From contig NZ_PGFB01000002.1 of the NCBI RefSeq assembly GCF_002797855.1, positions 372,001-436,000 on the forward strand: a stretch of DNA of 64,000 bases, in the 5' to 3' direction. The translations under genes and the position numbers were made by a program. The notes beneath the pieces were generated by a model, which was not told the DNA's origin, searched no databases, and worked only from the letters and a program-made list of their open reading frames with translations. How positions within the stretch are numbered: the first letter of the stretch is position 1; each line of letters starts with the position of its first letter. Shown piece after piece: positions 1 through 64,000 of this stretch. Source of the DNA: Compostimonas suwonensis (lineage in GTDB: Bacteria > Actinomycetota > Actinomycetes > Actinomycetales > Microbacteriaceae).

Positions 1-2
1 TC

Positions 3-491
3 GACCACGTGCTCACGAGCTCGAACACGACCCTGCGGGCGGTCTTCGCCGAGGATGCCGCGGCGCTCATCGGCCTCGTTCTCGCCGCCGCCGGCATCGC
101 CCTGCATCAGATCACGGGCAACGCGGCCTTCGACGCTGCGGGCTCGATCCTCATCGGGCTGCTGCTCGCCGTGGTCGCGATCATCCTCATCGACCGCAAC
201 CGGCGATTCCTCGTGGGGGCCGGGCCGACGCCCGAGGTCCGCTCCCGGGCGGGGCGGATGCTGCTCGCGAGCCCGGAGATCGAACGCGTCACCTACCTGC
301 ACCTCGAGTTCGTCGGGCCCGATCGCCTCTTCCTCGTCGCCGCCGTCGACCTGGTCGGCGACCGCCGCGAGGAGGACGTCGCGGTGCAGCTGCGCCGCCT
401 CGAGCGCGTGATCGAGCAGCAGGAGTACGTCGAGACGGCCGTGCTCTCGCTCTCTGTGAGCGACGAGCCCTCTCTCGAGTTCGTCCTCTGA
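3..491 (+). CDS. Cation diffusion facilitator (CDF) transporter, C-terminal part
   Basis: The gene is cut by the left window edge; the frame is already open at base 3, and the GTG at 9 is probably internal. The visible 160 or so residues contain the last two membrane segments (about residues 20-58), a basic IDRNRRF stretch at the membrane exit, and a cytosolic domain with alternating strands and helices (about 75-160). This is the usual end of a CDF metal/proton antiporter. The segment FAEDAAALIGL fits the conserved metal-site helix of the family. By family knowledge it would export a divalent metal such as Zn or Fe; the metal cannot be read from this fragment. It ends 27 bp before the convergent DeoR gene. 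Confidence 0.8.
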   Translation, partial: DHVLTSSNTTLRAVFAEDAAALIGLVLAAAGIALHQITGNAAFDAAGSILIGLLLAVVAIILIDRNRRFLVGAGPTPEVRSRAGRMLLASPEIERVTYLHLEFVGPDRLFLVAAVDLVGDRREEDVAVQLRRLERVIEQQEYVETAVLSLSVSDEPSLEFVL

Positions 492-504
492 GCTCGTCGT
501 CCCG

Positions 505-524
505 TGAGCCCTGCGGGCTCAGGG
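505..524. terminator. Hairpin between convergent genes
   Basis: TGAGCCC-TGC-GGGCTCA forms a perfect 7-bp stem with a 3-nt loop at 505-521. It can be lengthened by CCC/GGG around a bulged G. It lies between the CDF gene and the end of the convergent deoR-type gene, whose stop codon it contains. There is no clear T-run, so intrinsic termination is only plausible. Confidence 0.45.
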
Positions 525-1322
525 AACGGCGGCGGACTCGGCGATCTCGAGGGTGACCCCGAGGTCGCGGATGCCCGCTGCTGCCGCCGGCGCGATCCGG
601 GCATCGGTCACGATGCGGTCGAAGCGGCGGAGCGGCACGACGTCGTACATGCCGAAGGTGCCGAACTTGCTGCTCGTCGCGACGAGCACGCACTCCGACG
701 CCGCCTCGATCGCGGCGAGCTTCACGTCGACCTTCGGCTCGGCGGGCGTCGTGAGGCCGCGCCCGATGTCCCAGGAGCTCGCGCTGATGAACGCGACGTC
801 GGTGTTGATGCGCCGGAGGGTCTCCGCCGCGAGTCTGCCCACCGTCGAGCGGTTCGCGTGGTCGAGGCGTCCGCCGACGTGGATGACCTCGACGTGGTCG
901 GCACCCGTGAGCGCGTCGACGATCGCGAAATCGTTGGTGATGACCGTCATGCCGCTTCTCGCGCGGATGGCGGGCACGATCGCACCCGTCGTCGTCCCCG
1001 CGTCGAGGTACACGGCCATCTCGTCGCGCAGCAGCCGCTCCGCGCACGCCGCGATCGCGGCCTTCTCCTCGGGCTCGCTCACGACCTTCGTCGAGAAGGC
1101 GGGCTCGTGGCGCATCCCGCTCGCGAGCCGGGCGCCACCCGCTATGGAGAACGCACGGCCCTCGCGCTCGAGCATCGCGATGTCGCGCCGGATCGTCATG
1201 TGGGAGACGCCGAGCGCCTCGGTCAGCTGCACGACGCTCAGCACGCCGTCCCGATGCAGGAGCCGCATGATCTCCTCGCGGCGCTGGTCTGGGATGAGCG
1301 GTGTCTCGAAGTCGTTGGTCAT
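519..1322 (-). CDS. DeoR-family sugar-responsive transcriptional regulator
   Basis: A 267-residue repressor-type protein. An N-terminal winged helix-turn-helix (about residues 8-60; QRREEIMRLL, then HMTIRRDIAMLEREG) is followed by a DeoR C-terminal sensor domain with the sugar-phosphate-binding signatures DAGTTTGAIVPAI and TNDFAIVDAL. The start was set at ATG 1322 because it overlaps the stop of the upstream YciI gene as ATGA; the frame is open further upstream, but that sequence is arginine-rich and overlaps yciI. It is the last gene of the minus-strand catabolic operon. It is the obvious candidate regulator of the divergent region at 5153-5339, with a phosphorylated sugar-acid intermediate as likely effector (inference). 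Confidence 0.88.
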   Translation of the reverse strand: MTNDFETPLIPDQRREEIMRLLHRDGVLSVVQLTEALGVSHMTIRRDIAMLEREGRAFSIAGGARLASGMRHEPAFSTKVVSEPEEKAAIAACAERLLRDEMAVYLDAGTTTGAIVPAIRARSGMTVITNDFAIVDALTGADHVEVIHVGGRLDHANRSTVGRLAAETLRRINTDVAFISASSWDIGRGLTTPAEPKVDVKLAAIEAASECVLVATSSKFGTFGMYDVVPLRRFDRIVTDARIAPAAAAGIRDLGVTLEIAESAAVP

Positions 1323-1714
1323 CGTCGTGTCTCGGATCGGGAATCGGCCGAAGGGTCCCCTGCGGCATTGCGAGCGTGTCCGTCGTCTCCGGTCGACACG
1401 AGCGGGGAACACGCCCACGGCCCGTGCCGCAGTTCCCAGTTCGCGACGTCCACCGCGCGGATCGCCCCTGTGACACGATACGGATCGGACGCCAGATCCT
1501 GCTCCAGCTGCGCGCGCGTCGTGGTTTCGAAGACGAGGATCGCACCGCTGCCGTCGTCCAGGCTGCCCGCGCCGAGCAGTCGCCCCCGGTCGACGAGGTC
1601 GCGGATCCATACCCGATGCGGCTCGAGCTGCTCGCGGCGCAGCTCCGCCTCCGCGTCCGCGTAGTGGTAGCTCACGACGGCACGGACGGGCACCTCAGCG
1701 GAGGGCGACGACAT
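1319..1714 (-). CDS. YciI-family protein
   Basis: A 131-residue protein with one ferredoxin-like YCII fold over about residues 8-95. The conserved His (LEPHRVW) and the DPY motif (ASDPYRVTGAIRAV) are in the usual places. Family members are small dimeric proteins with a His-Asp pair; most lack an assigned reaction. The last 30 or so residues are a polar tail of low complexity. ATG 1714 overlaps the end of the cyclase gene by 20 bp, and its stop overlaps the deoR start, so it is translationally coupled inside the catabolic operon. A role in processing a reactive pathway intermediate is possible but unproven. Confidence 0.8.
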   Translation of the reverse strand: MSSPSAEVPVRAVVSYHYADAEAELRREQLEPHRVWIRDLVDRGRLLGAGSLDDGSGAILVFETTTRAQLEQDLASDPYRVTGAIRAVDVANWELRHGPWACSPLVSTGDDGHARNAAGDPSADSRSETRR

Positions 1715-2669
1715 TCGCGGGCGATCCGATGGCGCCCGGGACGTTCTGCGGTGCGCTCACGATGAGGCACTCGTAGCGTCCGTCCGCACGGCAATCCTCG
1801 ACGAGGTCCGAGAGCCACCAGAGCTCGCCGAGCGCGAGCCCGAGCTGGCCGATGAGGATCTGGTGCATAAAGCCGAACGGCCACGACTCCTCGCGCTCGT
1901 CCGGCGGCCAGACCTCGACGGCCGCCGTGTCGCTCGCGATCGCGGAGACGTGCGAGTTCCAGAGGTACTCGACGATCTCCTCCGAGTGCTCGATGCCGGC
2001 GGCCGTGAGGGTGTCACGCCGCGACAGCCGCGTGCGCACCCCCGCCGGCTGCGCCGTGTACCAGCGCAGGAACCCGGTGTGCACGAGCAGGATGTCGCCC
2101 GGCTCGTACTCGATGCCGGCGCGCTCTCGCGCCGCCTCGAGATCGCCCACGGTCACGGGCACCGACTCCCCCGGGCCTCCCCGGGAGGCCACGACGTCGG
2201 AGACGTCGAGGACGACCCCGCGCCCGGCGATGCCGCGACGGGCCCAGTGGTCGATCGTGTTCCGCCGGCCGCTCAGCACGTCGTCGGCGGTCGCCCCGTT
2301 GTAGAAGGCGTCGGGCGTGTAGGCGACGTGGCCGAGGGAGTCCCACTGGCTGCCCGCCTGCGAGTAGACGTTGTCACGCACGTCGTCGAGGATCTTGTCC
2401 TGACGCGAGACGAGCGGGGTGAGCCGCGACGCCCCCCGGCTGAAGAGGGGCGGGGTGAGCAGTTCGCTGCTGATGTCGAGCGGGAAGACCCGGCCGGTCC
2501 GCAGAGAGCGGGCGGCGCGCAGCACGGCCTCGGGCGAGAGGAGGTTCATCAGGCCGACGGCGTCGTCCTCGCCGAACACCCCCCAGCCGGAGTGCACTCC
2601 CCCTTCGACGACGGGGAGCTCGCGATACGAGGGGAGCGCACGCCCGCGCTCGGTGCCCGTGTCGCTCAT
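1695..2669 (-). CDS. Cyclase-family (kynurenine formamidase-like) metal-dependent hydrolase
   Basis: A 324-residue protein of the cyclase/formamidase superfamily. The core metal-binding signature appears as QWDSLGHV (about residues 105-112). It is followed by a region with DVSDVV, GDILLVHTGF and the late segment SHVSAIASDTAAVEV, typical of the longer members of this family. Members hydrolyse amide or lactone-like bonds using a divalent metal. ATG 2669 overlaps the stop of the upstream transporter (ATGA). In this locus a lactonase or amidohydrolase step on a sugar-acid derivative would fit, but the substrate is not readable from the sequence. Confidence 0.82.
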   Translation of the reverse strand: MSDTGTERGRALPSYRELPVVEGGVHSGWGVFGEDDAVGLMNLLSPEAVLRAARSLRTGRVFPLDISSELLTPPLFSRGASRLTPLVSRQDKILDDVRDNVYSQAGSQWDSLGHVAYTPDAFYNGATADDVLSGRRNTIDHWARRGIAGRGVVLDVSDVVASRGGPGESVPVTVGDLEAARERAGIEYEPGDILLVHTGFLRWYTAQPAGVRTRLSRRDTLTAAGIEHSEEIVEYLWNSHVSAIASDTAAVEVWPPDEREESWPFGFMHQILIGQLGLALGELWWLSDLVEDCRADGRYECLIVSAPQNVPGAIGSPANVVALR

Positions 2670-4027
2670 CGTGAACGCTCCTCCACACGCGCGGGCGCCG
2701 CCGGCTCGGGGGTCTCCCCGTCGACGGCGAAGAGGTTGCGGCCCTTCGTCTCCGGCAGCCAGCGTGCGAGCACGATGAACGCGACGAGCGAGATGACCAC
2801 GAGGAAGTAGGCCGGGGCGACGGAGCTCGCGAAGGTCAGGGCCAGCCAGGCGCCGATATAGGGAGCGGGGCCCGAGATGAAGGCGATCGCGATGTTGAAG
2901 CCGATGGCACTCGCCGAGGAGCGCGAGTCCGCCGGGTAGAGCTCCACGAGGAGGACGACGCACGTGACGCTCGCGAGGCACTGGACGGCGGCGATGAGCA
3001 GGATGCCCGCGTAGACGAGGAGAGTCTCCCCTGTCGCCATGAGCATAAAGGCCGGGATCGACAGCACGACGTAGCCCGCCATCGCGATGAGGTTCGGCAC
3101 GCGGCGTCCCACCTTGTCGACGACCCAGCCCGCGACGACGCAGAACACCGTGTAGATCGCGAGACAGGATCCGACGATCAGGAGGGCCTCTTTCGCCTCC
3201 ATGCCGATCGTCACCTGGAGGTAGTTGACCGTGAAGGTCGAGAGGTAGTAGTAGCCCGTACCGTGCACGGCGCCGAACGCGAGCGTCAGCAGCATGGGCT
3301 TCCAGTCGCGCAGCAGTCCCTTGAAGGGGGACTTCGCGACCGTGTGCTTCTCGCGCAGCGCGGTGAAGACGGGGCTCTCCTCGAGACGGAAGCGCAGGAT
3401 GAGCCCGATGATGATCATCGGGGCGGCGAGCCAGAACGGGATGCGCCATCCGAAGTCGTTCATCTGCTCCGTCGTGAGGACGGAGGTCAGCAGCAGGGCG
3501 AGGAAGCTGCCCGATGCCGTTGCGAAGCCGGCCGTCGCCGAGACGATGCTCGCGTAGCGCGCGCGCTTGTTGGTGGGCGCCCCTTCGACCAGGTAGGTCG
3601 CGGCGCCCGTCCACTCACCTCCGGCCGAGAGCCCCTGCAGGGCGCGCAGGGCCACGAGGAGAACGGGCGCGCCGACTCCGATGGCCGCGTAGGTGGGCAG
3701 GAAGCCGATGAGCACGGTGGCGAGGCCCATGGCCGTGATGGAGATCGCGAGGGCGACCCGGCGCCCCCAGCGGTCGCCGATGGGTCCCAGGATGAAGCCG
3801 CCGAGCGGGCGGAAGAAGAAGCCGATCGCGAAGACCCCGAGCGACGAGAGGGTGGAGACCACCGGGTCGTCGCTCGCGAAGAACAGCTTGCCGATGATCA
3901 CGGCCAGGAAGCCGTAGACGGCGAAGTCGTACCATTCGAGGAAGTTGCCGATTCCGACGGCGATTCCGACGGAGGCGGGTTTGCTGTGGGTCTGCATGGT
4001 CTGGGGGGAGGGTGCGGCTGTCGACAC
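2666..4027 (-). CDS. MHS-family MFS transporter (metabolite:H+ symporter)
   Basis: A 453-residue inner-membrane carrier with about 12 hydrophobic segments. Signatures of the MHS group (KgtP/ProP/ShiA relatives) are NFLEWYDFAVYGF near the N-terminus, GDRWGRR in the loop between helices 2 and 3, LQGLSAGGEW, and RLEESPVF in the central loop. The start was placed at GTG 4027 because AGAGAGG lies 8 nt upstream; the frame is open further upstream but that sequence is Pro/Ser-rich and overlaps a repeat. It probably imports the organic acid degraded by the neighbouring enzymes. It lies 141 bp after the dehydrogenase gene. Confidence 0.88.
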   Translation of the reverse strand: MSTAAPSPQTMQTHSKPASVGIAVGIGNFLEWYDFAVYGFLAVIIGKLFFASDDPVVSTLSSLGVFAIGFFFRPLGGFILGPIGDRWGRRVALAISITAMGLATVLIGFLPTYAAIGVGAPVLLVALRALQGLSAGGEWTGAATYLVEGAPTNKRARYASIVSATAGFATASGSFLALLLTSVLTTEQMNDFGWRIPFWLAAPMIIIGLILRFRLEESPVFTALREKHTVAKSPFKGLLRDWKPMLLTLAFGAVHGTGYYYLSTFTVNYLQVTIGMEAKEALLIVGSCLAIYTVFCVVAGWVVDKVGRRVPNLIAMAGYVVLSIPAFMLMATGETLLVYAGILLIAAVQCLASVTCVVLLVELYPADSRSSASAIGFNIAIAFISGPAPYIGAWLALTFASSVAPAYFLVVISLVAFIVLARWLPETKGRNLFAVDGETPEPAAPARVEERSR

Positions 4028-4100
4028 GATGTGTACCTCTCTGTACGAAGGCGGGATGCTGGGTGGTCCGGGCCGATCGCGGCTCGGTCGTGCGGATGGT

Positions 4101-4124
4101 GCGAGGGTGCGAGGGTGCGAGGGT
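4101..4124. repeat. Three tandem copies of GCGAGGGT
   Basis: Three perfect copies of the 8-bp unit GCGAGGGT lie back to back in the 141-bp gap between the dehydrogenase and the MHS transporter. The rest of the gap is G-rich with no hairpin or terminator. No function is evident; a slippage-prone microsatellite is the simplest reading. Confidence 0.8.
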
Positions 4125-4168
4125 GGTGGTCCGGTGGTGCGGGGCGACGTCACGACGTCGCAGCCGGG

Positions 4169-5152
4169 TCAGAGGCCGGGAGGCGGTCCGAGGCGCTTGC
4201 GCAGCTGGTCGAGCTCGCGGTAGGCGGCGTCGCGATAGGCCACGAGCGCATCTTTCTTCTCCGGATCGATGTCGAGGAATCCGCGACCGCCGCTCTTGAG
4301 GCCCAGGTTGCCTTCCCCGACGACGCTCAGCAGCGCGTCCGGAGCGGCGAGGCGCTCTCCGTAGACCGATGCGAGCGTCTCGTACGAGGCGGCGTAGACG
4401 TCGAGGCCCGCCATGTCGCCGATCGCGAAGGGCCCGAAGAGCGCAAGACGGAACCCGAATGCGTTACTGACGATGAGGTCGATCTGCTCGGGCGCCGCGA
4501 GGCCTTCCTCGACGATCCGCACCGCCTCCTTGTAGAGGGCGAACTGCAGACGATTGGCCACGAAGCCGGGGGTGTCGGCCACCCGCACGGGCACCTTGCC
4601 CGCGCGCCGCATGAGCTCCTCGACCCGCAGCACTGCGTCTTCGCGGGTGCTCTCGCTGGGGATGATCTCGACGCCGGGGATGAAGGGGGCCGGGTTCATC
4701 CAGTGCACACCGAGGAAGCGCTCGGGCAGGGTGACGGATGCCGCGAGCTCGCCGATCGGGATGGCGGAGGTGTTGCTGCCGATGATCGTGTCCGGTCGGG
4801 CGGCTGCGGAGATCCGCGCGAGTGCCTCGGTCTTGACCGGACGGGACTCGAACACCGCCTCGGTCACGTAGTCGACGTCGGCGACGGCGTCTTCGACGCT
4901 CGTCGCGGCGCGCAGTCGGGTGGAGAGCACCTCGGCGGAGCCCGCGTCGAAGAGGCCGGCCCCCTCGAGGCGGCGCGCCTCGTCGATGAGGCGTACCCGG
5001 GCGGCTTCCGCGCGCTCGGCGTCGACGTCTCCGAGGGCGACGTCGACACCCGCGAGGGCGAGCATCTGGGCGATGCCGCCTCCCATGTAGCCGGAGCCGA
5101 CGACGGCCGCCCGTTCGATCGCGGCGCCAGTGGTTTCGCCGGTTGGTGTCAT
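4169..5152 (-). CDS. 3-hydroxyacyl-CoA / L-gulonate 3-dehydrogenase-like NAD-dependent dehydrogenase
   Basis: A 327-residue protein. An N-terminal Rossmann domain has GSGYMGGGIA (about residues 19-28), NTSAIPI and the catalytic-His region GVHWMNPAP. The C-terminal helical 3HCDH domain includes DTPGFVANRL and FGFRLALFGPFAIGDMAGLD. The length and the GPF-DMAGLD segment resemble lambda-crystallin/L-gulonate 3-dehydrogenase and carnitine dehydrogenase more than the long fatty-acid oxidation enzymes. It is the first gene of the minus-strand arm, divergent from otnK. I infer that it oxidises the 3-hydroxyl of a sugar acid to give the 3-oxo acid used by OtnK; an acyl-CoA substrate cannot be excluded. 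Confidence 0.85.
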   Translation of the reverse strand: MTPTGETTGAAIERAAVVGSGYMGGGIAQMLALAGVDVALGDVDAERAEAARVRLIDEARRLEGAGLFDAGSAEVLSTRLRAATSVEDAVADVDYVTEAVFESRPVKTEALARISAAARPDTIIGSNTSAIPIGELAASVTLPERFLGVHWMNPAPFIPGVEIIPSESTREDAVLRVEELMRRAGKVPVRVADTPGFVANRLQFALYKEAVRIVEEGLAAPEQIDLIVSNAFGFRLALFGPFAIGDMAGLDVYAASYETLASVYGERLAAPDALLSVVGEGNLGLKSGGRGFLDIDPEKKDALVAYRDAAYRELDQLRKRLGPPPGL

Positions 5153-5238
5153 ACTCTCTGTCCTTCGTTGGCGTGTGCGGAGCTGCTCGGCTGAGGAGTA
5201 GCGTGCCGCGGACGTGCTTGCGCCCGCGTGACGGCGAG

Positions 5239-5266
5239 CCTATACATCGGTTCACATGACTGTCAA
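5239..5266 (-). promoter_or_regulatory. Predicted sigma-70-type promoter of the dehydrogenase operon
   Basis: On the minus strand a perfect TTGACA (5266-5261) is followed after 16 bp by TATAGG (5244-5239), about 90 bp upstream of ATG 5152. The surrounding 70 bp is the most AT-rich part of the locus. Confidence 0.55.
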
Positions 5267-5295
5267 CTCTGATAACATTTCTTCACGAATCAGAA

Positions 5296-5315
5296 CATGA
5301 TCGTTTCGTATCATG
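5296..5315. promoter_or_regulatory. Inverted repeat CATGAT-N8-ATCATG, candidate DeoR operator
   Basis: A perfect 6-bp inverted repeat with an 8-bp spacer lies in the divergent region, 25 bp upstream of the chosen otnK start. A DeoR-family gene is encoded in the same locus, so this is the best candidate operator. Its distance from the minus-strand promoter (about 30 bp) would allow control of both arms. Confidence 0.45.
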
Positions 5316-5339
5316 ACCACGGATGAGAGGAACCACCAC

Positions 5340-6638
5340 GTGCTTGCCTGGGGCTGCATCGCCGACGATGTCACCGGAGCCACTGATCTCGCCGGCAACT
5401 TCGTCGCTCGCGGGTACTCGACCATCGTGTTGTTCGGACTCGACGCTCTCCGCGCGTCGAGCACGCCCGAGAGCCGCCTCGCCGACGTCGACGTCGTCGT
5501 CGTCGCCCTCAAGTCGCGCACCGCCCCCGTGGATCAAGCGGTGTCGGAGAGCCTCTCCGCCCTGCGTTTCCTCGAGGGGGCGGGAGCGGAGCGCATCTAC
5601 GTGAAGTACTGCTCCACCTTCGACTCCACGCCTCGCGGCAACATCGGCCCGGTGATCGACGCCGTCCTCGACGCGACGCACGAGACGTTCACGATCGCCG
5701 TGCCGAGCTTCCCCGACACCGGGCGCACCGTCTACAACGGGCACCTCTTCGTCGGCGGCGACCTCCTGAGCGAGAGCTCGATGCGCTTCCACCCGCTCAC
5801 CCCCATGACCGACTCGAGCGTGCCCCGGCTGCTCGATCCGCAGACCCGCAATCGGGTCGAATCCGTGCGGCTCGACGAGGTGCGCGCCGGAGCAGGGGCG
5901 CTGAGTGCGCGATTCGGCGAGTTGAGCTCGGGGACGCCGGGAACGATCGCCGTCGTCGACGCGGTGACCGACGACGACCTCGCGACGATCTCCACCGCCG
6001 CCTCGGGACTGCGCATCGTCACGGGGGGCTCCGGTCTGGCTCTCGGCCTCGCGCCGTCCGGCCGCAGTGACGCGCACTCGATCACCGTGGCGCACGGGCA
6101 TCGCGCCATCCTGTGCGGAAGCGCTTCACTGCGCACCCGTGAGCAGATCGCCCGCGCCAGGAGCGGCGGCGTGCCCTGGCGCAAGCTCGACCTCGACGAG
6201 GTGCGCACCGACCCGAACGGCACGGTCGCCCGGACGATCGAGTGGGCACGCTCCTCCTGGCTCGACGACCCGGGAAGCACGCCGCTCGTCTACTCGGTCG
6301 ACGAGCTCGGCGACATCGCCGGAGCCGACGCCGGCTTCGACGCCGCGGCCGCCATCGAAGACGTGATCGGCGCCATCGCCGACGGGCTCGTCGACGCGGG
6401 CGCCCGGCAGATCATCGTCGCGGGCGGTGAGACCTCCGGCCGCGTGATCGCGCAGCTCGGCGTTCAGGCCCTTGCGATCGGCGCGCCGATCGCACCGGGC
6501 GTCTCCTGGAGCGAGGCGCGCACGCACCGGGGTGCGATCGTGGATCTCGCCCTCAAATCGGGGAACTTCGGAGACCCGGACATGTTCCTGACGGCCTGGC
6601 ATGCGCTCGACGCCGCGAACGAGGGAGGACGCGCATGA
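5340..6638 (+). CDS. otnK: Four-carbon acid sugar kinase (OtnK-type, DUF1537 family)
   Basis: About 432 residues. The N-terminal substrate domain opens with WGCIADDVTGATDLAGNF, the hallmark of the family, followed by KYCSTFDSTPRGNIGPV. The C-terminal nucleotide-binding domain contains IIVAGGETSGRV and the closing segment LALKSGNFGDPDMF. OtnK enzymes phosphorylate 3-oxo-tetronates at C4, ahead of OtnC. GTG 5340 was preferred because AGAGG ends 9 nt before it; an in-frame ATG at 5313 has no ribosome site and lies inside the inverted repeat. The stop overlaps the next start (ATGA), so kinase and decarboxylase are coupled. Whether the substrate is exactly 3-oxo-tetronate is an inference from the pair. 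Confidence 0.88.
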   Translation: MLAWGCIADDVTGATDLAGNFVARGYSTIVLFGLDALRASSTPESRLADVDVVVVALKSRTAPVDQAVSESLSALRFLEGAGAERIYVKYCSTFDSTPRGNIGPVIDAVLDATHETFTIAVPSFPDTGRTVYNGHLFVGGDLLSESSMRFHPLTPMTDSSVPRLLDPQTRNRVESVRLDEVRAGAGALSARFGELSSGTPGTIAVVDAVTDDDLATISTAASGLRIVTGGSGLALGLAPSGRSDAHSITVAHGHRAILCGSASLRTREQIARARSGGVPWRKLDLDEVRTDPNGTVARTIEWARSSWLDDPGSTPLVYSVDELGDIAGADAGFDAAAAIEDVIGAIADGLVDAGARQIIVAGGETSGRVIAQLGVQALAIGAPIAPGVSWSEARTHRGAIVDLALKSGNFGDPDMFLTAWHALDAANEGGRA

Positions 6639-7345
6639 CCACCGATCAGCAGACGGCCGCGGGCACGCCCGGCAGCCCGGCGGAGGCCTCGGCCGACCGT
6701 GAGGCGCTGCGCGCGGCCGGCGCCGAGCTCGTCTCGGTCGCGAGCCGCCTCTCCCGCCTGGGGTTGAGCCCCGGATCGTCCGGCAACGCGAGCGTCCGCG
6801 TCGGGGAGCGCATCGTGGCGACCCCCACCGGGTCCGAGATGGGCGGGCTCGACCCGGCCGCGCTCTCGCAGCTCGACCTCGAGGGCGCTCTCGTCGCGGG
6901 CCCGCGCACGACCAAGGAGTTCCCCCTCCACCGCGCTCTCTACCGCAGGGATCCCTCGGCGCGAGCGGTCGTGCACCTCCACTCCGCCAGCGCTGCGGCC
7001 GTGTCCTGTCTCGCGCCCTGGTCCGAGCTCAGTGCGATCGCGCCGATCAGTCCCTATTTCGTCATGCGAGTGGGCCAGACCCCTTTGATCCCTTACGCCG
7101 ACCCCGGGGATCCGGCGCAGGCCGACGACGTCGAGGCGCTCCCGATCCCGTTCAGGGCCGTGCTCCTGCAGAACCACGGCTCGCTCGTCGTGGGCCCCGA
7201 CCTCGCCTCGGCAGCCGAGATCGCGATCGAGCTCGAGGAGGCATGCCGTCTCTGGCTGCTCGTGCGCGACCGGGACGCCCATCACCTGAGCCACGACGAC
7301 GCCGCGCGGCTGGCCGACCGCTACGGCTCGATCTGGAGCCGCTGA
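6635..7345 (+). CDS. otnC: Class II aldolase/adducin-family decarboxylase (OtnC-type)
   Basis: 236 residues. The class II aldolase fold shows GNASVRV, the phosphate loop segment TPTGSEMGGL, the metal-binding HLHSASAAAVS (about residue 110) and the third-His region LLQNHGSLVVG. OtnC members decarboxylate 3-oxo-tetronate 4-phosphate to a triose phosphate using a divalent metal, and they are almost always beside OtnK, as here. L-fuculose/ribulose-phosphate aldolase activity is the alternative. The gene ends only 7 bp from the convergent ABC gene, with no visible terminator between. Confidence 0.85.
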   Translation: MTTDQQTAAGTPGSPAEASADREALRAAGAELVSVASRLSRLGLSPGSSGNASVRVGERIVATPTGSEMGGLDPAALSQLDLEGALVAGPRTTKEFPLHRALYRRDPSARAVVHLHSASAAAVSCLAPWSELSAIAPISPYFVMRVGQTPLIPYADPGDPAQADDVEALPIPFRAVLLQNHGSLVVGPDLASAAEIAIELEEACRLWLLVRDRDAHHLSHDDAARLADRYGSIWSR

Positions 7346-7352
7346 GCGCGCG

Positions 7353-9017
7353 CTATGGGCCCAGCGTCGGCACGGCCGCGAGCAGCTCGCGGGTGAACTC
7401 GTGCCGGGGCTCGGCGAAGAGCCGCTCCGTGGGGCCGTGCTCGACCACCCGGCCGTCTTTCATCACGAGCACCTCGTCGCTCACCTGGCGCACGACGGCG
7501 AGGTCGTGGGAGATGAACAGCAGCGAGAGGTCGAGCTCGCGCTGCAGCCGGGCCAGCAGCTCGAGCACCTGCGCCTGCACCGAGACGTCGAGCGCCGACA
7601 CCGGCTCGTCGCACACGAGGATGCTCGGCCGGGTGGCGAGAGCGCGCGCGATCGCGACCCGCTGACGCTGGCCCCCCGACAGCTCGGCCGGATGCCGCGA
7701 CAGCAGAGCCTCGTCGAGCCCGACGAGCGCGAGCAGTTCCCGCACCCGCCCCTCCGCGTCCCCGCGCCGCCGCCCGCCGCCCGCGTCGCCCGTGCGGCCC
7801 GCGGCCCGCACGGCCTCGCCGACGATCCTCCGCACGGTGTAGCGCGGGTCGAAGGCCGCGTAGGGGTTCTGGTGGATGAGCTGCACGGCCGAACGGCGTG
7901 TGCGGCGCTCCCGCTCCCGGGCGGCGCTCCACGGCTCGCCACGCAGCAGCACCTCGCCGGAGTCGGGCCGCTCGAGCGCCATCACGAGCCGCGCGAGAGT
8001 GCTCTTGCCCGAGCCGGACTCCCCCACGACGCCGAGGGTGCGGCCCTCGCGCAGCTCGAAGGAGACCTCGTCGACGGCACGGAGCTGCTCGCCGCCACGC
8101 CGCCCGAAGGTCTTGACGAGGCCGCTCGCGCTCACGACGACGGGCCGGTCGTCGCCCTGTGCCGGCCGAGCGGGCGCGCGCGCGGCGGGAACGGCGGCGA
8201 CGAGCTCTCGGGTGTACGGATGCTGCGGCCGATGCAGCACCTGCTCGGCCGCGCCCTGCTCCACGACGACGCCCCCGCGCATCACGGCGATGCGGTCGGC
8301 GATGCTCCCGACGACCGCGAGGTCGTGACTGATGAGCACGAGCCCCACCCCGGTGGCGGTGATGTCGCGCAGGAGCCCCAGAACCCGCGCCTGCACGGTC
8401 ACGTCGAGCGCGGTCGTCGGCTCGTCGGCCACGACGATCGACGGGCTCGCCGCGAGGGCCGAGGCGATGAGCGCGCGCTGGCGCAGACCGCCGGAGAGCT
8501 GGTGCGGGTACTCGCGCCGCCGACGCTCGGGCTCGGGCATCGCGACGCTCCGCAGCAGCGCGCGCACGCGTTCCGCCCGCTGCTCGCGGCTCAGCCGCTC
8601 CCCCGCGATCTCGAGCGGCTCGGCGATCTCGTCGCCGACACGACGCAGCGGGTCGAGGGAGACCAGGGCGTCCTGGCTCACGAGGGCGATCGTTCGGCCG
8701 CGCACACGTCGCCAGCTGCGCGGGCCGAAGCGCGCGGCATCCTGCCCGTCGATCGTGAAGGCCGAGCTGCTCACGCTCGCCCCCTGCGGGCTCAGCCCGA
8801 GCAGCGCCCGCGCGGTCATGGTCTTGCCGGAGCCCGACTCCCCCACGATCGCGAGGCACTCGCCCGGGGAGAGACGCAGCTCGACGCCGTCGACGACGAC
8901 GTCGCCGCCGAAGGCCACCCGCAGACCCGAGACGGAGAGGACGTCGGCCCGCTCGACGGCCGCCGCGCCCGGCCCGGGTGCGTCAGGCGGGCGGATGCCG
9001 GGATCCGATGCTCTCAC
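7353..9017 (-). CDS. Oligopeptide/nickel-type ABC transporter, fused double ATPase
   Basis: 554 residues with two complete ABC domains in one chain, equivalent to DppD plus DppF. Domain 1: Walker A GESGSGKT, signature LSGGLRQRA, Walker B IVVADEP. Domain 2: Walker A GESGSGKS, signature LSGGQRQRVA, Walker B ILVCDEP. Each is followed by a switch His (LISHDLAVV and FISHDLAVV). GTG 9017 overlaps the permease stop as GTGA and fixes the start; the longer open frame upstream lies inside the permease gene. It powers the importer formed with the two permeases and the lipoprotein encoded upstream, and it ends the operon. Confidence 0.92.
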   Translation of the reverse strand: MRASDPGIRPPDAPGPGAAAVERADVLSVSGLRVAFGGDVVVDGVELRLSPGECLAIVGESGSGKTMTARALLGLSPQGASVSSSAFTIDGQDAARFGPRSWRRVRGRTIALVSQDALVSLDPLRRVGDEIAEPLEIAGERLSREQRAERVRALLRSVAMPEPERRRREYPHQLSGGLRQRALIASALAASPSIVVADEPTTALDVTVQARVLGLLRDITATGVGLVLISHDLAVVGSIADRIAVMRGGVVVEQGAAEQVLHRPQHPYTRELVAAVPAARAPARPAQGDDRPVVVSASGLVKTFGRRGGEQLRAVDEVSFELREGRTLGVVGESGSGKSTLARLVMALERPDSGEVLLRGEPWSAARERERRTRRSAVQLIHQNPYAAFDPRYTVRRIVGEAVRAAGRTGDAGGGRRRGDAEGRVRELLALVGLDEALLSRHPAELSGGQRQRVAIARALATRPSILVCDEPVSALDVSVQAQVLELLARLQRELDLSLLFISHDLAVVRQVSDEVLVMKDGRVVEHGPTERLFAEPRHEFTRELLAAVPTLGP

Positions 9018-9829
9018 GACAGCCTCCGCCCCGCGGCCCGTGCCTGCAGAGCCCGCCCGATCGTCGTGGCGGCGACCACGGTGATCGTGATCGCGAGCCC
9101 CGGGAAGACCGCGATCCACCAGGCCCGGCCGAGGAAGTTGCGCCCGCCGGCGAGGATGAGCCCCCACTCGGGCGTCGGCTCGGTGGCGCCGAGCCCCAGG
9201 AAGCTCAAGCCCGCCGCCGCGACGATGCACGTGCCGATGCCGATCGTGGCGAGCACGAGAACCGGCCCCGCGGTGTTGGGCACGACGTGCCGCAGGACGA
9301 CCGTCGACCTCCGCAGCCCCAGGACGGTCGCCGCCTCGACGTAGTCGGCCTCCCGCACCGAGAGCGTCTGCCCCCGCACGAGCCGCACGTAGGCGGGGAT
9401 CGCCGCCACCGTCACGGCGAGCACGACGTTGACGGGCCCCGGCCCCAGCACCGCGAGCACGACGAGCGCCAGCAGGAACTCGGGGAAGGCCATGATCACG
9501 TCGACGCCGCGCATGAGCACGGTGTCGACGACGCGAGGTGCGAGACCCGAGAGCGAGCCGAGGAGCAGCCCCACGGTCACCGCGATCGCCGTGGCTCCGA
9601 CGCCCACGCCGAGCGAGTACCGCGCGCCGTAGACGACGCGTGCGAAGACGTCACGGCCGCTCTGGTCTGTGCCGAAGAGGTGCTCGGCGCTCGGCGGAAG
9701 GAACGCGGCCGCGAGGTCGGTCTGCACCGGGTCGTGGGCCGTGAACCACTGCGGGGCGAGCGCCCACAGGCCCAGCACGAGCAGGGCGAGCGCTGCGAGA
9801 GCGACGCCGACGATGCGTGAGAGCCTCAT
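9014..9829 (-). CDS. ABC transporter permease (DppC-like)
   Basis: 271 residues. The OppC-type N-terminal region includes HLFGTDQSGRDVFARV, characteristic of this permease subtype. About five further membrane segments follow. The coupling loop is the EAA region EAATVLGLRRSTVVLRHVVP. ATG 9829 overlaps the stop of the DppB-like gene by 4 bp. It forms the membrane channel with the partner permease at 9826-10860. Confidence 0.92.
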   Translation of the reverse strand: MRLSRIVGVALAALALLVLGLWALAPQWFTAHDPVQTDLAAAFLPPSAEHLFGTDQSGRDVFARVVYGARYSLGVGVGATAIAVTVGLLLGSLSGLAPRVVDTVLMRGVDVIMAFPEFLLALVVLAVLGPGPVNVVLAVTVAAIPAYVRLVRGQTLSVREADYVEAATVLGLRRSTVVLRHVVPNTAGPVLVLATIGIGTCIVAAAGLSFLGLGATEPTPEWGLILAGGRNFLGRAWWIAVFPGLAITITVVAATTIGRALQARAAGRRLS

Positions 9830-10860
9830 GAGCGGCCCCCTCTCGACCGCAGCCGCGGGTCGAGCAGCTGGTACGCGACATCGACGAGCAGGTTGACGAC
9901 CACGAAGACGAGAGCCGTGAGCAGGATGACTCCCATCACCACGGGGATGTCGCGATCGGTGATCGCGGTGAGGGTCACGCGCCCGATCCCCGGCCGCCCG
10001 AACACCGTCTCGACGAGCACGGCCCCGCCGATGAGCGAGCCGACGATGTAGGCGGCGAGGGTCACCGCGCTCTGCGAGGCGTGCCGCAGGGTGTGCCGCA
10101 GCAGCAGGCGCGGCTCGCTCGCACCGCGGGCGCGCACGGTCGTCGCGAACGGCTGGGCCTCCGCCTCGTCGAGCCCGAACCGCAGCACCTGGCTGAGCAG
10201 CGCCGAGATCGGCAGGGCGAGCGTGACCGCCGGCAGCACGAGCGACTCGACGCCGTTGCCCCCCGACACCGGGAACCAGTGCAGCGTGAATGAGAAGACG
10301 GTGAGCAGCAAGAGCCCGATCCAGAACACCGGGGAGGAGACGAGGATCAGCTCGAGCAGGGAGACCACGCGGCGGGCGGTGCGTCCACGGGCCAGGAGGG
10401 CGACCCCGAGCGAGATGAGCACGGCGATCGCGATCGCGAGGCCCGTCAGCTGCAGCGTGGGCACGAGCTGCCGGCCGATGACGTCGGCGACCGGCATCCG
10501 CAACTGGTACGACTCGCCGAAGTCACCGCGCAGCAGCCGGCCCAGGTAGTCGAGGTACTGCTCGAGAGGCGGGCGGTCGAGGCCGAGGTCTTCGCGGATC
10601 TGGTCTTTCGCGGCGTCGCTGATCTGCGCCTGCGGCCCGAGCATAACGTCGACGGGGTCTCCCGGGATGAGTCGCAGCGAGAGGAAGGCGAGCGTCGCCG
10701 CCCCCCACAGCACGAGCAGCACGCCGAAGAGCCGGCCCAGCAGGCGTCTGCCCACCGAGCCGGCTCTCGAGCGCACGGTCAGGCGCGCCGCCGGTGCCGG
10801 GTCAGCTGTCGAAGTCACTGGTGTCAAAGCTACTGTCGTCGGAGGGCGTCGCGTGGGCAC
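9826..10860 (-). CDS. ABC transporter permease (DppB-like)
   Basis: Up to 344 residues with six membrane segments. The DppB signatures LIPGDPVDVMLGP and REDLGLDRPP lie after helix 1, the EAA coupling loop is ARGASEPRLLLRHTLRHA, and the late segment is LVETVFGRPGIG. The start is uncertain. GTG 10860 lies within the loop and arm of a 13-bp hairpin, with GGAGG almost touching it, so a downstream start such as GTG 10818 or the TTG before it is possible; the first 30 residues are Pro/Thr-rich and dispensable in appearance. Confidence 0.88.
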   Translation of the reverse strand: MPTRRPPTTVALTPVTSTADPAPAARLTVRSRAGSVGRRLLGRLFGVLLVLWGAATLAFLSLRLIPGDPVDVMLGPQAQISDAAKDQIREDLGLDRPPLEQYLDYLGRLLRGDFGESYQLRMPVADVIGRQLVPTLQLTGLAIAIAVLISLGVALLARGRTARRVVSLLELILVSSPVFWIGLLLLTVFSFTLHWFPVSGGNGVESLVLPAVTLALPISALLSQVLRFGLDEAEAQPFATTVRARGASEPRLLLRHTLRHASQSAVTLAAYIVGSLIGGAVLVETVFGRPGIGRVTLTAITDRDIPVVMGVILLTALVFVVVNLLVDVAYQLLDPRLRSRGGRS

Positions 10861-10871
10861 GCCCTCCGACG
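10837..10871. terminator. Strong intercistronic hairpin in the ABC operon
   Basis: A perfect 13-bp inverted repeat with a 9-nt loop (arms 10837-10849 and 10859-10871; core GGAGGGCGT/ACGCCCTCC). It sits right after the solute-binding-protein gene and covers the proposed first permease start. There is no T-run. Such hairpins commonly stabilise the upstream mRNA or attenuate read-through, giving more binding protein than permease (inference). Confidence 0.55.
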
Positions 10872-10879
10872 CAGCCGCG

Positions 10880-12517
10880 CTATTTCGTCGAGCTCGCGCC
10901 GTAGAAGAGCGGGCGCCCGTACAGGTCGTAGGTGAGCCCCGTGACGCTGTCGTTCACCGCTGTGATGAGCGAGGGGACGTAGAGCGGCACGATCGCGACG
11001 TTCTCGGCGTTCCACTGCTGCAGCTGGGTGTAGAGGGCCTCGCGCTGGGCCGGGTCGGATGCCGCGACCGCCTGGTCGAGCAGCGAGTCGATCTGCGGGT
11101 CGGAGACCTGCGACGCGTTCTGGAAGCCGTCGGTGTGCAGATGGCTGCGCAGCACGTCGGCATCGACCCCCGAGAAGCCCCAGTCGGTCAGGTCGAAGGT
11201 CTTCGGGCCGTACTGCTCGTTGTAGGCGCCCGGCTCGAGCACCTCGCGCTTGAGCTCGAAGCCGATCTCCTTGAGATCCGACTGGATGGCGTTGGCGAGG
11301 CTCGCGCGGTCGTCGGGGATCGGCGTGTAGGCGATCCAGCGGGCGGAGAGCCGCTGGCCGTCTTTCACACGGTAGCCCTCGGCGTCGCGCTGCGTCCAGC
11401 CGGCCTGGTCGAGCAGGGCGTTCGCCTCGTCGGGGTCGTACGGCCAGGTGCCTTCGAGGCTCGCGTCGTAGGAGTCCGGGGTCGTCGGGCCGAGCACGCT
11501 CCACGCCCGCGGGTACTGGCCGAAGAAGATCGACTTCACGGCCGAGTCGATGTCGAAGCCGCGCTCGAAGGCCCGGCGCACGAGCACGTCCTGGAAGACG
11601 CCGTACTTCTCGTTGAGGTAGAGCGAATACGGGATGCCCGGCAGCTCGATCGAGTTGACGGTCACGTCGTCGCCGAGCTGCTCGGTCGCGCTCGGGGGCA
11701 GCTGGCTCGCGACATCCGCTTCGCCGCTCTGCAGCGCGCCCACGCGCACCGACGACTCCGGAAGGATCTCGACGCGCACGGTCTCGACGCCGGCTGCGCC
11801 CTGGTGCTCGGAGGTCTTCGGGGCCCAGTCGTAGTCGGGGTTGCGGGTGTAGACGATCTCCTGGTCGGGTGTGTACTCGCTCAGGATGAACGGGCCGGTT
11901 CCCACGTTGATGTCGGGCCCGCCTGCTGCGAGCTGGTCGGCCTTGGTCGCGAGCACCTCGGGCGAGTAGAAGCCGAGCAGGGCGGTGCTGGCCGCCTGCA
12001 GGAAGGGCGCATAGGGCTGGGTGAAGTCGACGCGCACGGTGTCGTCGTCGATGACCTCGGTGCCCGCGTAGTAGTCGCCGCCGAGCATGCTGGACGCCTG
12101 GGCCGAGGCGGTCGCGGGGTCGGCGATGCGGTCGAAGTTCGCCTTGACCGCCGCCGCGTCGAATTTCGCGCCGTCGGTGAAGGTCACGTCGTCACGCAGC
12201 TCGAAGGTGTACTGCAGCCCGTCGTCGGAGATCTGCCAACTGGTCGCGAGCCAGGGCACGAAGCTGCCGTCGGCGTCCTGGTAGACGAGCGAGTCGAGGA
12301 TGTTGCGCTGCACCATGGCCGAGACGTCGAGCTGGCTCGTCTGGGGGTCCATGTGGCCGGCGGAGAGGTTCGCTCCTTCGATGGCCCAGGTGATGGTGCC
12401 GCCGTCGGCGGAGTCGCTGTCGGAGCCTGTCGCCGAGCAGCCGCTCAGCACGATCGCGGCCGAGGCGGCGAGGGCGCCGGCGAGGAGCCAGGCGCGCTTG
12501 GAAGGGATTCTGGGCAT
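10880..12517 (-). CDS. Solute-binding lipoprotein of a peptide/nickel-type ABC importer
   Basis: 545 residues. The lipoprotein signal peptide ends in the lipobox LSGC (Cys about residue 27), followed by a Ser/Asp-rich linker. The mature part is a family 5 extracellular solute-binding protein: LAPATSW-like LATSWQISDDGLQYTFELRDDVTFTDGAKF, GTGPFILSEYTPDQEI, and the C-terminal GRPLFYG. It would capture the substrate outside the membrane and deliver it to the permeases encoded downstream. The ligand (peptide, opine, metal chelate) cannot be told. The gene is divergent from a tetR gene with a palindrome between. Confidence 0.92.
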   Translation of the reverse strand: MPRIPSKRAWLLAGALAASAAIVLSGCSATGSDSDSADGGTITWAIEGANLSAGHMDPQTSQLDVSAMVQRNILDSLVYQDADGSFVPWLATSWQISDDGLQYTFELRDDVTFTDGAKFDAAAVKANFDRIADPATASAQASSMLGGDYYAGTEVIDDDTVRVDFTQPYAPFLQAASTALLGFYSPEVLATKADQLAAGGPDINVGTGPFILSEYTPDQEIVYTRNPDYDWAPKTSEHQGAAGVETVRVEILPESSVRVGALQSGEADVASQLPPSATEQLGDDVTVNSIELPGIPYSLYLNEKYGVFQDVLVRRAFERGFDIDSAVKSIFFGQYPRAWSVLGPTTPDSYDASLEGTWPYDPDEANALLDQAGWTQRDAEGYRVKDGQRLSARWIAYTPIPDDRASLANAIQSDLKEIGFELKREVLEPGAYNEQYGPKTFDLTDWGFSGVDADVLRSHLHTDGFQNASQVSDPQIDSLLDQAVAASDPAQREALYTQLQQWNAENVAIVPLYVPSLITAVNDSVTGLTYDLYGRPLFYGASSTK

Positions 12518-12564
12518 GGGAGTCTTTCTCGCGGTAGGGGTTTAGCTGTACTCTAGCTCAATAG

Positions 12565-12577
12565 TGGACTCAGTCCA
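12565..12577. promoter_or_regulatory. Palindrome TGGACT-C-AGTCCA, candidate TetR operator
   Basis: A perfect 13-bp palindrome lies in the 92-bp region between the divergent ABC operon (starting 12517) and tetR (starting 12610). The flanks are AT-rich on both sides. Its position fits a dimeric TetR operator controlling both promoters. Confidence 0.6.
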
Positions 12578-12609
12578 TTTATTCCAGAACGACAAAGAAC
12601 GAGGCGCAG

Positions 12610-13227
12610 ATGGTGGCACAATCGACAACCCCGGCACGAGGGCGCCCCCGTCTGTCGTCGCGGGAGATGCTCGAGGACGCCGCGTTCGAGCTCTTCCTCG
12701 AACAGGGTTACGCGAAGACCACGATCGAGCAGATCACCCAGCGCGCCGGGGTCTCGCGCAACACCTTCTTCAACTACTTCCCCGCGAAGAGCGACGTCTT
12801 CTGGGTCGCCCTCGACGAGGTCGGCGCCCGCCTGCGCCGGGAGCTCTCGGCCGTGCCCGACGACGCTCCCGTCATGGCGGGCACCCGCACCGCGTTCCTG
12901 ACGGTCGCCGACGGCTTCGGGCCGGGCGCCGTGCCCTGGATCCTCACGCAGTACGAGGCGATCGGCGGCAACAACGAGGTGCAGGTCTCGGCCGTCTCGC
13001 GGTTCGTGGCGCTCGCGAGCGTCGTGCGCTTCCACCTGGCGAGCCGGCTCGACCTGCCCTCGACCCATCCCGAGGTGCTCGCCGCCGCCTACGCGCTCAC
13101 CGCCGCGACCATCGCCGCCGCGCAGGCCTGGGCCGCGGCCGGCGTCACCCGCGGAGCCCTCACGCCCTATCTCGACCGAGCCCTCGCCCCGGTCTGCGAC
13201 GGCTTCGAGCGCGCCTTCGTCCTCTGA
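12610..13227 (+). CDS. TetR/AcrR-family regulator
   Basis: 205 residues. The N-terminal helix-turn-helix spans about residues 17-62 (REMLEDAAFELFLEQGY, then TIEQITQRAGVSRNTFFNYF), and the C-terminal helical ligand domain is poorly conserved, as usual. It is divergent from the ABC importer operon and is most simply its local repressor. The FFNYF variant of the recognition-helix end is common in actinobacterial TetR proteins. The ligand is unknown and may be related to the ABC substrate. Confidence 0.9.
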   Translation: MVAQSTTPARGRPRLSSREMLEDAAFELFLEQGYAKTTIEQITQRAGVSRNTFFNYFPAKSDVFWVALDEVGARLRRELSAVPDDAPVMAGTRTAFLTVADGFGPGAVPWILTQYEAIGGNNEVQVSAVSRFVALASVVRFHLASRLDLPSTHPEVLAAAYALTAATIAAAQAWAAAGVTRGALTPYLDRALAPVCDGFERAFVL

Positions 13228-13497
13228 CGCCGCCGACCGCCTTCCGGCGATTCGGGCCGGCTGATCCCGCCGACCCCGGTCTGCGGCGCGGCGGCCGAAC
13301 CGCGCGACCGGCCTGAGTGCCGTCACTCGGAGCCAGGAGTCCGCGCGCGGTTGTGCACCCCGGCACCCCGGCACCCTGACCTCCCCGGCGCCCGGGCGCG
13401 CGGACCCCGGGCGGGGGCCGTCCGGTACGATGGTTCGCGCCCCCATACTCAGGCACTTCACCATCGACACGGTGCCGCATACACAGACCGGAGAATC

Positions 13498-16113
13498 ATG
13501 AACGCCGTCAATCCCGCGCCCGGCAGCCAGGTGCCCGACAAGCCCGTTCTCGAAGGCCTGGAAGAGAAATGGGGCGGCCTCTGGAACGAGCAGGGCACCT
13601 ACCTCTTCGACCGCGAGGGCGCGAGCCGCGACGACGTCTACTCGATCGACACGCCCCCGCCCACGGCGTCGGGCTCCCTGCACATCGGCCACGTGTTCTC
13701 GTACACGCACACCGACGTCGTCGCGCGGTTCAACCGGATGCACGGCAAACGCGTCTTCTACCCGATGGGCTGGGACGACAACGGGCTGCCGACCGAGCGC
13801 CGGGTGCAGAACTACTACGGCGTGCGCTGCGATCCGACCCTCCCCTACGTCGCCGACTACACGCCTCCGTTCGAGGGCGGCGACAACAAGAGCTCGAAGG
13901 CCGCCGACCAGCAGCCCATCTCCCGCCGCAACTTCATCGAGCTGTGCGAGCGCCTCACCGTCGAAGACGAGAAGCAGTTCGAGGCCGTCTGGCGCGCGCT
14001 CGGCCTCTCGGTCGACTGGACGCAGAGCTACCGCACGATCGGCGACGAGGCGCTCTTCACCTCCCAGCTCGCCTTCCTGCGCAACATCGAACGCGGCGAG
14101 GCCTACCAGGCCATGGCCCCGACACTGTGGGATGTCACCTTCCGCACCGCCGTCGCCCAGGCCGAGCTCGAAGACAAGGAGCAGCCCTCCGCCTACCACC
14201 GGGTCGCGTTCCACCGCGACGGCGACGACGACGTGCTCATCGAGACGACGCGTCCCGAGCTTCTGCCGGCCGCCGTCGCCCTCGTCGCGCACCCCGACGA
14301 CGAGCGCTACAAACCGCTCTTCGGCACGACCGTGCGCACCCCGCTCTTCGACGTCGAGATCCCCGTGCTCGCGCACCACCTCGCGCAGCCCGACAAGGGC
14401 TCCGGCATCGCCATGATCTGCACCTTCGGCGACGTGACCGACGTCATCTGGTGGCGCGAGCTCGACCTGCCCAACCGCGCCATCATGGGCTTCGACGGCC
14501 GCATCATCTCCACGCCGCCCGAGGCCATCACCTCGGAGGCCGGGCTCGAGGCCTACGCCCAGCTCGCCGGCAAGACCGTGTTCTCGGCCAAGCAGACGAT
14601 CGTCGACCTCCTGCGCGCGAGCGGCGAGACGATCGGCGAGCCGCGCCCCATCACCCACCCCGTCAAGTTCTTCGAGAAAGGCGACAAGCCCCTCGAGATC
14701 GTCTCCACCCGCCAGTGGTACGTGAAGAACGGCGCGCGCGACGAAGCCCTGCGTGCCCGGCTCATCGAGCTCGGCCGCGAGATCGACTGGCACCCCGACT
14801 TCATGCGCGTGCGCTACGAGAACTGGGTCGGCGGCCTCACCGGCGACTGGCTGATCTCCCGTCAGCGCTTCTTCGGCGTGCCCATCCCCGTCTGGTACCC
14901 GCTCGACGACAACGGCAACCCGGTCTTCGACGAGCCCATCGTGGCGAGCCGCGACATCCTGCCCGTCGATCCGTCGTCGGATGCCGCACCCGGCTACGAC
15001 GAGAGCCGGCGGGGCCAGGCGGGCGGCTTCATCGGCGAGCTCGACGTCATGGACACCTGGATGACCTCGGCGCTCACCCCGCAGCTCGCGGGCGGCTGGG
15101 AACGCGACGAGGAGCTCTTCGGGCTCGTCTTCCCCTACGATCTGCGACCCCAGGGCCAGGACATCATCCGCACCTGGCTCTTCTCGAGCATGCTGCGCTC
15201 CGAGCTCGAGTTCGGGCAGAAGCCGTGGAGCAACGCGGCGCTCTCGGGCTTCATCGTCGACCCCGACCGCAAGAAGATGTCGAAGTCGAAGGGCAACGTC
15301 GTCACCCCCGCCGACATCCTCGAGCAGCACGGCTCCGACGCCGTGCGCTACTGGGCGGCCTCGTCGCGACTCGGGACCGATGCGGCCTTCGACCCGCAGA
15401 ACCCCACTCAGATCAAGATCGGCCGACGTCTGGCGATCAAGATCCTCAACGCGTCGAAGTTCATCCTCGGCTTCGACGCCCGCGGCGACGCGCCGGTGAC
15501 GGACCCCCTTGACCTGAGCATGCTCGCCGTGCTCGGCGAGGTGATCGACCAGGCCACGACCGCGCTCGAAGGCTACGACCACGCCCGTGCGCTCGAGCTC
15601 ACCGAGAGCTTCTTCTGGACCTTCTGCGACGACTACCTCGAGCTCGTCAAAGAGCGCGCCTACGGCACCGACGAGGTCGGCCGCGACTCGGCCGTCGCCG
15701 CGCTGCGACTGGCCGTGCGGGCCCTTCTGCGCCTCTTCGCGCCGGTCGTCCCGTTCGCCACCGAGGAGGCCTGGTCGTGGTTCAACGACGGCTCCGTGCA
15801 CCTCGCCTCCTGGCCGACACGCGAGGAGCTCGGAGCAGGCGAAACGGGCGACCCGCAGCTGCTCCCGCTCGCGAGCGCGGCGCTCACCGGCATCCGCAGA
15901 TCGAAAACTGATGCCAAGGCTTCACAGAAAGCGGCCGTCACATCGGCAATAATTACCGGAACCGCAGTTCAGATCGGTGCGCTCGCGCTCGCCGCCTCTG
16001 ACCTGAAAGCCGTCGGCAAGATCGCCGACCTGACATTCGCCGAGGGAGATGAGTTGGCGGTGACGAACATCGTGCTCGCGCCCGCGGTCGAAAACGATCG
16101 TGACGCGGGGTGA
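13498..16113 (+). CDS. valS: Valyl-tRNA synthetase
   Basis: 871 residues; class I aminoacyl-tRNA synthetase that charges tRNA-Val. The HIGH motif is at residues 62-65 (SLHIGHVFSYTHTD), the CP1 editing domain lies in roughly 190-450, and KMSKS is at about 593-597 (KKMSKSKGN). An anticodon-binding domain follows. ATG 13498 was chosen because GGAG lies 7 nt upstream and the protein then begins at the usual family N-terminus; the frame is open further upstream but that part is low-complexity. A TACGAT hexamer at 13426 is a possible -10. No T-box leader is recognisable. Confidence 0.97.
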   Translation: MNAVNPAPGSQVPDKPVLEGLEEKWGGLWNEQGTYLFDREGASRDDVYSIDTPPPTASGSLHIGHVFSYTHTDVVARFNRMHGKRVFYPMGWDDNGLPTERRVQNYYGVRCDPTLPYVADYTPPFEGGDNKSSKAADQQPISRRNFIELCERLTVEDEKQFEAVWRALGLSVDWTQSYRTIGDEALFTSQLAFLRNIERGEAYQAMAPTLWDVTFRTAVAQAELEDKEQPSAYHRVAFHRDGDDDVLIETTRPELLPAAVALVAHPDDERYKPLFGTTVRTPLFDVEIPVLAHHLAQPDKGSGIAMICTFGDVTDVIWWRELDLPNRAIMGFDGRIISTPPEAITSEAGLEAYAQLAGKTVFSAKQTIVDLLRASGETIGEPRPITHPVKFFEKGDKPLEIVSTRQWYVKNGARDEALRARLIELGREIDWHPDFMRVRYENWVGGLTGDWLISRQRFFGVPIPVWYPLDDNGNPVFDEPIVASRDILPVDPSSDAAPGYDESRRGQAGGFIGELDVMDTWMTSALTPQLAGGWERDEELFGLVFPYDLRPQGQDIIRTWLFSSMLRSELEFGQKPWSNAALSGFIVDPDRKKMSKSKGNVVTPADILEQHGSDAVRYWAASSRLGTDAAFDPQNPTQIKIGRRLAIKILNASKFILGFDARGDAPVTDPLDLSMLAVLGEVIDQATTALEGYDHARALELTESFFWTFCDDYLELVKERAYGTDEVGRDSAVAALRLAVRALLRLFAPVVPFATEEAWSWFNDGSVHLASWPTREELGAGETGDPQLLPLASAALTGIRRSKTDAKASQKAAVTSAIITGTAVQIGALALAASDLKAVGKIADLTFAEGDELAVTNIVLAPAVENDRDAG

Positions 16114-16180
16114 GAGCAGCGATCTAGTGAGGCGCTCGCACGGGGCACGCAGCGCACAGGAACCACAAGGAGGGGCAGAA

Positions 16181-16810
16181 ATGTCTTCACAAATTCGACC
16201 ACTGACCGACGGGGACTTCTTCTCGTGGCTCGGCCTGTACGAGGGCTACGCGAGCTTCTACGAGGAGACCCTCACGGATGAGAAGGCTCTGCGGGTCTGG
16301 AGCTGGCTGAGCGACGGCGCTCACGAGCTCGAAGGCATCGTCGCCGTCGACGACGAGGGCAACCTCGTCGGGCTCGCCCACTTCCGCACCTTCGCGCGGC
16401 CGCTCGCGGCGAGCACGGGCATCTTCCTCGACGACCTCTACGTGGCGGAGGGATCCCGCGAGGCGGGCATCGGGCGCTCGCTCATCGACTCCGTCACGGC
16501 CATCGCGGCCCAGCGCGGCGCCTCCGTCGTGCGTTGGATCACGGCCAAAGACAACGAGACCGCCCGCAGGCTCTACGACGACGTCGCAGAGAAGACCAAG
16601 TGGGTCACCTACGACTTCGACGTCGCGCCGGCCGCAGCGGCCGAGAGCACGGCGCAGGCGGATGCCGCGGCACAGCCCGACGCGCAGGCCGACGCCGCGC
16701 AGCCGGCCGACGCCGAGCCGCCGCATGCGGGCACCGAGCCCGAAGGCTCCGACCCGTTCGCCGTGACCACGCCGCCGAGCCCCGGCTCCGACACCCGGTC
16801 CGAGGGCTGA
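16181..16810 (+). CDS. GNAT-family N-acetyltransferase with acidic Ala/Pro tail
   Basis: 209 residues. A GNAT fold covers about residues 1-150: a beta-strand GIVAVDDEGNLVGLAHFR, the strand FLDDLYVAEGSREAGIGRSLI (acetyl-CoA loop R-x-x-G-I-G) and ITAKDNETARRLYDDVA. The last 55 residues are a low-complexity Ala/Asp/Pro/Glu tail. ATG 16181 has a strong AAGGAGGGG ribosome site; the open frame before it is not supported. The substrate is unknown. It follows valS by 67 bp and overlaps the next small gene by one base (TGATG). Confidence 0.87.
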   Translation: MSSQIRPLTDGDFFSWLGLYEGYASFYEETLTDEKALRVWSWLSDGAHELEGIVAVDDEGNLVGLAHFRTFARPLAASTGIFLDDLYVAEGSREAGIGRSLIDSVTAIAAQRGASVVRWITAKDNETARRLYDDVAEKTKWVTYDFDVAPAAAAESTAQADAAAQPDAQADAAQPADAEPPHAGTEPEGSDPFAVTTPPSPGSDTRSEG

Positions 16811-17082
16811 TGCAGCTCGGCACACGATGGCCCGTCGGCGGCGAGCGGCCTCCGCGGCTGCCCGCCGCCGTCTCGGGCGCCGTCGTCGCGGTCGAGAGCG
16901 AGCTCACCGCGCTCGGCGTGTCCACCGGCTCCTGGCGCTGGACGCTCACCTGGCTCGAGGGCCGCCCGATCGTCGAGCTCGACGACGGCACCCGCATCAC
17001 CTACGACGCGCACGACGACACGGCGACGGTTCGGCAGGCGGAGACGTCGTCAGCCGACTCCGAGGAGCCGGCCGACGACTGA
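16810..17082 (+). CDS. Small conserved-looking hypothetical protein
   Basis: 90 residues. ATG 16810 shares one base with the stop of the acetyltransferase gene (TGATG), which argues that it is translated by coupling. A central beta-rich stretch (GSWRWTLTWLEGRPIVELDDG, about residues 38-60) is followed by an acidic tail. I do not recognise a family and see no signal peptide or membrane segment. Confidence 0.6.
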   Translation: MQLGTRWPVGGERPPRLPAAVSGAVVAVESELTALGVSTGSWRWTLTWLEGRPIVELDDGTRITYDAHDDTATVRQAETSSADSEEPADD

Positions 17083-17091
17083 GGCCCATCA

Positions 17092-17109
17092 GCACGCCAT
17101 CAGGCGTGC
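17092..17109. terminator. Hairpin between convergent genes
   Basis: GCACGCC-ATCA-GGCGTGC, a perfect 7-bp stem with a tetraloop, in the 35-bp gap between the small hypothetical gene and the convergent methyltransferase gene. It lacks a T-run but is positioned as a bidirectional terminator. Confidence 0.5.
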
Positions 17110-17117
17110 CGTGCGTG

Positions 17118-17924
17118 TTACTTGACGGCGATGATCTCGCCGTGGGGCATGAGGAAGGTGCCGTTCGCGGCGGCGACCCATTCGAGCCATCCCGCCGACA
17201 TAGTCCTCAGGTCGTCGAGGGTCGCGAGCCCCAGCTCGATCGAGCGCGGCGCGAAATCGGATTCGAGCACGCGCTCGGCCCAGGAGCCGCCCCACCACTC
17301 GCGCTCGGCGTCGGAGGCGAAGGACCAGATCGACGCGCTGCTCTCCACGCTCGAGAAGCCGGCGTCGAGCGCCCACGACTTGATCATGCGACCCGCGCGC
17401 GGGTCGCCGCCGTTCGCGCGGTGCACCTCCAACAGGGTGTCCTGCCAGCGGTCGAGCGCGTCGATCTGCGGATACCAGATGGTTCCGGCGTAGTCGACGT
17501 CGCGGGCGGCGACGATGCCGCCCGGCTTGACGACGCGTCGCATCTCCTTCAGAACGGCGACCGGGTCGGCGACGTGCTGCAGCACCTGGTGGGCGTGCAC
17601 GACGTCGAAGGTGTCGTCTTCGATGTCGAGGGCGTAGGCGTTGCCCGTCTGGAACGTGACGTTGTCGACGCCGGCCGACTCGGCGAAGGCCCGGGCCTGT
17701 TCGACGATGTCGTCGGAGGAGTCGACGCCGACGACCCTGCCGGGCGAGACGTACGAGGCGAGTGAGACCGAGAGGGTTCCCGGTCCGCTTCCCACGTCGA
17801 GCACGTCCTGCCCCGATCGCAGGCGGGGGGCGAGATACGCCGCCGAATTCTCGACGGTGCGCCAGCTGTGAGAGCGCAGGACGCTCTCGTGGTGACCGTG
17901 CGTGTAACGTTCCTGAATTGCCAT
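17118..17924 (-). CDS. Class I SAM-dependent methyltransferase
   Basis: 268 residues. Motif I is VLDVGSGPGTLS (about residue 41), the acidic end of strand 2 is VVGVDSSDDIV, and motif II/III follows as DVVHAHQVLQHVADP and KPGGIVAARDVDY. This is the UbiE/Methyltransf_11 pattern of small-molecule methyltransferases. The start at ATG 17924 gives the standard N-terminus; the longer open frame would run into the divergent M3 peptidase gene. Only 24 bp separate the two start codons. The substrate is unknown. Confidence 0.88.
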   Translation of the reverse strand: MAIQERYTHGHHESVLRSHSWRTVENSAAYLAPRLRSGQDVLDVGSGPGTLSVSLASYVSPGRVVGVDSSDDIVEQARAFAESAGVDNVTFQTGNAYALDIEDDTFDVVHAHQVLQHVADPVAVLKEMRRVVKPGGIVAARDVDYAGTIWYPQIDALDRWQDTLLEVHRANGGDPRAGRMIKSWALDAGFSSVESSASIWSFASDAEREWWGGSWAERVLESDFAPRSIELGLATLDDLRTMSAGWLEWVAAANGTFLMPHGEIIAVK

Positions 17925-17948
17925 ACTCTCAACAATAAGGTGGTCTTT

Positions 17949-19988
17949 ATGCCCTCCGAGACCAACCCTTTGCTCGAACCCAGCACGCTCCCCTACCAGC
18001 TGCCGCCGTTCGCTCTCATCGACGACGAGCACTATCTTCCGGCCTTCGAAGCGGGCCTCGCCGAGCAGCGTGCGCAGATCGCGGACATCCTCGCGAGCGA
18101 CGACGAGCCGAGTTTCGCGAACACGATGATCGCCCTCGAGAGCAGCGGTCAGGCCCTCCGGAGGGTCGCCGCGGTCTTCTTCAACAGAAGTTCATCCGAT
18201 AGCTCGGAGTTCGTCACCGATCTGGAGGAGAGGCTCGCGCCGATCCTCTCCGCGCACGACGACGCCATCCGTCTCGACCCCGCGCTGTACGCGCGTATCT
18301 CCGCACTGCACGAGCGCCGTCACGATCTGGGACTCGACCCGCAGAGCGTGTACCTCATCGAGCGGTACTACATCGAGTTCACGCTCGCAGGAGCCCAGCT
18401 CGGCGACGCCGACAAGGCCGCCCTCGGCAGCCTCAACCAACAGCTCTCCGCCCTCACGACGCGTTTCGAGAAGAACCTGCTCGCCGACACGAACGAGCTC
18501 GCGGTCGTCGTGACGGATGCCGCGGAGCTCGACGGCCTCGACGCGGGCGAGATCGCGGCGGCCGAGGCCGCCGCAGCCGAGCGCGGCCTCGACGCCGGCT
18601 ATCTGCTCACCCTCGTGCTGCCGACCGGACACCCCGCTCTCGCCGCCCTCACCGACCGCGCCCTGCGCGAGCGCCTGATGCGCGCCTCGAGGTCGCGCGG
18701 CATCCGGGGCAACGAGTTCGACACGACGGCGCTCGTGCTCGAGATCGTGCGCCTGCGGGCGCGACGGGCCCGCCTGCTCGGCTTCCCCGACCACGCCTCG
18801 ACGGTCACCGCCGGTCAGACGGCCCGCACACCGGAGGCGGTCGCGGCGATGCTCGAGGGGCTGGCCCCGGCGGCGGCAGGCAACGCGCGTGCCGAGCTGG
18901 CGCAGCTCGAGGCCGCGGCCGGGGCATCCGTCGAGAGCTGGGACTGGGCCTTCTACGGCGAACGGGTGCGGCGCGAGCGCTACGACGTCGACACCGCCGA
19001 GATGCGACCCTACTTCGAGCTCGAGCGGGTGCTGCACGACGGGGTGTTCTTCGCTGCGAGCCGCCTCTACGGACTGCGCTTCGAGGAGCGGCACGACCTC
19101 ACCGCCTATCACCCCGACGCACGCGTCTTCGAGGTCTTCGACGACGACGACTCGCCGCTCGGCCTCTATCTCGGCGACTACTTCACGCGCGACTCGAAGC
19201 GCGGCGGCGCCTGGATGAACGCACTCGTCTCCGGCTCGAGCCTGCTCGGCACCCCGACGGTCGTCGTCAACAACCTCAACGTGCCGAAACCCGCCGCGGG
19301 CGAGCCCGCGCTGCTCACCTTCGACGAGGTGACGACGCTCTTCCACGAGTTCGGACACGCCCTGCACGGCCTCTTCGGTCAGACGGTGTACCCGAGGTTC
19401 TCGGGCACGAACGTGTTCCGCGACTTCGTCGAGTTCCCGAGCCAGGTCAACGAGATGTGGATGCTCTGGCCCGAGGTGCTCGAGAACTACGCCGTGCACC
19501 ACGAGACGGGCGAGCGGATGCCGCGCGAGCTCGTCGAGCGGGTCACCGCATCGGCGACCTTCAACCAGGGTTTCGCGACGAGCGAGTACCTCGCGGCCGC
19601 ACTGCTCGACCAGGCCTGGCACCGCCTCGACGTCGAGGCGGCCGACGCGGTGACGGATGTCGCGGCCTTCGAAGCCCAGGCGCTCGCCCGGGTCGGCCTC
19701 GACCTCCCCGCCGTTCCCCCACGCTATTCGAGCAGCTACTTCGCGCACACCTTCTCGGGCGGCTACGACGCGGGCTACTACTCCTACATCTGGAGCGAGG
19801 TGCTCGACGCCGACACGGTCGAATGGTTCCGCGAGAACGGCGGGCTCACCCGAGCGAACGGAGATCGCTTCCGCGAGATCGTGCTGGGCGTCGGCGGCAG
19901 CACGGATCCGCTCGAGGCCTATCGGCGCTTCCGCGGGCGGGATGCCGCGATCGAGCCCCTACTCGTCCGGCGCGGCCTCGACGTCTGA
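17949..19988 (+). CDS. M3-family zinc metallopeptidase (dipeptidyl carboxypeptidase-like)
   Basis: 679 residues, cytoplasmic. The zinc site HEFGHALHGLF is near residue 465, with the downstream glutamate in the EFPSQVNEMWMLWPEV region. The C-terminal lid ends with a YFAHTFSGGYDAGYYSYIWSEV substrate segment, which matches Dcp/oligopeptidase A. It would trim short peptides in the cytosol. ATG 17949 has AAGGTGG about 6 nt upstream. The last 30 bp overlap the convergent benE-like gene. Confidence 0.94.
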   Translation: MPSETNPLLEPSTLPYQLPPFALIDDEHYLPAFEAGLAEQRAQIADILASDDEPSFANTMIALESSGQALRRVAAVFFNRSSSDSSEFVTDLEERLAPILSAHDDAIRLDPALYARISALHERRHDLGLDPQSVYLIERYYIEFTLAGAQLGDADKAALGSLNQQLSALTTRFEKNLLADTNELAVVVTDAAELDGLDAGEIAAAEAAAAERGLDAGYLLTLVLPTGHPALAALTDRALRERLMRASRSRGIRGNEFDTTALVLEIVRLRARRARLLGFPDHASTVTAGQTARTPEAVAAMLEGLAPAAAGNARAELAQLEAAAGASVESWDWAFYGERVRRERYDVDTAEMRPYFELERVLHDGVFFAASRLYGLRFEERHDLTAYHPDARVFEVFDDDDSPLGLYLGDYFTRDSKRGGAWMNALVSGSSLLGTPTVVVNNLNVPKPAAGEPALLTFDEVTTLFHEFGHALHGLFGQTVYPRFSGTNVFRDFVEFPSQVNEMWMLWPEVLENYAVHHETGERMPRELVERVTASATFNQGFATSEYLAAALLDQAWHRLDVEAADAVTDVAAFEAQALARVGLDLPAVPPRYSSSYFAHTFSGGYDAGYYSYIWSEVLDADTVEWFRENGGLTRANGDRFREIVLGVGGSTDPLEAYRRFRGRDAAIEPLLVRRGLDV

Positions 19989-21224
19989 GCCCGGCGAGCC
20001 CGGGGCGCCCGAGCCGCGCGGAGGCGAGCCCGGGGTCTCCGGCTTCTGCGACGCGCCTCGGCGCCAGCCGAGCCAGGCCATGACGATCCCGCCGACGAGC
20101 AGGCCCCAGAACGCCGAGCCGATGCCCACGATCGTGACACCCGATGCCGTGACCAGGAAGGTCACGATCGCGGTGATGCGGTGGCTGGGCTCCTCGAGCG
20201 CGGAGGTGACCGCCGTCACGAGGGCTCCGAGCAGGGCGAGGCCGGCGACGGCCGTGATGAGGATGGGCGGCGACGCGGCCACGAGAGCGGTAGCGACACC
20301 GGCGCCCAGCCCGAGCAGGATGTAGAGGAAGCCTGCGGTGAACGAGGCCACCCAGCGCTTCTCGCGCAGCGGATGCGAGTCGGGCCCCGCCATGATCGCC
20401 GCGGTGATCGCGGCCAGGTTCACGGAGTGCCCGCCGAAGAACGCCGCGCCGACGGAGGCGATGCCCGAGCCGACCAGGGCCGGTCGCGGCGCCAGACGAT
20501 AGCCGAAGGTCGACATGACGGCGAAGCCGGGAACGTTCTGCCCGGCCATCGTCACGATGAACAACGGCAGCCCGAGGCTCACGATCGCGAGCGGGTCGAA
20601 GACGGGCGCGGTCGCCACGAGCTGCGGTGCGATCTGCGCCGTCTGCAGCCACTCGGTGCCTGCTGACAACGCGATGCCGACCGCCGCGACGAGCATCGCC
20701 GCCGGCACCGCCCAGCGCGGAGCGAGCCGGAACAGGACGAGCCAGGTGAGCACGACCGGTATGGCCAGCAGCGGCTGCTCGACGGAGGCCGTCACGGGCG
20801 CGATGCAGATGGGGAACAGGATCCCGGCGAGCATCGCGCTCGCGATGGGGCGCGGGATGCGGGTGATCGCCCGGCCGAGGGCCGGCCAGAAGCCGCAGAG
20901 CACAACGAGCGCGCCCGAGACCAGGAACGCGCCCACAGCCGTGGAGAACGGCATCCCCGCCCCGCCGGCGGCGATGAGCAGGGCGGCACCCGGCGTCGAC
21001 CAGGCGAAGGAGATCGGAACCCGCAGGATCCAGGCGAGCACGATCGAGCTGAGACCGACCGCCAGGCACAGGGCGAGAAGTCCCGAGGACGCCTGCGCGT
21101 CATCCGCTCCGACGGCGTGCAGCCCCGCTATGACGAGCGCGAACGAGCTCGCGAAACCGGTGATGGCCGCGATGATGCCGGCGAAGACCGGCTGGGCGAC
21201 TCCGGGCGGCCTGGCCTCGCTCAG
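19959..21224 (-). CDS. BenE-family benzoate/H+ symporter-like transporter
   Basis: About 421 residues, with some 11-12 membrane segments and a Pro/Gly/Ser-rich C-terminal tail. Family signatures are [10 protein letters not shown] in helix 3, [14 protein letters not shown] and [14 protein letters not shown]. The start is unusual. The first canonical start, GTG 21041, would remove two helices, but the frame stays open upstream and encodes family-typical sequence ([20 protein letters not shown]). No in-frame ATG, GTG or TTG exists between 21041 and 21224. The most likely start is CTG 21224, which overlaps the clpX stop as CTGA; a GTG at 21293 inside clpX is the alternative. Real substrates in actinobacteria are unproven. 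Confidence 0.82.
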
Positions 21225-22498
21225 GCGGACTTCTCTTGGCGGCGGGGCTTGTGCTCGACGATCGTCGGGGCCGCGTTCTCGAGCACGGAGGCACGGGTCA
21301 CGACGACACGGGCCACCTCCTCGCTCGACGGCACCTCGAACATGATCGGGCCGAGAACCTCTTCCATGATCGCGCGCAGACCACGGGCACCCGTTTTTCG
21401 CAGCACGGCGAGATCGGCGATCGCCTCGAGGGCGCTCGGCTCGAAGTCGAGCTCGACGCCGTCGATCTCGAACATACGCTGATACTGGCGCACGAGCGCG
21501 TTCTTCGGCACCGTCAGGATCTGCATGAGCGCCGACTGGTCGAGGGGCGTCACCGTGGTCACGACCGGCAGGCGGCCGATGAACTCGGGGATGAGCCCGA
21601 ACTTGTGCAGGTCTTCGGGCAGCACCTCGCTGAAGAGGTTCACGTCGTCGCCCTTGCTGTGCAGCGGGGCGCCGAAGCCGATGCCCTTCTTGCCCGCGCG
21701 CGAGGAGATGATGTCTTCGAGACCGGCGAACGCACCGGCCACGATGAACAGCACGTTCGTCGTGTCGATCTGGATGAACTCCTGATGCGGGTGCTTGCGG
21801 CCGCCCTGCGGCGGCACGGAGGCGACGGTGCCCTCGAGGATCTTCAGGAGCGCCTGCTGCACGCCCTCGCCCGAGACGTCGCGCGTGATCGACGGGTTCT
21901 CGGCCTTGCGGGCGATCTTGTCGACCTCGTCGATGTAGATGATGCCCGTCTCGGCGCGCTTGACGTCGTAGTCTGCGGCCTGGATGAGCTTGAGCAGGAT
22001 GTTCTCGACGTCTTCGCCGACGTAGCCCGCCTCGGTGAGGGCCGTGGCGTCCGCCACCGCGAAGGGCACGTTGAGGCGCTTGGCGAGCGTCTGGGCGAGA
22101 TAGGTCTTGCCGCAGCCGGTCGGGCCGATGAGCAGGATGTTGCTCTTGGCGATCTCGACGTCGTCCATCAGCGCATCGGCCGAGGTGATCGTCGCACGGG
22201 CGCGGACACGCTTGTAGTGGTTGTAGACGGCGACGGCCAGGGCGCGCTTTGCGGCATCCTGACCGATCACGTACTCCTCGAGGAAGTTGAAGATCTCTTT
22301 CGGCTTCGGGAGCTCGAACTCCGAGCTCGTCTCCTCACCGGCCTCGGCGAGACGCTCCTCGATGATCTCGTTGCACAACTCGACGCATTCGTCGCAGATG
22401 TACACGCCGGGACCGGCGATCAGCTGCTGAACCTGCTTCTGGCTCTTGCCGCAGAAGGAACATTTGAGTAGATCGGCGCTTTCACCAATACGTGCCAT
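21221..22498 (-). CDS. clpX: ATP-dependent Clp protease ATP-binding subunit ClpX
   Basis: 425 residues. The N-terminal zinc-binding dimerisation domain has Cys13, Cys16, Cys35 and Cys38. The AAA+ module has Walker A GPTGCGKT (residues 125-132), Walker [10 protein letters not shown], the pore loop GYVGEDV, an IGFGAP ClpP-docking loop, a sensor region ending [10 protein letters not shown] and the sensor-2 GARGLR. It unfolds substrates for the ClpP1P2 peptidase encoded just upstream. It lies 114 bp after clpP2, with a hairpin between. Confidence 0.98.
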
Positions 22499-22554
22499 GC
22501 GTCACCATCCTCCGTCGATGCTGTGTTCTTCGAGCCTAGCCTGAACAAACGACA

Positions 22555-22591
22555 ACGCGCCGCACCGCAGTCACACTGCGATACGGCGCGT
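22555..22591. terminator. Two-tier hairpin between clpP2 and clpX
   Basis: Outer arms ACGCGCCG/CGGCGCGT (22555-22562, 22584-22591) enclose inner arms CGCAGT/ACTGCG (22566-22571, 22575-22580) with a 3-nt loop and symmetric 3-nt interior bulges. There is no T-run. It may attenuate or process the clpP1P2-clpX transcript rather than fully stop it. Confidence 0.5.
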
Positions 22592-22612
22592 CACCATAGA
22601 GCGTCGATGCCG

Positions 22613-23281
22613 TTACTTGACGAGCGCCGGGAGGTTCTTGCGCGAGGTGAGCACCTGGTCGATGAGACCGTACTCGAGCGCCTCGTCGGCGCTCAGGATC
22701 TTATCGCGGTCGATGTCGCGGTTGACCTGCTCGACGCTCCGGTTGGAGTGCTTCGAGAGGGTCTCCTCGAGCCACAGGCGCAGACGGTTGATCTCGTTCG
22801 CCTGGATCTCGATGTCGGACGCCTGGCCACGGCCGGCCTCGCCGACGGCGGGCTGGTGGATGAGCACCCGGGCGTTCGGCAGTGCGAGGCGCTTGCCGGG
22901 GGTTCCGGCGGCGAGCAGCACGGCGGCGGCCGAGGCGGCCTGGCCGAGCACGACCGTCTGGATCTCCGGGCGGATGTACTGCATCGTGTCGTAGATCGCC
23001 GTCATGGCCGTGAACGAGCCGCCGGGCGAGTTGATGTACATCACGATGTCGCGATCGGGGTCCTGGCTCTCGAGCACGAGCAGCTGGGCCATGACGTCGT
23101 CGGCGGACGCGTCATCCACCTGCACGCCCAGGAAGATGATGCGGTCTTCGAAGAGCTTCGCGTACGGGTCCTGGCGTTTGAAGCCGTAGGCCGTGCGCTC
23201 TTCGAAGCTGGGCAGGATGTAACGGGATGAGGGGGCCGCCTGGCCGGTGAAGGCCGTGCCACCGAAGGTGGGGAGTTCCAT
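22613..23281 (-). CDS. clpP2: ATP-dependent Clp protease proteolytic subunit ClpP2
   Basis: 222 residues, S14 serine peptidase. The nucleophile Ser lies in [11 protein letters not shown] (about residue 117), His in RVLIHQPA (about 142), and the Asp in [10 protein letters not shown]. The N-terminal extension of about 25 residues before the conserved RIIFLG core is typical of the actinobacterial second ClpP. With ClpP1, encoded 31 bp upstream, it would form the mixed tetradecamer known in actinobacteria. It is numbered P2 from its position in the operon and its longer N-terminus. Confidence 0.96.
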
Positions 23282-23312
23282 GTTCGTTCTGTTCCTATTC
23301 GTCTCGGTGGCC

Positions 23313-23900
23313 TTATTCGACAGCGGTTCCGCCGCCGCCGGTGACGTCGCTCGCCGACTCGCGGATGTGGTCGACGAAGCCGTACTCCAGCGCCTCTTCG
23401 GCGTTGAACCAGCGGTCGCGGTCGCCGTCGAGGTTGATCTGCTCGACGCTCTTGCCGGTCTGCTCCGCGGTGATCTCGGCGAGGCGCTTCTTCATGTCGA
23501 GGATGAGCGCCGCCTGGGTCTGGATGTCGGAGGCCGTGCCGCCGAAGCCGCCGTGCGGCTGGTGCAGCAGCACCCGCGCGTTCGGCGTGATGTAGCGCTT
23601 GCCCTTGGTGCCAGCGGTGAGCAGCAGCTGGCCCATCGAGGCCGCCATGCCGATGCCGACGGTCACGATGTCGTTGGGCACGAACTGCATCGTGTCGTAG
23701 ATGGCCATGCCCGCGGTGATCGAGCCGCCGGGAGAGTTGATGTAGAGGAAGATGTCGCGCTTCGAGTCCTCGGCCGCGAGGAGGAGGATCTTCGCGGCGA
23801 TCTCGTTGGCGTTGTCGTCGCGCACCTCCGACCCGAGCCAGATGATGCGGTCTTTGAGCAGTCGGTCAAAGACACCGGGGACGAATGCCTGTTCGGCCAT
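23313..23900 (-). CDS. clpP1: ATP-dependent Clp protease proteolytic subunit ClpP1
   Basis: 195 residues, S14 serine peptidase. The catalytic triad is visible as Ser88 in GMAASMGQ, His113 in LLHQPHGG and Asp158 in INLDGDRD. The GGS-loop is [10 protein letters not shown]. It is the first gene of the clpP1-clpP2-clpX run. Upstream, TATAGA at about 23940 on the minus strand is a possible -10 box, and a GGAG ribosome site lies before the start. Confidence 0.96.
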
Positions 23901-24070
23901 GTTGCGCTCCGTTTCAGTTGTCGCTTCGAGAAAGAATCTATAGGAGGTAACGCAGCCCGTCGGCCATGTTCGCCGTGGGCAGAGCCGCGCAGGTCGCGCG
24001 GGCTCCCGAGGCCTCCGTCCGCCCCGTGATTCTCGGTGTCGTCGTTGACGCCCGTGCTGTGGTTAAACGC

Positions 24071-24107
24071 CGACGAGGCCGGGGTTCGTGAACCACCGGC
24101 CTCGTCG
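24071..24107 (-). terminator. Terminator downstream of tig
   Basis: A perfect 12-bp stem CGACGAGGCCGG/CCGGCCTCGTCG encloses a smaller GGTTC/GAACC hairpin. It starts 11 bp after the tig stop. On the minus strand the sequence after the stem is GCGTTTAACC, a short T-run. It separates tig from clpP1. Confidence 0.75.
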
Positions 24108-24117
24108 TGCGCACGTG

Positions 24118-25533
24118 CTACTTCTTCTTGGACGCCTTCTTCGGCTTCGCCTCGGCCTCGTGGTCGTGACCGGCGTGGTCGTGTCCGTCGTGGCTGTGGT
24201 CGTGATCGGCATGGTCGTCGGACGCCGCGGAGACCGTGACATCGTCGCTGTCGTCTTCGGGCACCGCCGTGAACTCGCCGAGGTCGACGGGCTTGCCGTC
24301 GGAGTCGACGACCTTCACCTTGCCGAGGATGATCGCGAGCACCTTGTTGCGGGCGACCTCTCCGACCATCGACGGGATCTGGCCGTTCTCGCTGATGATC
24401 TTGACGAACTCGTTGGGCTCCATGCCGTACTGCGCGGCGCCCTGGATGAGGTACTGGGTCAGCTCGTCCTGGCTGACCTTGACGCCCTGGGCCTCGGCAG
24501 CGGCATCCAGCAGGATCTGCGTGCGGAAGGTCTTCTCGCTCGACTCGGCGACCTCGGCGCGGTGCACGTCGTCTTCGAGGCGGTTCTCCTGCTCGAGGTG
24601 ACGGTGCACCTCGTCTTCGACGAGCTTCGGCGGAACCGGGATCTCGACGAGCTCGGTGAGCTTCTCGACGAGCAGGTCGCGCGCCTGCGCCCCCTGACCG
24701 AAGGTCTTCGAGCGGGAGACCTGCTCCTTGAGGCTCTCCTTCAGCTCGTCGATGGTGTCGAACTCGCTGGAGATCTGCGCGAAGTCGTCGTCGGCCTCGG
24801 GAAGCTCGCGCTCCTTGACGGCCGTGACCGTCACGGTGATCTCGGCGCTCTCGCCCGCGTTGTCGCCACCGACGAGGTTCGACGCGAAGGTCGTAGTCTC
24901 GCCGGCGGTGAGCGAGTCGAGCGCCTCGTCGATGCCCTCGATGAGGTCGCCGGAGCCGAGCTCGTAGGAGATGTTGTTGGCCGTGTCGACCTCGACGCCG
25001 TCGATCGTGGCCGTGAGGTCGATCTGCACGAAGTCGCCCTTCGCCGCCGGGCGGTCGACGGTCACGAGCGTGCCGAAACGGCTGCGGAGGGTCTCGAGCT
25101 CGCTCTCGACCTCGGCATCGGTGATCTCGACCGAGTCGACCGTGAGCTCGATGCTGTCGAAGTCGGGCAGGGTCACATCGGGTCGCACGTCGACCTCGAT
25201 GGTGAGCAGCAGATCGCCCGAGAAGTCCTTCTCCGACGGCCACTCGGTGATGTCGGCGTCGGGGCGGCCGAGCGGTCGCACCTCGTTCTCGTCGACGGCG
25301 AGGCGGTAGAAGCGGTCGAGACCCTCGTTGACAGCGTGCTCGAGCACGCCTGCGCGCCCGACCCTCTGGTCGATGATCGCGGGCGGCACCTTGCCTTTAC
25401 GGAAGCCGGGGATGTTGACCTGTTCGGCGATGTGTCCGTAGGCGTGGTCAATGCTGGGGCGGAGCTCCTCAGGCGTCACCGAGATGGTGAGCTTTGCGCG
25501 AGTGGGGCTCAGCTTTTCGACCGTGGTCTTCAC
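24118..25533 (-). CDS. tig: Trigger factor (ribosome-associated chaperone, peptidyl-prolyl isomerase)
   Basis: 471 residues. The ribosome-binding domain carries the signature [10 protein letters not shown] (about residues 43-52). The FKBP-type domain is near 150-235 ([15 protein letters not shown]), and the C-terminal helical chaperone domain runs to about 425. The last 30 or so residues form a His/Asp-rich run ([19 protein letters not shown]) and then a Lys-rich end. Starts at GTG with AGGAG 9 nt upstream. tRNA-Pro lies 51 bp upstream on the same strand. Confidence 0.97.
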
Positions 25534-25584
25534 GTGGGAACTCTCCTGTTTTCGAAAGATTGCTGGGAGTTGGGACTGGCATGG

Positions 25585-25659
25585 TCGGGGCGACAGGATT
25601 CGAACCTGCGACCTCCCGCTCCCAAAGCGGGCGCTCTAGCCAAGCTGAGCTACGCCCCG
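25585..25659 (-). tRNA. tRNA-Pro (anticodon TGG)
   Basis: A full cloverleaf on the minus strand: acceptor CGGGGCG/CGCCCCG, D-arm GCTC/GAGC, anticodon stem CCCGC/GCGGG with loop TTTGGGA (anticodon TGG), T-arm GCAGG/CCTGT with TTCGAAT, discriminator A. CCA is not encoded. Placed just upstream of tig. Confidence 0.96.
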
Positions 25660-25804
25660 AGTCATAACCTCAACTCACGGCCGGATCGCCCGACCGGTGC
25701 ACGCTAGTGCTCGGCAGGAAAATGGCCTCCGCAAGTCTACTGCACACAGCTCCGAGGCGGATGCCGCGATCCCGCCGCCCTCTCCGACACGGCCTGCCCG
25801 CACG

Positions 25805-25834
25805 TTCGAGAGCCCATCGAACCTGTACTACGAT
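25805..25834 (+). promoter_or_regulatory. Weak candidate promoter of tRNA-Gly
   Basis: TTCGAG, 18 bp, TACGAT, ending 27 bp before the tRNA. It is the only hexamer pair I can place in the 202-bp gap between the divergent tRNA genes; the rest of that gap shows no open frame or hairpin of note. Confidence 0.3.
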
Positions 25835-25861
25835 GTTCGAGTGCCTGGGCGACCAGGCTCC

Positions 25862-25932
25862 GGGGATGTAGCTCAATGGTAGAGCCTCAGTCTTCCAAAC
25901 TGATCACGCGGGTTCGATTCCCGTCATCCCCT
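25862..25932 (+). tRNA. tRNA-Gly (anticodon TCC)
   Basis: Acceptor GGGGATG/CATCCCC, D-arm GCTC/GAGC, anticodon stem TCAGT/ACTGA with loop CTTCCAA (anticodon TCC), T-arm GCGGG/CCCGT with TTCGATT, discriminator T. CCA is not encoded. The 147 bp to the next gene holds nothing recognisable. Confidence 0.96.
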
Positions 25933-26079
25933 CCGGTTTCGCCCCGGAATCCCGGGCCTGCTCGACAGCTGTGTGCGGCGTGCCCGACGCCTCACGCGAG
26001 TCGCGCCACATCGTTCCACAAGGCCCTCTCAGCGACGGTCTGGCGCGACTCGCTAGCCCTGCGGGCGACAGCGCGCTGC

Positions 26080-26970
26080 TCAGCGGATCGTCACCCACAG
26101 GATGAGGAGCATGGTCACGACGAAACCGCACAGGTAGTTGAGCCACAGGAAACCGCGCCAGCCGGCGTTCGCCATGTGCGCGCGCTCGTCGGACACCGCG
26201 CGCCACGGCCAGGCCGCTCCGATGTAGGGCAGGGCGAGCACGGCGGCCAGCGGCCCCGGCCAGGCGGTCAGGAGCATGAACAGCCCGGCGGCGGCCCACA
26301 ATCCGATCGCGAGGCGCACGGTCGCCGCGGCGCCGAGGGCCGTGGCGATCGAGGCGATCCCCGCCTCGCGGTCCGGCACGACATCCTGCACGGCGCCGAA
26401 GGCATGGCTCGCCATGCCCCACAGGAAGAAGGCCGCGAGCAAGGCGACGAGGGCCGGCGTGAACGCGGCCCCGGCGCACACGAGCCCGAACACGGCCGGG
26501 CTCACGAAGTGGGTGCTGGAGGTCGCGGAGTCGAGCAACGGCCGCTCCTTGAAGCGCAGCCGGGGAACCGAGTAGGCGACGACCGCGAAGAGGCTCACCG
26601 CGAGCACCGGCAGCGACCACGGATGCCCCGGCCCCGCGAGCAGTGCGAGGGCCACGACGAACGGCACGGCGGTCAGGATGCCGGCCGCTGCCGTCGCCCG
26701 ATGCAGGCGGGGGTCGAGCAGGGCCCCCTCGGCACCGCCCTTGCGCGGATTGCGCAGATCGGACTCGTAGTCGAACACGTCGTTGATGCCGTACATGAGC
26801 AGGTTGTAGGGCACGAGGAAGAAGATCGTGCCCACGACGAGCACCGCGTCGACACGCCCCGTCGACGCGAGGTAGGCGGCGGCGAAGGGGAAGGCCGTGT
26901 TGATCCAGCTGAGCGGTCGCGAGGAGAGCACCACCTGCCCCACGTCACGCGCGAGCGAGGTCTCAGTCAT
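26080..26970 (-). CDS. crtEb: Lycopene elongase/UbiA-type prenyltransferase (CrtEb)
   Basis: 296 residues, membrane-bound, with about seven to nine hydrophobic helices. The first Asp-rich motif is NDVFDYESD (about residues 63-71) and the second is DVVPDREAG, as in UbiA prenyltransferases. As the last gene of the carotenoid operon it should add C5 units to lycopene to give the C50 skeleton. ATG 26970 overlaps the end of crtYf by 8 bp. Confidence 0.9.
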   Translation of the reverse strand: MTETSLARDVGQVVLSSRPLSWINTAFPFAAAYLASTGRVDAVLVVGTIFFLVPYNLLMYGINDVFDYESDLRNPRKGGAEGALLDPRLHRATAAAGILTAVPFVVALALLAGPGHPWSLPVLAVSLFAVVAYSVPRLRFKERPLLDSATSSTHFVSPAVFGLVCAGAAFTPALVALLAAFFLWGMASHAFGAVQDVVPDREAGIASIATALGAAATVRLAIGLWAAAGLFMLLTAWPGPLAAVLALPYIGAAWPWRAVSDERAHMANAGWRGFLWLNYLCGFVVTMLLILWVTIR

Positions 26971-27292
26971 CGTGCGCCGTCACCCCGGAGTCGTGCGGCC
27001 GCCGCCCGAGCAGCACCCACAACGAGGGAAGCAGCACGACAGCCGCGACCGGGTAGGCGAAGTCCTCGATCGGGGCCAGGCCGATCAGAGTGCCGAGGAT
27101 GTGCTCGGGGGCGTAGTCCACGAGACCGACCGCGATCATGACGGTGTCGAAGCCCGCCGTGAGCACGAGCAGGATGGCGAGCGCGATCCCGGCGGCGGGC
27201 AGCATCCGTCGAGTCGCACGACGACGCCAGGCGAACGCGCCCACGACGACCGTCACGGCGAGGAAGGCGACATCGAGCAGGAGATAGCTCAT
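26963..27292 (-). CDS. crtYf: Heterodimeric carotenoid cyclase subunit (CrtYf-type)
   Basis: 109 residues, three membrane helices. The motif HILGTLIGLAPIEDFAYPVAA carries the conserved PxEDF core of the lycopene-cyclase-domain family. ATG 27292 overlaps the crtYe stop (ATGA). With CrtYe it should cyclise the C50 chain ends; the ring type (beta, gamma, epsilon) cannot be read from the sequence. Which subunit is called e or f is by position only. Confidence 0.85.
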   Translation of the reverse strand: MSYLLLDVAFLAVTVVVGAFAWRRRATRRMLPAAGIALAILLVLTAGFDTVMIAVGLVDYAPEHILGTLIGLAPIEDFAYPVAAVVLLPSLWVLLGRRPHDSGVTAHDD

Positions 27293-27663
27293 ACGCTCGG
27301 CCCTCGTGCGCCCTCGCGGTCGGCTCGCGCCCTCCGCGCCCTCCCCCTCGCCCGCCGCTCGAGCACCAGGCCGGCGCCCTGCACGAGGTTCATGGTCAGG
27401 TAGCAGAGGAAGGCGAGGAAGAAGAGCTCTTCGAGAGGCAGCTCGGGTGCGAGCTGGATGCCCGTCATAAAGGCCGTCTCGCCCCGGCGGAAGATCCCCA
27501 GACCGATGCCGAACAGGTCCCAGACGAGGAAGAAGGCCGTACCCGCCCCGAGCACGATGCCCGCCCGACGAGGATGCCGCCAGAAGAACAGCCGGAACCG
27601 CCGGTCGAGAACCGCCATCGCGCCCAGGCCGAGCGCGAGCGCCGCGAGGTAGAGCACGCTCAC
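27289..27663 (-). CDS. crtYe: Heterodimeric carotenoid cyclase subunit (CrtYe-type)
   Basis: 124 residues, three membrane helices and a basic C-terminus. The motif LAPELPLEELFFLAFLCY has the PxEE core of the cyclase family. The start is GTG 27663, overlapping the crtI stop as GTGA. It pairs with the next gene. Confidence 0.85.
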   Translation of the reverse strand: MSVLYLAALALGLGAMAVLDRRFRLFFWRHPRRAGIVLGAGTAFFLVWDLFGIGLGIFRRGETAFMTGIQLAPELPLEELFFLAFLCYLTMNLVQGAGLVLERRARGRARRARADREGARGPSV

Positions 27664-29252
27664 AACGGCTCCGCGAGGGGGCCGGTGCTCGTGTCCCCGC
27701 GTAGGCGCTTGACGAGGATCTCGGCGCTGATGAGGCACATGGGCAGTCCGATTCCCGGGATGGTGGTGCCGCCCGCGTAGTAGAGCCCCGGCATCCGTGC
27801 GGAGGCGTTCGAGCCGCGCAGGAAGGCGCTCTGCCGGAGGGTGTGCGCAGGGCCCAGGGCGCTCCCCTTCCAGGAGCCGAACTCCTCGGCGAAGTCGCGC
27901 GGCCCCACGGTGCGGCGCAGCACGATGCGCTCCGCCAGCCCGGGGATGCCCGCCCACTCGGCGAGCAGGGCGATCGCCGAGTCCGCGGCGGCCTCCACCT
28001 GCGGCGAACCCGTGCCGCCGACGCCTCCGGAGCCGATGGAGGTGTCTGCGGGCACCGGCACGAGCAGGAAGAGGTTCGAGAAGCCCTCGGGCGCGACCGC
28101 GGGATCCGAGGCGCTCGGCATGCACACGTAGAACGAGGCCGGCGAGGGAACCGAGGGATGCCGGCCGAAGATGAGGTCGAAGTTGCCCTTCCAATCGCGT
28201 GTGAAGAAGAGGCTGTGGTGCAGCAGGGCAGGCAGCTCGCCACGGACTCCGAGCATCACGAGCACGGCCCCGGGGCCTGCCGTGCGCCGTCGCCACCACG
28301 ACTCGGGGTAGCTGCGCAGCCCCTCGGGCACGAGCTGCGTCTCGGTGTGGTGCAGGTCGGCTGCGGAGACGACCCTCGCAGCGGCGAGCTCGGTGAGCTC
28401 GCCGCAGGGCCCGCGATAGGCCACACCCGTCACGGCGTCCGGTCCCCCGCGGATCGCCGTGACGCGAGCGGCGGTCACGATCTTCACGCCTTCGCGCCTC
28501 GCCAGCGCCTCGATGCTCTCGATGACCGCGCCGAAGCCGCCCATCGGGTAGAGCACGCCGTCGGCGAGATCGAGATGGCTCATGAGGTGATACATCGAGG
28601 GTGCGCGATCCGGCGATGATCCGAGGAACACGGCCGGGTAGCCGAGGATCTGCCGCAGGCGCGGGTCGCGCACGAAGCCCGCCGCGAAGCTGCCGAGCGG
28701 CTGTACCAGCAGCCGGAGGAGACGCGCGAGCCTGGTCACGGTGTCGCGTCCGGCGAGCGGGCGCAGGGACTCGAAGCTCGTGTAGAGGAAGCGGCTCAGG
28801 GCCATCCGGTACGTCTCGTCGGCTGAGGAGAGATAGCGGCGCAGGGCATCGCCCGCGCCCGGTTCGATCCCCTCGAAGACGCGGATGTTTGCCTCCCGCT
28901 CCCCCGCGATGTCGACCGGCTCCTCGTGCCCCTCGAAGTAGACCCGGTAGCCGGGGTCGAGGCGCACGAGCTCGAGCTGCTGCGCCGCGCTCGTGCCCAG
29001 CAGCCGGAAGAAGTGCTCGAAGACCTCGGGCATGAGGTACCACGAGGGCCCCGTGTCGAAACGGAAGCCCTGCGCCTCCCATCGGCCCGCCCGCCCTCCG
29101 AGCTCGTCTCGCGCCTCCAGGAGGACCACCTCGTGCCCGTCGCGCGCGAGGAGCGCCGCGCTCGCGAGGCCCGCTATGCCGCCTCCGATCACGATCGTGC
29201 GACCGGGGCGAGACCCTGTGAACGACGGTTCCGCGGATGCCGGCGCGCTCAT
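27660..29252 (-). CDS. crtI: Phytoene desaturase (CrtI)
   Basis: 530 residues. The FAD-binding GGGIAGLASA lies at about residues 23-32, followed by EARDELGGRAG. The C-terminal CrtI signature region reads GLYYAGGTTIPGIGLPMCLI. It should carry out the successive desaturations of phytoene to lycopene at the membrane. ATG 29252 overlaps the crtB stop; the long open frame upstream is the crtB antiphase shadow. Confidence 0.95.
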   Translation of the reverse strand: MSAPASAEPSFTGSRPGRTIVIGGGIAGLASAALLARDGHEVVLLEARDELGGRAGRWEAQGFRFDTGPSWYLMPEVFEHFFRLLGTSAAQQLELVRLDPGYRVYFEGHEEPVDIAGEREANIRVFEGIEPGAGDALRRYLSSADETYRMALSRFLYTSFESLRPLAGRDTVTRLARLLRLLVQPLGSFAAGFVRDPRLRQILGYPAVFLGSSPDRAPSMYHLMSHLDLADGVLYPMGGFGAVIESIEALARREGVKIVTAARVTAIRGGPDAVTGVAYRGPCGELTELAAARVVSAADLHHTETQLVPEGLRSYPESWWRRRTAGPGAVLVMLGVRGELPALLHHSLFFTRDWKGNFDLIFGRHPSVPSPASFYVCMPSASDPAVAPEGFSNLFLLVPVPADTSIGSGGVGGTGSPQVEAAADSAIALLAEWAGIPGLAERIVLRRTVGPRDFAEEFGSWKGSALGPAHTLRQSAFLRGSNASARMPGLYYAGGTTIPGIGLPMCLISAEILVKRLRGDTSTGPLAEPL

Positions 29253-30145
29253 CGGGCGCGCACTCCCCCGCCGAGCGCGGCCCCCACCACGAGCCCCAGC
29301 TTCTGCACGGCCGGCACCCGCACACGCTGGGCGAGCAGCTCCTGCGCGGGAGTCGTGCGCAACCGGGAGGAGAGCCGGGCGAAGAGGGCGTAAGCGGCCG
29401 TGACGGCGGCACGGCACCCACGGGGCAGGAGCGGAAGGGCGCGGGCGGCGGCATCCAGGTCGGCGTCGATGTCGTCGAGGATGCCGCGCTTGTCGGCCTC
29501 GCTCAGGTGCGCCGGGTCGAGGCCGGGGAAGTAGTTGCGGCCGAGATCGAGGGTGTCGGCGGCCAGATCGCGCAGGAAGTTGACCTTCTGGAAGGCGGCG
29601 CCGAGCCGTTCGGCGCCCTCCTCGAGAACAGCCGCGTCGTGAGCCGAGCGCGTCGAGGAGTCGCACAGAAACGCTCGCAGGCACATGAGGCCCACGACCT
29701 CGGCCGAGCCGTGGATGTACTCGGCGATGCTCGCCGGAGTGAACGGCGCGTGGTCGAGATCCCTGCGCATCGCCGCGAAGAACGGCGCTGTGAGAGATGC
29801 GCCGATGCCCGTCTCCCGTGCGGTCACGGCGAAGGCGTGTACAACGAGATTGGTGCTGTAGCCGCAGCTCATGGCGTGCAGGGTCTCCTCCTCGAGCGTG
29901 TCGAGCAGCCGTCGCTGCGTCGCCGCGTCGACGCCGGCGCCCTCCGCGGCGCCGTCGACGATCTCGTCGGCGATGCGCACGAGGGCGTAGATCGTACGCA
30001 CCCGCCCGCGCGTGCGCGAGTCGAGAAGCCGAGCCGCGAGCCCGAACGAGGTCGAGTACTGGCCGATGATCATCGACGAGCTCGCCTGCGCAGCCCTGTT
30101 GTACAGTCCGATGTCGGCGAGCGGGCCGGCGGCGCGGGCGCTCAT
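29249..30145 (-). CDS. crtB: Phytoene synthase (CrtB)
   Basis: 298 residues, all-helical squalene/phytoene synthase. Both Asp-rich motifs are visible: ADEIVD near residue 60, and NFLRDLAADTLDLGRNYFP near residue 185. It condenses two GGPP molecules to phytoene. ATG 30145 overlaps the crtE stop by 4 bp. Confidence 0.95.
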   Translation of the reverse strand: MSARAAGPLADIGLYNRAAQASSSMIIGQYSTSFGLAARLLDSRTRGRVRTIYALVRIADEIVDGAAEGAGVDAATQRRLLDTLEEETLHAMSCGYSTNLVVHAFAVTARETGIGASLTAPFFAAMRRDLDHAPFTPASIAEYIHGSAEVVGLMCLRAFLCDSSTRSAHDAAVLEEGAERLGAAFQKVNFLRDLAADTLDLGRNYFPGLDPAHLSEADKRGILDDIDADLDAAARALPLLPRGCRAAVTAAYALFARLSSRLRTTPAQELLAQRVRVPAVQKLGLVVGAALGGGVRAR

Positions 30146-31185
30146 CGGACCCGCCTGACCGCCGACTCGGCGAGGTCGCAGAGATGCCCGCGCAGTTGCT
30201 CGGGAACCGCCGGGGTGAGCTCGCGCATCGCCTGCTCCGCGTAGTCACGGGCGAGATCCTCCGTCGCTGCGGCCGCACCGCAGGAGAGCAGCAGCACCCG
30301 CGCCCGGTGCACGTCGTGCTCGTCGAGCTCGCCCGTGCCGACGAGCGGTGCCAGCTGCGGCCACACGCCCGTGTCCTGTGCGTAGGCCAGGAGAGTCGTG
30401 CGCTTGCCCTCTCGCAGGTCGGAGAGCACGTCTTTGCCGGTCACACGAGGATCTCCGAAGACGCCGAGCAGGTCGTCGACGAGCTGGAAGGCCACGCCGA
30501 CGCGCCGCGCATACCGGCCGAGCGCGTCGATCGCGTCGGCTCCGGCACCCGCGAGGAGCGCGCCCGCCTGCAGCGGCGCCTCGAAGGAGTAGACGGCCGT
30601 CTTGCGCTCGAGAGTCGAGAGCACCCCGGGCAGCCCCATCGGCTCCCCTCCGACCGTGTTGGTGACGTCGTCGAGCTCACCCGCTGCCGAGACGAACACC
30701 GAGCGGCCGAGGAGATCGAGCAGAGCGCCCCTCACTCCGGCCTCCACCGGAAGCCTCGCGATCAGCTGGTGCGCCTCGCTCAGCGCGAGATCGCCCGCGA
30801 GCACGGCGGCGGTCGTCGCCCATGATTCGGCCTGGCGCTCGCTTCCGCCGGAGCGCTCGGCGCGGTCCCGGAAGACGCCCGCGACGTTCGGGCCGCCGCG
30901 CCTCGTGAGATCGGAGTCGATGAGATCGTCGTGGATGAGGAAGGCCGTGTGCAGGAGCTCGAAGCTCACGGCGACGGAGGTCGCGGCATCCTGCTGCAGA
31001 CCTCCGAAGCCCTCATGGCTCGCAAGCACGAGGGCCGGCCGCACGCGCTTGCCACCCGAGCTCATGTGCTCGAGGGCGTCCCACAGCGCCACGTAGTGCG
31101 GGCCGTAGTCGGTGGCTCGCAAGCGGGCGGCGGCGAAATAGCGCTGCAGCTCGATCTCGACAGAGAGCACGGCGGTGTCGATCAT
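30142..31185 (-). CDS. crtE: Geranylgeranyl diphosphate synthase (CrtE/polyprenyl synthetase)
   Basis: 347 residues from ATG 31185; GTG 31212 gives a 9-residue longer form. The chain-length region and first Asp-rich motif are IHDDLIDSDLTRRG, and the second is QLVDDLLGVFGDPRVTGK. GGKRVRPAL is the substrate-binding segment. It supplies GGPP and is the promoter-proximal gene of the six-gene carotenoid operon. It is divergent from a MarR regulator. Confidence 0.94.
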   Translation of the reverse strand: MIDTAVLSVEIELQRYFAAARLRATDYGPHYVALWDALEHMSSGGKRVRPALVLASHEGFGGLQQDAATSVAVSFELLHTAFLIHDDLIDSDLTRRGGPNVAGVFRDRAERSGGSERQAESWATTAAVLAGDLALSEAHQLIARLPVEAGVRGALLDLLGRSVFVSAAGELDDVTNTVGGEPMGLPGVLSTLERKTAVYSFEAPLQAGALLAGAGADAIDALGRYARRVGVAFQLVDDLLGVFGDPRVTGKDVLSDLREGKRTTLLAYAQDTGVWPQLAPLVGTGELDEHDVHRARVLLLSCGAAAATEDLARDYAEQAMRELTPAVPEQLRGHLCDLAESAVRRVR

Positions 31186-31292
31186 CGAATGCCCGCTTCC
31201 CGGAGTGCGCACGACGGGAGGGCCGCGGAGAACACGGTGCCGACGGTTCGTGGTTCGCCGAGCTCCGGCATATGCGATTCCTCTCGTGGAAT

Positions 31293-31313
31293 ATAGCTAA
31301 CTTGGTTAGCTAT
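31293..31313. promoter_or_regulatory. Palindrome ATAGCTAAC-N3-GTTAGCTAT, candidate carotenoid-operon operator
   Basis: A perfect 9-bp inverted repeat with a 3-bp centre lies in the crtE-marR divergent region. A TATATT (minus, 31295-31290) and a TATTAT (plus, 31311-31316) overlap its two ends and look like the -10 boxes of the two genes. A MarR dimer bound here would block both promoters. In Corynebacterium glutamicum the divergent MarR protein CrtR represses crtE and is released by GGPP, so this arrangement is analogous. Confidence 0.75.
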
Positions 31314-31333
31314 TATCACGCTAGCATCAGCAC

Positions 31334-31852
31334 ATGGCGGATGTCGACAACAGCGCGGGCCCGGAAGGCAGGTACTGGTACGACGACGACACGGCCACGG
31401 GTCGCGCCGTCGAGGTCTTGCAGGCCTTGCGGCGCTTCCACCAGGCCGATACGACCATGCGCCAACAGCTCTCGACCGACATGGACATGAACGAGACCGA
31501 CCTGCGCGCCCTGCGCGAGCTCATCGCCGCGGAGGCCGTGGGTCGTTCGGTGAGCCCGAAAGACCTCACCCGCGCGATCGGCATCAGCTCGGCGGCCACG
31601 GCGAAGCTGCTCGCACGACTCGTCGGCTCCGGGCACATCCGGCGCGAGCCCAGTCCTCGCGACCGCCGGGCGCAGCTGCTCTTCGCGACACCGGCCGCGC
31701 ACCAGGAGGTGCGCACGACGCTCAGCGCCATGCACACGCGTATGCTCGCCGCCGCCGCTCGCCTCGACGCCCATGAGCAGGCGTCCGTCATCGCATTCCT
31801 CGACGATCTGAGCGAGGCCGTGAGCATCGAGCGGGAGCCCTCCCCGAGCTGA
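31334..31852 (+). CDS. MarR-family regulator, CrtR-like
   Basis: 172 residues. The winged helix spans about residues 55-125 (NETDLRALRELI, TRAIGISSAATAKLLARLVGSG, the wing SPRDRRAQLLFATPA). The divergent position relative to crtE and the palindrome just upstream make it the likely repressor of the carotenoid operon and of itself. A prenyl-diphosphate effector, as for CrtR, is an inference. Confidence 0.88.
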   Translation: MADVDNSAGPEGRYWYDDDTATGRAVEVLQALRRFHQADTTMRQQLSTDMDMNETDLRALRELIAAEAVGRSVSPKDLTRAIGISSAATAKLLARLVGSGHIRREPSPRDRRAQLLFATPAAHQEVRTTLSAMHTRMLAAAARLDAHEQASVIAFLDDLSEAVSIEREPSPS

Positions 31853-31950
31853 GCACGCGACCCCCTGCACACCCCGGCCGCTGCGACACGAATGCACGGT
31901 TTCTGTCACCCGGAGGGGTCACGGACGTGCATCTCTGCCAGTGTTGCCTC

Positions 31951-34900
31951 ATGAGCAATGACTCGGCCGACGGCAACCGGCCGCTTACGGGGCGATTCTG
32001 GCCCGCGAACCCGAGCCTGTTCGCGAGCGCCGAGCACTGCCCGGCCTGTTTCACCCGGCTCCGCGGAACCCGCTGCAGCAGCTGCGGACTGGACCTCGCG
32101 GTGCCGCTCGCCACCGAGCTCTTCGAGGTCTCGCAGGGAATCGTGCGCGGCGAGGAGGAGCGTCAGAGGATCATCGAGCGGATGCGCGCCGAGCAGGCGC
32201 GGGCGTCCGCTCCGGCCCCGGCGCCCGATGGCGCGGCTGCGGGCGTCGCAGGAGCGGCGGGCGCAGGGCGGAGCCCGCAGAACGTGCACACCCCGCAAGC
32301 CCACCTGCCTGCCCCTGCTGCGGTGGTTCCTGTGCCCGCCGCGGTTCCCGTGCCCGCGGCGGCCGCGCCTCCGCCAGGACTCCTCCCTCCGGCCCCGAAT
32401 CCGCCGGCGCCGGCGCCCCCGCCGATCGGCCCGAGTCGGTCGGGCGTGCAGATCGTGCTGCTGAGCCTCGGCGTCATCCTCGTCTCGGTGACGGCGATCT
32501 TCTTCGTCTTCGTCGCCTACCTCATCGCCAGCCTCGAGGTGCGCGCGGTGCTGATCGCCGTCGCGAGCCTCGTGGTCTTCGGCATCTCCTGGCTGCTCAT
32601 GGCACGACGACTGGGCGGCACCGCCGAGGGCGTGTCGGTCGTCGGCATCGTGCTCCTGCTGCTCGACGCCTGGCTCGTGCGCGCGCTCGGCGTGTTCGGC
32701 TCGACGGCGATCGACCCCGCGCTCTACAGCGGGGTCGCCCTGCTCGTCATCGCCACGGTGCTCGTGGGCGTGCACGTGGTCGCGAAGGTGCGGGCGACGA
32801 GCATCGCGGCATCCTTCATCGCCCCTGTCGGCGTCGTCGCGCTCATCTTCGGGCTGACCGGATCCCTCGACACCGCGACGACATGGTGGGCGTCGCTGCT
32901 CGCGATGGGCGCCGTGGGCCTGCTCTCCGGCCGCATCGCCGCCCTCGGCCTCGAGCGGGTCGTCGTGCGCTCGGCGGGGTACGCGGCCACGACGGCGGCC
33001 GTGCTGCCCGCGGCGTTCGCGCTGCCCGACCACGCCTGGACGAGGCTCGTCACCGGTCTCGCGATCGCGGTCGTGTGGGCGGCCTACCTGCTCGTGCTCG
33101 CCGGCCCGAAGACAGGCACGGCGAGGGCGAGCACGGAGACGAGCCCTCCGCCGACAGGCGCTTCGACGACAGATGCTCGGACGACCGACCCCGCGAAGAC
33201 GGGGCTGCGCTCGGGATGGGCGCGCTACGCCGCGGTCGCGCTGGGCGCCACGACGGCGCTCGCACTCGTGTTCGCCGTGCTCGCGACGCACGACGAGGGC
33301 CTCGGCATCTGGCTCGCCCCCGTCGCGGTCGCGGCGCTGAGCCTCGCCGCCGTTCTCGTCGAACGGCGTATCCGAGAGAACGCCGTGCGCTCGGCGACCC
33401 GCCTGGCCCTCGCGCCGGTGGGCATCATCGCCGGCATCGCCCTCGTGCCGGCCGCGATCGTGGGGATCCTGCACTACGGCGGCTCACTCGCCCGGTCGCG
33501 CGAGCTCTGGTCGCTCGGTCTCGCAGACGAGGCCTCGCTTCTCGCCCCGGGTCTCGCGCTCGGCGTTGTGGTCGCCCTCGTGGGCTGCGCCCTCCTCGGC
33601 GCGGCGGCACTGCGGCTGTCCGGCCGAGGCGGCGCGCTCTGGGCCGGGCCGTCGTCGCTGCTGGCCCTCGCCCTGCTCGCGGGCAGCGCCCACCTCGCAC
33701 GGCCCATGTGGTCCGCCCTCTCCTTCGCCCTCCTCGCGATCGCGGCGCTCGTCGCGACCGCGTACGCACGCCGCGCGGCACGAACCCCGTCGGGCGACGG
33801 ATCGGGCGCCGTGTCGATCGTGGGCACGTGCACCGCGGGGCTCGCCATCCTCGCCGTCTACGTGCTCGCATGGTCGAGCGCGCCGCTGTGGCCGTGGTCC
33901 GTGCTCGCAGCGCTCGCCCTCGCGGTCGCCGCACGACGGGTGCTCCGCGACTGGTGCGGCGCAGCGGCATCCGCGCTCCTCGTGGGGGCCGTCGCCGCGA
34001 TGGCGGCCTTCGCCTCCGCGTGGATCGCGTCCTGGGCGGTCGAGACCGGTCTCACCCCCGGCCCGGCGACCCTCGCCGACTCGGCGTTCTGGCCCGGGCT
34101 CGCCGCTGCCGCCGCGCTCGTCGTCACGGCCGCGCTCGCCCGTCACATGCTCCGCGCGGATGCCGCGAGCATCGGCGTCGTGGCGATGATCACCGCTCTC
34201 GCCGCCACCGTCGCCCTCCTCGCCGCCCCCTCCACGCCGCTCGACACTGATCTCGCCCGCCTGATCGTCTTCGCCTCGATCACGGCCGCGGCGGTGCTGT
34301 GGCAGTTCCTGCCGAAGACCGACCCGCTCCGCGGCACCCGGGCGAGCGCGTCGACGGGCGACGCCCTACCCGCCGCTCCTCCGCCCGGCACGGGAGCCCT
34401 GCACGTGCAGACCGCCGTGCTCGCGGCCGCCGCGCCGCTCTACCTGGCCACGGCCCTCGCCCAGCTGCACGAGCTGCTCACCCCTGACGTCGGCCTGTCG
34501 ATGCCGGGCTGGATCGCCCTCGCCGCGGTGCTCGCGGCCGGCGGCAGCCACCTCGTCCGTGCGGCGCCGCGAGCCCGCCTCATCGCCGGGGATCTCGCGA
34601 CAGCCGTCGTCGCGGCCGTCGCCGTCGGCGGCGCTCTGCTCGACGACGACGAGCTCAGCTGGATCCCCCTCCTGCTGAGCGCGCTCGTGCCTCTGCTCAT
34701 CGCGCTCCGCACCGGCAACCCGTTCACGAGCGGCTCGCCGCGACGGCACCTCGTATGGGCGGCCTACGGGATCGCCGTGCTCACGCTCTGGCAGGTGCTC
34801 CTCGTGCACGGCGTCGAGCAGCTCGAGTACTACTCGCTGCCGGTCGCGGGCTCGCTCCTCGCGCTCAGCGCCCTCGTCGCCTGGCAACGACGGGCCGGCG

Positions 34901-35997
34901 ACGCCCAGGCCACCGGCGAGCGGCCCGTCGTCGGCCGCAACCTGCTCGCGACCGCGGGGTTCGTCGTGGGCTTCGCGCCGAGCACCTTCGCGTCGAGCGC
35001 GTTCGCCGCGACATCCCTCTCGCAGAGCACGCTCGACCCGGCCGCGGTGACCGACACCCGCGCGATCGGCGTCACGATGGCCGGCGCCGTCGCGGCTCTC
35101 GCCGCCCTCGCGCTGCCGGCCGTCGTGGGCGGCATCCGGCTGCGGCTCATCGCCGTGCTCACGGGCACGATCGCGGTGAGCTTCACAACACTCGTGCGCT
35201 CGGTGCAGAGCGCGATCCTGCCCGACGGATCGGTGTTCTCGAGCGACCTCTGGATGGCGTGCGGAGTGCTCGTGAGCGGCATCGTCGTCGCGATCTGGGC
35301 GAGCCGGGGTCTCGCGCCCTCGTGGATCGGGGTGCGCGGCACGATCCTGCCGATCGGCATCGTCGCCCTCACCGCGTGCGTCTCGCTCGTGACGCTGCCG
35401 GAACCGTCGCTGCGGGCGGTCATCACGGTGAGCCTGCTCGGGCTGCTCCACCTCGCCGCGGTCGTCTACGACTGGCCGCCGTTCGGCGTCACGACCCGCT
35501 ACGCGGCTCTGTGCGCCGCCGCCCTCGTGGGCCTCGTGGCGCTTCTGCCCGGCGGAGCGACGCCGTTCGAGCTCGTGACGGTGCCGTTCGCCGCCGCCCT
35601 CCTCGCCGCAGGGATCGTGCGCCTGCACCGCGACGCCCGGTCTCGCACCTGGCCTGCGCTCGGCCCGGGGCTCGCCGTGCTGCTCGTGCCCTCGCTCGTG
35701 CCCGACTACCTGGGCTCGGAGCTCTGGAGGGTCGTCGCGCTCGGCGTCGTCTGCGTGGCGCTCGTCGTGGCCGCGCTCGTGCTCAAGTGGCAGGCGCCGC
35801 TCGTGCTCGGAGGAGGCATCCTGCTGCTCCACGTGCTCGCGCAGCTCTGGCCGTGGATCGCGAGCCTCTACAACTCCGCGACCTGGTGGCTGTGGATCGG
35901 CGCCGGCGGCGTGCTCCTCATCGTCATCGCCGCGACGTACGAGAAGCGCATCCGCGACCTCAGGGCGGTGGCGCGGAGCGTGGGCTCCCTGCGCTGA
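31951..35997 (+). CDS. Very large polytopic membrane protein (SCO7613-type)
   Basis: 1348 residues. The N-terminus has a zinc ribbon (CPACFTRLRGTRCSSCG, about residues 30-46), a short charged helix, and an Ala/Pro-rich linker to about 165. It then has roughly 30-35 hydrophobic segments to the C-terminus. Actinobacterial genomes carry related proteins named after SCO7613; none has a known function to my knowledge. ATG 31951 gives the zinc ribbon a normal N-terminus. The gene follows the marR gene by 98 bp with no terminator seen. Codon use is as in its neighbours. Confidence 0.8.
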   Translation: MSNDSADGNRPLTGRFWPANPSLFASAEHCPACFTRLRGTRCSSCGLDLAVPLATELFEVSQGIVRGEEERQRIIERMRAEQARASAPAPAPDGAAAGVAGAAGAGRSPQNVHTPQAHLPAPAAVVPVPAAVPVPAAAAPPPGLLPPAPNPPAPAPPPIGPSRSGVQIVLLSLGVILVSVTAIFFVFVAYLIASLEVRAVLIAVASLVVFGISWLLMARRLGGTAEGVSVVGIVLLLLDAWLVRALGVFGSTAIDPALYSGVALLVIATVLVGVHVVAKVRATSIAASFIAPVGVVALIFGLTGSLDTATTWWASLLAMGAVGLLSGRIAALGLERVVVRSAGYAATTAAVLPAAFALPDHAWTRLVTGLAIAVVWAAYLLVLAGPKTGTARASTETSPPPTGASTTDARTTDPAKTGLRSGWARYAAVALGATTALALVFAVLATHDEGLGIWLAPVAVAALSLAAVLVERRIRENAVRSATRLALAPVGIIAGIALVPAAIVGILHYGGSLARSRELWSLGLADEASLLAPGLALGVVVALVGCALLGAAALRLSGRGGALWAGPSSLLALALLAGSAHLARPMWSALSFALLAIAALVATAYARRAARTPSGDGSGAVSIVGTCTAGLAILAVYVLAWSSAPLWPWSVLAALALAVAARRVLRDWCGAAASALLVGAVAAMAAFASAWIASWAVETGLTPGPATLADSAFWPGLAAAAALVVTAALARHMLRADAASIGVVAMITALAATVALLAAPSTPLDTDLARLIVFASITAAAVLWQFLPKTDPLRGTRASASTGDALPAAPPPGTGALHVQTAVLAAAAPLYLATALAQLHELLTPDVGLSMPGWIALAAVLAAGGSHLVRAAPRARLIAGDLATAVVAAVAVGGALLDDDELSWIPLLLSALVPLLIALRTGNPFTSGSPRRHLVWAAYGIAVLTLWQVLLVHGVEQLEYYSLPVAGSLLALSALVAWQRRAGDAQATGERPVVGRNLLATAGFVVGFAPSTFASSAFAATSLSQSTLDPAAVTDTRAIGVTMAGAVAALAALALPAVVGGIRLRLIAVLTGTIAVSFTTLVRSVQSAILPDGSVFSSDLWMACGVLVSGIVVAIWASRGLAPSWIGVRGTILPIGIVALTACVSLVTLPEPSLRAVITVSLLGLLHLAAVVYDWPPFGVTTRYAALCAAALVGLVALLPGGATPFELVTVPFAAALLAAGIVRLHRDARSRTWPALGPGLAVLLVPSLVPDYLGSELWRVVALGVVCVALVVAALVLKWQAPLVLGGGILLLHVLAQLWPWIASLYNSATWWLWIGAGGVLLIVIAATYEKRIRDLRAVARSVGSLR

Positions 35998-36015
35998 GTC
36001 CTCGGTGCGGCCCGG

Positions 36016-36684
36016 TCAGCGCTGCAGCCAGGCGAGAACCGCGAGCACCCGGCGATGGTCGGAGCCGGAGTCCTCGAGGCCGAGCTTCTGGAAGATCGCC
36101 GTCACGTTCTTCTCGACCGCGCCCACACCGATCACGAGCTCGGCCGAGATCCCCGTGTTCGTGCGGCCCTCCGCCATGAGCTCGAGCACCTCGCGTTCGC
36201 GCGGAGTGAGCCGGGCGAGCGGGTCGTTGCGCCGTGAGAGCAGCTCGCGCACGACCTGCGGGTCGAGCACGGTGCCACCGGCGCTCACGCGGGTCACGGC
36301 ATCCTTGAGCTCGTCGAGCGAGGCGACCCGGTCTTTGAGCAGATAGCCCATGCCGCCGTCGCCCGCGGAGAGCAGCTCGTGGGCGTAGGTGCCTTCGACG
36401 TACTGGCTCAGGAGCAGGATCGCGATGCCCGGCATCCGCTTGCGCAGCTCGATGGCGGCCTGCACGCCCTCGTCGCGGAACGACGGCGGCATCCGAACGT
36501 CGAGCACGGCCAGGTCGGGAGCGAGGCCCTCGACCTCGGCGAGCAGGCCGATCGCGTCGCCGTAGGCCGCGACCGTCTCGAAGCCGGCCTCGTCGAAGAG
36601 GCGCACGAGCCCTTCGCGCAGCAGCACGGAGTCCTCCGCGAGCACGAGTCGAAGAGGGGTCGCGCCTGGGGTGTCGTCGCTCAC
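36016..36684 (-). CDS. NarL/FixJ-family response regulator
   Basis: 222 residues. The receiver domain has the acidic pocket EDS, the phosphoacceptor Asp in DLAVLDVRMPP (about residue 58) and Lys in YLLKDRV. The C-terminal LuxR-type helix-turn-helix is LTPREREVLELMAEGRTNTGI through AVEKNVTAIFQKLGL. ATG 36684 overlaps the kinase stop, so kinase and regulator are coupled. It ends 18 bp from the convergent membrane-protein gene. Confidence 0.93.
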   Translation of the reverse strand: MSDDTPGATPLRLVLAEDSVLLREGLVRLFDEAGFETVAAYGDAIGLLAEVEGLAPDLAVLDVRMPPSFRDEGVQAAIELRKRMPGIAILLLSQYVEGTYAHELLSAGDGGMGYLLKDRVASLDELKDAVTRVSAGGTVLDPQVVRELLSRRNDPLARLTPREREVLELMAEGRTNTGISAELVIGVGAVEKNVTAIFQKLGLEDSGSDHRRVLAVLAWLQR

Positions 36685-38120
36685 GCCTCCCAGGATACGG
36701 GCACGGCACCGGCGGGGCTCTCGACGGGGATGTGGGCGCCGATCGAGGTGGGGCCGCCGGCCGGGCTGTCGATCACGAGCATGCCGCGCAGACCCCGGAG
36801 TCGTTCGTCGAGGCCGGCCAGCCCGTGCGAAGGGGTCATCGCCGCCCCGCCCCGCCCGTTGTCGGTCACCCAGAGGTCGAGCCAGCGCGGCCCGCCGGTC
36901 GGGTCGTCCCGCAGCGATGCCCGCAGCCGCAAGGCCGTGGCACCGGAGTGCTTCGAGGCGTTCGTGAGCAGCTCGGCGACGATGAAGTAGGCGCTCCGCT
37001 CGATCTCCGGGGGCAGCCGTGTCTCGGGGCCGAACTCGATCTCGGCGATCACGGGCACGGTACTGCGGGCCACGAGCGACTCGAGCCCGGCAACGAGCCC
37101 TCGGTCGTGCAGGATGGGCGGTGCGAAGCCGCGGGAGAGGGCGCGGAGCTCCTCGAGAGTGTCGCGGGCCTGATCGCGGGCCTCGGTCAGCAGCCTCCGG
37201 GCGGCCTCCGGGTCGTCTCCGAGCCGGCGCTCGGCGCTCGCGAGATCCATCTGCAGGCGCACGAGCCGCTGCTGCGGGCCGTCGTGGATGTCGCGTTCGA
37301 GGCGTCGCAACGACGCGTCCTCCGCAGCCACCGCCGCCCCGCGTGACGCGCTCAGGGTCGCGACCTCGCGCTGGAGCGCCTCGGAGCGCCAGGCGCCGAG
37401 CATCTCACGGGCGATCACGTTGTGCAGGCTCACGAGGCCGCGCGTGATGAAGGGCAGCACGAGCGCGAAGACGACGCCCACGACGAACAGGAAGATGTTC
37501 TCGCGCGTCAGGTGGTCACCCGAGAGCGGGATGCCGGGGAACGCCCACTCGAGCACGACGTCGGAGAGCCACACGTTCTTGTCGCCGTCGGTCAGGTACC
37601 GCGACCAGATCCAGTACGTCAGCCCGCCGAACGCGGTGGAGAACCATGCGATCGTGATCGACCAGGTGATGACCGAGACGATCGGGTTGACGAAGAGGGT
37701 GTGCACGAGGTTGAGCCAGTAGTGGCCGTCGATGATGGGCGCGAAGACCGAGCGCCAGAACCCGCCCCGGCGCCCTCGCGGCGACCACGACGCTCGCGGG
37801 ATGCGCGGTCGCCCGGCCCATTCGAGGCGCGCCATCTCGGTGCTGCCGAACGCACGCGACACGTACAGGCTGCCCACGGCGATGAAGATGCCGATGACGA
37901 TGGGGATCATGCCGAGCCCGGAGAAGAAGAGCGGGGCGACGATAACGAGGCCGGCGATCGCGATCGGCATGGTCAGGAACAGGAAGAGGAGCTCCTGGGG
38001 AAGCCGCGCCCACAGCCGGCCGTACAGCCCGCGTCGTCTCGCGGGAGCCGGTGCGGCCGTGGTGTCCATGCCCTCCAGAGTGTCAGAAGTCGTGGCGGGG
38101 AAGAGGATCTCAGTGCTCAT
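36681..38120 (-). CDS. Sensor histidine kinase (HisKA_3 type)
   Basis: 479 residues. An N-terminal membrane sensor region has about four to five helices (residues 30-235). The dimerisation/phosphoacceptor segment is RRLERDIHDGPQQRLVRL (His of DIHDG). The ATPase domain has the N-box VAELLTNASKHSG and G-box VTDNGRGG. It phosphorylates the regulator encoded in the same operon. The signal is unknown. ATG 38120 gives the natural N-terminus; the frame is open upstream, but that part is Arg/Pro-rich. Confidence 0.92.
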   Translation of the reverse strand: MSTEILFPATTSDTLEGMDTTAAPAPARRRGLYGRLWARLPQELLFLFLTMPIAIAGLVIVAPLFFSGLGMIPIVIGIFIAVGSLYVSRAFGSTEMARLEWAGRPRIPRASWSPRGRRGGFWRSVFAPIIDGHYWLNLVHTLFVNPIVSVITWSITIAWFSTAFGGLTYWIWSRYLTDGDKNVWLSDVVLEWAFPGIPLSGDHLTRENIFLFVVGVVFALVLPFITRGLVSLHNVIAREMLGAWRSEALQREVATLSASRGAAVAAEDASLRRLERDIHDGPQQRLVRLQMDLASAERRLGDDPEAARRLLTEARDQARDTLEELRALSRGFAPPILHDRGLVAGLESLVARSTVPVIAEIEFGPETRLPPEIERSAYFIVAELLTNASKHSGATALRLRASLRDDPTGGPRWLDLWVTDNGRGGAAMTPSHGLAGLDERLRGLRGMLVIDSPAGGPTSIGAHIPVESPAGAVPVSWEA

Positions 38121-38199
38121 GGTTCGTTCCGTCCGTTGTCCTGGCCCCAGCCTTCCGAAGCGCCGCCTCCGCCGGCAGCCGGCCGGCAGCCCAATCGGT

Positions 38200-38217
38200 G
38201 CGGGGGCTATCCCCCGC
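38200..38217. promoter_or_regulatory. Inverted repeat GCGGGGG-CTAT-CCCCCGC upstream of the kinase gene
   Basis: A perfect 7-bp inverted repeat, 80 bp upstream of the kinase start and 140 bp upstream of dps, within the 237-bp divergent region. The half CTATCCCCC recurs in the leader of the IniB-like gene (44190-44198). It could be the target of the NarL-type regulator; this is speculative. Confidence 0.35.
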
Positions 38218-38357
38218 CTCCTCCTCCGCATACGATCGTTGCCATCGAGCTCGCGACGTCGATCTCGGAACGGCCGTTGAGCCTAGCCTCAGCTTGCTTG
38301 CGGAATCTTCTGAGACGCGTAGCGTTTAACCCGACAACAGAGCGAAAGGGTCTCACA

Positions 38358-38846
38358 ATGACAAACACCACGACTGTTCCCCAGAGTGTGTCGAACCCGG
38401 ATGTCGCGGCTGGTGTCGCGCAGTTCCTCAGCCCGGTCGTCATCGACCTGACGGCCCTCGTCGTCAACGGCAAGCAGGCGCACTGGCACGTGCGCGGCGC
38501 GAACTTCATCGGCGTGCACGAGCTGCTCGACACGGTGGTCGCCCACGCGATGGAGTGGGCCGACATGGCCGCCGAGCGTGTCGTCGCACTCGGCCTGCCG
38601 ATCGACGCCCGCGTGCAGACGGTCGCCGCCAAGACCACGACCGCGAAGCTCACCGCCGGCTTCCAGCAGTCGAACGAGACGATCCGCGAGGTCATCGCGC
38701 AGATCGACGCCGCCCTCGTGAGCGTCAACGCCGCCGTCGCCGAGCTCGACGACCTCGACCAGACGAGCCAGGACGTCGCGATCGAGATCGCCCGCGGCCT
38801 CGACAAAGACCGCTGGTTCCTCTTCGCCCACATCAGCGAGGGCTGA
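38358..38846 (+). CDS. dps: Dps/ferritin-like DNA-binding protein
   Basis: 162 residues, four-helix Dps fold. The inter-subunit ferroxidase residues lie in QAHWHVRGANFIGVHELLD and AMEWADMAAERV, matching the family signature. Dps dodecamers store iron and protect DNA under oxidative or stationary stress. GAAAGGG lies 8 nt before ATG 38358. It is divergent from the histidine kinase gene. Confidence 0.95.
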   Translation: MTNTTTVPQSVSNPDVAAGVAQFLSPVVIDLTALVVNGKQAHWHVRGANFIGVHELLDTVVAHAMEWADMAAERVVALGLPIDARVQTVAAKTTTAKLTAGFQQSNETIREVIAQIDAALVSVNAAVAELDDLDQTSQDVAIEIARGLDKDRWFLFAHISEG

Positions 38847-38934
38847 GCCGGCGGGACTTCCTGTTTCGCGGGCCGGCCGTGACAGTTGTCAACGGCTCGA
38901 CCGCGGTGCATATGGGGGTCTACATTACAGAGTT

Positions 38935-39597
38935 ATGGCAAAGGAGCTGGATCCGGGCGAGCCCGACCGCGAGAACTCGGGTCTCGACGAGGGGACGACG
39001 CCTGCGCCCTTCACGGCCTCGGAGTTTCGCCACCGTCCGGCCGGACAGCCCCCGCGGCCGGAGATGTCCGATCTCACCCCGGCTCCGGTCCAGCTCCCGA
39101 CCAGCCCGGATGGAGTGATTCGGGTTTCGCGCACACTGTGGCTCGGCAGCTTCGTGGCGAGCCTGGCGGCGATCGCTTTCGTCTTCCTCTCGCGGAACAC
39201 CCGCATCGATCGGCTCGAGGAGTTCGTCTCCGAAAGGGCTCCGGATGAGAATGCGAGCACCGTCGAATCGGTCGCGACCGTCATCATGTGGGCGAGCATC
39301 GCGGCCCTCGGCCTGTTTCTGATCATTCAGGCCCTTCTGCTCCACGGCATCACGCACAGGCACGGCTCGGTGCGCTGGGCCATGCTCGTTGTGCTCGTCG
39401 GACAGATTGCCGCGACGGTTGTCGTCGACTCCTTCATCGCGACAGGAGACGAGGGGATCTACATCACGGCGATCCTGCTCCTGCAGATCGTATTAGCTTG
39501 CGCGGCGCTCATAACGAGCTTCCTTCCCGGGTCGCGCCACTGGTTCCGTCCTGACCGTCAGATCACCGAGAACCGGTCCGGACCCACCGCCGGGTGA
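38935..39597 (+). CDS. Four-helix membrane protein of unknown function
   Basis: 220 residues. A cytosolic-looking polar N-terminus (about 60 residues, Pro/Glu-rich) is followed by four membrane helices (about 65-86, 112-138, 147-166, 173-195) and a short basic tail. I do not recognise a family. No ribosome site precedes ATG 38935; a TACATT at 38921 would put transcription start near the ATG, so leaderless translation is possible. It converges on the second dynamin-like gene and overlaps it by 105 bp, so the end of helix 4 and the tail are encoded opposite the GTPase's disordered C-terminus. Confidence 0.7.
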   Translation: MAKELDPGEPDRENSGLDEGTTPAPFTASEFRHRPAGQPPRPEMSDLTPAPVQLPTSPDGVIRVSRTLWLGSFVASLAAIAFVFLSRNTRIDRLEEFVSERAPDENASTVESVATVIMWASIAALGLFLIIQALLLHGITHRHGSVRWAMLVVLVGQIAATVVVDSFIATGDEGIYITAILLLQIVLACAALITSFLPGSRHWFRPDRQITENRSGPTAG

Positions 39598-41079
39598 GGG
39601 AGGGCGCGATTCGTCTCCGGTGAGAATCGCCTCGCAACTGCGAACGACGGTCTCGCACAGCTGTGTGGTCTCGTGGTCGCTCAGGGGGCTCGTCGCGCGT
39701 TGCCTCCACCGTCGGGCGCTCGCGAGGGCCTCGAAATGGATGGCCTCGCGGGAGGCGTCTTCGTCGAGCGCGAGTCGCTGTACGGCTGCCGTGCCCACGC
39801 CGCCGATGAGACGCTCGGCCTCCTCCACCAGGGGGCGATCCAGGGGGTACACCCCCAGGCGCAGGGTCGCGAGCGTCTGAAGCTCAGTGATCTCGTGCGC
39901 GCCGGCGATGATGCGTTCGAGGGCCGTCGCGATCCGGTCGTCTCCCTCGTGCGGTCGATCGTGTACGAGGGAGTCGACTCCGGTCAGAACGGTGAGCGAC
40001 TGCAGCTGCGCCGCGCGTGCGCTGAACTGTCCCGTTACCATACGCTGCAGCTCGTCGAGCCCGCTGTGCCGTGCGAGTTCGCGAGCGAGCGAGGGCGCAT
40101 CGTCTGCGCCCGCGGTGATCAGGACCGCGGCCATCCGAATGCCGAACACTCCGAAACGGTCCAGAAGCGCAGAACGGGTCTCGCTGCTCAGCGTCAGCAG
40201 CGCGGTGGGCCGTACGAAACGATCCGCCGAGATCAGCAGCCGTTCTCGGTCTTCCCTGTCGAGGTGGGCGACCTCGACGAGTGCAGCGAACTCGGACTGA
40301 CGGAGCGTGCGCGCCGTCTGCGCAAGCAGCCCGGCAACCGGTACCACTCCGAGCACGAGCCTGCGCAGAGTGTCGTCGTGCCTGTACCGGTCCGCGATGT
40401 CCCGAGCGGAGATGAGCGCATCGATGCGACCCGCGCCGATCTCGTCCGCACGGGAGAGAACGGCGAGGGCATTGACGGTTCGCGACCGCCCGAGAGCGAG
40501 ATCTCGGAAGGACTCGAGAAAATTGACGTCGGCGGCATGCATGTGCCGGAGCAGATAGACGACGGCATCCACCTCGAATGCCGATGATCGGGGAACGAGG
40601 AAGGCGTTGGATCGTTCGGATATCCCGGAGGAGAGCGAGGCGATGCCGGGAGTGTCGATGAGCGTCACCCTGCGAAGCCCCTGCGCCGGCCAGTCGACGA
40701 CGATGCGCGCGATCTCCTCCAGCGGCTCTGCCCCGATGTCGAACACAAGCCGGCCGCGTTCCCTCGTGATCGCCAGCGCACGGCGTTCGCCGGTCGTGAG
40801 TTCGAGCGTGACCTTCGGAGTGTCTCCGTAGCGGTACCAGGTGACGATCCGCGTGCACTCGCCCGCATCCGTCGGAGCGACCTCCTCCCCGATCATCGCA
40901 TTCAGCAGAGTCGACTTCCCCGCTTTAACCATGCCTGCGATGGCGATTCGCAGCGGTTGCCCCAACCGGGCCTGGTATCCCTTCAGGATGTCCCGCGCCT
41001 TGGGGTCGTCGGCGTAGACCTCGATGGCGTCTCTCAGGAGCACGGACAGTGGAGTGCTCTCGGTCTCGACGGCGCTCAC
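39493..41079 (-). CDS. Dynamin-like GTPase, IniC-like
   Basis: 528 residues. The GTPase domain has the P-loop GMVKAGKST (49-57), G3 DTPG (142-145) and G4 SRAD (about 210). The remainder is helical, with no membrane hairpin, and ends in a Gly/Pro/Arg-rich disordered tail of about 35 residues. Mycobacterial IniC is a similar-sized dynamin-like protein lacking the transmembrane segments of its partner IniA. ATG 41079 overlaps the IniA-like stop (ATGA), so the pair is translationally coupled, as expected for a heteromeric membrane-remodelling complex. Confidence 0.88.
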   Translation of the reverse strand: MSAVETESTPLSVLLRDAIEVYADDPKARDILKGYQARLGQPLRIAIAGMVKAGKSTLLNAMIGEEVAPTDAGECTRIVTWYRYGDTPKVTLELTTGERRALAITRERGRLVFDIGAEPLEEIARIVVDWPAQGLRRVTLIDTPGIASLSSGISERSNAFLVPRSSAFEVDAVVYLLRHMHAADVNFLESFRDLALGRSRTVNALAVLSRADEIGAGRIDALISARDIADRYRHDDTLRRLVLGVVPVAGLLAQTARTLRQSEFAALVEVAHLDREDRERLLISADRFVRPTALLTLSSETRSALLDRFGVFGIRMAAVLITAGADDAPSLARELARHSGLDELQRMVTGQFSARAAQLQSLTVLTGVDSLVHDRPHEGDDRIATALERIIAGAHEITELQTLATLRLGVYPLDRPLVEEAERLIGGVGTAAVQRLALDEDASREAIHFEALASARRWRQRATSPLSDHETTQLCETVVRSCEAILTGDESRPPSPGGGSGPVLGDLTVRTEPVARPGKEARYERRAS

Positions 41080-42911
41080 ACCGTGGCAACTTGCATCGGC
41101 TCGCTGTCGAGCACCGAGGCCTGCTTGCGCAGCGCATCCACACGCACGAGCTCGGCCTTGATCTCTGCGCTGCGTCGTTCGCCCTCGAGGGTGAACCTGC
41201 TCGCGGCGCGCTGCGCAGCCAGCATCGATTCACCCAATGAGCGATGGCGCTCGTCGGCGATGGTCGTGAAATGGTCGCGGGTCGCGCGCTGAACGAGTCT
41301 CATACGATCCTTGAGCTGCTTCCCCACCTGGAAGACGACGTCGTCGATCTGGTGCCGCACAAGCGTCTTCGCCTCTGTCTGCCGCCGTTTGAGGCGGGTC
41401 TCCTTGTCCTCCCGATAGGCCTTGCCACCGATGAGCACCCCTGCTGCGATCGAGAACGGGTTGATCAGCGACATACCGACGATGCCCGTGAGCAGTCCGA
41501 TCATGAGCACACCGCCGTACGATCCGCGCATGCCGATGAGCATCTTCTGCACAACCGTCAGCTCCCCGGCGTCGAGCATCGGGACGACCTCGACGGGATC
41601 GAGCACGTCATCCGTGTTGTCGACGCGCACGACCGGCAGCGGCACCTCGTCGCGCGCGAAATGCTCGGCAACCTGCCGGGAGAGCCACTGCGCCCGTTCA
41701 TTCGTCCAGACGAAGGTATCCGAGACGGCGGCGGCGATCCGTTGCTCGAGCCAGTCGCCGAATTGCTCCCACACGGGGCTCGGATCGCCGGCGTCGATCG
41801 CCTGCTCGGCGTCTCGCAGGATGCTGCGCATCCGGTCGCGAAGGTCATGCTCCATATCGGAGATGAGGTCGCTCATGCCGTCCGTGAGAGTGACCTGCCA
41901 GCGAGCCGAGCGACGCCTCATCTCGTCGGCTCGCTCCTTGGCCGCCTCGAGTTCCGCGACCACCTGAGGCGTGTCCTCCGGGTTTGTGATCGCCCTCAGC
42001 TCGGACTGCAACGAGAGCCGAAGATGGTCCGCTGTCGACCGCAGGTCGTGAGCGATGGAATGTCGCTGCAGACGTTCCGCCTTGCCGAGAATCTCGCTGC
42101 GCAGGTACTTGACGAGATCGGGGAATCCCGATTCGGCGTTGAGCTCGCCGTCCCCGGTCCGCGCCGCCTTCAGGCGGAGTTCGGACGACGTCGAGAACAA
42201 CGGGATGTCGAGTCCGGCGTCGCGCAGGTGCGCCTCATCGAGTGCGGCGACCTGACGCCAGTGGGGATATAGATCGGTCTTCGACAGCACGCAGCCGACG
42301 TTGGGGCAGATTCTCATCGCCTGACGCAGGAACTGGATCTCCGGCTCGGTGTACTCCTGTGAGGCGTCCGACACGAGGAGCATCGCGTCGGCTGTGGGAA
42401 GCGCGGTGAGGGTCGTGAGCGAGTGCGCCGAGTCCAGTCCGCCGACACCCGGTGAATCGACGAGGGAGAGGCCACCCGTGAGAATCTTGCGAGGCAGCCG
42501 CACTTCAGCTGACAACAGCTGTCTCTCGTTGCCCGGATTGCCGCGCTCGGAGACGAGCTCCGCGAGCTCCCCGAGATCGACGGGGCGTGACTCGACATTC
42601 GCCTCGGAGCCTCCCGGCTCCGAACCGGTCCTCGACAGCATCACAACCGCGGAGGGAACCTCGCCGAACCGGACGGCCGTGGGGACCGATGTCGCGATGT
42701 CGTCATCGACGGGACACACAGGAGCATTGACAAGAGCGTTGATGAGCTGGCTCTTGCCCTGTTTGAACTCTCCGACGACGATCACACGAGTGCTCGCATC
42801 GAGCAGGCGTTGCCGCGTCTGCGCGAGGCGCCGCTCGAGGTCGGGTCGATTGCCAGCTCGGGCGAGCGCTGAAGCGCGGTCGACCAGTTTGAGGAGTTCA
42901 GCCACTTCCAT
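41076..42911 (-). CDS. Dynamin-like GTPase with membrane hairpin, IniA-like
   Basis: 611 residues. The P-loop is GEFKQGKS (47-54), G3 is DSPG (152-155), and G4 is SKTD (210-213). A long helical region (270-440) is followed by a hydrophobic hairpin at about 466-496 (GGVLMIGLLTGIVGM, then INPFSIAAGVLIGG) and a helical return. This is the layout of bacterial dynamin-like proteins and of IniA, in which the hairpin inserts in the inner membrane. It follows the IniB-like gene by 122 bp and is coupled to the second GTPase. Membrane fission or repair is the expected activity. Confidence 0.9.
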   Translation of the reverse strand: MEVAELLKLVDRASALARAGNRPDLERRLAQTRQRLLDASTRVIVVGEFKQGKSQLINALVNAPVCPVDDDIATSVPTAVRFGEVPSAVVMLSRTGSEPGGSEANVESRPVDLGELAELVSERGNPGNERQLLSAEVRLPRKILTGGLSLVDSPGVGGLDSAHSLTTLTALPTADAMLLVSDASQEYTEPEIQFLRQAMRICPNVGCVLSKTDLYPHWRQVAALDEAHLRDAGLDIPLFSTSSELRLKAARTGDGELNAESGFPDLVKYLRSEILGKAERLQRHSIAHDLRSTADHLRLSLQSELRAITNPEDTPQVVAELEAAKERADEMRRRSARWQVTLTDGMSDLISDMEHDLRDRMRSILRDAEQAIDAGDPSPVWEQFGDWLEQRIAAAVSDTFVWTNERAQWLSRQVAEHFARDEVPLPVVRVDNTDDVLDPVEVVPMLDAGELTVVQKMLIGMRGSYGGVLMIGLLTGIVGMSLINPFSIAAGVLIGGKAYREDKETRLKRRQTEAKTLVRHQIDDVVFQVGKQLKDRMRLVQRATRDHFTTIADERHRSLGESMLAAQRAASRFTLEGERRSAEIKAELVRVDALRKQASVLDSEPMQVATV

Positions 42912-43033
42912 CCCCTGTTCTCATCATTCGAGTCTGTGCGTTCCGCATGGTGCGGAACAGGAGACATCGACTCGGTGGGGAACCCGAATCATCCCCACCG
43001 AGTCGACATCGGCGCGCAGCCGCGCGAACTGGT

Positions 43034-44086
43034 CTACGGCAGGATGGGCACCGTCGCCTCGAGAGTCACGTCGAGATCGACCTCGTTGTCGGCGACCACG
43101 ATCGAGTCGTCGATGTCGGTGAACTCGACGTCCTCGACATCGATGTCGGTCGACTCGTCGTTGAACGAGTCGTCCACGTCGATGTCGGTCGACTCGTCGT
43201 TGAACGAGTCGTCCACATCCACGTCCACGTCGGTGGACTCGTCGTTGAACGAGTCGTCCACATCCACGTCCACGTCGGTGGACTCGTCGTTGAACGAGTC
43301 GTCCACGTCCACATTCGTGGACGAGTCTTCGTTGAAGGACTCCTCCGGGTTGAACGAGTCCTCGATGGTGGTGGACTCATCATTGAACGAGTCGTCGACA
43401 TCGACGTCGACACTCGTCGAGTTGTCCTCGTTGAACGAGTCGTCGACATCGATGTCCGTGGAGTTGTCCTCGTTGAACGAGTCGTCGATATCGAGGTCGA
43501 GGTTCGTCGAGTTGTCCTCGTTGCCCACAACGGCGTCTCCACCCGCGATCACGTTCGTGGAGTGGTCGTCCGACGCATCGACGTCGTCGCCGGCGGCGAT
43601 CGCGTTGTCGCCCGAGGCGATGATCGCCTCGTTGTCGAAGAGCTGGTTGACGTCGCCGTCGGCCCAGATCGCCTGGTTGACGGACTGGTCGACGTTCGTC
43701 TCCCGGTTGTCCCAGGCCTTGTAGGAATAGGTGTTGATCACCTCGTTGATCTGGGTGACCGCGTGCCCGTGGTCATCGTCCGGACGGTAGTGTCCGCCAC
43801 CGCCGTTGCCACCATTACCGCCGTTGCCACCCGCACCGCCGTGACCGCCCGCGCCACCGTTACCACCGGCGCCACCATTACCACCGGCACCGCCTCCGCC
43901 GCCCGCCGCGACCGACGAGGAGTCCAGAAGGACGGGCATCACGGCCGCGACGTCGTCCGAGCAGACATTGCTGAGTCCGGCGCCTGCGAGCGAGGTCTCG
44001 GGGTCGGCTCGGAACTCATCGGCGGCATCGGGGTTCCTGAGAAGATCCATCAGGAAATCGAGAAGACTGGTGGTCAAAGTTGACAT
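43034..44086 (-). CDS. IniB N-terminal-domain protein with Gly-rich linker and acidic DSFN repeats
   Basis: 350 residues, strongly acidic. Residues 1-55 form an IniB-type N-domain (LLDFLMDLLRNPDAADEFRAD, split here as LLDFLMDLLRNP and AADEFRADPETSLAGAGL, then DDVAAVMPVLLD). A Gly/Asn-rich linker follows to about residue 100 (repeated GGAGGNGG). Residues 110-190 are Asp/Asn/Ala-rich, and 190-330 contain nine DSFN/ESFN units with D/V/S/T spacers. There is no signal peptide, membrane helix or catalytic motif. AGGAAA precedes ATG 44086. Mycobacterial IniB shares the N-domain and a Gly-rich body; its role is unknown. The acidic repeats may be a scaffold or cation-binding surface (inference). Confidence 0.82.
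   Translation of the reverse strand: MSTLTTSLLDFLMDLLRNPDAADEFRADPETSLAGAGLSNVCSDDVAAVMPVLLDSSSVAAGGGGGAGGNGGAGGNGGAGGHGGAGGNGGNGGNGGGGHYRPDDDHGHAVTQINEVINTYSYKAWDNRETNVDQSVNQAIWADGDVNQLFDNEAIIASGDNAIAAGDDVDASDDHSTNVIAGGDAVVGNEDNSTNLDLDIDDSFNEDNSTDIDVDDSFNEDNSTSVDVDVDDSFNDESTTIEDSFNPEESFNEDSSTNVDVDDSFNDESTDVDVDVDDSFNDESTDVDVDVDDSFNDESTDIDVDDSFNDESTDIDVEDVEFTDIDDSIVVADNEVDLDVTLEATVPILP
43140..43515. repeat. Tandem repeat tract inside the IniB-like gene (18-48 bp spacing)
   Basis: The core TTGAACGAGTCGTC (plus strand) or close variants occurs nine times, at about 43161, 43200, 43245, 43290, 43332, 43350, 43383, 43431 and 43473. The two intervals from 43200 to 43290 are exactly 45 bp and nearly identical over their length, as expected for recent duplication. 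All spacings are multiples of 3, so the repeat number can vary in frame. Confidence 0.9.
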
Positions 44087-44192
44087 GAGCTTTTCCTAAC
44101 TTCTTGCGTATCGGATGAAGAGTGTCCCCGAACTCATCGCTCGGAATTCGATAACCGTACGAGCAGCGGCGGCCACTCGGCATCGGTGCCTA

Positions 44193-44222
44193 TCCCCCTG
44201 TCGAACCGACGGTGCAGGGGGA
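44193..44222. promoter_or_regulatory. Inverted repeat TCCCCCTG-N14-CAGGGGGA upstream of the IniB-like gene
   Basis: A perfect 8-bp inverted repeat with a 14-bp spacer lies 107-136 bp upstream of ATG 44086, in the 193-bp gap between the LuxR gene and the IniB-like gene. The symmetry and spacing suit a LuxR/NarL dimer, but an RNA hairpin is also possible. Confidence 0.45.
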
Positions 44223-44279
44223 AACCGCACGCACCGCACGGGGGTGAGGGGGGACAGCGCAAACAGGATCGGTTCTCGG

Positions 44280-46391
44280 TCATAACACGCCGTCTTCGTC
44301 GCCGAGAACGACACGGAGCTGCGCGAGCATCTCCGATCGGCTCGTGGCCGCCAGGCGATGGCGAATGCGCTCCATGTGGTGTTCCACAGTGCGGGGAGAG
44401 ATGAACATCGTCTCGCCGATCTCCCGATAATTCTTGCCCTGTAGCACGAGCTGCGCGACCTCGCGCTCCCGAGAGCTCAGCTCGGGTCGCCCGACGGAAC
44501 CGTCACCATGAAGCTGTGCAGGATCGGACGCCGGTGTGTCGGTCGCCGACGGGTCGAGGCCAGCTCGGCGCAGCTCGCGTGCGCACGCGAGGAGCCGCGA
44601 CATCTCCTTGCGATCCGCCGCACGCGCCGCGGCGTGACCAGCCAGACGAGCGCCGTCCCAGCCGAGCCCGACGGTCGCGAGACCCCGCGCCGCGTCGTCG
44701 ACCGCAGCTGCGTCGACACGGCCCGCGAGGACGTCGAGCCATGCGCGGCCGGCCGTCGACATCATCGCCGCCGGACGACTGTGTTCCCCTGCACGTACGA
44801 GAGCCGCCGCATCGGGGGCGAGGCTTCGTGGTTCCCCTGCCAGGATCGCTGCCTGCACCGATGCCCAGTGCAGGGGAACGCACCACAGGAGAGGGCTACC
44901 GAGGCGCTCGAGAAGGTTCCACGCCTCATCCAGTTGATAACGCACCTTATCGGATTCTCCAAGCCGCGCCGATGCGACGACCAGTTCGCCGACGGGCAGA
45001 AGATCGAAGAGATCGATGGCCACGTGCAGGATGCTGTCGTGGGCTCTTCTCCACGCACCGGTGAGTTCGGCGACCGCATCGGTGCGGCGCGCTATGCCCA
45101 CTGCAAGCGCCCTCGAGAGCAGTTCGTCGCGGGCGGTGAGTCGTCCGTCGCCGGCATCCGCCTCCGCGACGGCCGCTCTCGCATCCGCAACACGATCCTC
45201 GAGCATGGCAACCCAGCCACGCAGAAGCAGCAGCCTCGTTCGCGCCGCCGCTCCGCCCTGGGCTCGCTCGAGCGCCTCTTCGAGCACGCTGCCCGCCACA
45301 GCGACGTCACCGCCCTGGATCGCAACGAGCGCCGCGAGCGCCGCGGGACTCTCAGGCACAGGAACGACAGCACCCGACGCGGTCATCATGTCGGACGCTC
45401 GGATGAGAGTAGGCAGAGCCTGTACGCCCGACCCCTCCAGCGAGTCGCGTACGCCCTGTGCCATCAGGCTCGCCGCAACCGAGACGACGGTCGGCGACGA
45501 TGAACCGGCAGAAGCCAGCATCGCCGCAGCACCGTTCCGGTCCCCGGCGCCGATCATCGCGACAGCGGCGAACGCGGCGGACGTCGCAGCCATCTCCGTG
45601 CCATGCCAGCGGTAGAGCTCGGAGCTCCGTCCGAGCATTCCCCGGCTCGCCCACACCGCCGCTCCGACGTCGATGGCCCGCCCTCGGTCGGGTGCCGAGT
45701 CATCGGCCAGATGATCATCGACGATCCGCCCGGCCGTGTCCAGATCGCCGGCTGCCCAAGCGACCTGCGCGCGGCGCGCCGCCAGCGCCCGGGAATCAGC
45801 CCCTGCTCCGATAGCCTCCTCATAGAGCTCGGCTGCGTGGTCCGGAGCGACCAGAAGCAGCCGGTCTCCTTCGCGCTCGAGCACCCGGGCGATCCGCAGA
45901 TCGACCAGTCCTCCGCGCGCGAGTGACCGAGCGCGATCGCTGAGCAAACGGCCGTCCACAACGAGCGCGTCGACGATCTTGCGTTGTATCGCCCGGACAC
46001 GATGCCCGGCAACGGTCGTCAGGATCGTGTTGCGCACGGACTCGATCAGCGTGCCGTCCTCGGTGACGAGTCCCGCCGCCTGCGCCTCCCCGAGAATGCC
46101 GTCGTCGACCTCGATGTCGCCGTCAGGTCTCCACAGCTCCACGTCGCCGCCGACGGCGAGCACGAGGATGAACTCGCGGAGCCGAGGCTCGAGGGCGGTG
46201 ATCGTCCTGGTCAGATGCTCGTCGTCGACGGAATCCGCCTGATCCTGATCAGATCGCCCGTCGACCGTTGGTGCCACACCGGACGAAGCATCGCTGGACG
46301 GAGGGCGTTGCCGCCCGACGGGATCGGGCAGAGGCTCAGCCGCAGTCCGCCAGGCGCGCTGGGAGTCCTCGTTCGCCGGTCGAAAGCGCAC
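44280..46391 (-). CDS. Large LuxR-family transcriptional regulator
   Basis: 703 residues. The N-terminal 60 residues are polar and disordered, the middle (about 60-600) is Ala/Leu-rich and helical with TPR-like pairs, and the C-terminal helix-turn-helix is ELSSREREVAQLVLQGKNY through SPRTVEHHMERIRHRL. I see no Walker A motif, unlike many large LuxR (LAL) regulators. It starts 6 bp after the Hsp70 gene ends, so they share a transcript, and the IniB-like gene follows. By position it resembles IniR, the LuxR-type activator of mycobacterial iniBAC; function here is inferred. Confidence 0.85.
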   Translation of the reverse strand: MRFRPANEDSQRAWRTAAEPLPDPVGRQRPPSSDASSGVAPTVDGRSDQDQADSVDDEHLTRTITALEPRLREFILVLAVGGDVELWRPDGDIEVDDGILGEAQAAGLVTEDGTLIESVRNTILTTVAGHRVRAIQRKIVDALVVDGRLLSDRARSLARGGLVDLRIARVLEREGDRLLLVAPDHAAELYEEAIGAGADSRALAARRAQVAWAAGDLDTAGRIVDDHLADDSAPDRGRAIDVGAAVWASRGMLGRSSELYRWHGTEMAATSAAFAAVAMIGAGDRNGAAAMLASAGSSSPTVVSVAASLMAQGVRDSLEGSGVQALPTLIRASDMMTASGAVVPVPESPAALAALVAIQGGDVAVAGSVLEEALERAQGGAAARTRLLLLRGWVAMLEDRVADARAAVAEADAGDGRLTARDELLSRALAVGIARRTDAVAELTGAWRRAHDSILHVAIDLFDLLPVGELVVASARLGESDKVRYQLDEAWNLLERLGSPLLWCVPLHWASVQAAILAGEPRSLAPDAAALVRAGEHSRPAAMMSTAGRAWLDVLAGRVDAAAVDDAARGLATVGLGWDGARLAGHAAARAADRKEMSRLLACARELRRAGLDPSATDTPASDPAQLHGDGSVGRPELSSREREVAQLVLQGKNYREIGETMFISPRTVEHHMERIRHRLAATSRSEMLAQLRVVLGDEDGVL

Positions 46392-46397
46392 CGCGGC

Positions 46398-48314
46398 TCA
46401 TTCCTCCGTCGCCGCCTGCTGTTCGTCGGGCATCGACGTGTCGGAGCTCGACTCGGCTGGCGCCTCCAGTGTGCTCTGGACGACGGGCGCTGGATCGGAA
46501 GGCTCAGACTCGACAGGTGCCGGGTCCATCGGAGCCGGATCGTCCGGAACAGGATCAACGGGAGCCGGATCGTCCGGAACAGGATCAACGGGAGCCGGAT
46601 CCTCTGGAACAGGATCAACGGGAGCAGGTTCCTCGGGAGCCGGGCTCTCAGGCACAGGGGCTGCCTGCTGGGTGTCGACAGGGGCGGGAGGATCCTCAGA
46701 CAGCGAGCCCGCCTGAGGAGCAGCGGGGGCGACCGGCGCAGGAGACGCTCCGCGAATCGGCCCCTCAGACGATCCCGATGGTCTCTGCAGCTCGACAGCA
46801 GGCGCGGGTGCGTTGTTCGACGGCGAGGGGGAGGCGGGAACCCTCCAAGGCATCTCTGGCGGCGCAGCACCGTCTGGTGCGAGCGGCGGCGCGGGCGGTT
46901 CGTTCACGGTGCTCGAGTCGCGCACCACTTCTTCCGCACCCGACGACACGCCCTCTCCGCTTTTCTCCTGCACGGAACCCTGCGCGGCGATGTCGTGAAG
47001 GACAACGGGCGATGCGGCACCGACGACATACATGATCGCTCCGACTGCAACCGCGACGACGCCAGCGCGCAGCCCGACCCGAGAATGCAGAAGCACCGCC
47101 GCATCGGCCGGCGCCGCCGCGAACACCGCAGGGATGCGCCCCCGGGGTCGACGCTCGACCAGACCTTCGGCCGCCTCGCCCGGCTCCGCGGTGATCGCGG
47201 CAGCGGCCTCCATGCTCGCAAGTGCCTCCTGCGCGGAGGCCGCTGTCGCGATGGCCGCACCGAGGGCGATCGTCGCCTTCGGGTCGGTGTCGATTGCGAT
47301 GGCGCACCCCAGTTGCTCGGAGAGGAGCTGGGTGACGAGCGGAACGCGTGAGGACCCGCCCGTGAGCAGGATCGCCGTGAGATCGTCCGGTTCGAGCCCT
47401 CCTCGTTGGATCGCATGCCGGAGCACGGCGATCGTCTCCTGCACCGCGGGGGCGATCATCCTCTCCAGCTCGGACCGCACGAGACGGACTTCGGTCTGCA
47501 GCTCAGGCAGCAGAACCGGGATCGCCGTCTCAGAGTCGAACGACAATGCCTCTTTGGCCTCGACGCATTCGCGACGCATTCGCGACACGGCCATGAGGGT
47601 GCCTGGATCGGCGAGGTCGATGGAAGCGAAGGAGTCGCCGAGACTCGCTATGGTATGGCGGAAGACGAGATCGTCGAAGTCGATTCCTCCCAGATGCTCG
47701 ATGCCCTCCGGTCGCCCGATCGGCTCGAAGCCGCCGTCTTCCGTCCTGCGCAGGATCGCGACGTCGAAGGTGCCGCCGCCCAGGTCGTAGACAGCGATAG
47801 TGGAGCCGGGCACAAGCTGACCCTGCATCGCATAGTGCACCGCCGCCGCCTCCGGCTCGGTGATCAGGCCGATGTCGGGCAGTCCGGCCCGCGCGAGACT
47901 CTCACGCACGAGCTGACGTTTGTACTGTCCCCACCCGGCCGGATGCGAGAGCGTGATCGCGAAGGGGGGAGCGCCCTCACGCTCGGTGGCCCGGGCGACC
48001 ACCCAGACCACGAGTGCGGCGAAGGCGTCCTCCGCCGCGATGCCGCTCTCCCCCACGAGAATCGGCACCCCGTCCCCGACTCTGCGCTTGAACTCCCTGA
48101 CAACGCGGTCTGCGCAGACGAGAGCCCGTCGCTCCGCCGCCTCGCCGACCACAAGCTGGAGGTCGTCGTCGTAGAAGAGCACTGAAGGCACGGCGTCCCG
48201 ACGCTGGCCGAGCGGCAGCGCGATCGGGCTCTCAGTACTGGCTTCCTCGTCCATCCGCAGCGTCGCTGCCGCGGTGAACGTGGTGCCGACATCGATCCCC
48301 AACAGATACGGCAT
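46398..48314 (-). CDS. Membrane-anchored Hsp70-like ATPase with Pro-rich repeat tail
   Basis: 638 residues. An actin/Hsp70 nucleotide-binding domain covers 1-370: phosphate-1 GIDVGTTFT (6-14), phosphate-2 YDLGGGTFDVAI (176-187), adenosine loop TGGSSRVPLV (318-327). The Hsp70 substrate-binding domain is missing. Instead there is a basic stretch, one membrane helix (about 414-438), and a tail of 200 residues rich in Pro/Ala/Asp with PVDPVPDDPA decapeptide repeats, probably outside the membrane. It is the first gene of the operon with the LuxR regulator. Such a layout suggests an ATP-driven sensor or scaffold rather than a folding chaperone (inference). Confidence 0.88.
   Translation of the reverse strand: MPYLLGIDVGTTFTAAATLRMDEEASTESPIALPLGQRRDAVPSVLFYDDDLQLVVGEAAERRALVCADRVVREFKRRVGDGVPILVGESGIAAEDAFAALVVWVVARATEREGAPPFAITLSHPAGWGQYKRQLVRESLARAGLPDIGLITEPEAAAVHYAMQGQLVPGSTIAVYDLGGGTFDVAILRRTEDGGFEPIGRPEGIEHLGGIDFDDLVFRHTIASLGDSFASIDLADPGTLMAVSRMRRECVEAKEALSFDSETAIPVLLPELQTEVRLVRSELERMIAPAVQETIAVLRHAIQRGGLEPDDLTAILLTGGSSRVPLVTQLLSEQLGCAIAIDTDPKATIALGAAIATAASAQEALASMEAAAAITAEPGEAAEGLVERRPRGRIPAVFAAAPADAAVLLHSRVGLRAGVVAVAVGAIMYVVGAASPVVLHDIAAQGSVQEKSGEGVSSGAEEVVRDSSTVNEPPAPPLAPDGAAPPEMPWRVPASPSPSNNAPAPAVELQRPSGSSEGPIRGASPAPVAPAAPQAGSLSEDPPAPVDTQQAAPVPESPAPEEPAPVDPVPEDPAPVDPVPDDPAPVDPVPDDPAPMDPAPVESEPSDPAPVVQSTLEAPAESSSDTSMPDEQQAATEE
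46531..46620. repeat. Three 30-bp tandem repeats in the Hsp70 tail
   Basis: Units at 46531-46560, 46561-46590 and 46591-46620; the first two are identical and the third differs at a few bases. They encode PVDPVPDDPA-type decapeptides. Flanking sequence is a degenerate continuation. Confidence 0.92.
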
Positions 48315-48404
48315 GGTACCCCCTCACGATGAGCAGTCATCATTGATGCTCTCGAAGAAGTTCAGGCTAACACCCTGATACTTTTTAGGATAGGACCCCA
48401 GAAG

Positions 48405-48441
48405 ATGGTCTATTATACGTGCCTGATTTCGGATATGGTCT
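48405..48441 (-). promoter_or_regulatory. Promoter of the Hsp70-LuxR operon with paired AGACCAT boxes
   Basis: On the minus strand a perfect TATAAT (48417-48412) lies about 100 bp upstream of ATG 48314. The place of the -35 box is occupied by AGACCAT (48441-48435) instead of TTGACA. The same AGACCAT recurs just after the -10 (48411-48405), exactly 30 bp away. The region (48340-48460) is markedly AT-rich. This looks like a regulated promoter needing an activator, or repressed by a protein spanning both boxes. Confidence 0.55.
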
Positions 48442-48513
48442 TATTTGCTGTCTTCGCGCCTCCGCGCAGACTGCCGATAGAGCATCCGCGGCTGAGCGCA
48501 TGGAGCTGCGGCC

Positions 48514-50004
48514 TCAGAGCGCCGAGTAGGTGAAGCGACCTTCGAGCATCGTTGCCGCGATCTCGGTCTCACGCAGACTCGACGGATTCACTGCGAGCGG
48601 ATCTCGGTCGGTCACCGCGAGGTCGGCGACCTCGCCCACGGCGATCGTCGACCGGCCCCGAGCGGATGCCGCGAGAGCGGTGCGGGCGTCGATGGCCTGT
48701 TCCGGGTGCCAGGGTGCCCGACCGCCCCGGTCGCGCTCGACGGCGGCGGCCATCGTCGTCCAGGGGTCCAGCGGCGCGACGGGCGCGTCGGAGCCGAGCG
48801 CGATCGTCGCCCCGGCCTCCACGAGACCGCGGAGCGCGAACGCTCGATCGGTGCGGCCGGCCCAGTAGACCTCGGCGACGTCGCGGTCGTCCATGGCGTG
48901 CTCCGGCTGCACGCTCGCGACCACGCCGAGCTCGGCGAAGCGCGCGAGGTCGCTGAGGCCGAGCAGTTGCGCGTGCTCGATGGAGCCGCGGCATCCGATC
49001 TTCTCGAACGCGTCGAGGGCCAGCCTGTTAGCGTGGTCGCCGATCGCGTGCACCGCGGGAGTGAGCCCCGCGTGCCAGGCGGCGCGCATCAGGGACACGA
49101 GCTCGTCGGGCGGCACGGTCAGCAGGCCGCGGACGCCCTCGCCCTCGCCATCGAATCCCGGATACGGGTCGAAGCAATAGGCGGTGCGCGTGTTGAGGGA
49201 GCCGTCGGTGATGACCTTGAACGGCCCCACCGTGAGCAGGCCGCCCGTGCCGCCGAGCACCTCGCCGCTGCGCAGGCCGAGGTCGATCGCGCGCTGCAGA
49301 TGCTGCGGGTAGACCCCGAACTCGACGCGCAGGGCGTCGAAACCCCGCGACATCCGCCGATGCCAGACATCGAGGTTCCAGGTCATCTCGAGGTCGACGA
49401 CGCCGACGACCCCCCGAGCGGCGGCACGGTGCGCCGCAGCGGAGACCCAGGCATCCATCGTCTCGTCGTCGACCGTGTCGATGCTGCGCACGACGGCGAA
49501 GCAGGCTTCCTCGCGCAGCAGGCCCGACTCGCTGTCTCCGTGGCCGTACAGGGCGAGCGCGCTGCTGTTGAGCCAGCAGGAGTGCAGGTCGCCGCTCACG
49601 AGCACGACCGGCCGATCGGGCGCGACCGCGTCGAGCAGCTGCCGGCTCGGCGCATCGGGCCAGAGACCATCGCGGAAGCCGTAGCCCACGAAGGTGCCCC
49701 GAGCACCGGGCTCGTCGCGCAGGCGCTCGGCGACCGCCTGAGCGACCTCGAGAGCGGATGCCGCGGCGCCCAGCTCGAGCCGCTGCGAGCTGAGCGCCCA
49801 CTGGTTCATGTGCACGTGGTTGTCCCACAGCCCCGGGATGACGTGCCGCCCGCCGAGATCGACCCGTTCCTGCACAGCTCCCGCACCCGCATCGCCCGCG
49901 CCCGCGCCGATCGCCGCGATCCGGCCGTCGCGCACCACGACGTCGACGGCTCCGTCGACCCCGTGCACCCGCGCGTTCGCGAGCACGATGCCGGGAGAGC
50001 TCAC
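48514..50004 (-). CDS. Amidohydrolase family protein (YtcJ-like)
   Basis: 496 residues. A composite beta-domain surrounds a TIM-barrel amidohydrolase domain: the metal-site segment GLWDNHVHMNQW (HxH), the HAIGDHAN and IEHAQLL regions, and the late Asp in ALGSDAPVAP. This is the Amidohydro_3 group, which acts on formamides, imides or carbamates; the substrate is unknown. ATG 50004 overlaps the stop of the PaiB-like gene by 4 bp. The gene ends 199 bp before the Hsp70 operon, whose promoter fills that gap. Confidence 0.9.
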   Translation of the reverse strand: MSSPGIVLANARVHGVDGAVDVVVRDGRIAAIGAGAGDAGAGAVQERVDLGGRHVIPGLWDNHVHMNQWALSSQRLELGAAASALEVAQAVAERLRDEPGARGTFVGYGFRDGLWPDAPSRQLLDAVAPDRPVVLVSGDLHSCWLNSSALALYGHGDSESGLLREEACFAVVRSIDTVDDETMDAWVSAAAHRAAARGVVGVVDLEMTWNLDVWHRRMSRGFDALRVEFGVYPQHLQRAIDLGLRSGEVLGGTGGLLTVGPFKVITDGSLNTRTAYCFDPYPGFDGEGEGVRGLLTVPPDELVSLMRAAWHAGLTPAVHAIGDHANRLALDAFEKIGCRGSIEHAQLLGLSDLARFAELGVVASVQPEHAMDDRDVAEVYWAGRTDRAFALRGLVEAGATIALGSDAPVAPLDPWTTMAAAVERDRGGRAPWHPEQAIDARTALAASARGRSTIAVGEVADLAVTDRDPLAVNPSSLRETEIAATMLEGRFTYSAL

Positions 50005-50708
50005 CGTTGCGTCTCGGGAGGGGCGACGGCGTCTGCGGCTCCGCCGTCCGCCGAGCGGTCGTTCTCGGCGCGCAGGCGGCGCAGCCTCTCGTGGACACGA
50101 CGCATCTCCTGGGCGAGCTCGGGCTGGCGGTACTCGTCGCCGTTCTCGAGCTCGTCGATGATGCGGTCGACGGTCGCCTCGGGTCGGTTCTGGCTCAGCT
50201 TCGACTTCGCGGTGACACGCGTCGCGGTGAGACGGAAGCCGACCGTCCCGCTGCTGATGCGCTGGGCGTACTCGGCGTTCTCGAGGGTGCCCTCCATTCG
50301 CCTCGGCTCCGGCATCCGGTCTTCGAAGTGATCGACGAGGGCGCCGAGCACGGCGAAGTTCTCCTCGTCGCTCAGGATCTCAGGGGTTCCGTGCAGGTGG
50401 GCGACGATGTAGTTCCAGGTGGGCACGGCCGGCTTCGCGTCGTACCAGCCGGGCGAGATGTAGCCGTGGGGGCCCTGGACGATGAGCAGCACCTCGTGCC
50501 GCCCGAGCTCGTGCAGCTGCTCGTCGGGGCGCCCGACGTGGCTCAGAACGGTGATCTCGTCGCGGGTCTCGTCGAGCACGATCGGATAGTGCGAGGCGAC
50601 GAGCTCGCCGCCGGAGGTGTGGCTCACGAGGATGGCCCACGGATTCTCGCGGATGAGCCGCTTGATCTCCTGCGGGTCGACGAGGGTGAAGCTCGGGTTC
50701 TGTCTCAT
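50001..50708 (-). CDS. FMN-binding negative transcriptional regulator family protein (PaiB-like)
   Basis: 235 residues, PaiB/split-barrel FMN-binding fold: PWAILVSHTSGGELVASHYPIVL, the segment GPHGYISPGWY, WNYIVAHLHG, and the region GFRLTATRVTAKSKLSQNRP. PaiB proteins are flavin-binding and sometimes regulatory, but their mechanism is unclear. ATG 50708 fits the family N-terminus; the frame is open upstream into the glycosylase gene. It lies 34 bp after that gene. Confidence 0.88.
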   Translation of the reverse strand: MRQNPSFTLVDPQEIKRLIRENPWAILVSHTSGGELVASHYPIVLDETRDEITVLSHVGRPDEQLHELGRHEVLLIVQGPHGYISPGWYDAKPAVPTWNYIVAHLHGTPEILSDEENFAVLGALVDHFEDRMPEPRRMEGTLENAEYAQRISSGTVGFRLTATRVTAKSKLSQNRPEATVDRIIDELENGDEYRQPELAQEMRRVHERLRRLRAENDRSADGGAADAVAPPETQR

Positions 50709-50742
50709 GCGCGGTCTCCCATGCCTCGTGTTACGACCGGTG

Positions 50743-51717
50743 TCATGCCTGATCCTTCGGGCACCAGTAGAGCTTGCGGCTGCCCATCTCCTCGAGCACG
50801 ATGTTCGTTCCGCACACCCGGCAGGGCAGGCCCTCGCGTTTGTAGACCCAGTGCCGGTCGGCCCGGTTGGCGAGAGCGAGCGCGTAGGCCTCGTCGTCGA
50901 GGTCGTCCATCGTGAGCATCTGGCCGGTGCGCACGCCCACGTCGAGCAGGTGGGCCCAGTCGCGCCAGAGGGCGCGCGCGACATCCGTGGGCACCGACTT
51001 GCCGGGGGTGTGCGGGTTGAGCCGCGCGCGGAAGAGCAGCTCTGCCCGGTAGACGTTGCCGATGCCGCTCACGACCGACTGGTCCATGAGCAGCAGCCCG
51101 ATCGCCGTCGGCTTCTTCGCGACCGCGGCGACGAAACGCTCCTCGGCGGCCTCGCTCGAGTCGAGCTGGGGGTCGGGGCCGAGCTTCGCGATCACGGCGT
51201 CGACCTGCTCGGGGCGCAGCACCTCGCACGCGGTCGGCCCGCGCAGGTCGGCGACGGCGCGATCGGTCAGCAGCCGCACCCGCACCTGCCCGATCGGCTC
51301 GGGCGGAAACTCGGTGATCGGCTCTTCGAGCTTCTCCTGCTCGGCCATCCGCAACCGCGTGCGCCGGGGCGCGCCCATGCTGCTGAGCGAGTCCTCCCCC
51401 GCCGAGTCGAGCACCGTGCCGGCCTGGTTGGTCTGGCCCATCCGCCCGTTCGCCGAGCGCACGGTCGCGTCGGCCGTGATGTCGCCCGCGAAATCCCACG
51501 CGCCGTAGATGCCGAGGTGGATGCGCAGCCACAGCCCGTTGTCGAACTCGAGGAACATCTGCTTGCCGACCGCACGGGCGTCGGTCATCGTGTGCCCGTC
51601 GAGCTCGGACGCACCCGAGGCGAAACGGCCCTGTGGCGACGAGACCGCGACGCGCGAGCCCACGAAGTTGCGCGCGAACTGCCGGGCGATCCTGTGTACG
51701 GAATGACCTTCAGGCAT
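50743..51717 (-). CDS. Fpg/Nei-family DNA glycosylase (Nei2-type)
   Basis: 324 residues. The N-terminal catalytic Pro2-Glu3 (MPEGHSVHR) is intact. The helix-two-turns-helix region is around VVSGIGNVYRAELLF. The C-terminal zinc finger has CRVCG and YWCP. The PEGH beginning is typical of Nei rather than Fpg (PELPE). It removes oxidised pyrimidines and cuts the strand by beta/delta elimination. The gene is 45 bp after rpiB. Confidence 0.92.
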   Translation of the reverse strand: MPEGHSVHRIARQFARNFVGSRVAVSSPQGRFASGASELDGHTMTDARAVGKQMFLEFDNGLWLRIHLGIYGAWDFAGDITADATVRSANGRMGQTNQAGTVLDSAGEDSLSSMGAPRRTRLRMAEQEKLEEPITEFPPEPIGQVRVRLLTDRAVADLRGPTACEVLRPEQVDAVIAKLGPDPQLDSSEAAEERFVAAVAKKPTAIGLLLMDQSVVSGIGNVYRAELLFRARLNPHTPGKSVPTDVARALWRDWAHLLDVGVRTGQMLTMDDLDDEAYALALANRADRHWVYKREGLPCRVCGTNIVLEEMGSRKLYWCPKDQA

Positions 51718-51762
51718 TGCTGCTCCTCGTTGTGTGCGCTCCGTCGCGGGCTCTGGTAGCTC

Positions 51763-52251
51763 TTACTGGTCGACGTTCTTGCCGACGATGTCGCCGGTCG
51801 CCTCGTACTCGGCGAGCTGGGCGATGCGCCGCACGTGGCGCTCCTCGAGCGAGAAGGGCTCGGCGATGAAGGCGTCGATGAACGACGTCGCCTCGTCGAC
51901 CGTGTGCTGCCGGGCGCCGATCGAGATGACGTTCGCGTCGTTGTGCTGCCGGGCGAGCTGGGCGGTGCTCAGGTTCCACACGAGCGCAGCACGCACCCCG
52001 CGCACCTTGTTGGCCGCGATCTGCTCGCCGTTGCCCGAGCCGCCGAAGACGATGCCGAGCGCCTCGACACCGGCCTGCTGGTCGACGGCCACGGCGTGCG
52101 CGGCGTTGATGCAGAAGGCCGGATAGTCGTCGATGGGGTCGTAGCTCTGCGGACCGTGGTCGACGACCTCGTGCCCGGCCGCCGAGAGGTGCTCGATGAG
52201 GTGACGGCTGAAGTCGAGGCCGGCGTGGTCGGTGGCGATGTGAATACGCAT
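51763..52251 (-). CDS. rpiB: Ribose-5-phosphate isomerase B
   Basis: 162 residues, LacA/RpiB family: IATDHAGLDFSRHL at the N-terminus and the phosphate-binding loop FGGSGNGEQIAANK. The Glu-type active site (GSGNGE, rather than a Cys) matches the actinobacterial form. It interconverts ribose 5-phosphate and ribulose 5-phosphate in the pentose phosphate pathway. Confidence 0.95.
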   Translation of the reverse strand: MRIHIATDHAGLDFSRHLIEHLSAAGHEVVDHGPQSYDPIDDYPAFCINAAHAVAVDQQAGVEALGIVFGGSGNGEQIAANKVRGVRAALVWNLSTAQLARQHNDANVISIGARQHTVDEATSFIDAFIAEPFSLEERHVRRIAQLAEYEATGDIVGKNVDQ

Positions 52252-52347
52252 GGATGTCTCAATCTTGGGCGTTCGGTAGCGACCGCTTCAGCCTACTGGC
52301 CCGCACCGACCCCGAGCCGAGCCGCTTCGTGCTCAGACGATGCAGCC

Positions 52348-52962
52348 CTACGCGAAGACGGGCCCGCGCGTCCGGCTGCGCTTGAGCTCGAAGAAGCCGT
52401 CGTACGAGGCGGCTGCGACGACGCCGTCCCAGAGGGTGAGCGCGATCTCGCCCGTCGGGGCCGGGGAGATGACGGGGCCGAAGAAGGCCGTGCCGTTCAC
52501 CGCGATGACGGGGGTCCCGACATCCTGGCCCACCCGCTCGATGCCGTCGAAGTGGCTCGCACGCATCTGCGTGTCGTACTCGTCCGAGTCGGCGTAGGCG
52601 GCCAGCTCGGCGGGAAGCCCCACCTCGGCGAGCGCCGCGGGGATGACCTCGCCCGGATCCTTGCTGCCGCCGGGGTGGATGCGCGTGCCGAGCGCGTCGT
52701 AGAGCGGCTTGACGACCTCGTCGCCGTGCAGCTCCCGCACCGCGGCGACGAGGCGCGTGTACATAAGAGCGCGCGGGAAGAAGGCCTTGTACTCCTCCGA
52801 CACGTCCTTGTCCTCGTTGAGCACGGCGAGGCTCATGACGTGCCAGTGCACGTCGAGGTCGCGGTGCTCGGTCACCTCGTCGACCCAGCGGGAGGTCATC
52901 CAGGCCCAGGGGCAGGAGGGATCGAACCAGAAATCGACGCGGGTCTTCTCGGAAGCAGTCAT
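52348..52962 (-). CDS. DsbA-like oxidoreductase of the mycothiol-dependent nitroreductase (Rv2466c) family
   Basis: 204 residues, thioredoxin fold with a helical insertion. The active-site region reads FWFDPSCPWAWMTSRW, against CPWC in Rv2466c, so the second (resolving) cysteine is Ala here. Other family segments are intact (HVMSLAVLNE, VGTPVIAVNGTAFFGPV, FELKRSRT). Family members use mycothiol or mycoredoxin. The start at ATG 52962 gives the normal N-terminus; the long open frame upstream lies antisense in pepN. Confidence 0.9.
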   Translation of the reverse strand: MTASEKTRVDFWFDPSCPWAWMTSRWVDEVTEHRDLDVHWHVMSLAVLNEDKDVSEEYKAFFPRALMYTRLVAAVRELHGDEVVKPLYDALGTRIHPGGSKDPGEVIPAALAEVGLPAELAAYADSDEYDTQMRASHFDGIERVGQDVGTPVIAVNGTAFFGPVISPAPTGEIALTLWDGVVAAASYDGFFELKRSRTRGPVFA

Positions 52963-53070
52963 GTCACAAGCCAACCACGGCTGCCGGTCGAGAAATTCCG
53001 CGACTAGGGTGGTTTGCGGCGACCACGAGTCGCCACCGCATCCACAGACATGCGCCGAAGGAGTGCCACC

Positions 53071-55626
53071 GTGCCCGGAGAGAACCTCACCAGAATCGAA
53101 GCCCAGGAGCGCGCGGCGCTCGTCGCCGTGCAGAGCTATGAGGTGCGCCTCGACCTCACGACCGGGGCGGAGACGTTCACGAGCGAGACGACCGTGCGCT
53201 TCTCCGCGAGCGACGGCGCCTCGACCTTCATCGACGCCATCACGAAGACCGTGCACTCGGTGACCCTCAACGGCCGCGAGCTCGACCCGGCCGTCGTGAG
53301 CGACGGCGTGCGCATCCAGCTCGACGGGCTCGCCGACGAGAACGTGCTGACGATCGTCGCCGACGCGCTCTACACGAACACGGGCGAGGGCCTGCACCGC
53401 TTCGTCGACCCCGTCGACGGCGAGGTCTACCTGTACAGCCAGTTCGAGGTGCCCGACTCCCGGCGGATGTTCGCGGTCTTCGAGCAGCCCGATCTCAAGG
53501 CGACCTTCCAGTTCACGGTCACCGCGCCGGCGCGCTGGCAGCTCGTGAGCAACTCCCCCACCCCCGAGCCGGTTCCGGCGGCCTCGGCGAGCGGTGAGGA
53601 TGCCGCGACCTGGTCCTTCGCGCCCACCCCCGTCATCTCGAGCTACATCACGGCCCTCATCGCGGGCCCGTACGTCGTGGAGCGCAGCGAGCTCACGAGC
53701 TCGAACGGTCGCGTCATCCCGCTCGGCGTCTTCTCGCGCGCCTCGCTCGCCCAGTACCTCGACGCCGACTACGTCTTCGAGAAGACGCGGCAGGGCTTCG
53801 CGTACTACGAGGAGAAGTTCGACTACCCCTACCCCTTCGCGAAGTACGACCAGCTCTTCGTCCCCGAGTTCAACGCGGGTGCCATGGAGAACGCGGGCGC
53901 CGTGACCTTCACCGAGACCTACGTCTTCCGCTCGAAGGTCACCGACGCCATCAAGGAGCGCCGGGTCGTCACGATCCTGCACGAGCTCGCCCACATGTGG
54001 TTCGGCGATCTCGTGACCATGAAGTGGTGGAACGACCTGTGGCTCAACGAGTCGTTCGCCGAGTGGGCCTCGACGATCGCGACGGCCGAGGCCACCGAGT
54101 GGCACGAGGCCTGGACGACGTTCGCGGCCATGGAGAAGAGCTGGGCCTACCGCGCAGACCAGCTGCCCTCGACCCACCCGGTCGTCGCGACGATCAACGA
54201 CATCGAAGACGTGCAGGTCAACTTCGACGGCATCACCTATGCCAAGGGCGGCTCGGTGCTCAAGCAGCTCGTCGCCTGGGTGGGCATCGACGCCTTCTTC
54301 GCGGGCGTCGCGGCCTACTTCCGCAAGCACGAGTACGGCAACACCGAGCTGCGCGACCTGCTCGCCGAGCTCGAGATCACGAGCGGCCGCGACCTCTCCG
54401 AGTGGTCGAAGCTCTGGCTCGAGACCGCTGGCGTCAACACCCTGCGCCCCGCCATCGAGACCGATGCTGACGGCACGATCACCTCCTTCGCCGTGCTGCA
54501 GTCCGCCGCGCCCGACTACCCCACCATCCGCCCGCACCGTCTCGCGATCGGCTTCTACAACCTGGTCGACGGGGCGCTCGTGCGCGAGCACCGCATCGAG
54601 CTCGACGTCGACGGCGAGCGAACGGATGTCGCCGAGCTCGTCGGCCTCGCCCGGCCCGACCTCGTGCTGCTCAACGACGACGACCTCGCCTACGCGAAGG
54701 TGCGCCTCGACGAGGCCTCCCTCGCGATCGCGATCGATCACCTCGCGAGCATCGAGAGCCCGCTCGCCCGCTCCCTCGTCTGGGGCTCGGTGTGGGATGC
54801 GACGCGCGACGCCGAGACGCGCCCGCGCGACTACGTGCGCCTCGTGCTCGGCAACATCGCGCCCGAGACCGAGTCGACGACCATCCGCACGACGCTCAAC
54901 CAGCTCGTGCTCACGGCGAGCAGCTACGTCGCGCCCGAGCACCGCGCGCAGACGATCGAGGAGGTCGGCGACGCGCTCTGGGCGCTCGCAGCGGACGCCG
55001 AGGCCGGCTCCGACGCGCAGTTCCAGTTCGTGAAGTTCTTCGCGGCGATCGCGAGCACCGACGCGCACTTCGACGTGCTCGCCGCCCTGCGCGACGGCTC
55101 GCGCACGCTCGACGGGCTCGACATCGACACCGACCTCTCCTGGGAGCTGCTCATCGCCCTCGTCGCGGGCGGGCGGGCGGGGCAGGCCGAGATCGACGCC
55201 TCCCTCGCCGACGACTCGACGGCGACCGGTCAGCAGGCCGCCGCACAGGCCGCGGCCTCGATGCCGACCGCTGCGGGCAAGGAGGCCGCCTGGGCATCCG
55301 TCTTCGACGACGACTCGCTGCCGAACACGATCGTGCGCGTGACCGGCCTCGGCTTCCAGCGAGCGCAGGATGTCGCCGTGCTCGAGCCCTTCGTCGAGCG
55401 CTACTTCGACGCGCTCACGACCGTCTGGGAGTCCCGCAGCTACAAGATCGCCGAGTACCTCGTGGTGGGCATGTACCCCGCACCGCTCGCGAACGAGGAG
55501 CTGCGTGCGGCGACGCAGGCCTGGCTCGACGCCAACCCCGGCATCCCGGCCCTGCGCCGTCTCGTCACCGAGAACCTCGCCGGAATCGAGCGGGCCCTCG
55601 CCGCCCAGGCCCGAGACGCCGCCTAA
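53071..55626 (+). CDS. pepN: Aminopeptidase N (M1 zinc metallopeptidase)
   Basis: 851 residues. The exopeptidase motif is GAMENAGAV (about residues 269-277), and the zinc site is HELAHMWFGD with the downstream Glu in LWLNESFAEW. The C-terminal ERAP1-like helical domain runs from about 520. It removes N-terminal residues from peptides. GTG 53071 was chosen because AAGGAG lies 8 nt upstream and the protein begins PGENLTR as in actinobacterial PepN; an upstream ATG has no ribosome site. A long perfect hairpin terminator follows the stop. Confidence 0.96.
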   Translation: MPGENLTRIEAQERAALVAVQSYEVRLDLTTGAETFTSETTVRFSASDGASTFIDAITKTVHSVTLNGRELDPAVVSDGVRIQLDGLADENVLTIVADALYTNTGEGLHRFVDPVDGEVYLYSQFEVPDSRRMFAVFEQPDLKATFQFTVTAPARWQLVSNSPTPEPVPAASASGEDAATWSFAPTPVISSYITALIAGPYVVERSELTSSNGRVIPLGVFSRASLAQYLDADYVFEKTRQGFAYYEEKFDYPYPFAKYDQLFVPEFNAGAMENAGAVTFTETYVFRSKVTDAIKERRVVTILHELAHMWFGDLVTMKWWNDLWLNESFAEWASTIATAEATEWHEAWTTFAAMEKSWAYRADQLPSTHPVVATINDIEDVQVNFDGITYAKGGSVLKQLVAWVGIDAFFAGVAAYFRKHEYGNTELRDLLAELEITSGRDLSEWSKLWLETAGVNTLRPAIETDADGTITSFAVLQSAAPDYPTIRPHRLAIGFYNLVDGALVREHRIELDVDGERTDVAELVGLARPDLVLLNDDDLAYAKVRLDEASLAIAIDHLASIESPLARSLVWGSVWDATRDAETRPRDYVRLVLGNIAPETESTTIRTTLNQLVLTASSYVAPEHRAQTIEEVGDALWALAADAEAGSDAQFQFVKFFAAIASTDAHFDVLAALRDGSRTLDGLDIDTDLSWELLIALVAGGRAGQAEIDASLADDSTATGQQAAAQAAASMPTAAGKEAAWASVFDDDSLPNTIVRVTGLGFQRAQDVAVLEPFVERYFDALTTVWESRSYKIAEYLVVGMYPAPLANEELRAATQAWLDANPGIPALRRLVTENLAGIERALAAQARDAA

Positions 55627-55632
55627 CCCTCC

Positions 55633-55701
55633 CGCGAGTAGACGCAAATCGGGGGTCCTCCGGGCCTCTGACCCCCGATTTGCGTCTACTCGCGTTTTTT
55701 T
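55633..55701 (+). terminator. pepN terminator with a perfect 25-bp stem
   Basis: Arms at 55633-55657 and 55670-55694 are perfect inverted repeats (beginning CGCGAGTAGACGCAAATC), with a 12-nt loop, followed by seven T. It begins 6 bp after the pepN stop. The stem is far longer than needed for termination. Confidence 0.93.
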
Positions 55702-55702
55702 A

Positions 55703-55731
55703 TTGCCTTACTGTGTGTGGCTATGTAGTGT
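55703..55731 (+). promoter_or_regulatory. Candidate promoter of the padR-membrane protein pair
   Basis: TTGCCT (55703-55708), 17 bp, TAGTGT (55726-55731), directly after the terminator. The predicted transcription start would be at or next to ATG 55739, so the padR mRNA may be leaderless. Confidence 0.4.
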
Positions 55732-55738
55732 AGGAGGC

Positions 55739-56083
55739 ATGGTAGGGCAAGGCAGCGAACAGGGGCGGAAGGCCGAGCAGGATCTGCGCAAGGGAGTGCT
55801 CGTGCTCGCCGTGCTCTCGCAGCTGCGGACGCAGCAGTACGGCTACTCGCTGCGCCAGGCGCTCGGCGAGAGCGGCATGCCCATCGAGGAGGGCACCCTC
55901 TACCCGCTGTTGCGTCGCCTCGAGAACCAGGGGCTGCTCGCCTCCGAGTGGCGGATCGAGGACGGCCCCCCGCGGCGCTACTACCAGCTCAGCGCACAGG
56001 GCGCCGAGGTCTATCGAGACCTCACGACGGCCTGGAGCTCGCTGACGATGGTCATGGATCGCCTACTGGACGGGAAGAGCTGA
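55739..56083 (+). CDS. PadR-family transcriptional regulator
   Basis: 114 residues, a single winged helix with a short dimerisation helix. Signatures are YGYSLRQAL, EGTLYPLLRRLENQGLLASEW and RRYYQLSAQG. GGAGG lies only 1 nt before the ATG, too close for a normal ribosome site, and the promoter is adjacent, so leaderless initiation is plausible. It is followed after 1 bp by a membrane protein gene, the usual target pair of small PadR regulators. Confidence 0.9.
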   Translation: MVGQGSEQGRKAEQDLRKGVLVLAVLSQLRTQQYGYSLRQALGESGMPIEEGTLYPLLRRLENQGLLASEWRIEDGPPRRYYQLSAQGAEVYRDLTTAWSSLTMVMDRLLDGKS

Positions 56084-56084
56084 G

Positions 56085-57056
56085 ATGCAACCACAAGCCG
56101 TTATCGAGAGTTACGTGGGCGACGTCATCCGTCACCTGCCGCGCGCGCAGCGCAACGACGTGGGTTTCGAGCTGCGCTCCCTGTTGAACGAGGAGCTCGC
56201 CGGCCGGGCGGCCGACGCGGGGCGACCCGCCGATGCTCCCATGACCATGGAGCTGCTCACCGCCTTCGGCCGCCCGCAGGATGTCGCCGACCGCTACCGG
56301 CCGGCGGGCTTCACGATCATCCGGCCGGCGGACGCCCCGCAATTCGCCTGGCTCGCGCTGGGCGGCGTCGTTCTGCAATGGGCGATCACCCTGCCCGTCG
56401 CATTCCTCGAGCCGGCGCGAGTCGACGACTGGGCGTACGGAGCGGCCGAATGGTGGGGGCGGCTCACCATCTGGTGGCTGAGCTGGGGGCTCGGCTCGTT
56501 CTGGTGGCCCGGCATCCTGATCGTCTTCACCCTCATCGCCGCTCTGATCGGCCGTCGACGTCGTGAGTCGAAGCCGTGGACGCCGCCGCGCGTGACCGAC
56601 CGCGACCTCGTCAGTCGCACCGGGATCGTGCTCGCGCTCGCCTTCGGCCTGGCGGGTGCGACACTGCTCATCGCACTGCCGTGGCTCGCCGCATGGGCGC
56701 CCGGCCTGCCGCAGCCGGTGCTCGACGCCTTCGCCTTCGACCCCGGGTTCCTGACCTGGCGCGCACCGTGGGTGCTTCTGCTGTGGGCAGCCAGCTTCGC
56801 GCTTCTCACGGCAGCGCTGATCGCCGGGCGCTGGAGCCGGCGCACCCGCGGCCTCTCCCTGCTCGCCGACCTCGGCTGGCTCGCGCTGCTGATCTGGTGG
56901 ATCGCCGCCGGCCCGATCTTCACCACGGAGGCCGCGGACAGCACCACCAAGCTGTGCCTCGCGCTCGTCGCGGTGTTCGTCGTCATCGACATCGTCGTGA
57001 CGCTTCGGCGGGGCCCCGCTGCGATCCGTCCGCCGGCGACCGCGCCACGGGGCTGA
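56085..57056 (+). CDS. Membrane protein with N-terminal HAAS-like helical domain
   Basis: 323 residues. The first 75 form a soluble helical domain (VIRHLPRAQRNDVGFELRSLL, then FGRPQDVADRYRP) resembling the HAAS/DUF1700 domain that commonly follows PadR regulators. Then come about seven membrane helices. No catalytic motif is seen. It starts 1 bp after the padR stop and converges on the next gene 13 bp away. Confidence 0.75.
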   Translation: MQPQAVIESYVGDVIRHLPRAQRNDVGFELRSLLNEELAGRAADAGRPADAPMTMELLTAFGRPQDVADRYRPAGFTIIRPADAPQFAWLALGGVVLQWAITLPVAFLEPARVDDWAYGAAEWWGRLTIWWLSWGLGSFWWPGILIVFTLIAALIGRRRRESKPWTPPRVTDRDLVSRTGIVLALAFGLAGATLLIALPWLAAWAPGLPQPVLDAFAFDPGFLTWRAPWVLLLWAASFALLTAALIAGRWSRRTRGLSLLADLGWLALLIWWIAAGPIFTTEAADSTTKLCLALVAVFVVIDIVVTLRRGPAAIRPPATAPRG

Positions 57057-57069
57057 CCGGTAGCCCGGC

Positions 57070-58218
57070 TCAGGTGGTCGCGAGCTGCCGCGCGGGCCGC
57101 CACGGGGTCACCGTGACGATGCACGCGCTCGCGAGCGACAGCTGGCCCACGAGCGCGAAGAGGTAGCCGACCGGCGAGGCCCCTCCCTCGTAGGGCGGGA
57201 GTCTGTCCGAGATGCTCATGCCCAACGAGAAGCCCGCCCAGAACTGGAAGAAGACCAGCATGCCGGCCAGGAACAGGGCCACCGCGCAGAGCGAGCGGAT
57301 GCCGGGAAAACGACCACGGGCGATCCCCACCAGCCCGAGCACGAGGAAGACGAGCACGACCGCCGACCAGAAGCCGACCCAGGTCCAGGCCGCCGCGAGC
57401 CCACCGATGCGGTCGGCGGGGCTCAGCGCGGCGTAGATGTCGGCGAGCTCGTATCCCGGCGCCCTCGCGAGCGGTGCCCAGACGATCAGGTCGAGCCCTC
57501 CGACGGCCACGAGGCCGAACAGCACAAGACTCGAGAGCCACAGGACGAGCCTGCGCAGAGGCCGTGAGCCCGCCGGCTCGTCGTGTGCGACGGCGCGTGG
57601 CGCACCGCCCGGATCGGGTGCCGCGGCGAGCGACCCGGTCCACACGATCAGGCCGAACACACCGGCGGCCAGGAGCAGCGCCAGCGACGCGAGCGCGACG
57701 AGGCCGAAGGTCTCGCGCAGGACGGGCGTCAGCACGGCGAGGCCGAGGCCCGCGGTGGCGAGTGCCGCCGTGAGCTTCGTGAGCGGGGAGGTCTTCCACG
57801 CGGCCCTCCAGAACTGGGCGAGTCCCACGACCACGAGCACGGCCGCGAGGAACGGCACGGCGGCTCCCGCGAAGCCCAGGAACACCGACAGGGGCGGCCA
57901 GGTGGGCCTGCTGGCGGCGTCGTAACCCCCCACGAAGAAGCCGCCGATGGCGAGCACGGCGCTCGCGGCGACGAAGGCGAGCCCCCAGCGGGCCTGGCGC
58001 CGAACCGTCACCGACAGGGGAACACCGCTGATCTCCGGGGCGTCGCGGTCGAGCGTCACGCTGAAGAGCAGGGCGCCGAGGGCCACGCCACCGGGCCGCA
58101 CGCCGAGCTGGGGCGCTGCCGCGACATCCGCGAGCCATTCCTCGCGATACCGCTCGCGCACGGAAGGCGGGAGGATGCGGGCGGCGAGGCCCACGACCCG
58201 CTCCGGCAGCCCGCTCAT
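57070..58218 (-). CDS. Polytopic membrane protein paired with PadR
   Basis: 382 residues. The N-terminal amphipathic helix (LPPSVRERYREEWLADVAAAP) is followed by about nine to ten membrane helices. The N-terminal RERYREEWLAD segment recurs in actinobacterial membrane proteins encoded next to PadR regulators. No transport or catalytic motif is visible. ATG 58218 overlaps the padR stop (ATGA). Confidence 0.72.
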   Translation of the reverse strand: MSGLPERVVGLAARILPPSVRERYREEWLADVAAAPQLGVRPGGVALGALLFSVTLDRDAPEISGVPLSVTVRRQARWGLAFVAASAVLAIGGFFVGGYDAASRPTWPPLSVFLGFAGAAVPFLAAVLVVVGLAQFWRAAWKTSPLTKLTAALATAGLGLAVLTPVLRETFGLVALASLALLLAAGVFGLIVWTGSLAAAPDPGGAPRAVAHDEPAGSRPLRRLVLWLSSLVLFGLVAVGGLDLIVWAPLARAPGYELADIYAALSPADRIGGLAAAWTWVGFWSAVVLVFLVLGLVGIARGRFPGIRSLCAVALFLAGMLVFFQFWAGFSLGMSISDRLPPYEGGASPVGYLFALVGQLSLASACIVTVTPWRPARQLATT

Positions 58219-58541
58219 GCCGTCACCCCGGTTCCCCGCACGACGGATGCCGCCCGCCGCGCGTCGAAGGCAGAGACGACCTCGCGCGCTGCCTCCACCC
58301 CCTGCCCTGTCAGCTCGTAGAGACGGCGCCGTGGCCCCGGGCGCCCCTCGTCGCGCTCCCAGGCCGAGTGCACCCATCCCGAGCGCTCGAGCCTCTCGAG
58401 GATCGGGTAGACGCTGCCGGGCGGACGCGAGGAGGCCTTGACGATCTGCAGGCCCCAGACCGCACCGTCGGCGTCGCCCCCGTCGAGCAGGCAGCGCAGG
58501 ACGTCGACGGTCGCGGGCGTGATCCGGCTGAGAGGCTGCAT
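58215..58541 (-). CDS. PadR-family transcriptional regulator
   Basis: 108 residues. The winged helix includes VWGLQIVKAS, SVYPILERLERSGWVHSAW and RRRLYELTGQG. It is coupled to the downstream membrane-protein gene by a 4-bp overlap. A near-perfect palindrome lies 13 bp upstream of its start and is the likely autoregulatory site. Confidence 0.9.
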   Translation of the reverse strand: MQPLSRITPATVDVLRCLLDGGDADGAVWGLQIVKASSRPPGSVYPILERLERSGWVHSAWERDEGRPGPRRRLYELTGQGVEAAREVVSAFDARRAASVVRGTGVTA

Positions 58542-58553
58542 GCTCTAAATCTA

Positions 58554-58569
58554 GCTATATCGAGATAGC
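58554..58569. promoter_or_regulatory. Palindrome GCTATATCGAGATAGC, candidate PadR operator
   Basis: A 16-bp palindrome with a single mismatched pair lies in the 77-bp region between padR (minus) and mscS (plus). AT-rich PadR operators of this size are typical. Confidence 0.6.
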
Positions 58570-58618
58570 CGGGCAAGAGCACGGCTCTCCCAGCACGCAC
58601 GGATAAACTGGCCGGTCT

Positions 58619-59632
58619 ATGGATTGGAACAGCTTCTGGGCCTCGGTCGGCCAGTTCTTCGCCGACCGCGGCGGCGACCTCCTGGCGATCCTCGGCATCC
58701 TCGTCGGCGCCGCGATCATCCGGTGGATCCTGCACTTCGTCGTCAAACGCGTGGTCACGCAGATCGTCACCGGCATCAAGAAGACGCAGCGGGTCGACGA
58801 CACCCAGTCGTTGCAGGCCTCCCCGCTCGCTGCCGTTCGCGTCGTGCAGCGCACACGCACGATCGGCAGCGTGCTCAACAACGTCATCACCTGGACGATC
58901 ATCGTGATCGCCCTCATCATGGTGCTCGACACCCTCGGCGTCTCGATCACGGCGCTCGTGGCCTCGGCCGGCGTCATCGCGGCCGGGCTCGCCTTCGGCG
59001 CGCAGAACATCGTGAAAGACGTGCTCAACGGACTCTTTATGGTGATCGAAGACCAGCTCGGGGTCGGCGACGTCGTCGACGTCGGGCCCGCGACGGGCGT
59101 CGTCGAGGCGGTCGGGATCCGCATCACCCAGGTGCGCGACGTCAACGGCACGCTCTGGTTCGTGCGCAACGGCGAGATCCTGCGGGTCGGCAACATGTCG
59201 CAGGGCTGGGCCCGGGTCATCATCGATCTCGCGGTGCCCTACGAGACCGACGTCGAAGAGGTCGAGGCGAAGCTGCTCAAGACGGCGGGCGAGCTCGCAA
59301 GCTCTCCCAAGTGGCGCTCGACGGTGCTCGAGAAGCCCGAGATCTGGGGGCTCGAGTCGATCTCGGCCGAGGCCCTCGTCATCCGTCTCGTCATCAAGAC
59401 CCGCACGACCGCCAAAGACGAGGTCGCACGAGAGCTGCGGATGCGCATCAAGAAGTCCCTCGACGACATGGGCGTGCAGCTGCCGGCCCTCAACAGCATC
59501 GTGCTGAGCGGATACGAGGGCGCGGCGAGCGTGCGCGGCTCGAAGCCGCCGCGCACCAAGCCCGTCTCGGTCGTCGAGAACAAGGCACCCCGCCGGGCGC
59601 CCCGCACGCCCAGAAAACCGGAGGCCGAGTGA
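58619..59632 (+). CDS. Small-conductance mechanosensitive channel (MscS family)
   Basis: 337 residues. It has three membrane helices (about 17-36, 81-101, 106-130), the pore-lining helix VASAGVIAAGLAFGAQNIVKD, the beta domain beginning LGVGDVVDVG, and an alpha-beta C-terminal domain. A basic Pro/Arg-rich tail ends the protein. It releases solutes on hypo-osmotic shock. Its stop shares one base with the haemoglobin gene start (TGATG). Confidence 0.93.
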   Translation: MDWNSFWASVGQFFADRGGDLLAILGILVGAAIIRWILHFVVKRVVTQIVTGIKKTQRVDDTQSLQASPLAAVRVVQRTRTIGSVLNNVITWTIIVIALIMVLDTLGVSITALVASAGVIAAGLAFGAQNIVKDVLNGLFMVIEDQLGVGDVVDVGPATGVVEAVGIRITQVRDVNGTLWFVRNGEILRVGNMSQGWARVIIDLAVPYETDVEEVEAKLLKTAGELASSPKWRSTVLEKPEIWGLESISAEALVIRLVIKTRTTAKDEVARELRMRIKKSLDDMGVQLPALNSIVLSGYEGAASVRGSKPPRTKPVSVVENKAPRRAPRTPRKPEAE

Positions 59633-60141
59633 TGACAGACGCGAGAACACCGGACGACGAACCCCGCACCGGGAGCCAACCACCCGCCGGGAACGAGCCC
59701 CAGCCCGCGGGCGGCGTCGCGAGCGGGCTGCACCTGCGCTCGGGGCTCAACGGCCCGGCCGTGGGCGACACCTTCTACGAGCAGGTGGGCGGGCGGGCGA
59801 CCTTCGAGAGACTCGTCGCCGAGTTCTACCGGGGCGTCGCACACGACCCGGTGCTCGTCGAGATGTACCCGGAGGAAGACCTCGGCCCCGCCGCCGAGCG
59901 GCTCACGATGTTCCTCGAGCAGTACTGGGGCGGCCCCGGCACCTACAGCGAGCAGCGCGGCCACCCGCGTCTGCGGATGCGCCACATGCCGTTCCGGGTC
60001 AACCCCGAGGCGCGCGACCGATGGCTCGCCCACATGCGGCGGGCCGTCGACTCGCTCGAGCTGCCCCCTCTGCAGGAGGAGACGCTCTGGAGCTATCTCG
60101 AGCGCGCGGCCCACGCGATGGTCAACACCTTCGACGAGTGA
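59632..60141 (+). CDS. Group II truncated haemoglobin (GlbO-like) with N-terminal extension
   Basis: 169 residues. The first 45 are a disordered Pro/Gly/Glu extension, then the 2-on-2 globin fold: FYEQVGGRATFERLVAEFYRGV, MYPEEDLGPAAERLTMFLEQYWGG, and the proximal His in RMRHMPFRV. The W-G-G-P segment is typical of group II. It binds O2 or NO and probably acts in redox defence. Confidence 0.92.
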   Translation: MTDARTPDDEPRTGSQPPAGNEPQPAGGVASGLHLRSGLNGPAVGDTFYEQVGGRATFERLVAEFYRGVAHDPVLVEMYPEEDLGPAAERLTMFLEQYWGGPGTYSEQRGHPRLRMRHMPFRVNPEARDRWLAHMRRAVDSLELPPLQEETLWSYLERAAHAMVNTFDE

Positions 60142-60208
60142 CCCGCGACTGACGGTTCGTTAGGGTGGTGTCACCACTCGACGTGCCGGTTCAGACGAAG
60201 GAGTCACC

Positions 60209-61861
60209 ATGGCGCTTCCCTCCCCCGACGCCCTCGTCGTCGGCGCAGGCCTCGCCGGCCTCGTGGCCGCGTGCGAGCTCATCGACGCCGGGCGGCGTGT
60301 GACGATCGTGGAGCAGGAGCCCGCGGCGTCCCTGGGCGGCCAGGCCTGGTGGTCGTTCGGCGGCCTCTTCCTCATCGACTCCCCCGAGCAGCGCCGCATG
60401 GGCGTCACGGACTCCGTCGAGCTCGCACAGCAGGACTGGTTCGCGAGCGCCGGCTTCGACCGCGACGAGGATGCCTGGCCCCGCCGCTGGGCGGAGGCGT
60501 ACCTGCATTTCGCGGCCGGCGAGAAACGCGCATGGCTGCACGAGAAGGGCGTGCGGTTCTTCCCCGTCGTCGGCTGGGCGGAGCGCGGCGGCTACACGGC
60601 GACCGCCCACGGCAACTCGGTTCCCCGCTTCCACATCACCTGGGGCACGGGTCCCGGGGTGCTCGCACCCTTCCTGCAGCGGCTCGAGGAGGGCGTACGA
60701 GCCGGTCTCGCGACGGTTCTGCACCGCCACCGGGTCACGGAGCTGCTCGTCGACGGCGGGGCCGTCACGGGCGTCCGGGGCGACATCCTCGAGGCAAGCC
60801 CGGCCGCCCGAGGCGAGGCGAGCTCGCGGGAGGTCGTCGGCGACTTCGAGCTGCGGGCGCCCGCGGTGATCGTCACGAGCGGAGGCATCGGCGGCAACCA
60901 CGAGCTCGTGCGCGAGATGTGGCCCGAGCGTCTCGGCCCGGCGCCGCACGAGCTGCTCTCCGGAGTGCCCGAGCACGTCGACGGGCGCATGCTGGCGGTC
61001 GCCGGCGCGGCCGGGGCGCGGGTCATCAACGGCGACAGGATGTGGCACTACACCGAGGGCATCACCAACTGGGATCCGGTCTGGAAGGCGCACGGCATCC
61101 GCATCCTGCCCGGGCCGTCGTCGCTGTGGCTCGATGCGACCGGCAGGCGCCTGCCCGCTCCCCTGTTCCCCGGCTTCGACACCCTCGGCACCCTCGAGCA
61201 CATCCTCGGCACGGGCCACGACCACAGCTGGTTCGTGCTCACCCAGAAGATCATCGAGAAGGAGTTCGCGCTCTCGGGCAGCGAGCAGAACCCCGACCTG
61301 ACCGGCAAAGACCTTCGGCTGCTCGCCCAGCGCGTCGGCCCGGGAGCGCCCGGGCCGATCGAGGCCTTCAAACGCAACGGCGTCGACTTCGTGGTCGCCG
61401 ACACCCTCGCCGAGCTCGTCGAGGGCATGCAGAGGCTCTCCGAGCCCGGTGTCCTCGACGATGCGAGGGTCGAGCTCGAGGTGCTCGCGCGCGACCGCGA
61501 GTTCGACAACGACTTCACGAAAGACGCCCAGGTCACCGCGATCCGGGGGGCGCGGCACTACCGCGGCGACAAGCTCATCCGGGTGGCGAGCCCGCACAAG
61601 CTGCTCGACCCGAAGGCCGGGCCGCTCATCGCCGTCAAGCTGCACATCCTCACCCGCAAGTCGCTCGGCGGCATCGAGACCGACCTCGACGGGCGCGCTC
61701 TCGGCGCCGACGGCCGTCCGATCCCGGGGCTCTTCGCGGCAGGCGAGGCCTCGGGCTTCGGCGGCGGCGGCATGCACGGCTACCGATCGCTCGAGGGCAC
61801 CTTCCTGGGCGGATGCCTCTTCTCCGGCCGTCAGGCCGGCCGGGCGGTCGCTCGCGGCTGA
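60209..61861 (+). CDS. FAD-binding dehydrogenase (flavocytochrome/3-ketosteroid dehydrogenase-like)
   Basis: 550 residues. The N-terminal FAD site is VVGAGLAGLVAACEL with Glu at the end of strand 2 (IVEQEP), and the C-terminal FAD segment is GLFAAGEASGFGGGGMHGY. It belongs to the fumarate reductase/3-ketosteroid dehydrogenase superfamily, in the group annotated simply as FAD-binding dehydrogenase. The substrate is unknown; no steroid genes are nearby. Confidence 0.88.
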   Translation: MALPSPDALVVGAGLAGLVAACELIDAGRRVTIVEQEPAASLGGQAWWSFGGLFLIDSPEQRRMGVTDSVELAQQDWFASAGFDRDEDAWPRRWAEAYLHFAAGEKRAWLHEKGVRFFPVVGWAERGGYTATAHGNSVPRFHITWGTGPGVLAPFLQRLEEGVRAGLATVLHRHRVTELLVDGGAVTGVRGDILEASPAARGEASSREVVGDFELRAPAVIVTSGGIGGNHELVREMWPERLGPAPHELLSGVPEHVDGRMLAVAGAAGARVINGDRMWHYTEGITNWDPVWKAHGIRILPGPSSLWLDATGRRLPAPLFPGFDTLGTLEHILGTGHDHSWFVLTQKIIEKEFALSGSEQNPDLTGKDLRLLAQRVGPGAPGPIEAFKRNGVDFVVADTLAELVEGMQRLSEPGVLDDARVELEVLARDREFDNDFTKDAQVTAIRGARHYRGDKLIRVASPHKLLDPKAGPLIAVKLHILTRKSLGGIETDLDGRALGADGRPIPGLFAAGEASGFGGGGMHGYRSLEGTFLGGCLFSGRQAGRAVARG

Positions 61862-61952
61862 GCGGTGTCGCCGAGCTGACGGGAGCCGGTCCCCGCAGGC
61901 GCTTTTCGGCGCCGGGAGCACCGGTTCGCGTCATCTCGACGAACGCGGGCCG

Positions 61953-62687
61953 CTAGGGACGGAGCGTCCAGGCCTTGCGGCGCACGAGGGTGTGGCCTCT
62001 CACGGTGGTGAGCCGGGTCCAGGGGCCGGTCTCGTAGAGCTTGACCGGTTCGTCGGGCGAGAGGAAGCCGAGGCTCAGGTGCGAGAAGGCCGCGCCGGCC
62101 GGAACGTACTCGAAGCCCGGGATCGGCCGACCCCACACCTCGGCGCGCACCCGCTGCACGAGCTGCTCGCCCGTTCCCGTGGGAACGGCGGCCGCGACCT
62201 CGTCGATGCTCTCGCGGGCGACCGAGTCGAGAACGGATGACGCGATCTCGCCCACAGGGTGCCAGCCGCCCTTCGGCGGCGAGATGCCCGCCCACGTCAC
62301 AGTGCTGACCTCGTGCGGGAGCTGCACGACGACGGGCCCGGAACCGGCAGCCGCGGCATCCCGGGTCGCGGCATCCGGGGCCGGGGTCGTCTGAGCCGAC
62401 ACGGTCTGCACCGACGCCTCCAGCCGGGCGAGACGGTCGAAGAGCGAGCGCATCGGCACCACGGCGTCGAAGTCGGCGCTCTGCGCGAGCGCGAAGGTGC
62501 GCAGGCCCAGAACGGTGGGCGTCGAGTCGAGGAGGCCGCGCGGGTAGAGCACGGCGGAGTAGGCGGCGAGAACACCCGATCCGGCGATCAGTCGCACCGA
62601 GCCGTCCTCGATGCGCCCGGCGCGCGACAGGTACACCTGCAGGTCGCCGAGCGCGAGGGAATCCACGAGAGAAAATGAGGTACTCAT
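61953..62687 (-). CDS. Hypothetical protein, soluble
   Basis: 244 residues with no signal peptide or membrane helix. An N-terminal beta/alpha region is followed by a Thr/Ala/Pro-rich linker (about residues 98-118) and a C-terminal beta-rich domain with several Trp residues. I do not recognise the family. The coding frame is supported by codon bias and by its isolation between two recognised genes. It is divergent from tesB with an 86-bp gap. Confidence 0.7.
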   Translation of the reverse strand: MSTSFSLVDSLALGDLQVYLSRAGRIEDGSVRLIAGSGVLAAYSAVLYPRGLLDSTPTVLGLRTFALAQSADFDAVVPMRSLFDRLARLEASVQTVSAQTTPAPDAATRDAAAAGSGPVVVQLPHEVSTVTWAGISPPKGGWHPVGEIASSVLDSVARESIDEVAAAVPTGTGEQLVQRVRAEVWGRPIPGFEYVPAGAAFSHLSLGFLSPDEPVKLYETGPWTRLTTVRGHTLVRRKAWTLRP

Positions 62688-62773
62688 CTGGTGTCTAAAC
62701 TACCTAATGCGGGCGCTCGACATCACCTTTCGCCCGACCGCAATGACGCGGGCGACGACGTGGGAGGCATCCG

Positions 62774-63655
62774 ATGAACGAGCCCTTGGCCAATCTGCTG
62801 GCCGCACTCGACCTCACCGACACCGGCGCGCAGACGAGCGAGGACATCTTCACGGGGCCGTCGCAGTGGATGCCGCTGGGCCGCGTCTTCGGCGGCCAGG
62901 TGCTCGCGCAGTCCTGCGTGGCCGCGATGCGCACGGTGCCCGACGATCGCATCGTGCACTCGATGCACGCCTACTTCCTGCGCCCGGGCGATGTCACGAA
63001 GCCGATCACCTTCGGCGTCGACAGGATCCACGACGGCCGCTCGTTCTCGACGCGGCGCACGCAGGCCTACCAGAACGGACTGCCGATCCTCTCGATGATC
63101 GCCTCGTTCCAAGACGTCGACGAGGGGCTCGAGCACCAGGTCGAGATGCCCGCGGATCTGCCCGACCCGGAGTCGCTGCCGAGCCCGCTCGAGACCCTCG
63201 AAGGCGTCGACCATCCCGTCGCCCGGTACTGGGCGACCGAGCGGCCCTTCGACATGAGGCACGTGCCCTCGCCCATCTTCCTGCGGGTCGACGGTGAGCA
63301 CGTCGCTCATCAGGCCGTCTGGATCAAGACGATCGGCGAACTGCCGGACGACCCGAACCTGCACAGGGCGGCCCTCGCCTACGCGAGCGACTACTCGATC
63401 CTCGAGTCGATCTTCCGCCGCCACGGTATCGCCTGGTCGACGCCGGATCTGAAGGCCGCGAGCCTCGACCACGCGATGTGGTGGCACCGTTTCGGCCGGG
63501 TCGACGAGTGGATGCTCTACGTGCAGGAGTCGCCGAGCGCCACGGGCGGCCGCGGTCTCGCGCTCGGGCGGATCTTCGACCGTTCGGGCAGGCTTCTCGC
63601 GAGCGTCGCCCAGGAGGGCATGGTTCGGGTTCCCCTGGGCGGCCGCAGGGAGTAA
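62774..63655 (+). CDS. tesB: Acyl-CoA thioesterase II
   Basis: 293 residues, a double hot-dog fold. The N-terminal half carries FGGQVLAQSCVAA and HSMHAYFLRPG. The C-terminal half has the catalytic Asp in SLDHAMWWHR and the Gln in SVAQEGMVR, as in TesB. It hydrolyses acyl-CoA to free acid and CoA. A tandem 18-bp repeat follows its stop. Confidence 0.94.
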   Translation: MNEPLANLLAALDLTDTGAQTSEDIFTGPSQWMPLGRVFGGQVLAQSCVAAMRTVPDDRIVHSMHAYFLRPGDVTKPITFGVDRIHDGRSFSTRRTQAYQNGLPILSMIASFQDVDEGLEHQVEMPADLPDPESLPSPLETLEGVDHPVARYWATERPFDMRHVPSPIFLRVDGEHVAHQAVWIKTIGELPDDPNLHRAALAYASDYSILESIFRRHGIAWSTPDLKAASLDHAMWWHRFGRVDEWMLYVQESPSATGGRGLALGRIFDRSGRLLASVAQEGMVRVPLGGRRE

Positions 63656-63657
63656 TC

Positions 63658-63705
63658 CCGGGAGCGCTCTGCATTCCGGGAGCGCTCTGCACCCCGGGAG
63701 CGCTC
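63658..63705. repeat. Three 18-bp tandem repeats in a convergent gap
   Basis: CCGGGAGCGCTCTGCA plus 2 nt occurs at 63658, 63676 and, truncated, at 63694. Each copy contains the 8-bp palindrome GAGCGCTC. It fills most of the 55-bp gap between tesB and the convergent thioesterase gene. There is no T-run, so a terminator role is doubtful. Confidence 0.85.
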
Positions 63706-63710
63706 GCTGC

Positions 63711-64000
63711 TCAGCGCCGCTGGGAGAACTCGACCGGTGCCTCGAGGTAGGGCTCCCAGGCCGCGCGCTCGGCGTCGTTGATGCGGCGGGGCCGTGCGGT
63801 CGCGGCATCCACGAGCACGATCGTCGTGGCTGCGCGCGCGTACATCACCGGGCTCGCGGTTCCCGCCGGCGAGAAGACCTCGTAGCAGACCTCGAGGCTC
63901 GCACCGCCCAGCCGGCCGATCCACAGCTGCACGTCGATCGGCTGCCGCATGTAGGGCACGGGTGCGAGGTACTCGATCTCCTGGCGCGCGATGAGCGTGA
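63711..64000 (-). CDS. Acyl-CoA thioesterase (hot-dog, 4HBT/FadM-like), partial
   Basis: The frame runs through the right window edge; reading on from the GTG at 63959 gives TLIARQEIEYLAPVPYMRQP, so that GTG is internal. The visible part has the hot-dog pattern (QEIEYLAPVPYMRQP, then IGRLGGASLEVCYEVF and ATTIVLVD). Family members hydrolyse short or aromatic acyl-CoA thioesters. The N-terminus, with the catalytic Asp, lies outside the window. Confidence 0.82.
   Translation of the reverse strand, partial: TLIARQEIEYLAPVPYMRQPIDVQLWIGRLGGASLEVCYEVFSPAGTASPVMYARAATTIVLVDAATARPRRINDAERAAWEPYLEAPVEFSQRR

Follow-up and report, generated by a model that had tools for sequence, protein, structure and literature searches.

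The locus described here lies in a window of 64,000 nucleotides of the Compostimonas suwonensis genome (contig NZ_PGFB01000002.1, positions 372,001 to 436,000), in which five tightly packed open reading frames on the minus strand, at positions 39493-48314, encode a membrane Hsp70 that has only the nucleotide-binding domain (NBD), a LuxR regulator, a protein with an IniB N-terminal (IniB-N) domain, and two dynamins, IniA and IniC. All five open reading frames are where the original prediction of five consecutive minus-strand genes had placed them; the block is real, and only its proposed end, 48441, lies a little beyond the start of the Hsp70 gene at 48314. The genes and features are as follows.

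46398-48314, minus strand: Hsp70-like protein (638 aa; PF00012, E 1.8e-44)
47004-47060, minus strand: transmembrane (TM) segment of the Hsp70-like protein, residues 419-437 (hydropathy scan; near-universal in homologues)
46527-46640, minus strand: proline-rich 30-bp repeats coding for (PAPVDPVPDD)n in the predicted extracytoplasmic Hsp70 tail (tandem repeats, tail composition)
44280-46391, minus strand: LuxR protein, an IniR homologue (703 aa; NF038181, E 1.7e-113; GerE, 3e-14)
44180-44199, minus strand: candidate IniR-responsive box AGGGGGATAGGCACCGATGC upstream of iniB (enrichment of the box at iniB)
43034-44086, minus strand: IniB-like protein (350 aa; IniB_NTERM NF038175, 66.5 bits)
43145-43523, minus strand: tandem 45/48-bp repeats coding for the acidic DDSFNDESTDVDVDV repeats of the IniB-like protein (TRF)
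41076-42911, minus strand: IniA-like dynamin-like GTPase (611 aa; PF00350, 2.3e-19; match to 6j72)
39493-41079, minus strand: IniC-like dynamin-like GTPase (528 aa; PF00350, 1.3e-12; synteny in about 100 loci)

The gap between the hsp70 stop and the iniR start is 6 nt, and iniA and iniC overlap by 4 nt. The same block of five genes is seen in about 100 loci and so is not a product of chance. With the order iniB-iniA-iniC and an adjoining IniR-type regulator, the locus has the defining genes of an iniBAC-type system. iniBAC is the classic drug-induced (isoniazid-induced) operon of tuberculosis bacteria and is usually treated as a response of the mycolate envelope. The 3' end of iniC is overlapped by 105 nt by a convergent plus-strand open reading frame (38935-39597; 220 aa, membrane-like, no family). 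The downstream flank (window positions 36016-38846) carries a NarL-type two-component pair and a Dps/ferritin-like gene, and the upstream flank carries genes for an FMN-binding protein, an Fpg-type glycosylase, and RpiB. The strongest deviation in composition in the window is at positions 32001-36000 (74.7% G+C, AT skew -0.26).

The IniB-N domain recognized in the original prediction persisted in a profile search, in which the match to the IniB_NTERM model NF038175 scored 66.5 bits (E 1.5e-18), above the cut-off of 40. The protein is made up of the helical IniB-N domain, a Gly-rich linker, a core of the TDQSVNQNIWADGDV type that is conserved in the alignment, and acidic DSFN/DNS repeats. In the structural model the helical N-domain has pLDDT values mostly above 88, and the repeats are modelled at low confidence, so no fold is assigned to them. 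The N-domain (window positions 43920-44086) weakly resembles a LigAB structure (1bou chain A) and the SonA RiPP precursor, with Z scores of 3.9 or less, a likeness that might point to a possible origin of the domain and was not used as evidence. Four loci (L076, L086, L090, and L093) have two IniB-N genes, which are local duplications of the iniB unit; in L076 and L086 the promoter boxes are near-identical.

IniA matches the solved M. smegmatis IniA structure (6j72) over its full length (residues 6-594, E 1.6e-142), with the P-loop GEFKQGKS at residue 47, a Dynamin_N match (PF00350, 2.3e-19), and a single hydrophobic (paddle) segment at residues 465-483, the same region as the hydrophobic segment predicted at 463-485 in M. 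smegmatis IniA (PMC6715688). At residues 491-502 the window protein reads LIGGKAYRED where M. smegmatis IniA reads VLGRKAYKED; if an offset in numbering is assumed, the Arg of the latter is probably the membrane-binding R488, and an Arg also stands at the R488-like position in the A1 alignment consensus. IniC has the P-loop GMVKAGKS at residue 49 and a Dynamin_N match (PF00350, 1.3e-12), and a hydropathy scan revealed no paddle segment comparable to that of IniA. It is distinct from IniA, occupies the same position as IniC of mycobacterial loci, and is ~43% identical to it. The predicted order of an IniB-type protein, a dynamin with a membrane segment, and a second dynamin without one was thus borne out. 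In M. smegmatis, IniA cuts membranes with GTP (PMC6715688), and in M. tuberculosis both IniA and IniC are required for vesicle release (PMC11077946).

The regulator, taken in the original prediction for a different LuxR protein, is in fact an IniR homologue. Its top match is the IniR model NF038181 (E 1.7e-113, model positions 226-825 of 827), and this homology excludes an unrelated LuxR regulator. It is not an IniR equivalog, scoring 380.6 bits against a cut-off of 750, a shortfall due to a missing ATPase domain. The ATPase domain of M. marinum IniR comprises amino acids 24-247 (PMC5760070); in the window protein the N-terminal AAA+/STAND ATPase domain is absent, and the upstream DNA contains neither a Walker A motif nor any similarity to that domain. 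A frameshift is excluded as the cause, since only 6 nt separate hsp70 from iniR and the upstream frame encodes the Hsp70 tail; a frameshift origin is also contradicted by the recurrence of ATPase loss in many genomes. The predicted structure (pLDDT 87.5) is a helical superhelix followed by a LuxR/GerE helix-turn-helix (HTH; GerE, 3e-14), and residues 266-612 find their best structural match in MalT domain III (1hz4; Z 19.9, rmsd 4.2, 338 of 366 residues). A MalT domain III-like assignment has been published for M. marinum IniR, for which trehalose is the activator (PMC5760070). The window protein therefore resembles MalT and other STAND regulators in its superhelix and C-terminal LuxR HTH but differs from them in having no NTPase domain.

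The Hsp70-like protein has an actin-type ATPase domain (residues 1-360) in which the canonical motifs GIDVGTT, DLGGGTFD, and LTGGSSRVP are intact. In this nucleotide-binding domain, with its phosphate and adenosine motifs, it resembles DnaK-type Hsp70 chaperones, from which it differs in lacking the substrate-binding domain and lid: the PF00012 match stops at profile position 373 of 599, and in place of these parts there is the TM segment at residues 419-437 and a proline-rich, acidic tail of 201 aa with 23% proline and almost no Lys or Arg. The composition of the tail predicts that it lies outside the cytoplasmic membrane, in the wall, with the ATPase inside. The NBD-TM-proline-rich tail architecture is kept in nearly all homologues, including those with decayed NBD motifs. 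In related loci hsp70 immediately precedes iniR, as a rule with no more than about 15 nt between them, and in four of the five mycobacterial loci examined (L038, L039, L040, and L050) a membrane Hsp70-family protein is likewise encoded directly upstream of iniR; in L049, also mycobacterial, the gene lies beyond iniC. A dnaK-like gene adjoins iniR in M. smegmatis (Boot 2017, PMC5760070). The Hsp70 had been seen in the original prediction as an addition outside mycobacteria, but its presence beside iniR in mycobacterial loci makes it an old companion of the iniBAC system and not an innovation. In five loci from other actinobacterial classes (L041, L042, L044, L046, and L047) this gene set recurs with hsp70 and iniB in divergent orientation and with hsp70 not beside iniR. 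The ATPase motifs of Hsp70 are degenerate in mycobacteria and in several other loci. In the part of the literature covered, no report linking iniBAC to Hsp70 outside mycobacteria was found.

Matches to the IniR model NF038181 are patchily distributed: 16 of the 396 genomes taken from across the phylum have one, as do 24 of 400 from the family. A scan of named genomes with the IniA profile identified 399 relatives, of which the best 80 include Arthrobacter, Pseudarthrobacter, Paenarthrobacter, Georgenia, Agreia, Cryobacterium, Herbiconiux, Naasia, Agromyces, Microbacterium, and others. Co-occurrence of the five genes in other genomes had been named beforehand as the test that could overturn the prediction; all five are present in 69 of these best 80 of 399 relatives, in 65 of them on one strand in the order hsp70-iniR-iniB-iniA-iniC. 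In 10 of the 11 incomplete loci the contig ends less than 5 kb from IniA; the remaining one lacks only a detectable IniB-N match. The locus is also found in other actinobacterial classes. The Arthrobacter, Pseudarthrobacter, Paenarthrobacter, Agreia, Georgenia, Agromyces, Naasia, and Microbacterium loci share the same five genes, mostly in the same order and spacing, and the same promoter box described below; they differ among themselves in that the IniR ATPase is present in some (Georgenia, Agromyces, Naasia, and Microbacterium) and absent from most Arthrobacter-type loci, and in that Microbacterium-type loci have iniA and iniC on the opposite strand. In L147, L151, and L152, hsp70 is joined to iniR although iniA and iniC point the opposite way.

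Microbacteriaceae are not known to have mycolic acids, and the prediction of an iniBAC-like operon outside the mycolate group, in this case with a membrane Hsp70, was supported. The window shares with the mycobacterial iniR-iniB*-iniBAC locus (M. tuberculosis Rv0339c-Rv0343, M. marinum, and M. smegmatis) an IniR homologue, an IniB-N protein, the IniA and IniC dynamins in the order B-A-C, a regulator beside the operon, a promoter element directly upstream of iniB, and, as for the M. smegmatis dnaK-like gene (PMC5760070), an Hsp70-type gene beside iniR. The mycobacterial loci have IniR proteins above the NF038181 cut-off, and one (L039) has an Rv0340-family iniB*. In contrast, the five genes of the window all have the same orientation, iniR lies behind hsp70 and is not divergent from iniB*, there is no separate iniB*, IniR has no ATPase domain, the Hsp70 ATPase motifs are intact, and the host belongs to a group not known to have a mycolate envelope.

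The iniR-iniB intergenic region contains CCCCTAA-type repeats, then CGGTAGGGGG-N5-CCCCGATGC, and then a TA.GTT-like -10 region; CCCCTAA-type repeats are also found upstream in mycobacterial and distant-class loci. The pattern AGGGG-N5-11-CCGATG is present in 62 of the 110 regions upstream of iniB, compared with 0.27 after dinucleotide shuffling, and the window copy lies at 44180-44199 (44158-44199 when the downstream TA is included). In M. tuberculosis, the one organism in which IniR binding is reported here, an IniR ChIP peak lies just upstream of iniBAC (PMC5760070), and we regard the AGGGG-N-CCGATG box as a candidate IniR-responsive element. A search of the organism's own genome for a wider regulon with a loose form of the pattern gave two hits, the same as the reversed control; because the loose pattern also hits by chance, the evidence for the box is confined to its enrichment at iniB. 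The same box precedes hsp70 in only 9 of 101 loci.

Across 97 nonredundant loci, IniR has a Walker A motif in 40, ATPase similarity without Walker A in 5, and no trace of the domain in 52. The trait changes about 11 times on the IniA+IniC tree (counted before the correction of L076), and the ATPase has thus been lost repeatedly. In three draft loci (L076, L119, and L163) IniR appears to be frameshifted, and L076 was counted as ATPase-positive. Decay of the Hsp70 motifs (DLGGGTFD and others) was found in 15 loci, 13 with an IniR ATPase and 2 without, so that the motifs are intact in 55 of the 57 loci without an IniR ATPase and decayed in the other two (L164 and L171). A strict rule of exactly one ATPase per pair is refuted, both being present in 27 loci and neither in L164 and L171. 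For complementary loss, a leaf-level Fisher test gave p 9e-5, a value inflated by relatedness, and tests on the tree were not significant (Pagel-type likelihood test, p 0.16, or 0.09 without three doubtful rows; independent-pairs test, no significance). The fitted rate of Hsp70-motif loss was 0 without an IniR ATPase and 0.65 with one. These data suggest, as a lead and not a result, given the nonsignificant tree-aware tests, that the Hsp70 ATPase is retained where IniR has none.

From the observed gene set with its conserved linkage, the loss of domains, the promoter box common to these loci, and the predicted IniR fold, our best explanation, which we consider to have about an even chance of being right, is that the locus works as an envelope-stress operon of iniBAC type under the control of IniR, gated by the membrane Hsp70 and with membrane-cutting dynamins as its output. 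The anchored NBD-only Hsp70, with its predicted topology of a proline-rich tail in the wall and an ATPase inside, would report the state of the envelope and gate the IniR homologue encoded 6 nt downstream. IniR, which here has lost its STAND-type ATPase switch and kept its MalT-III-like sensor superhelix and LuxR DNA-binding domain, would when active turn on the iniB promoter via the conserved AGGGG-N-CCGATG box. IniB, with its helical N-domain and long acidic repeats, may serve as an abundant scaffold, and the IniA/IniC pair would cut or bud the cytoplasmic membrane, so that damaged patches are removed or vesicles released. The activation and output steps are drawn by analogy from mycobacteria, where IniR activates iniBAC after treatment with wall inhibitors or trehalose (PMC5760070) and where IniA fission and IniA/IniC vesicle release have been described. 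An Hsp70 with a wall-directed tail, next to an IniR with no NTPase of its own, is well placed to act as an envelope sensor gating IniR. This reading is supported by the identity of IniR, its missing ATPase and MalT domain III match, the agreement of ChIP peak and box at iniB, the five-gene linkage, the Hsp70 adjoining iniR with its conserved NBD-TM-tail architecture, the 6j72 match, and the M. tuberculosis vesicle data. Against it stand the nonsignificance of the complementary-loss pattern on the tree and the fact that we found no literature with experiments in a nonmycobacterial member. Moreover, the position of hsp70 away from iniR in other classes means that a direct Hsp70-IniR pair is not universal, and its degenerate motifs in mycobacteria and several other loci mean that ATP turnover by Hsp70 cannot be essential everywhere. 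A narrower proposal, that Hsp70 and IniR form a split nucleotide switch in which IniR depends on the transmembrane Hsp70, acting in trans, for the ATPase control that it has itself lost, is put forward tentatively, and we think it more probably wrong than right. If it were true, envelope damage sensed at the proline-rich tail would be passed through an actin-type ATPase to a LuxR activator, and Hsp70 would be used as a transmembrane stress receptor and not as a chaperone.

Next in rank after gating of IniR by Hsp70 is an account, possible but not probable, in which Hsp70 belongs to the effector side, as a wall-spanning anchor or an ATP-driven partner of IniB and the dynamins, and in which the signal, a sugar such as trehalose, is detected solely by IniR with its MalT-III-like domain. 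Retention of the MalT III fold (Z 19.9), the activation of mycobacterial iniBAC by trehalose (PMC5760070), the divergence of hsp70 from iniB and its distance from iniR in other classes, and the loss of ATPase motifs in mycobacteria while the TM segment and tail stay would all suit such a role. It fits poorly with the joining of hsp70 to iniR, and not to iniB, throughout Actinomycetales and in four mycobacterial loci, a join that persists where iniA and iniC are reversed (L147, L151, and L152). An unlikely alternative is that the window's IniR, lacking the ATPase, is a simplified regulator, either ligand-only or constitutive, with Hsp70 as a linked envelope protein outside the signal path. Absence of the ATPase domain from 52 of 97 loci and of Walker A from 5 more, through many separate losses, indicates that the switch is dispensable, as this alternative would have it. 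Against it, almost all ATPase-less loci of Arthrobacter type with enough contig retain hsp70 beside iniR, and the Hsp70 motifs are intact in 55 of the 57 loci that lack the IniR ATPase.

Dynamins are found in bacterial defence, and phage defence had been raised as a possibility in the original prediction. In such a system the dynamins would seal or destroy the membrane of an infected cell, and Hsp70 and LuxR would act as the sensor. We consider this very improbable. Weak PADLOC matches to LeoA/LeoBC speak for it, but these are generic dynamin/HTH matches accounted for by the dynamin fold, the synteny is stable, there were no phage hits, the single plasmid-collection hit is a 2.66-Mb Nocardia record, and the neighbours are ordinary housekeeping genes. 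In PADLOC, the phage and plasmid collections, and the neighbouring genes, we found no described defence family beyond the dynamin fold and no defence neighbourhood.

The iniBAC system, its activation by IniR, and the dnaK-like gene beside iniR in M. smegmatis are already known (PMC5760070). What is new here is the input side, a transmembrane Hsp70-type ATPase joined to an IniR without its own NTPase, for which we propose a sensor role. The original prediction had not included three features: that the IniR homologue has lost its ATPase domain, that a promoter box is conserved, and that Hsp70 has an NBD-TM-proline-rich architecture with no substrate-binding domain. The occurrence of iniBAC, with a shared promoter box, in mycolate-free Micrococcales, and its occurrence in other actinobacterial classes, point to a general lesion of the envelope or cytoplasmic membrane as the probable signal. 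The function of IniB, the signal for IniR, and the purpose of Hsp70 can now be approached in Arthrobacter-type bacteria, which are harmless and grow fast, and the repeated loss of the IniR ATPase provides natural variants for asking whether the membrane Hsp70 acts as a switch. One locus, L043, has IniR and a membrane Hsp70 with no iniB, iniA, or iniC detected within about 20 kb and may represent a dynamin-free IniR-Hsp70 pair. Among the mycobacterial loci, L038, L039, and L050 have an upstream, iniR-coupled Hsp70 with degenerate ATPase motifs and a second Hsp70-family gene, which follows iniR in L038 and L039 and iniC in L050.
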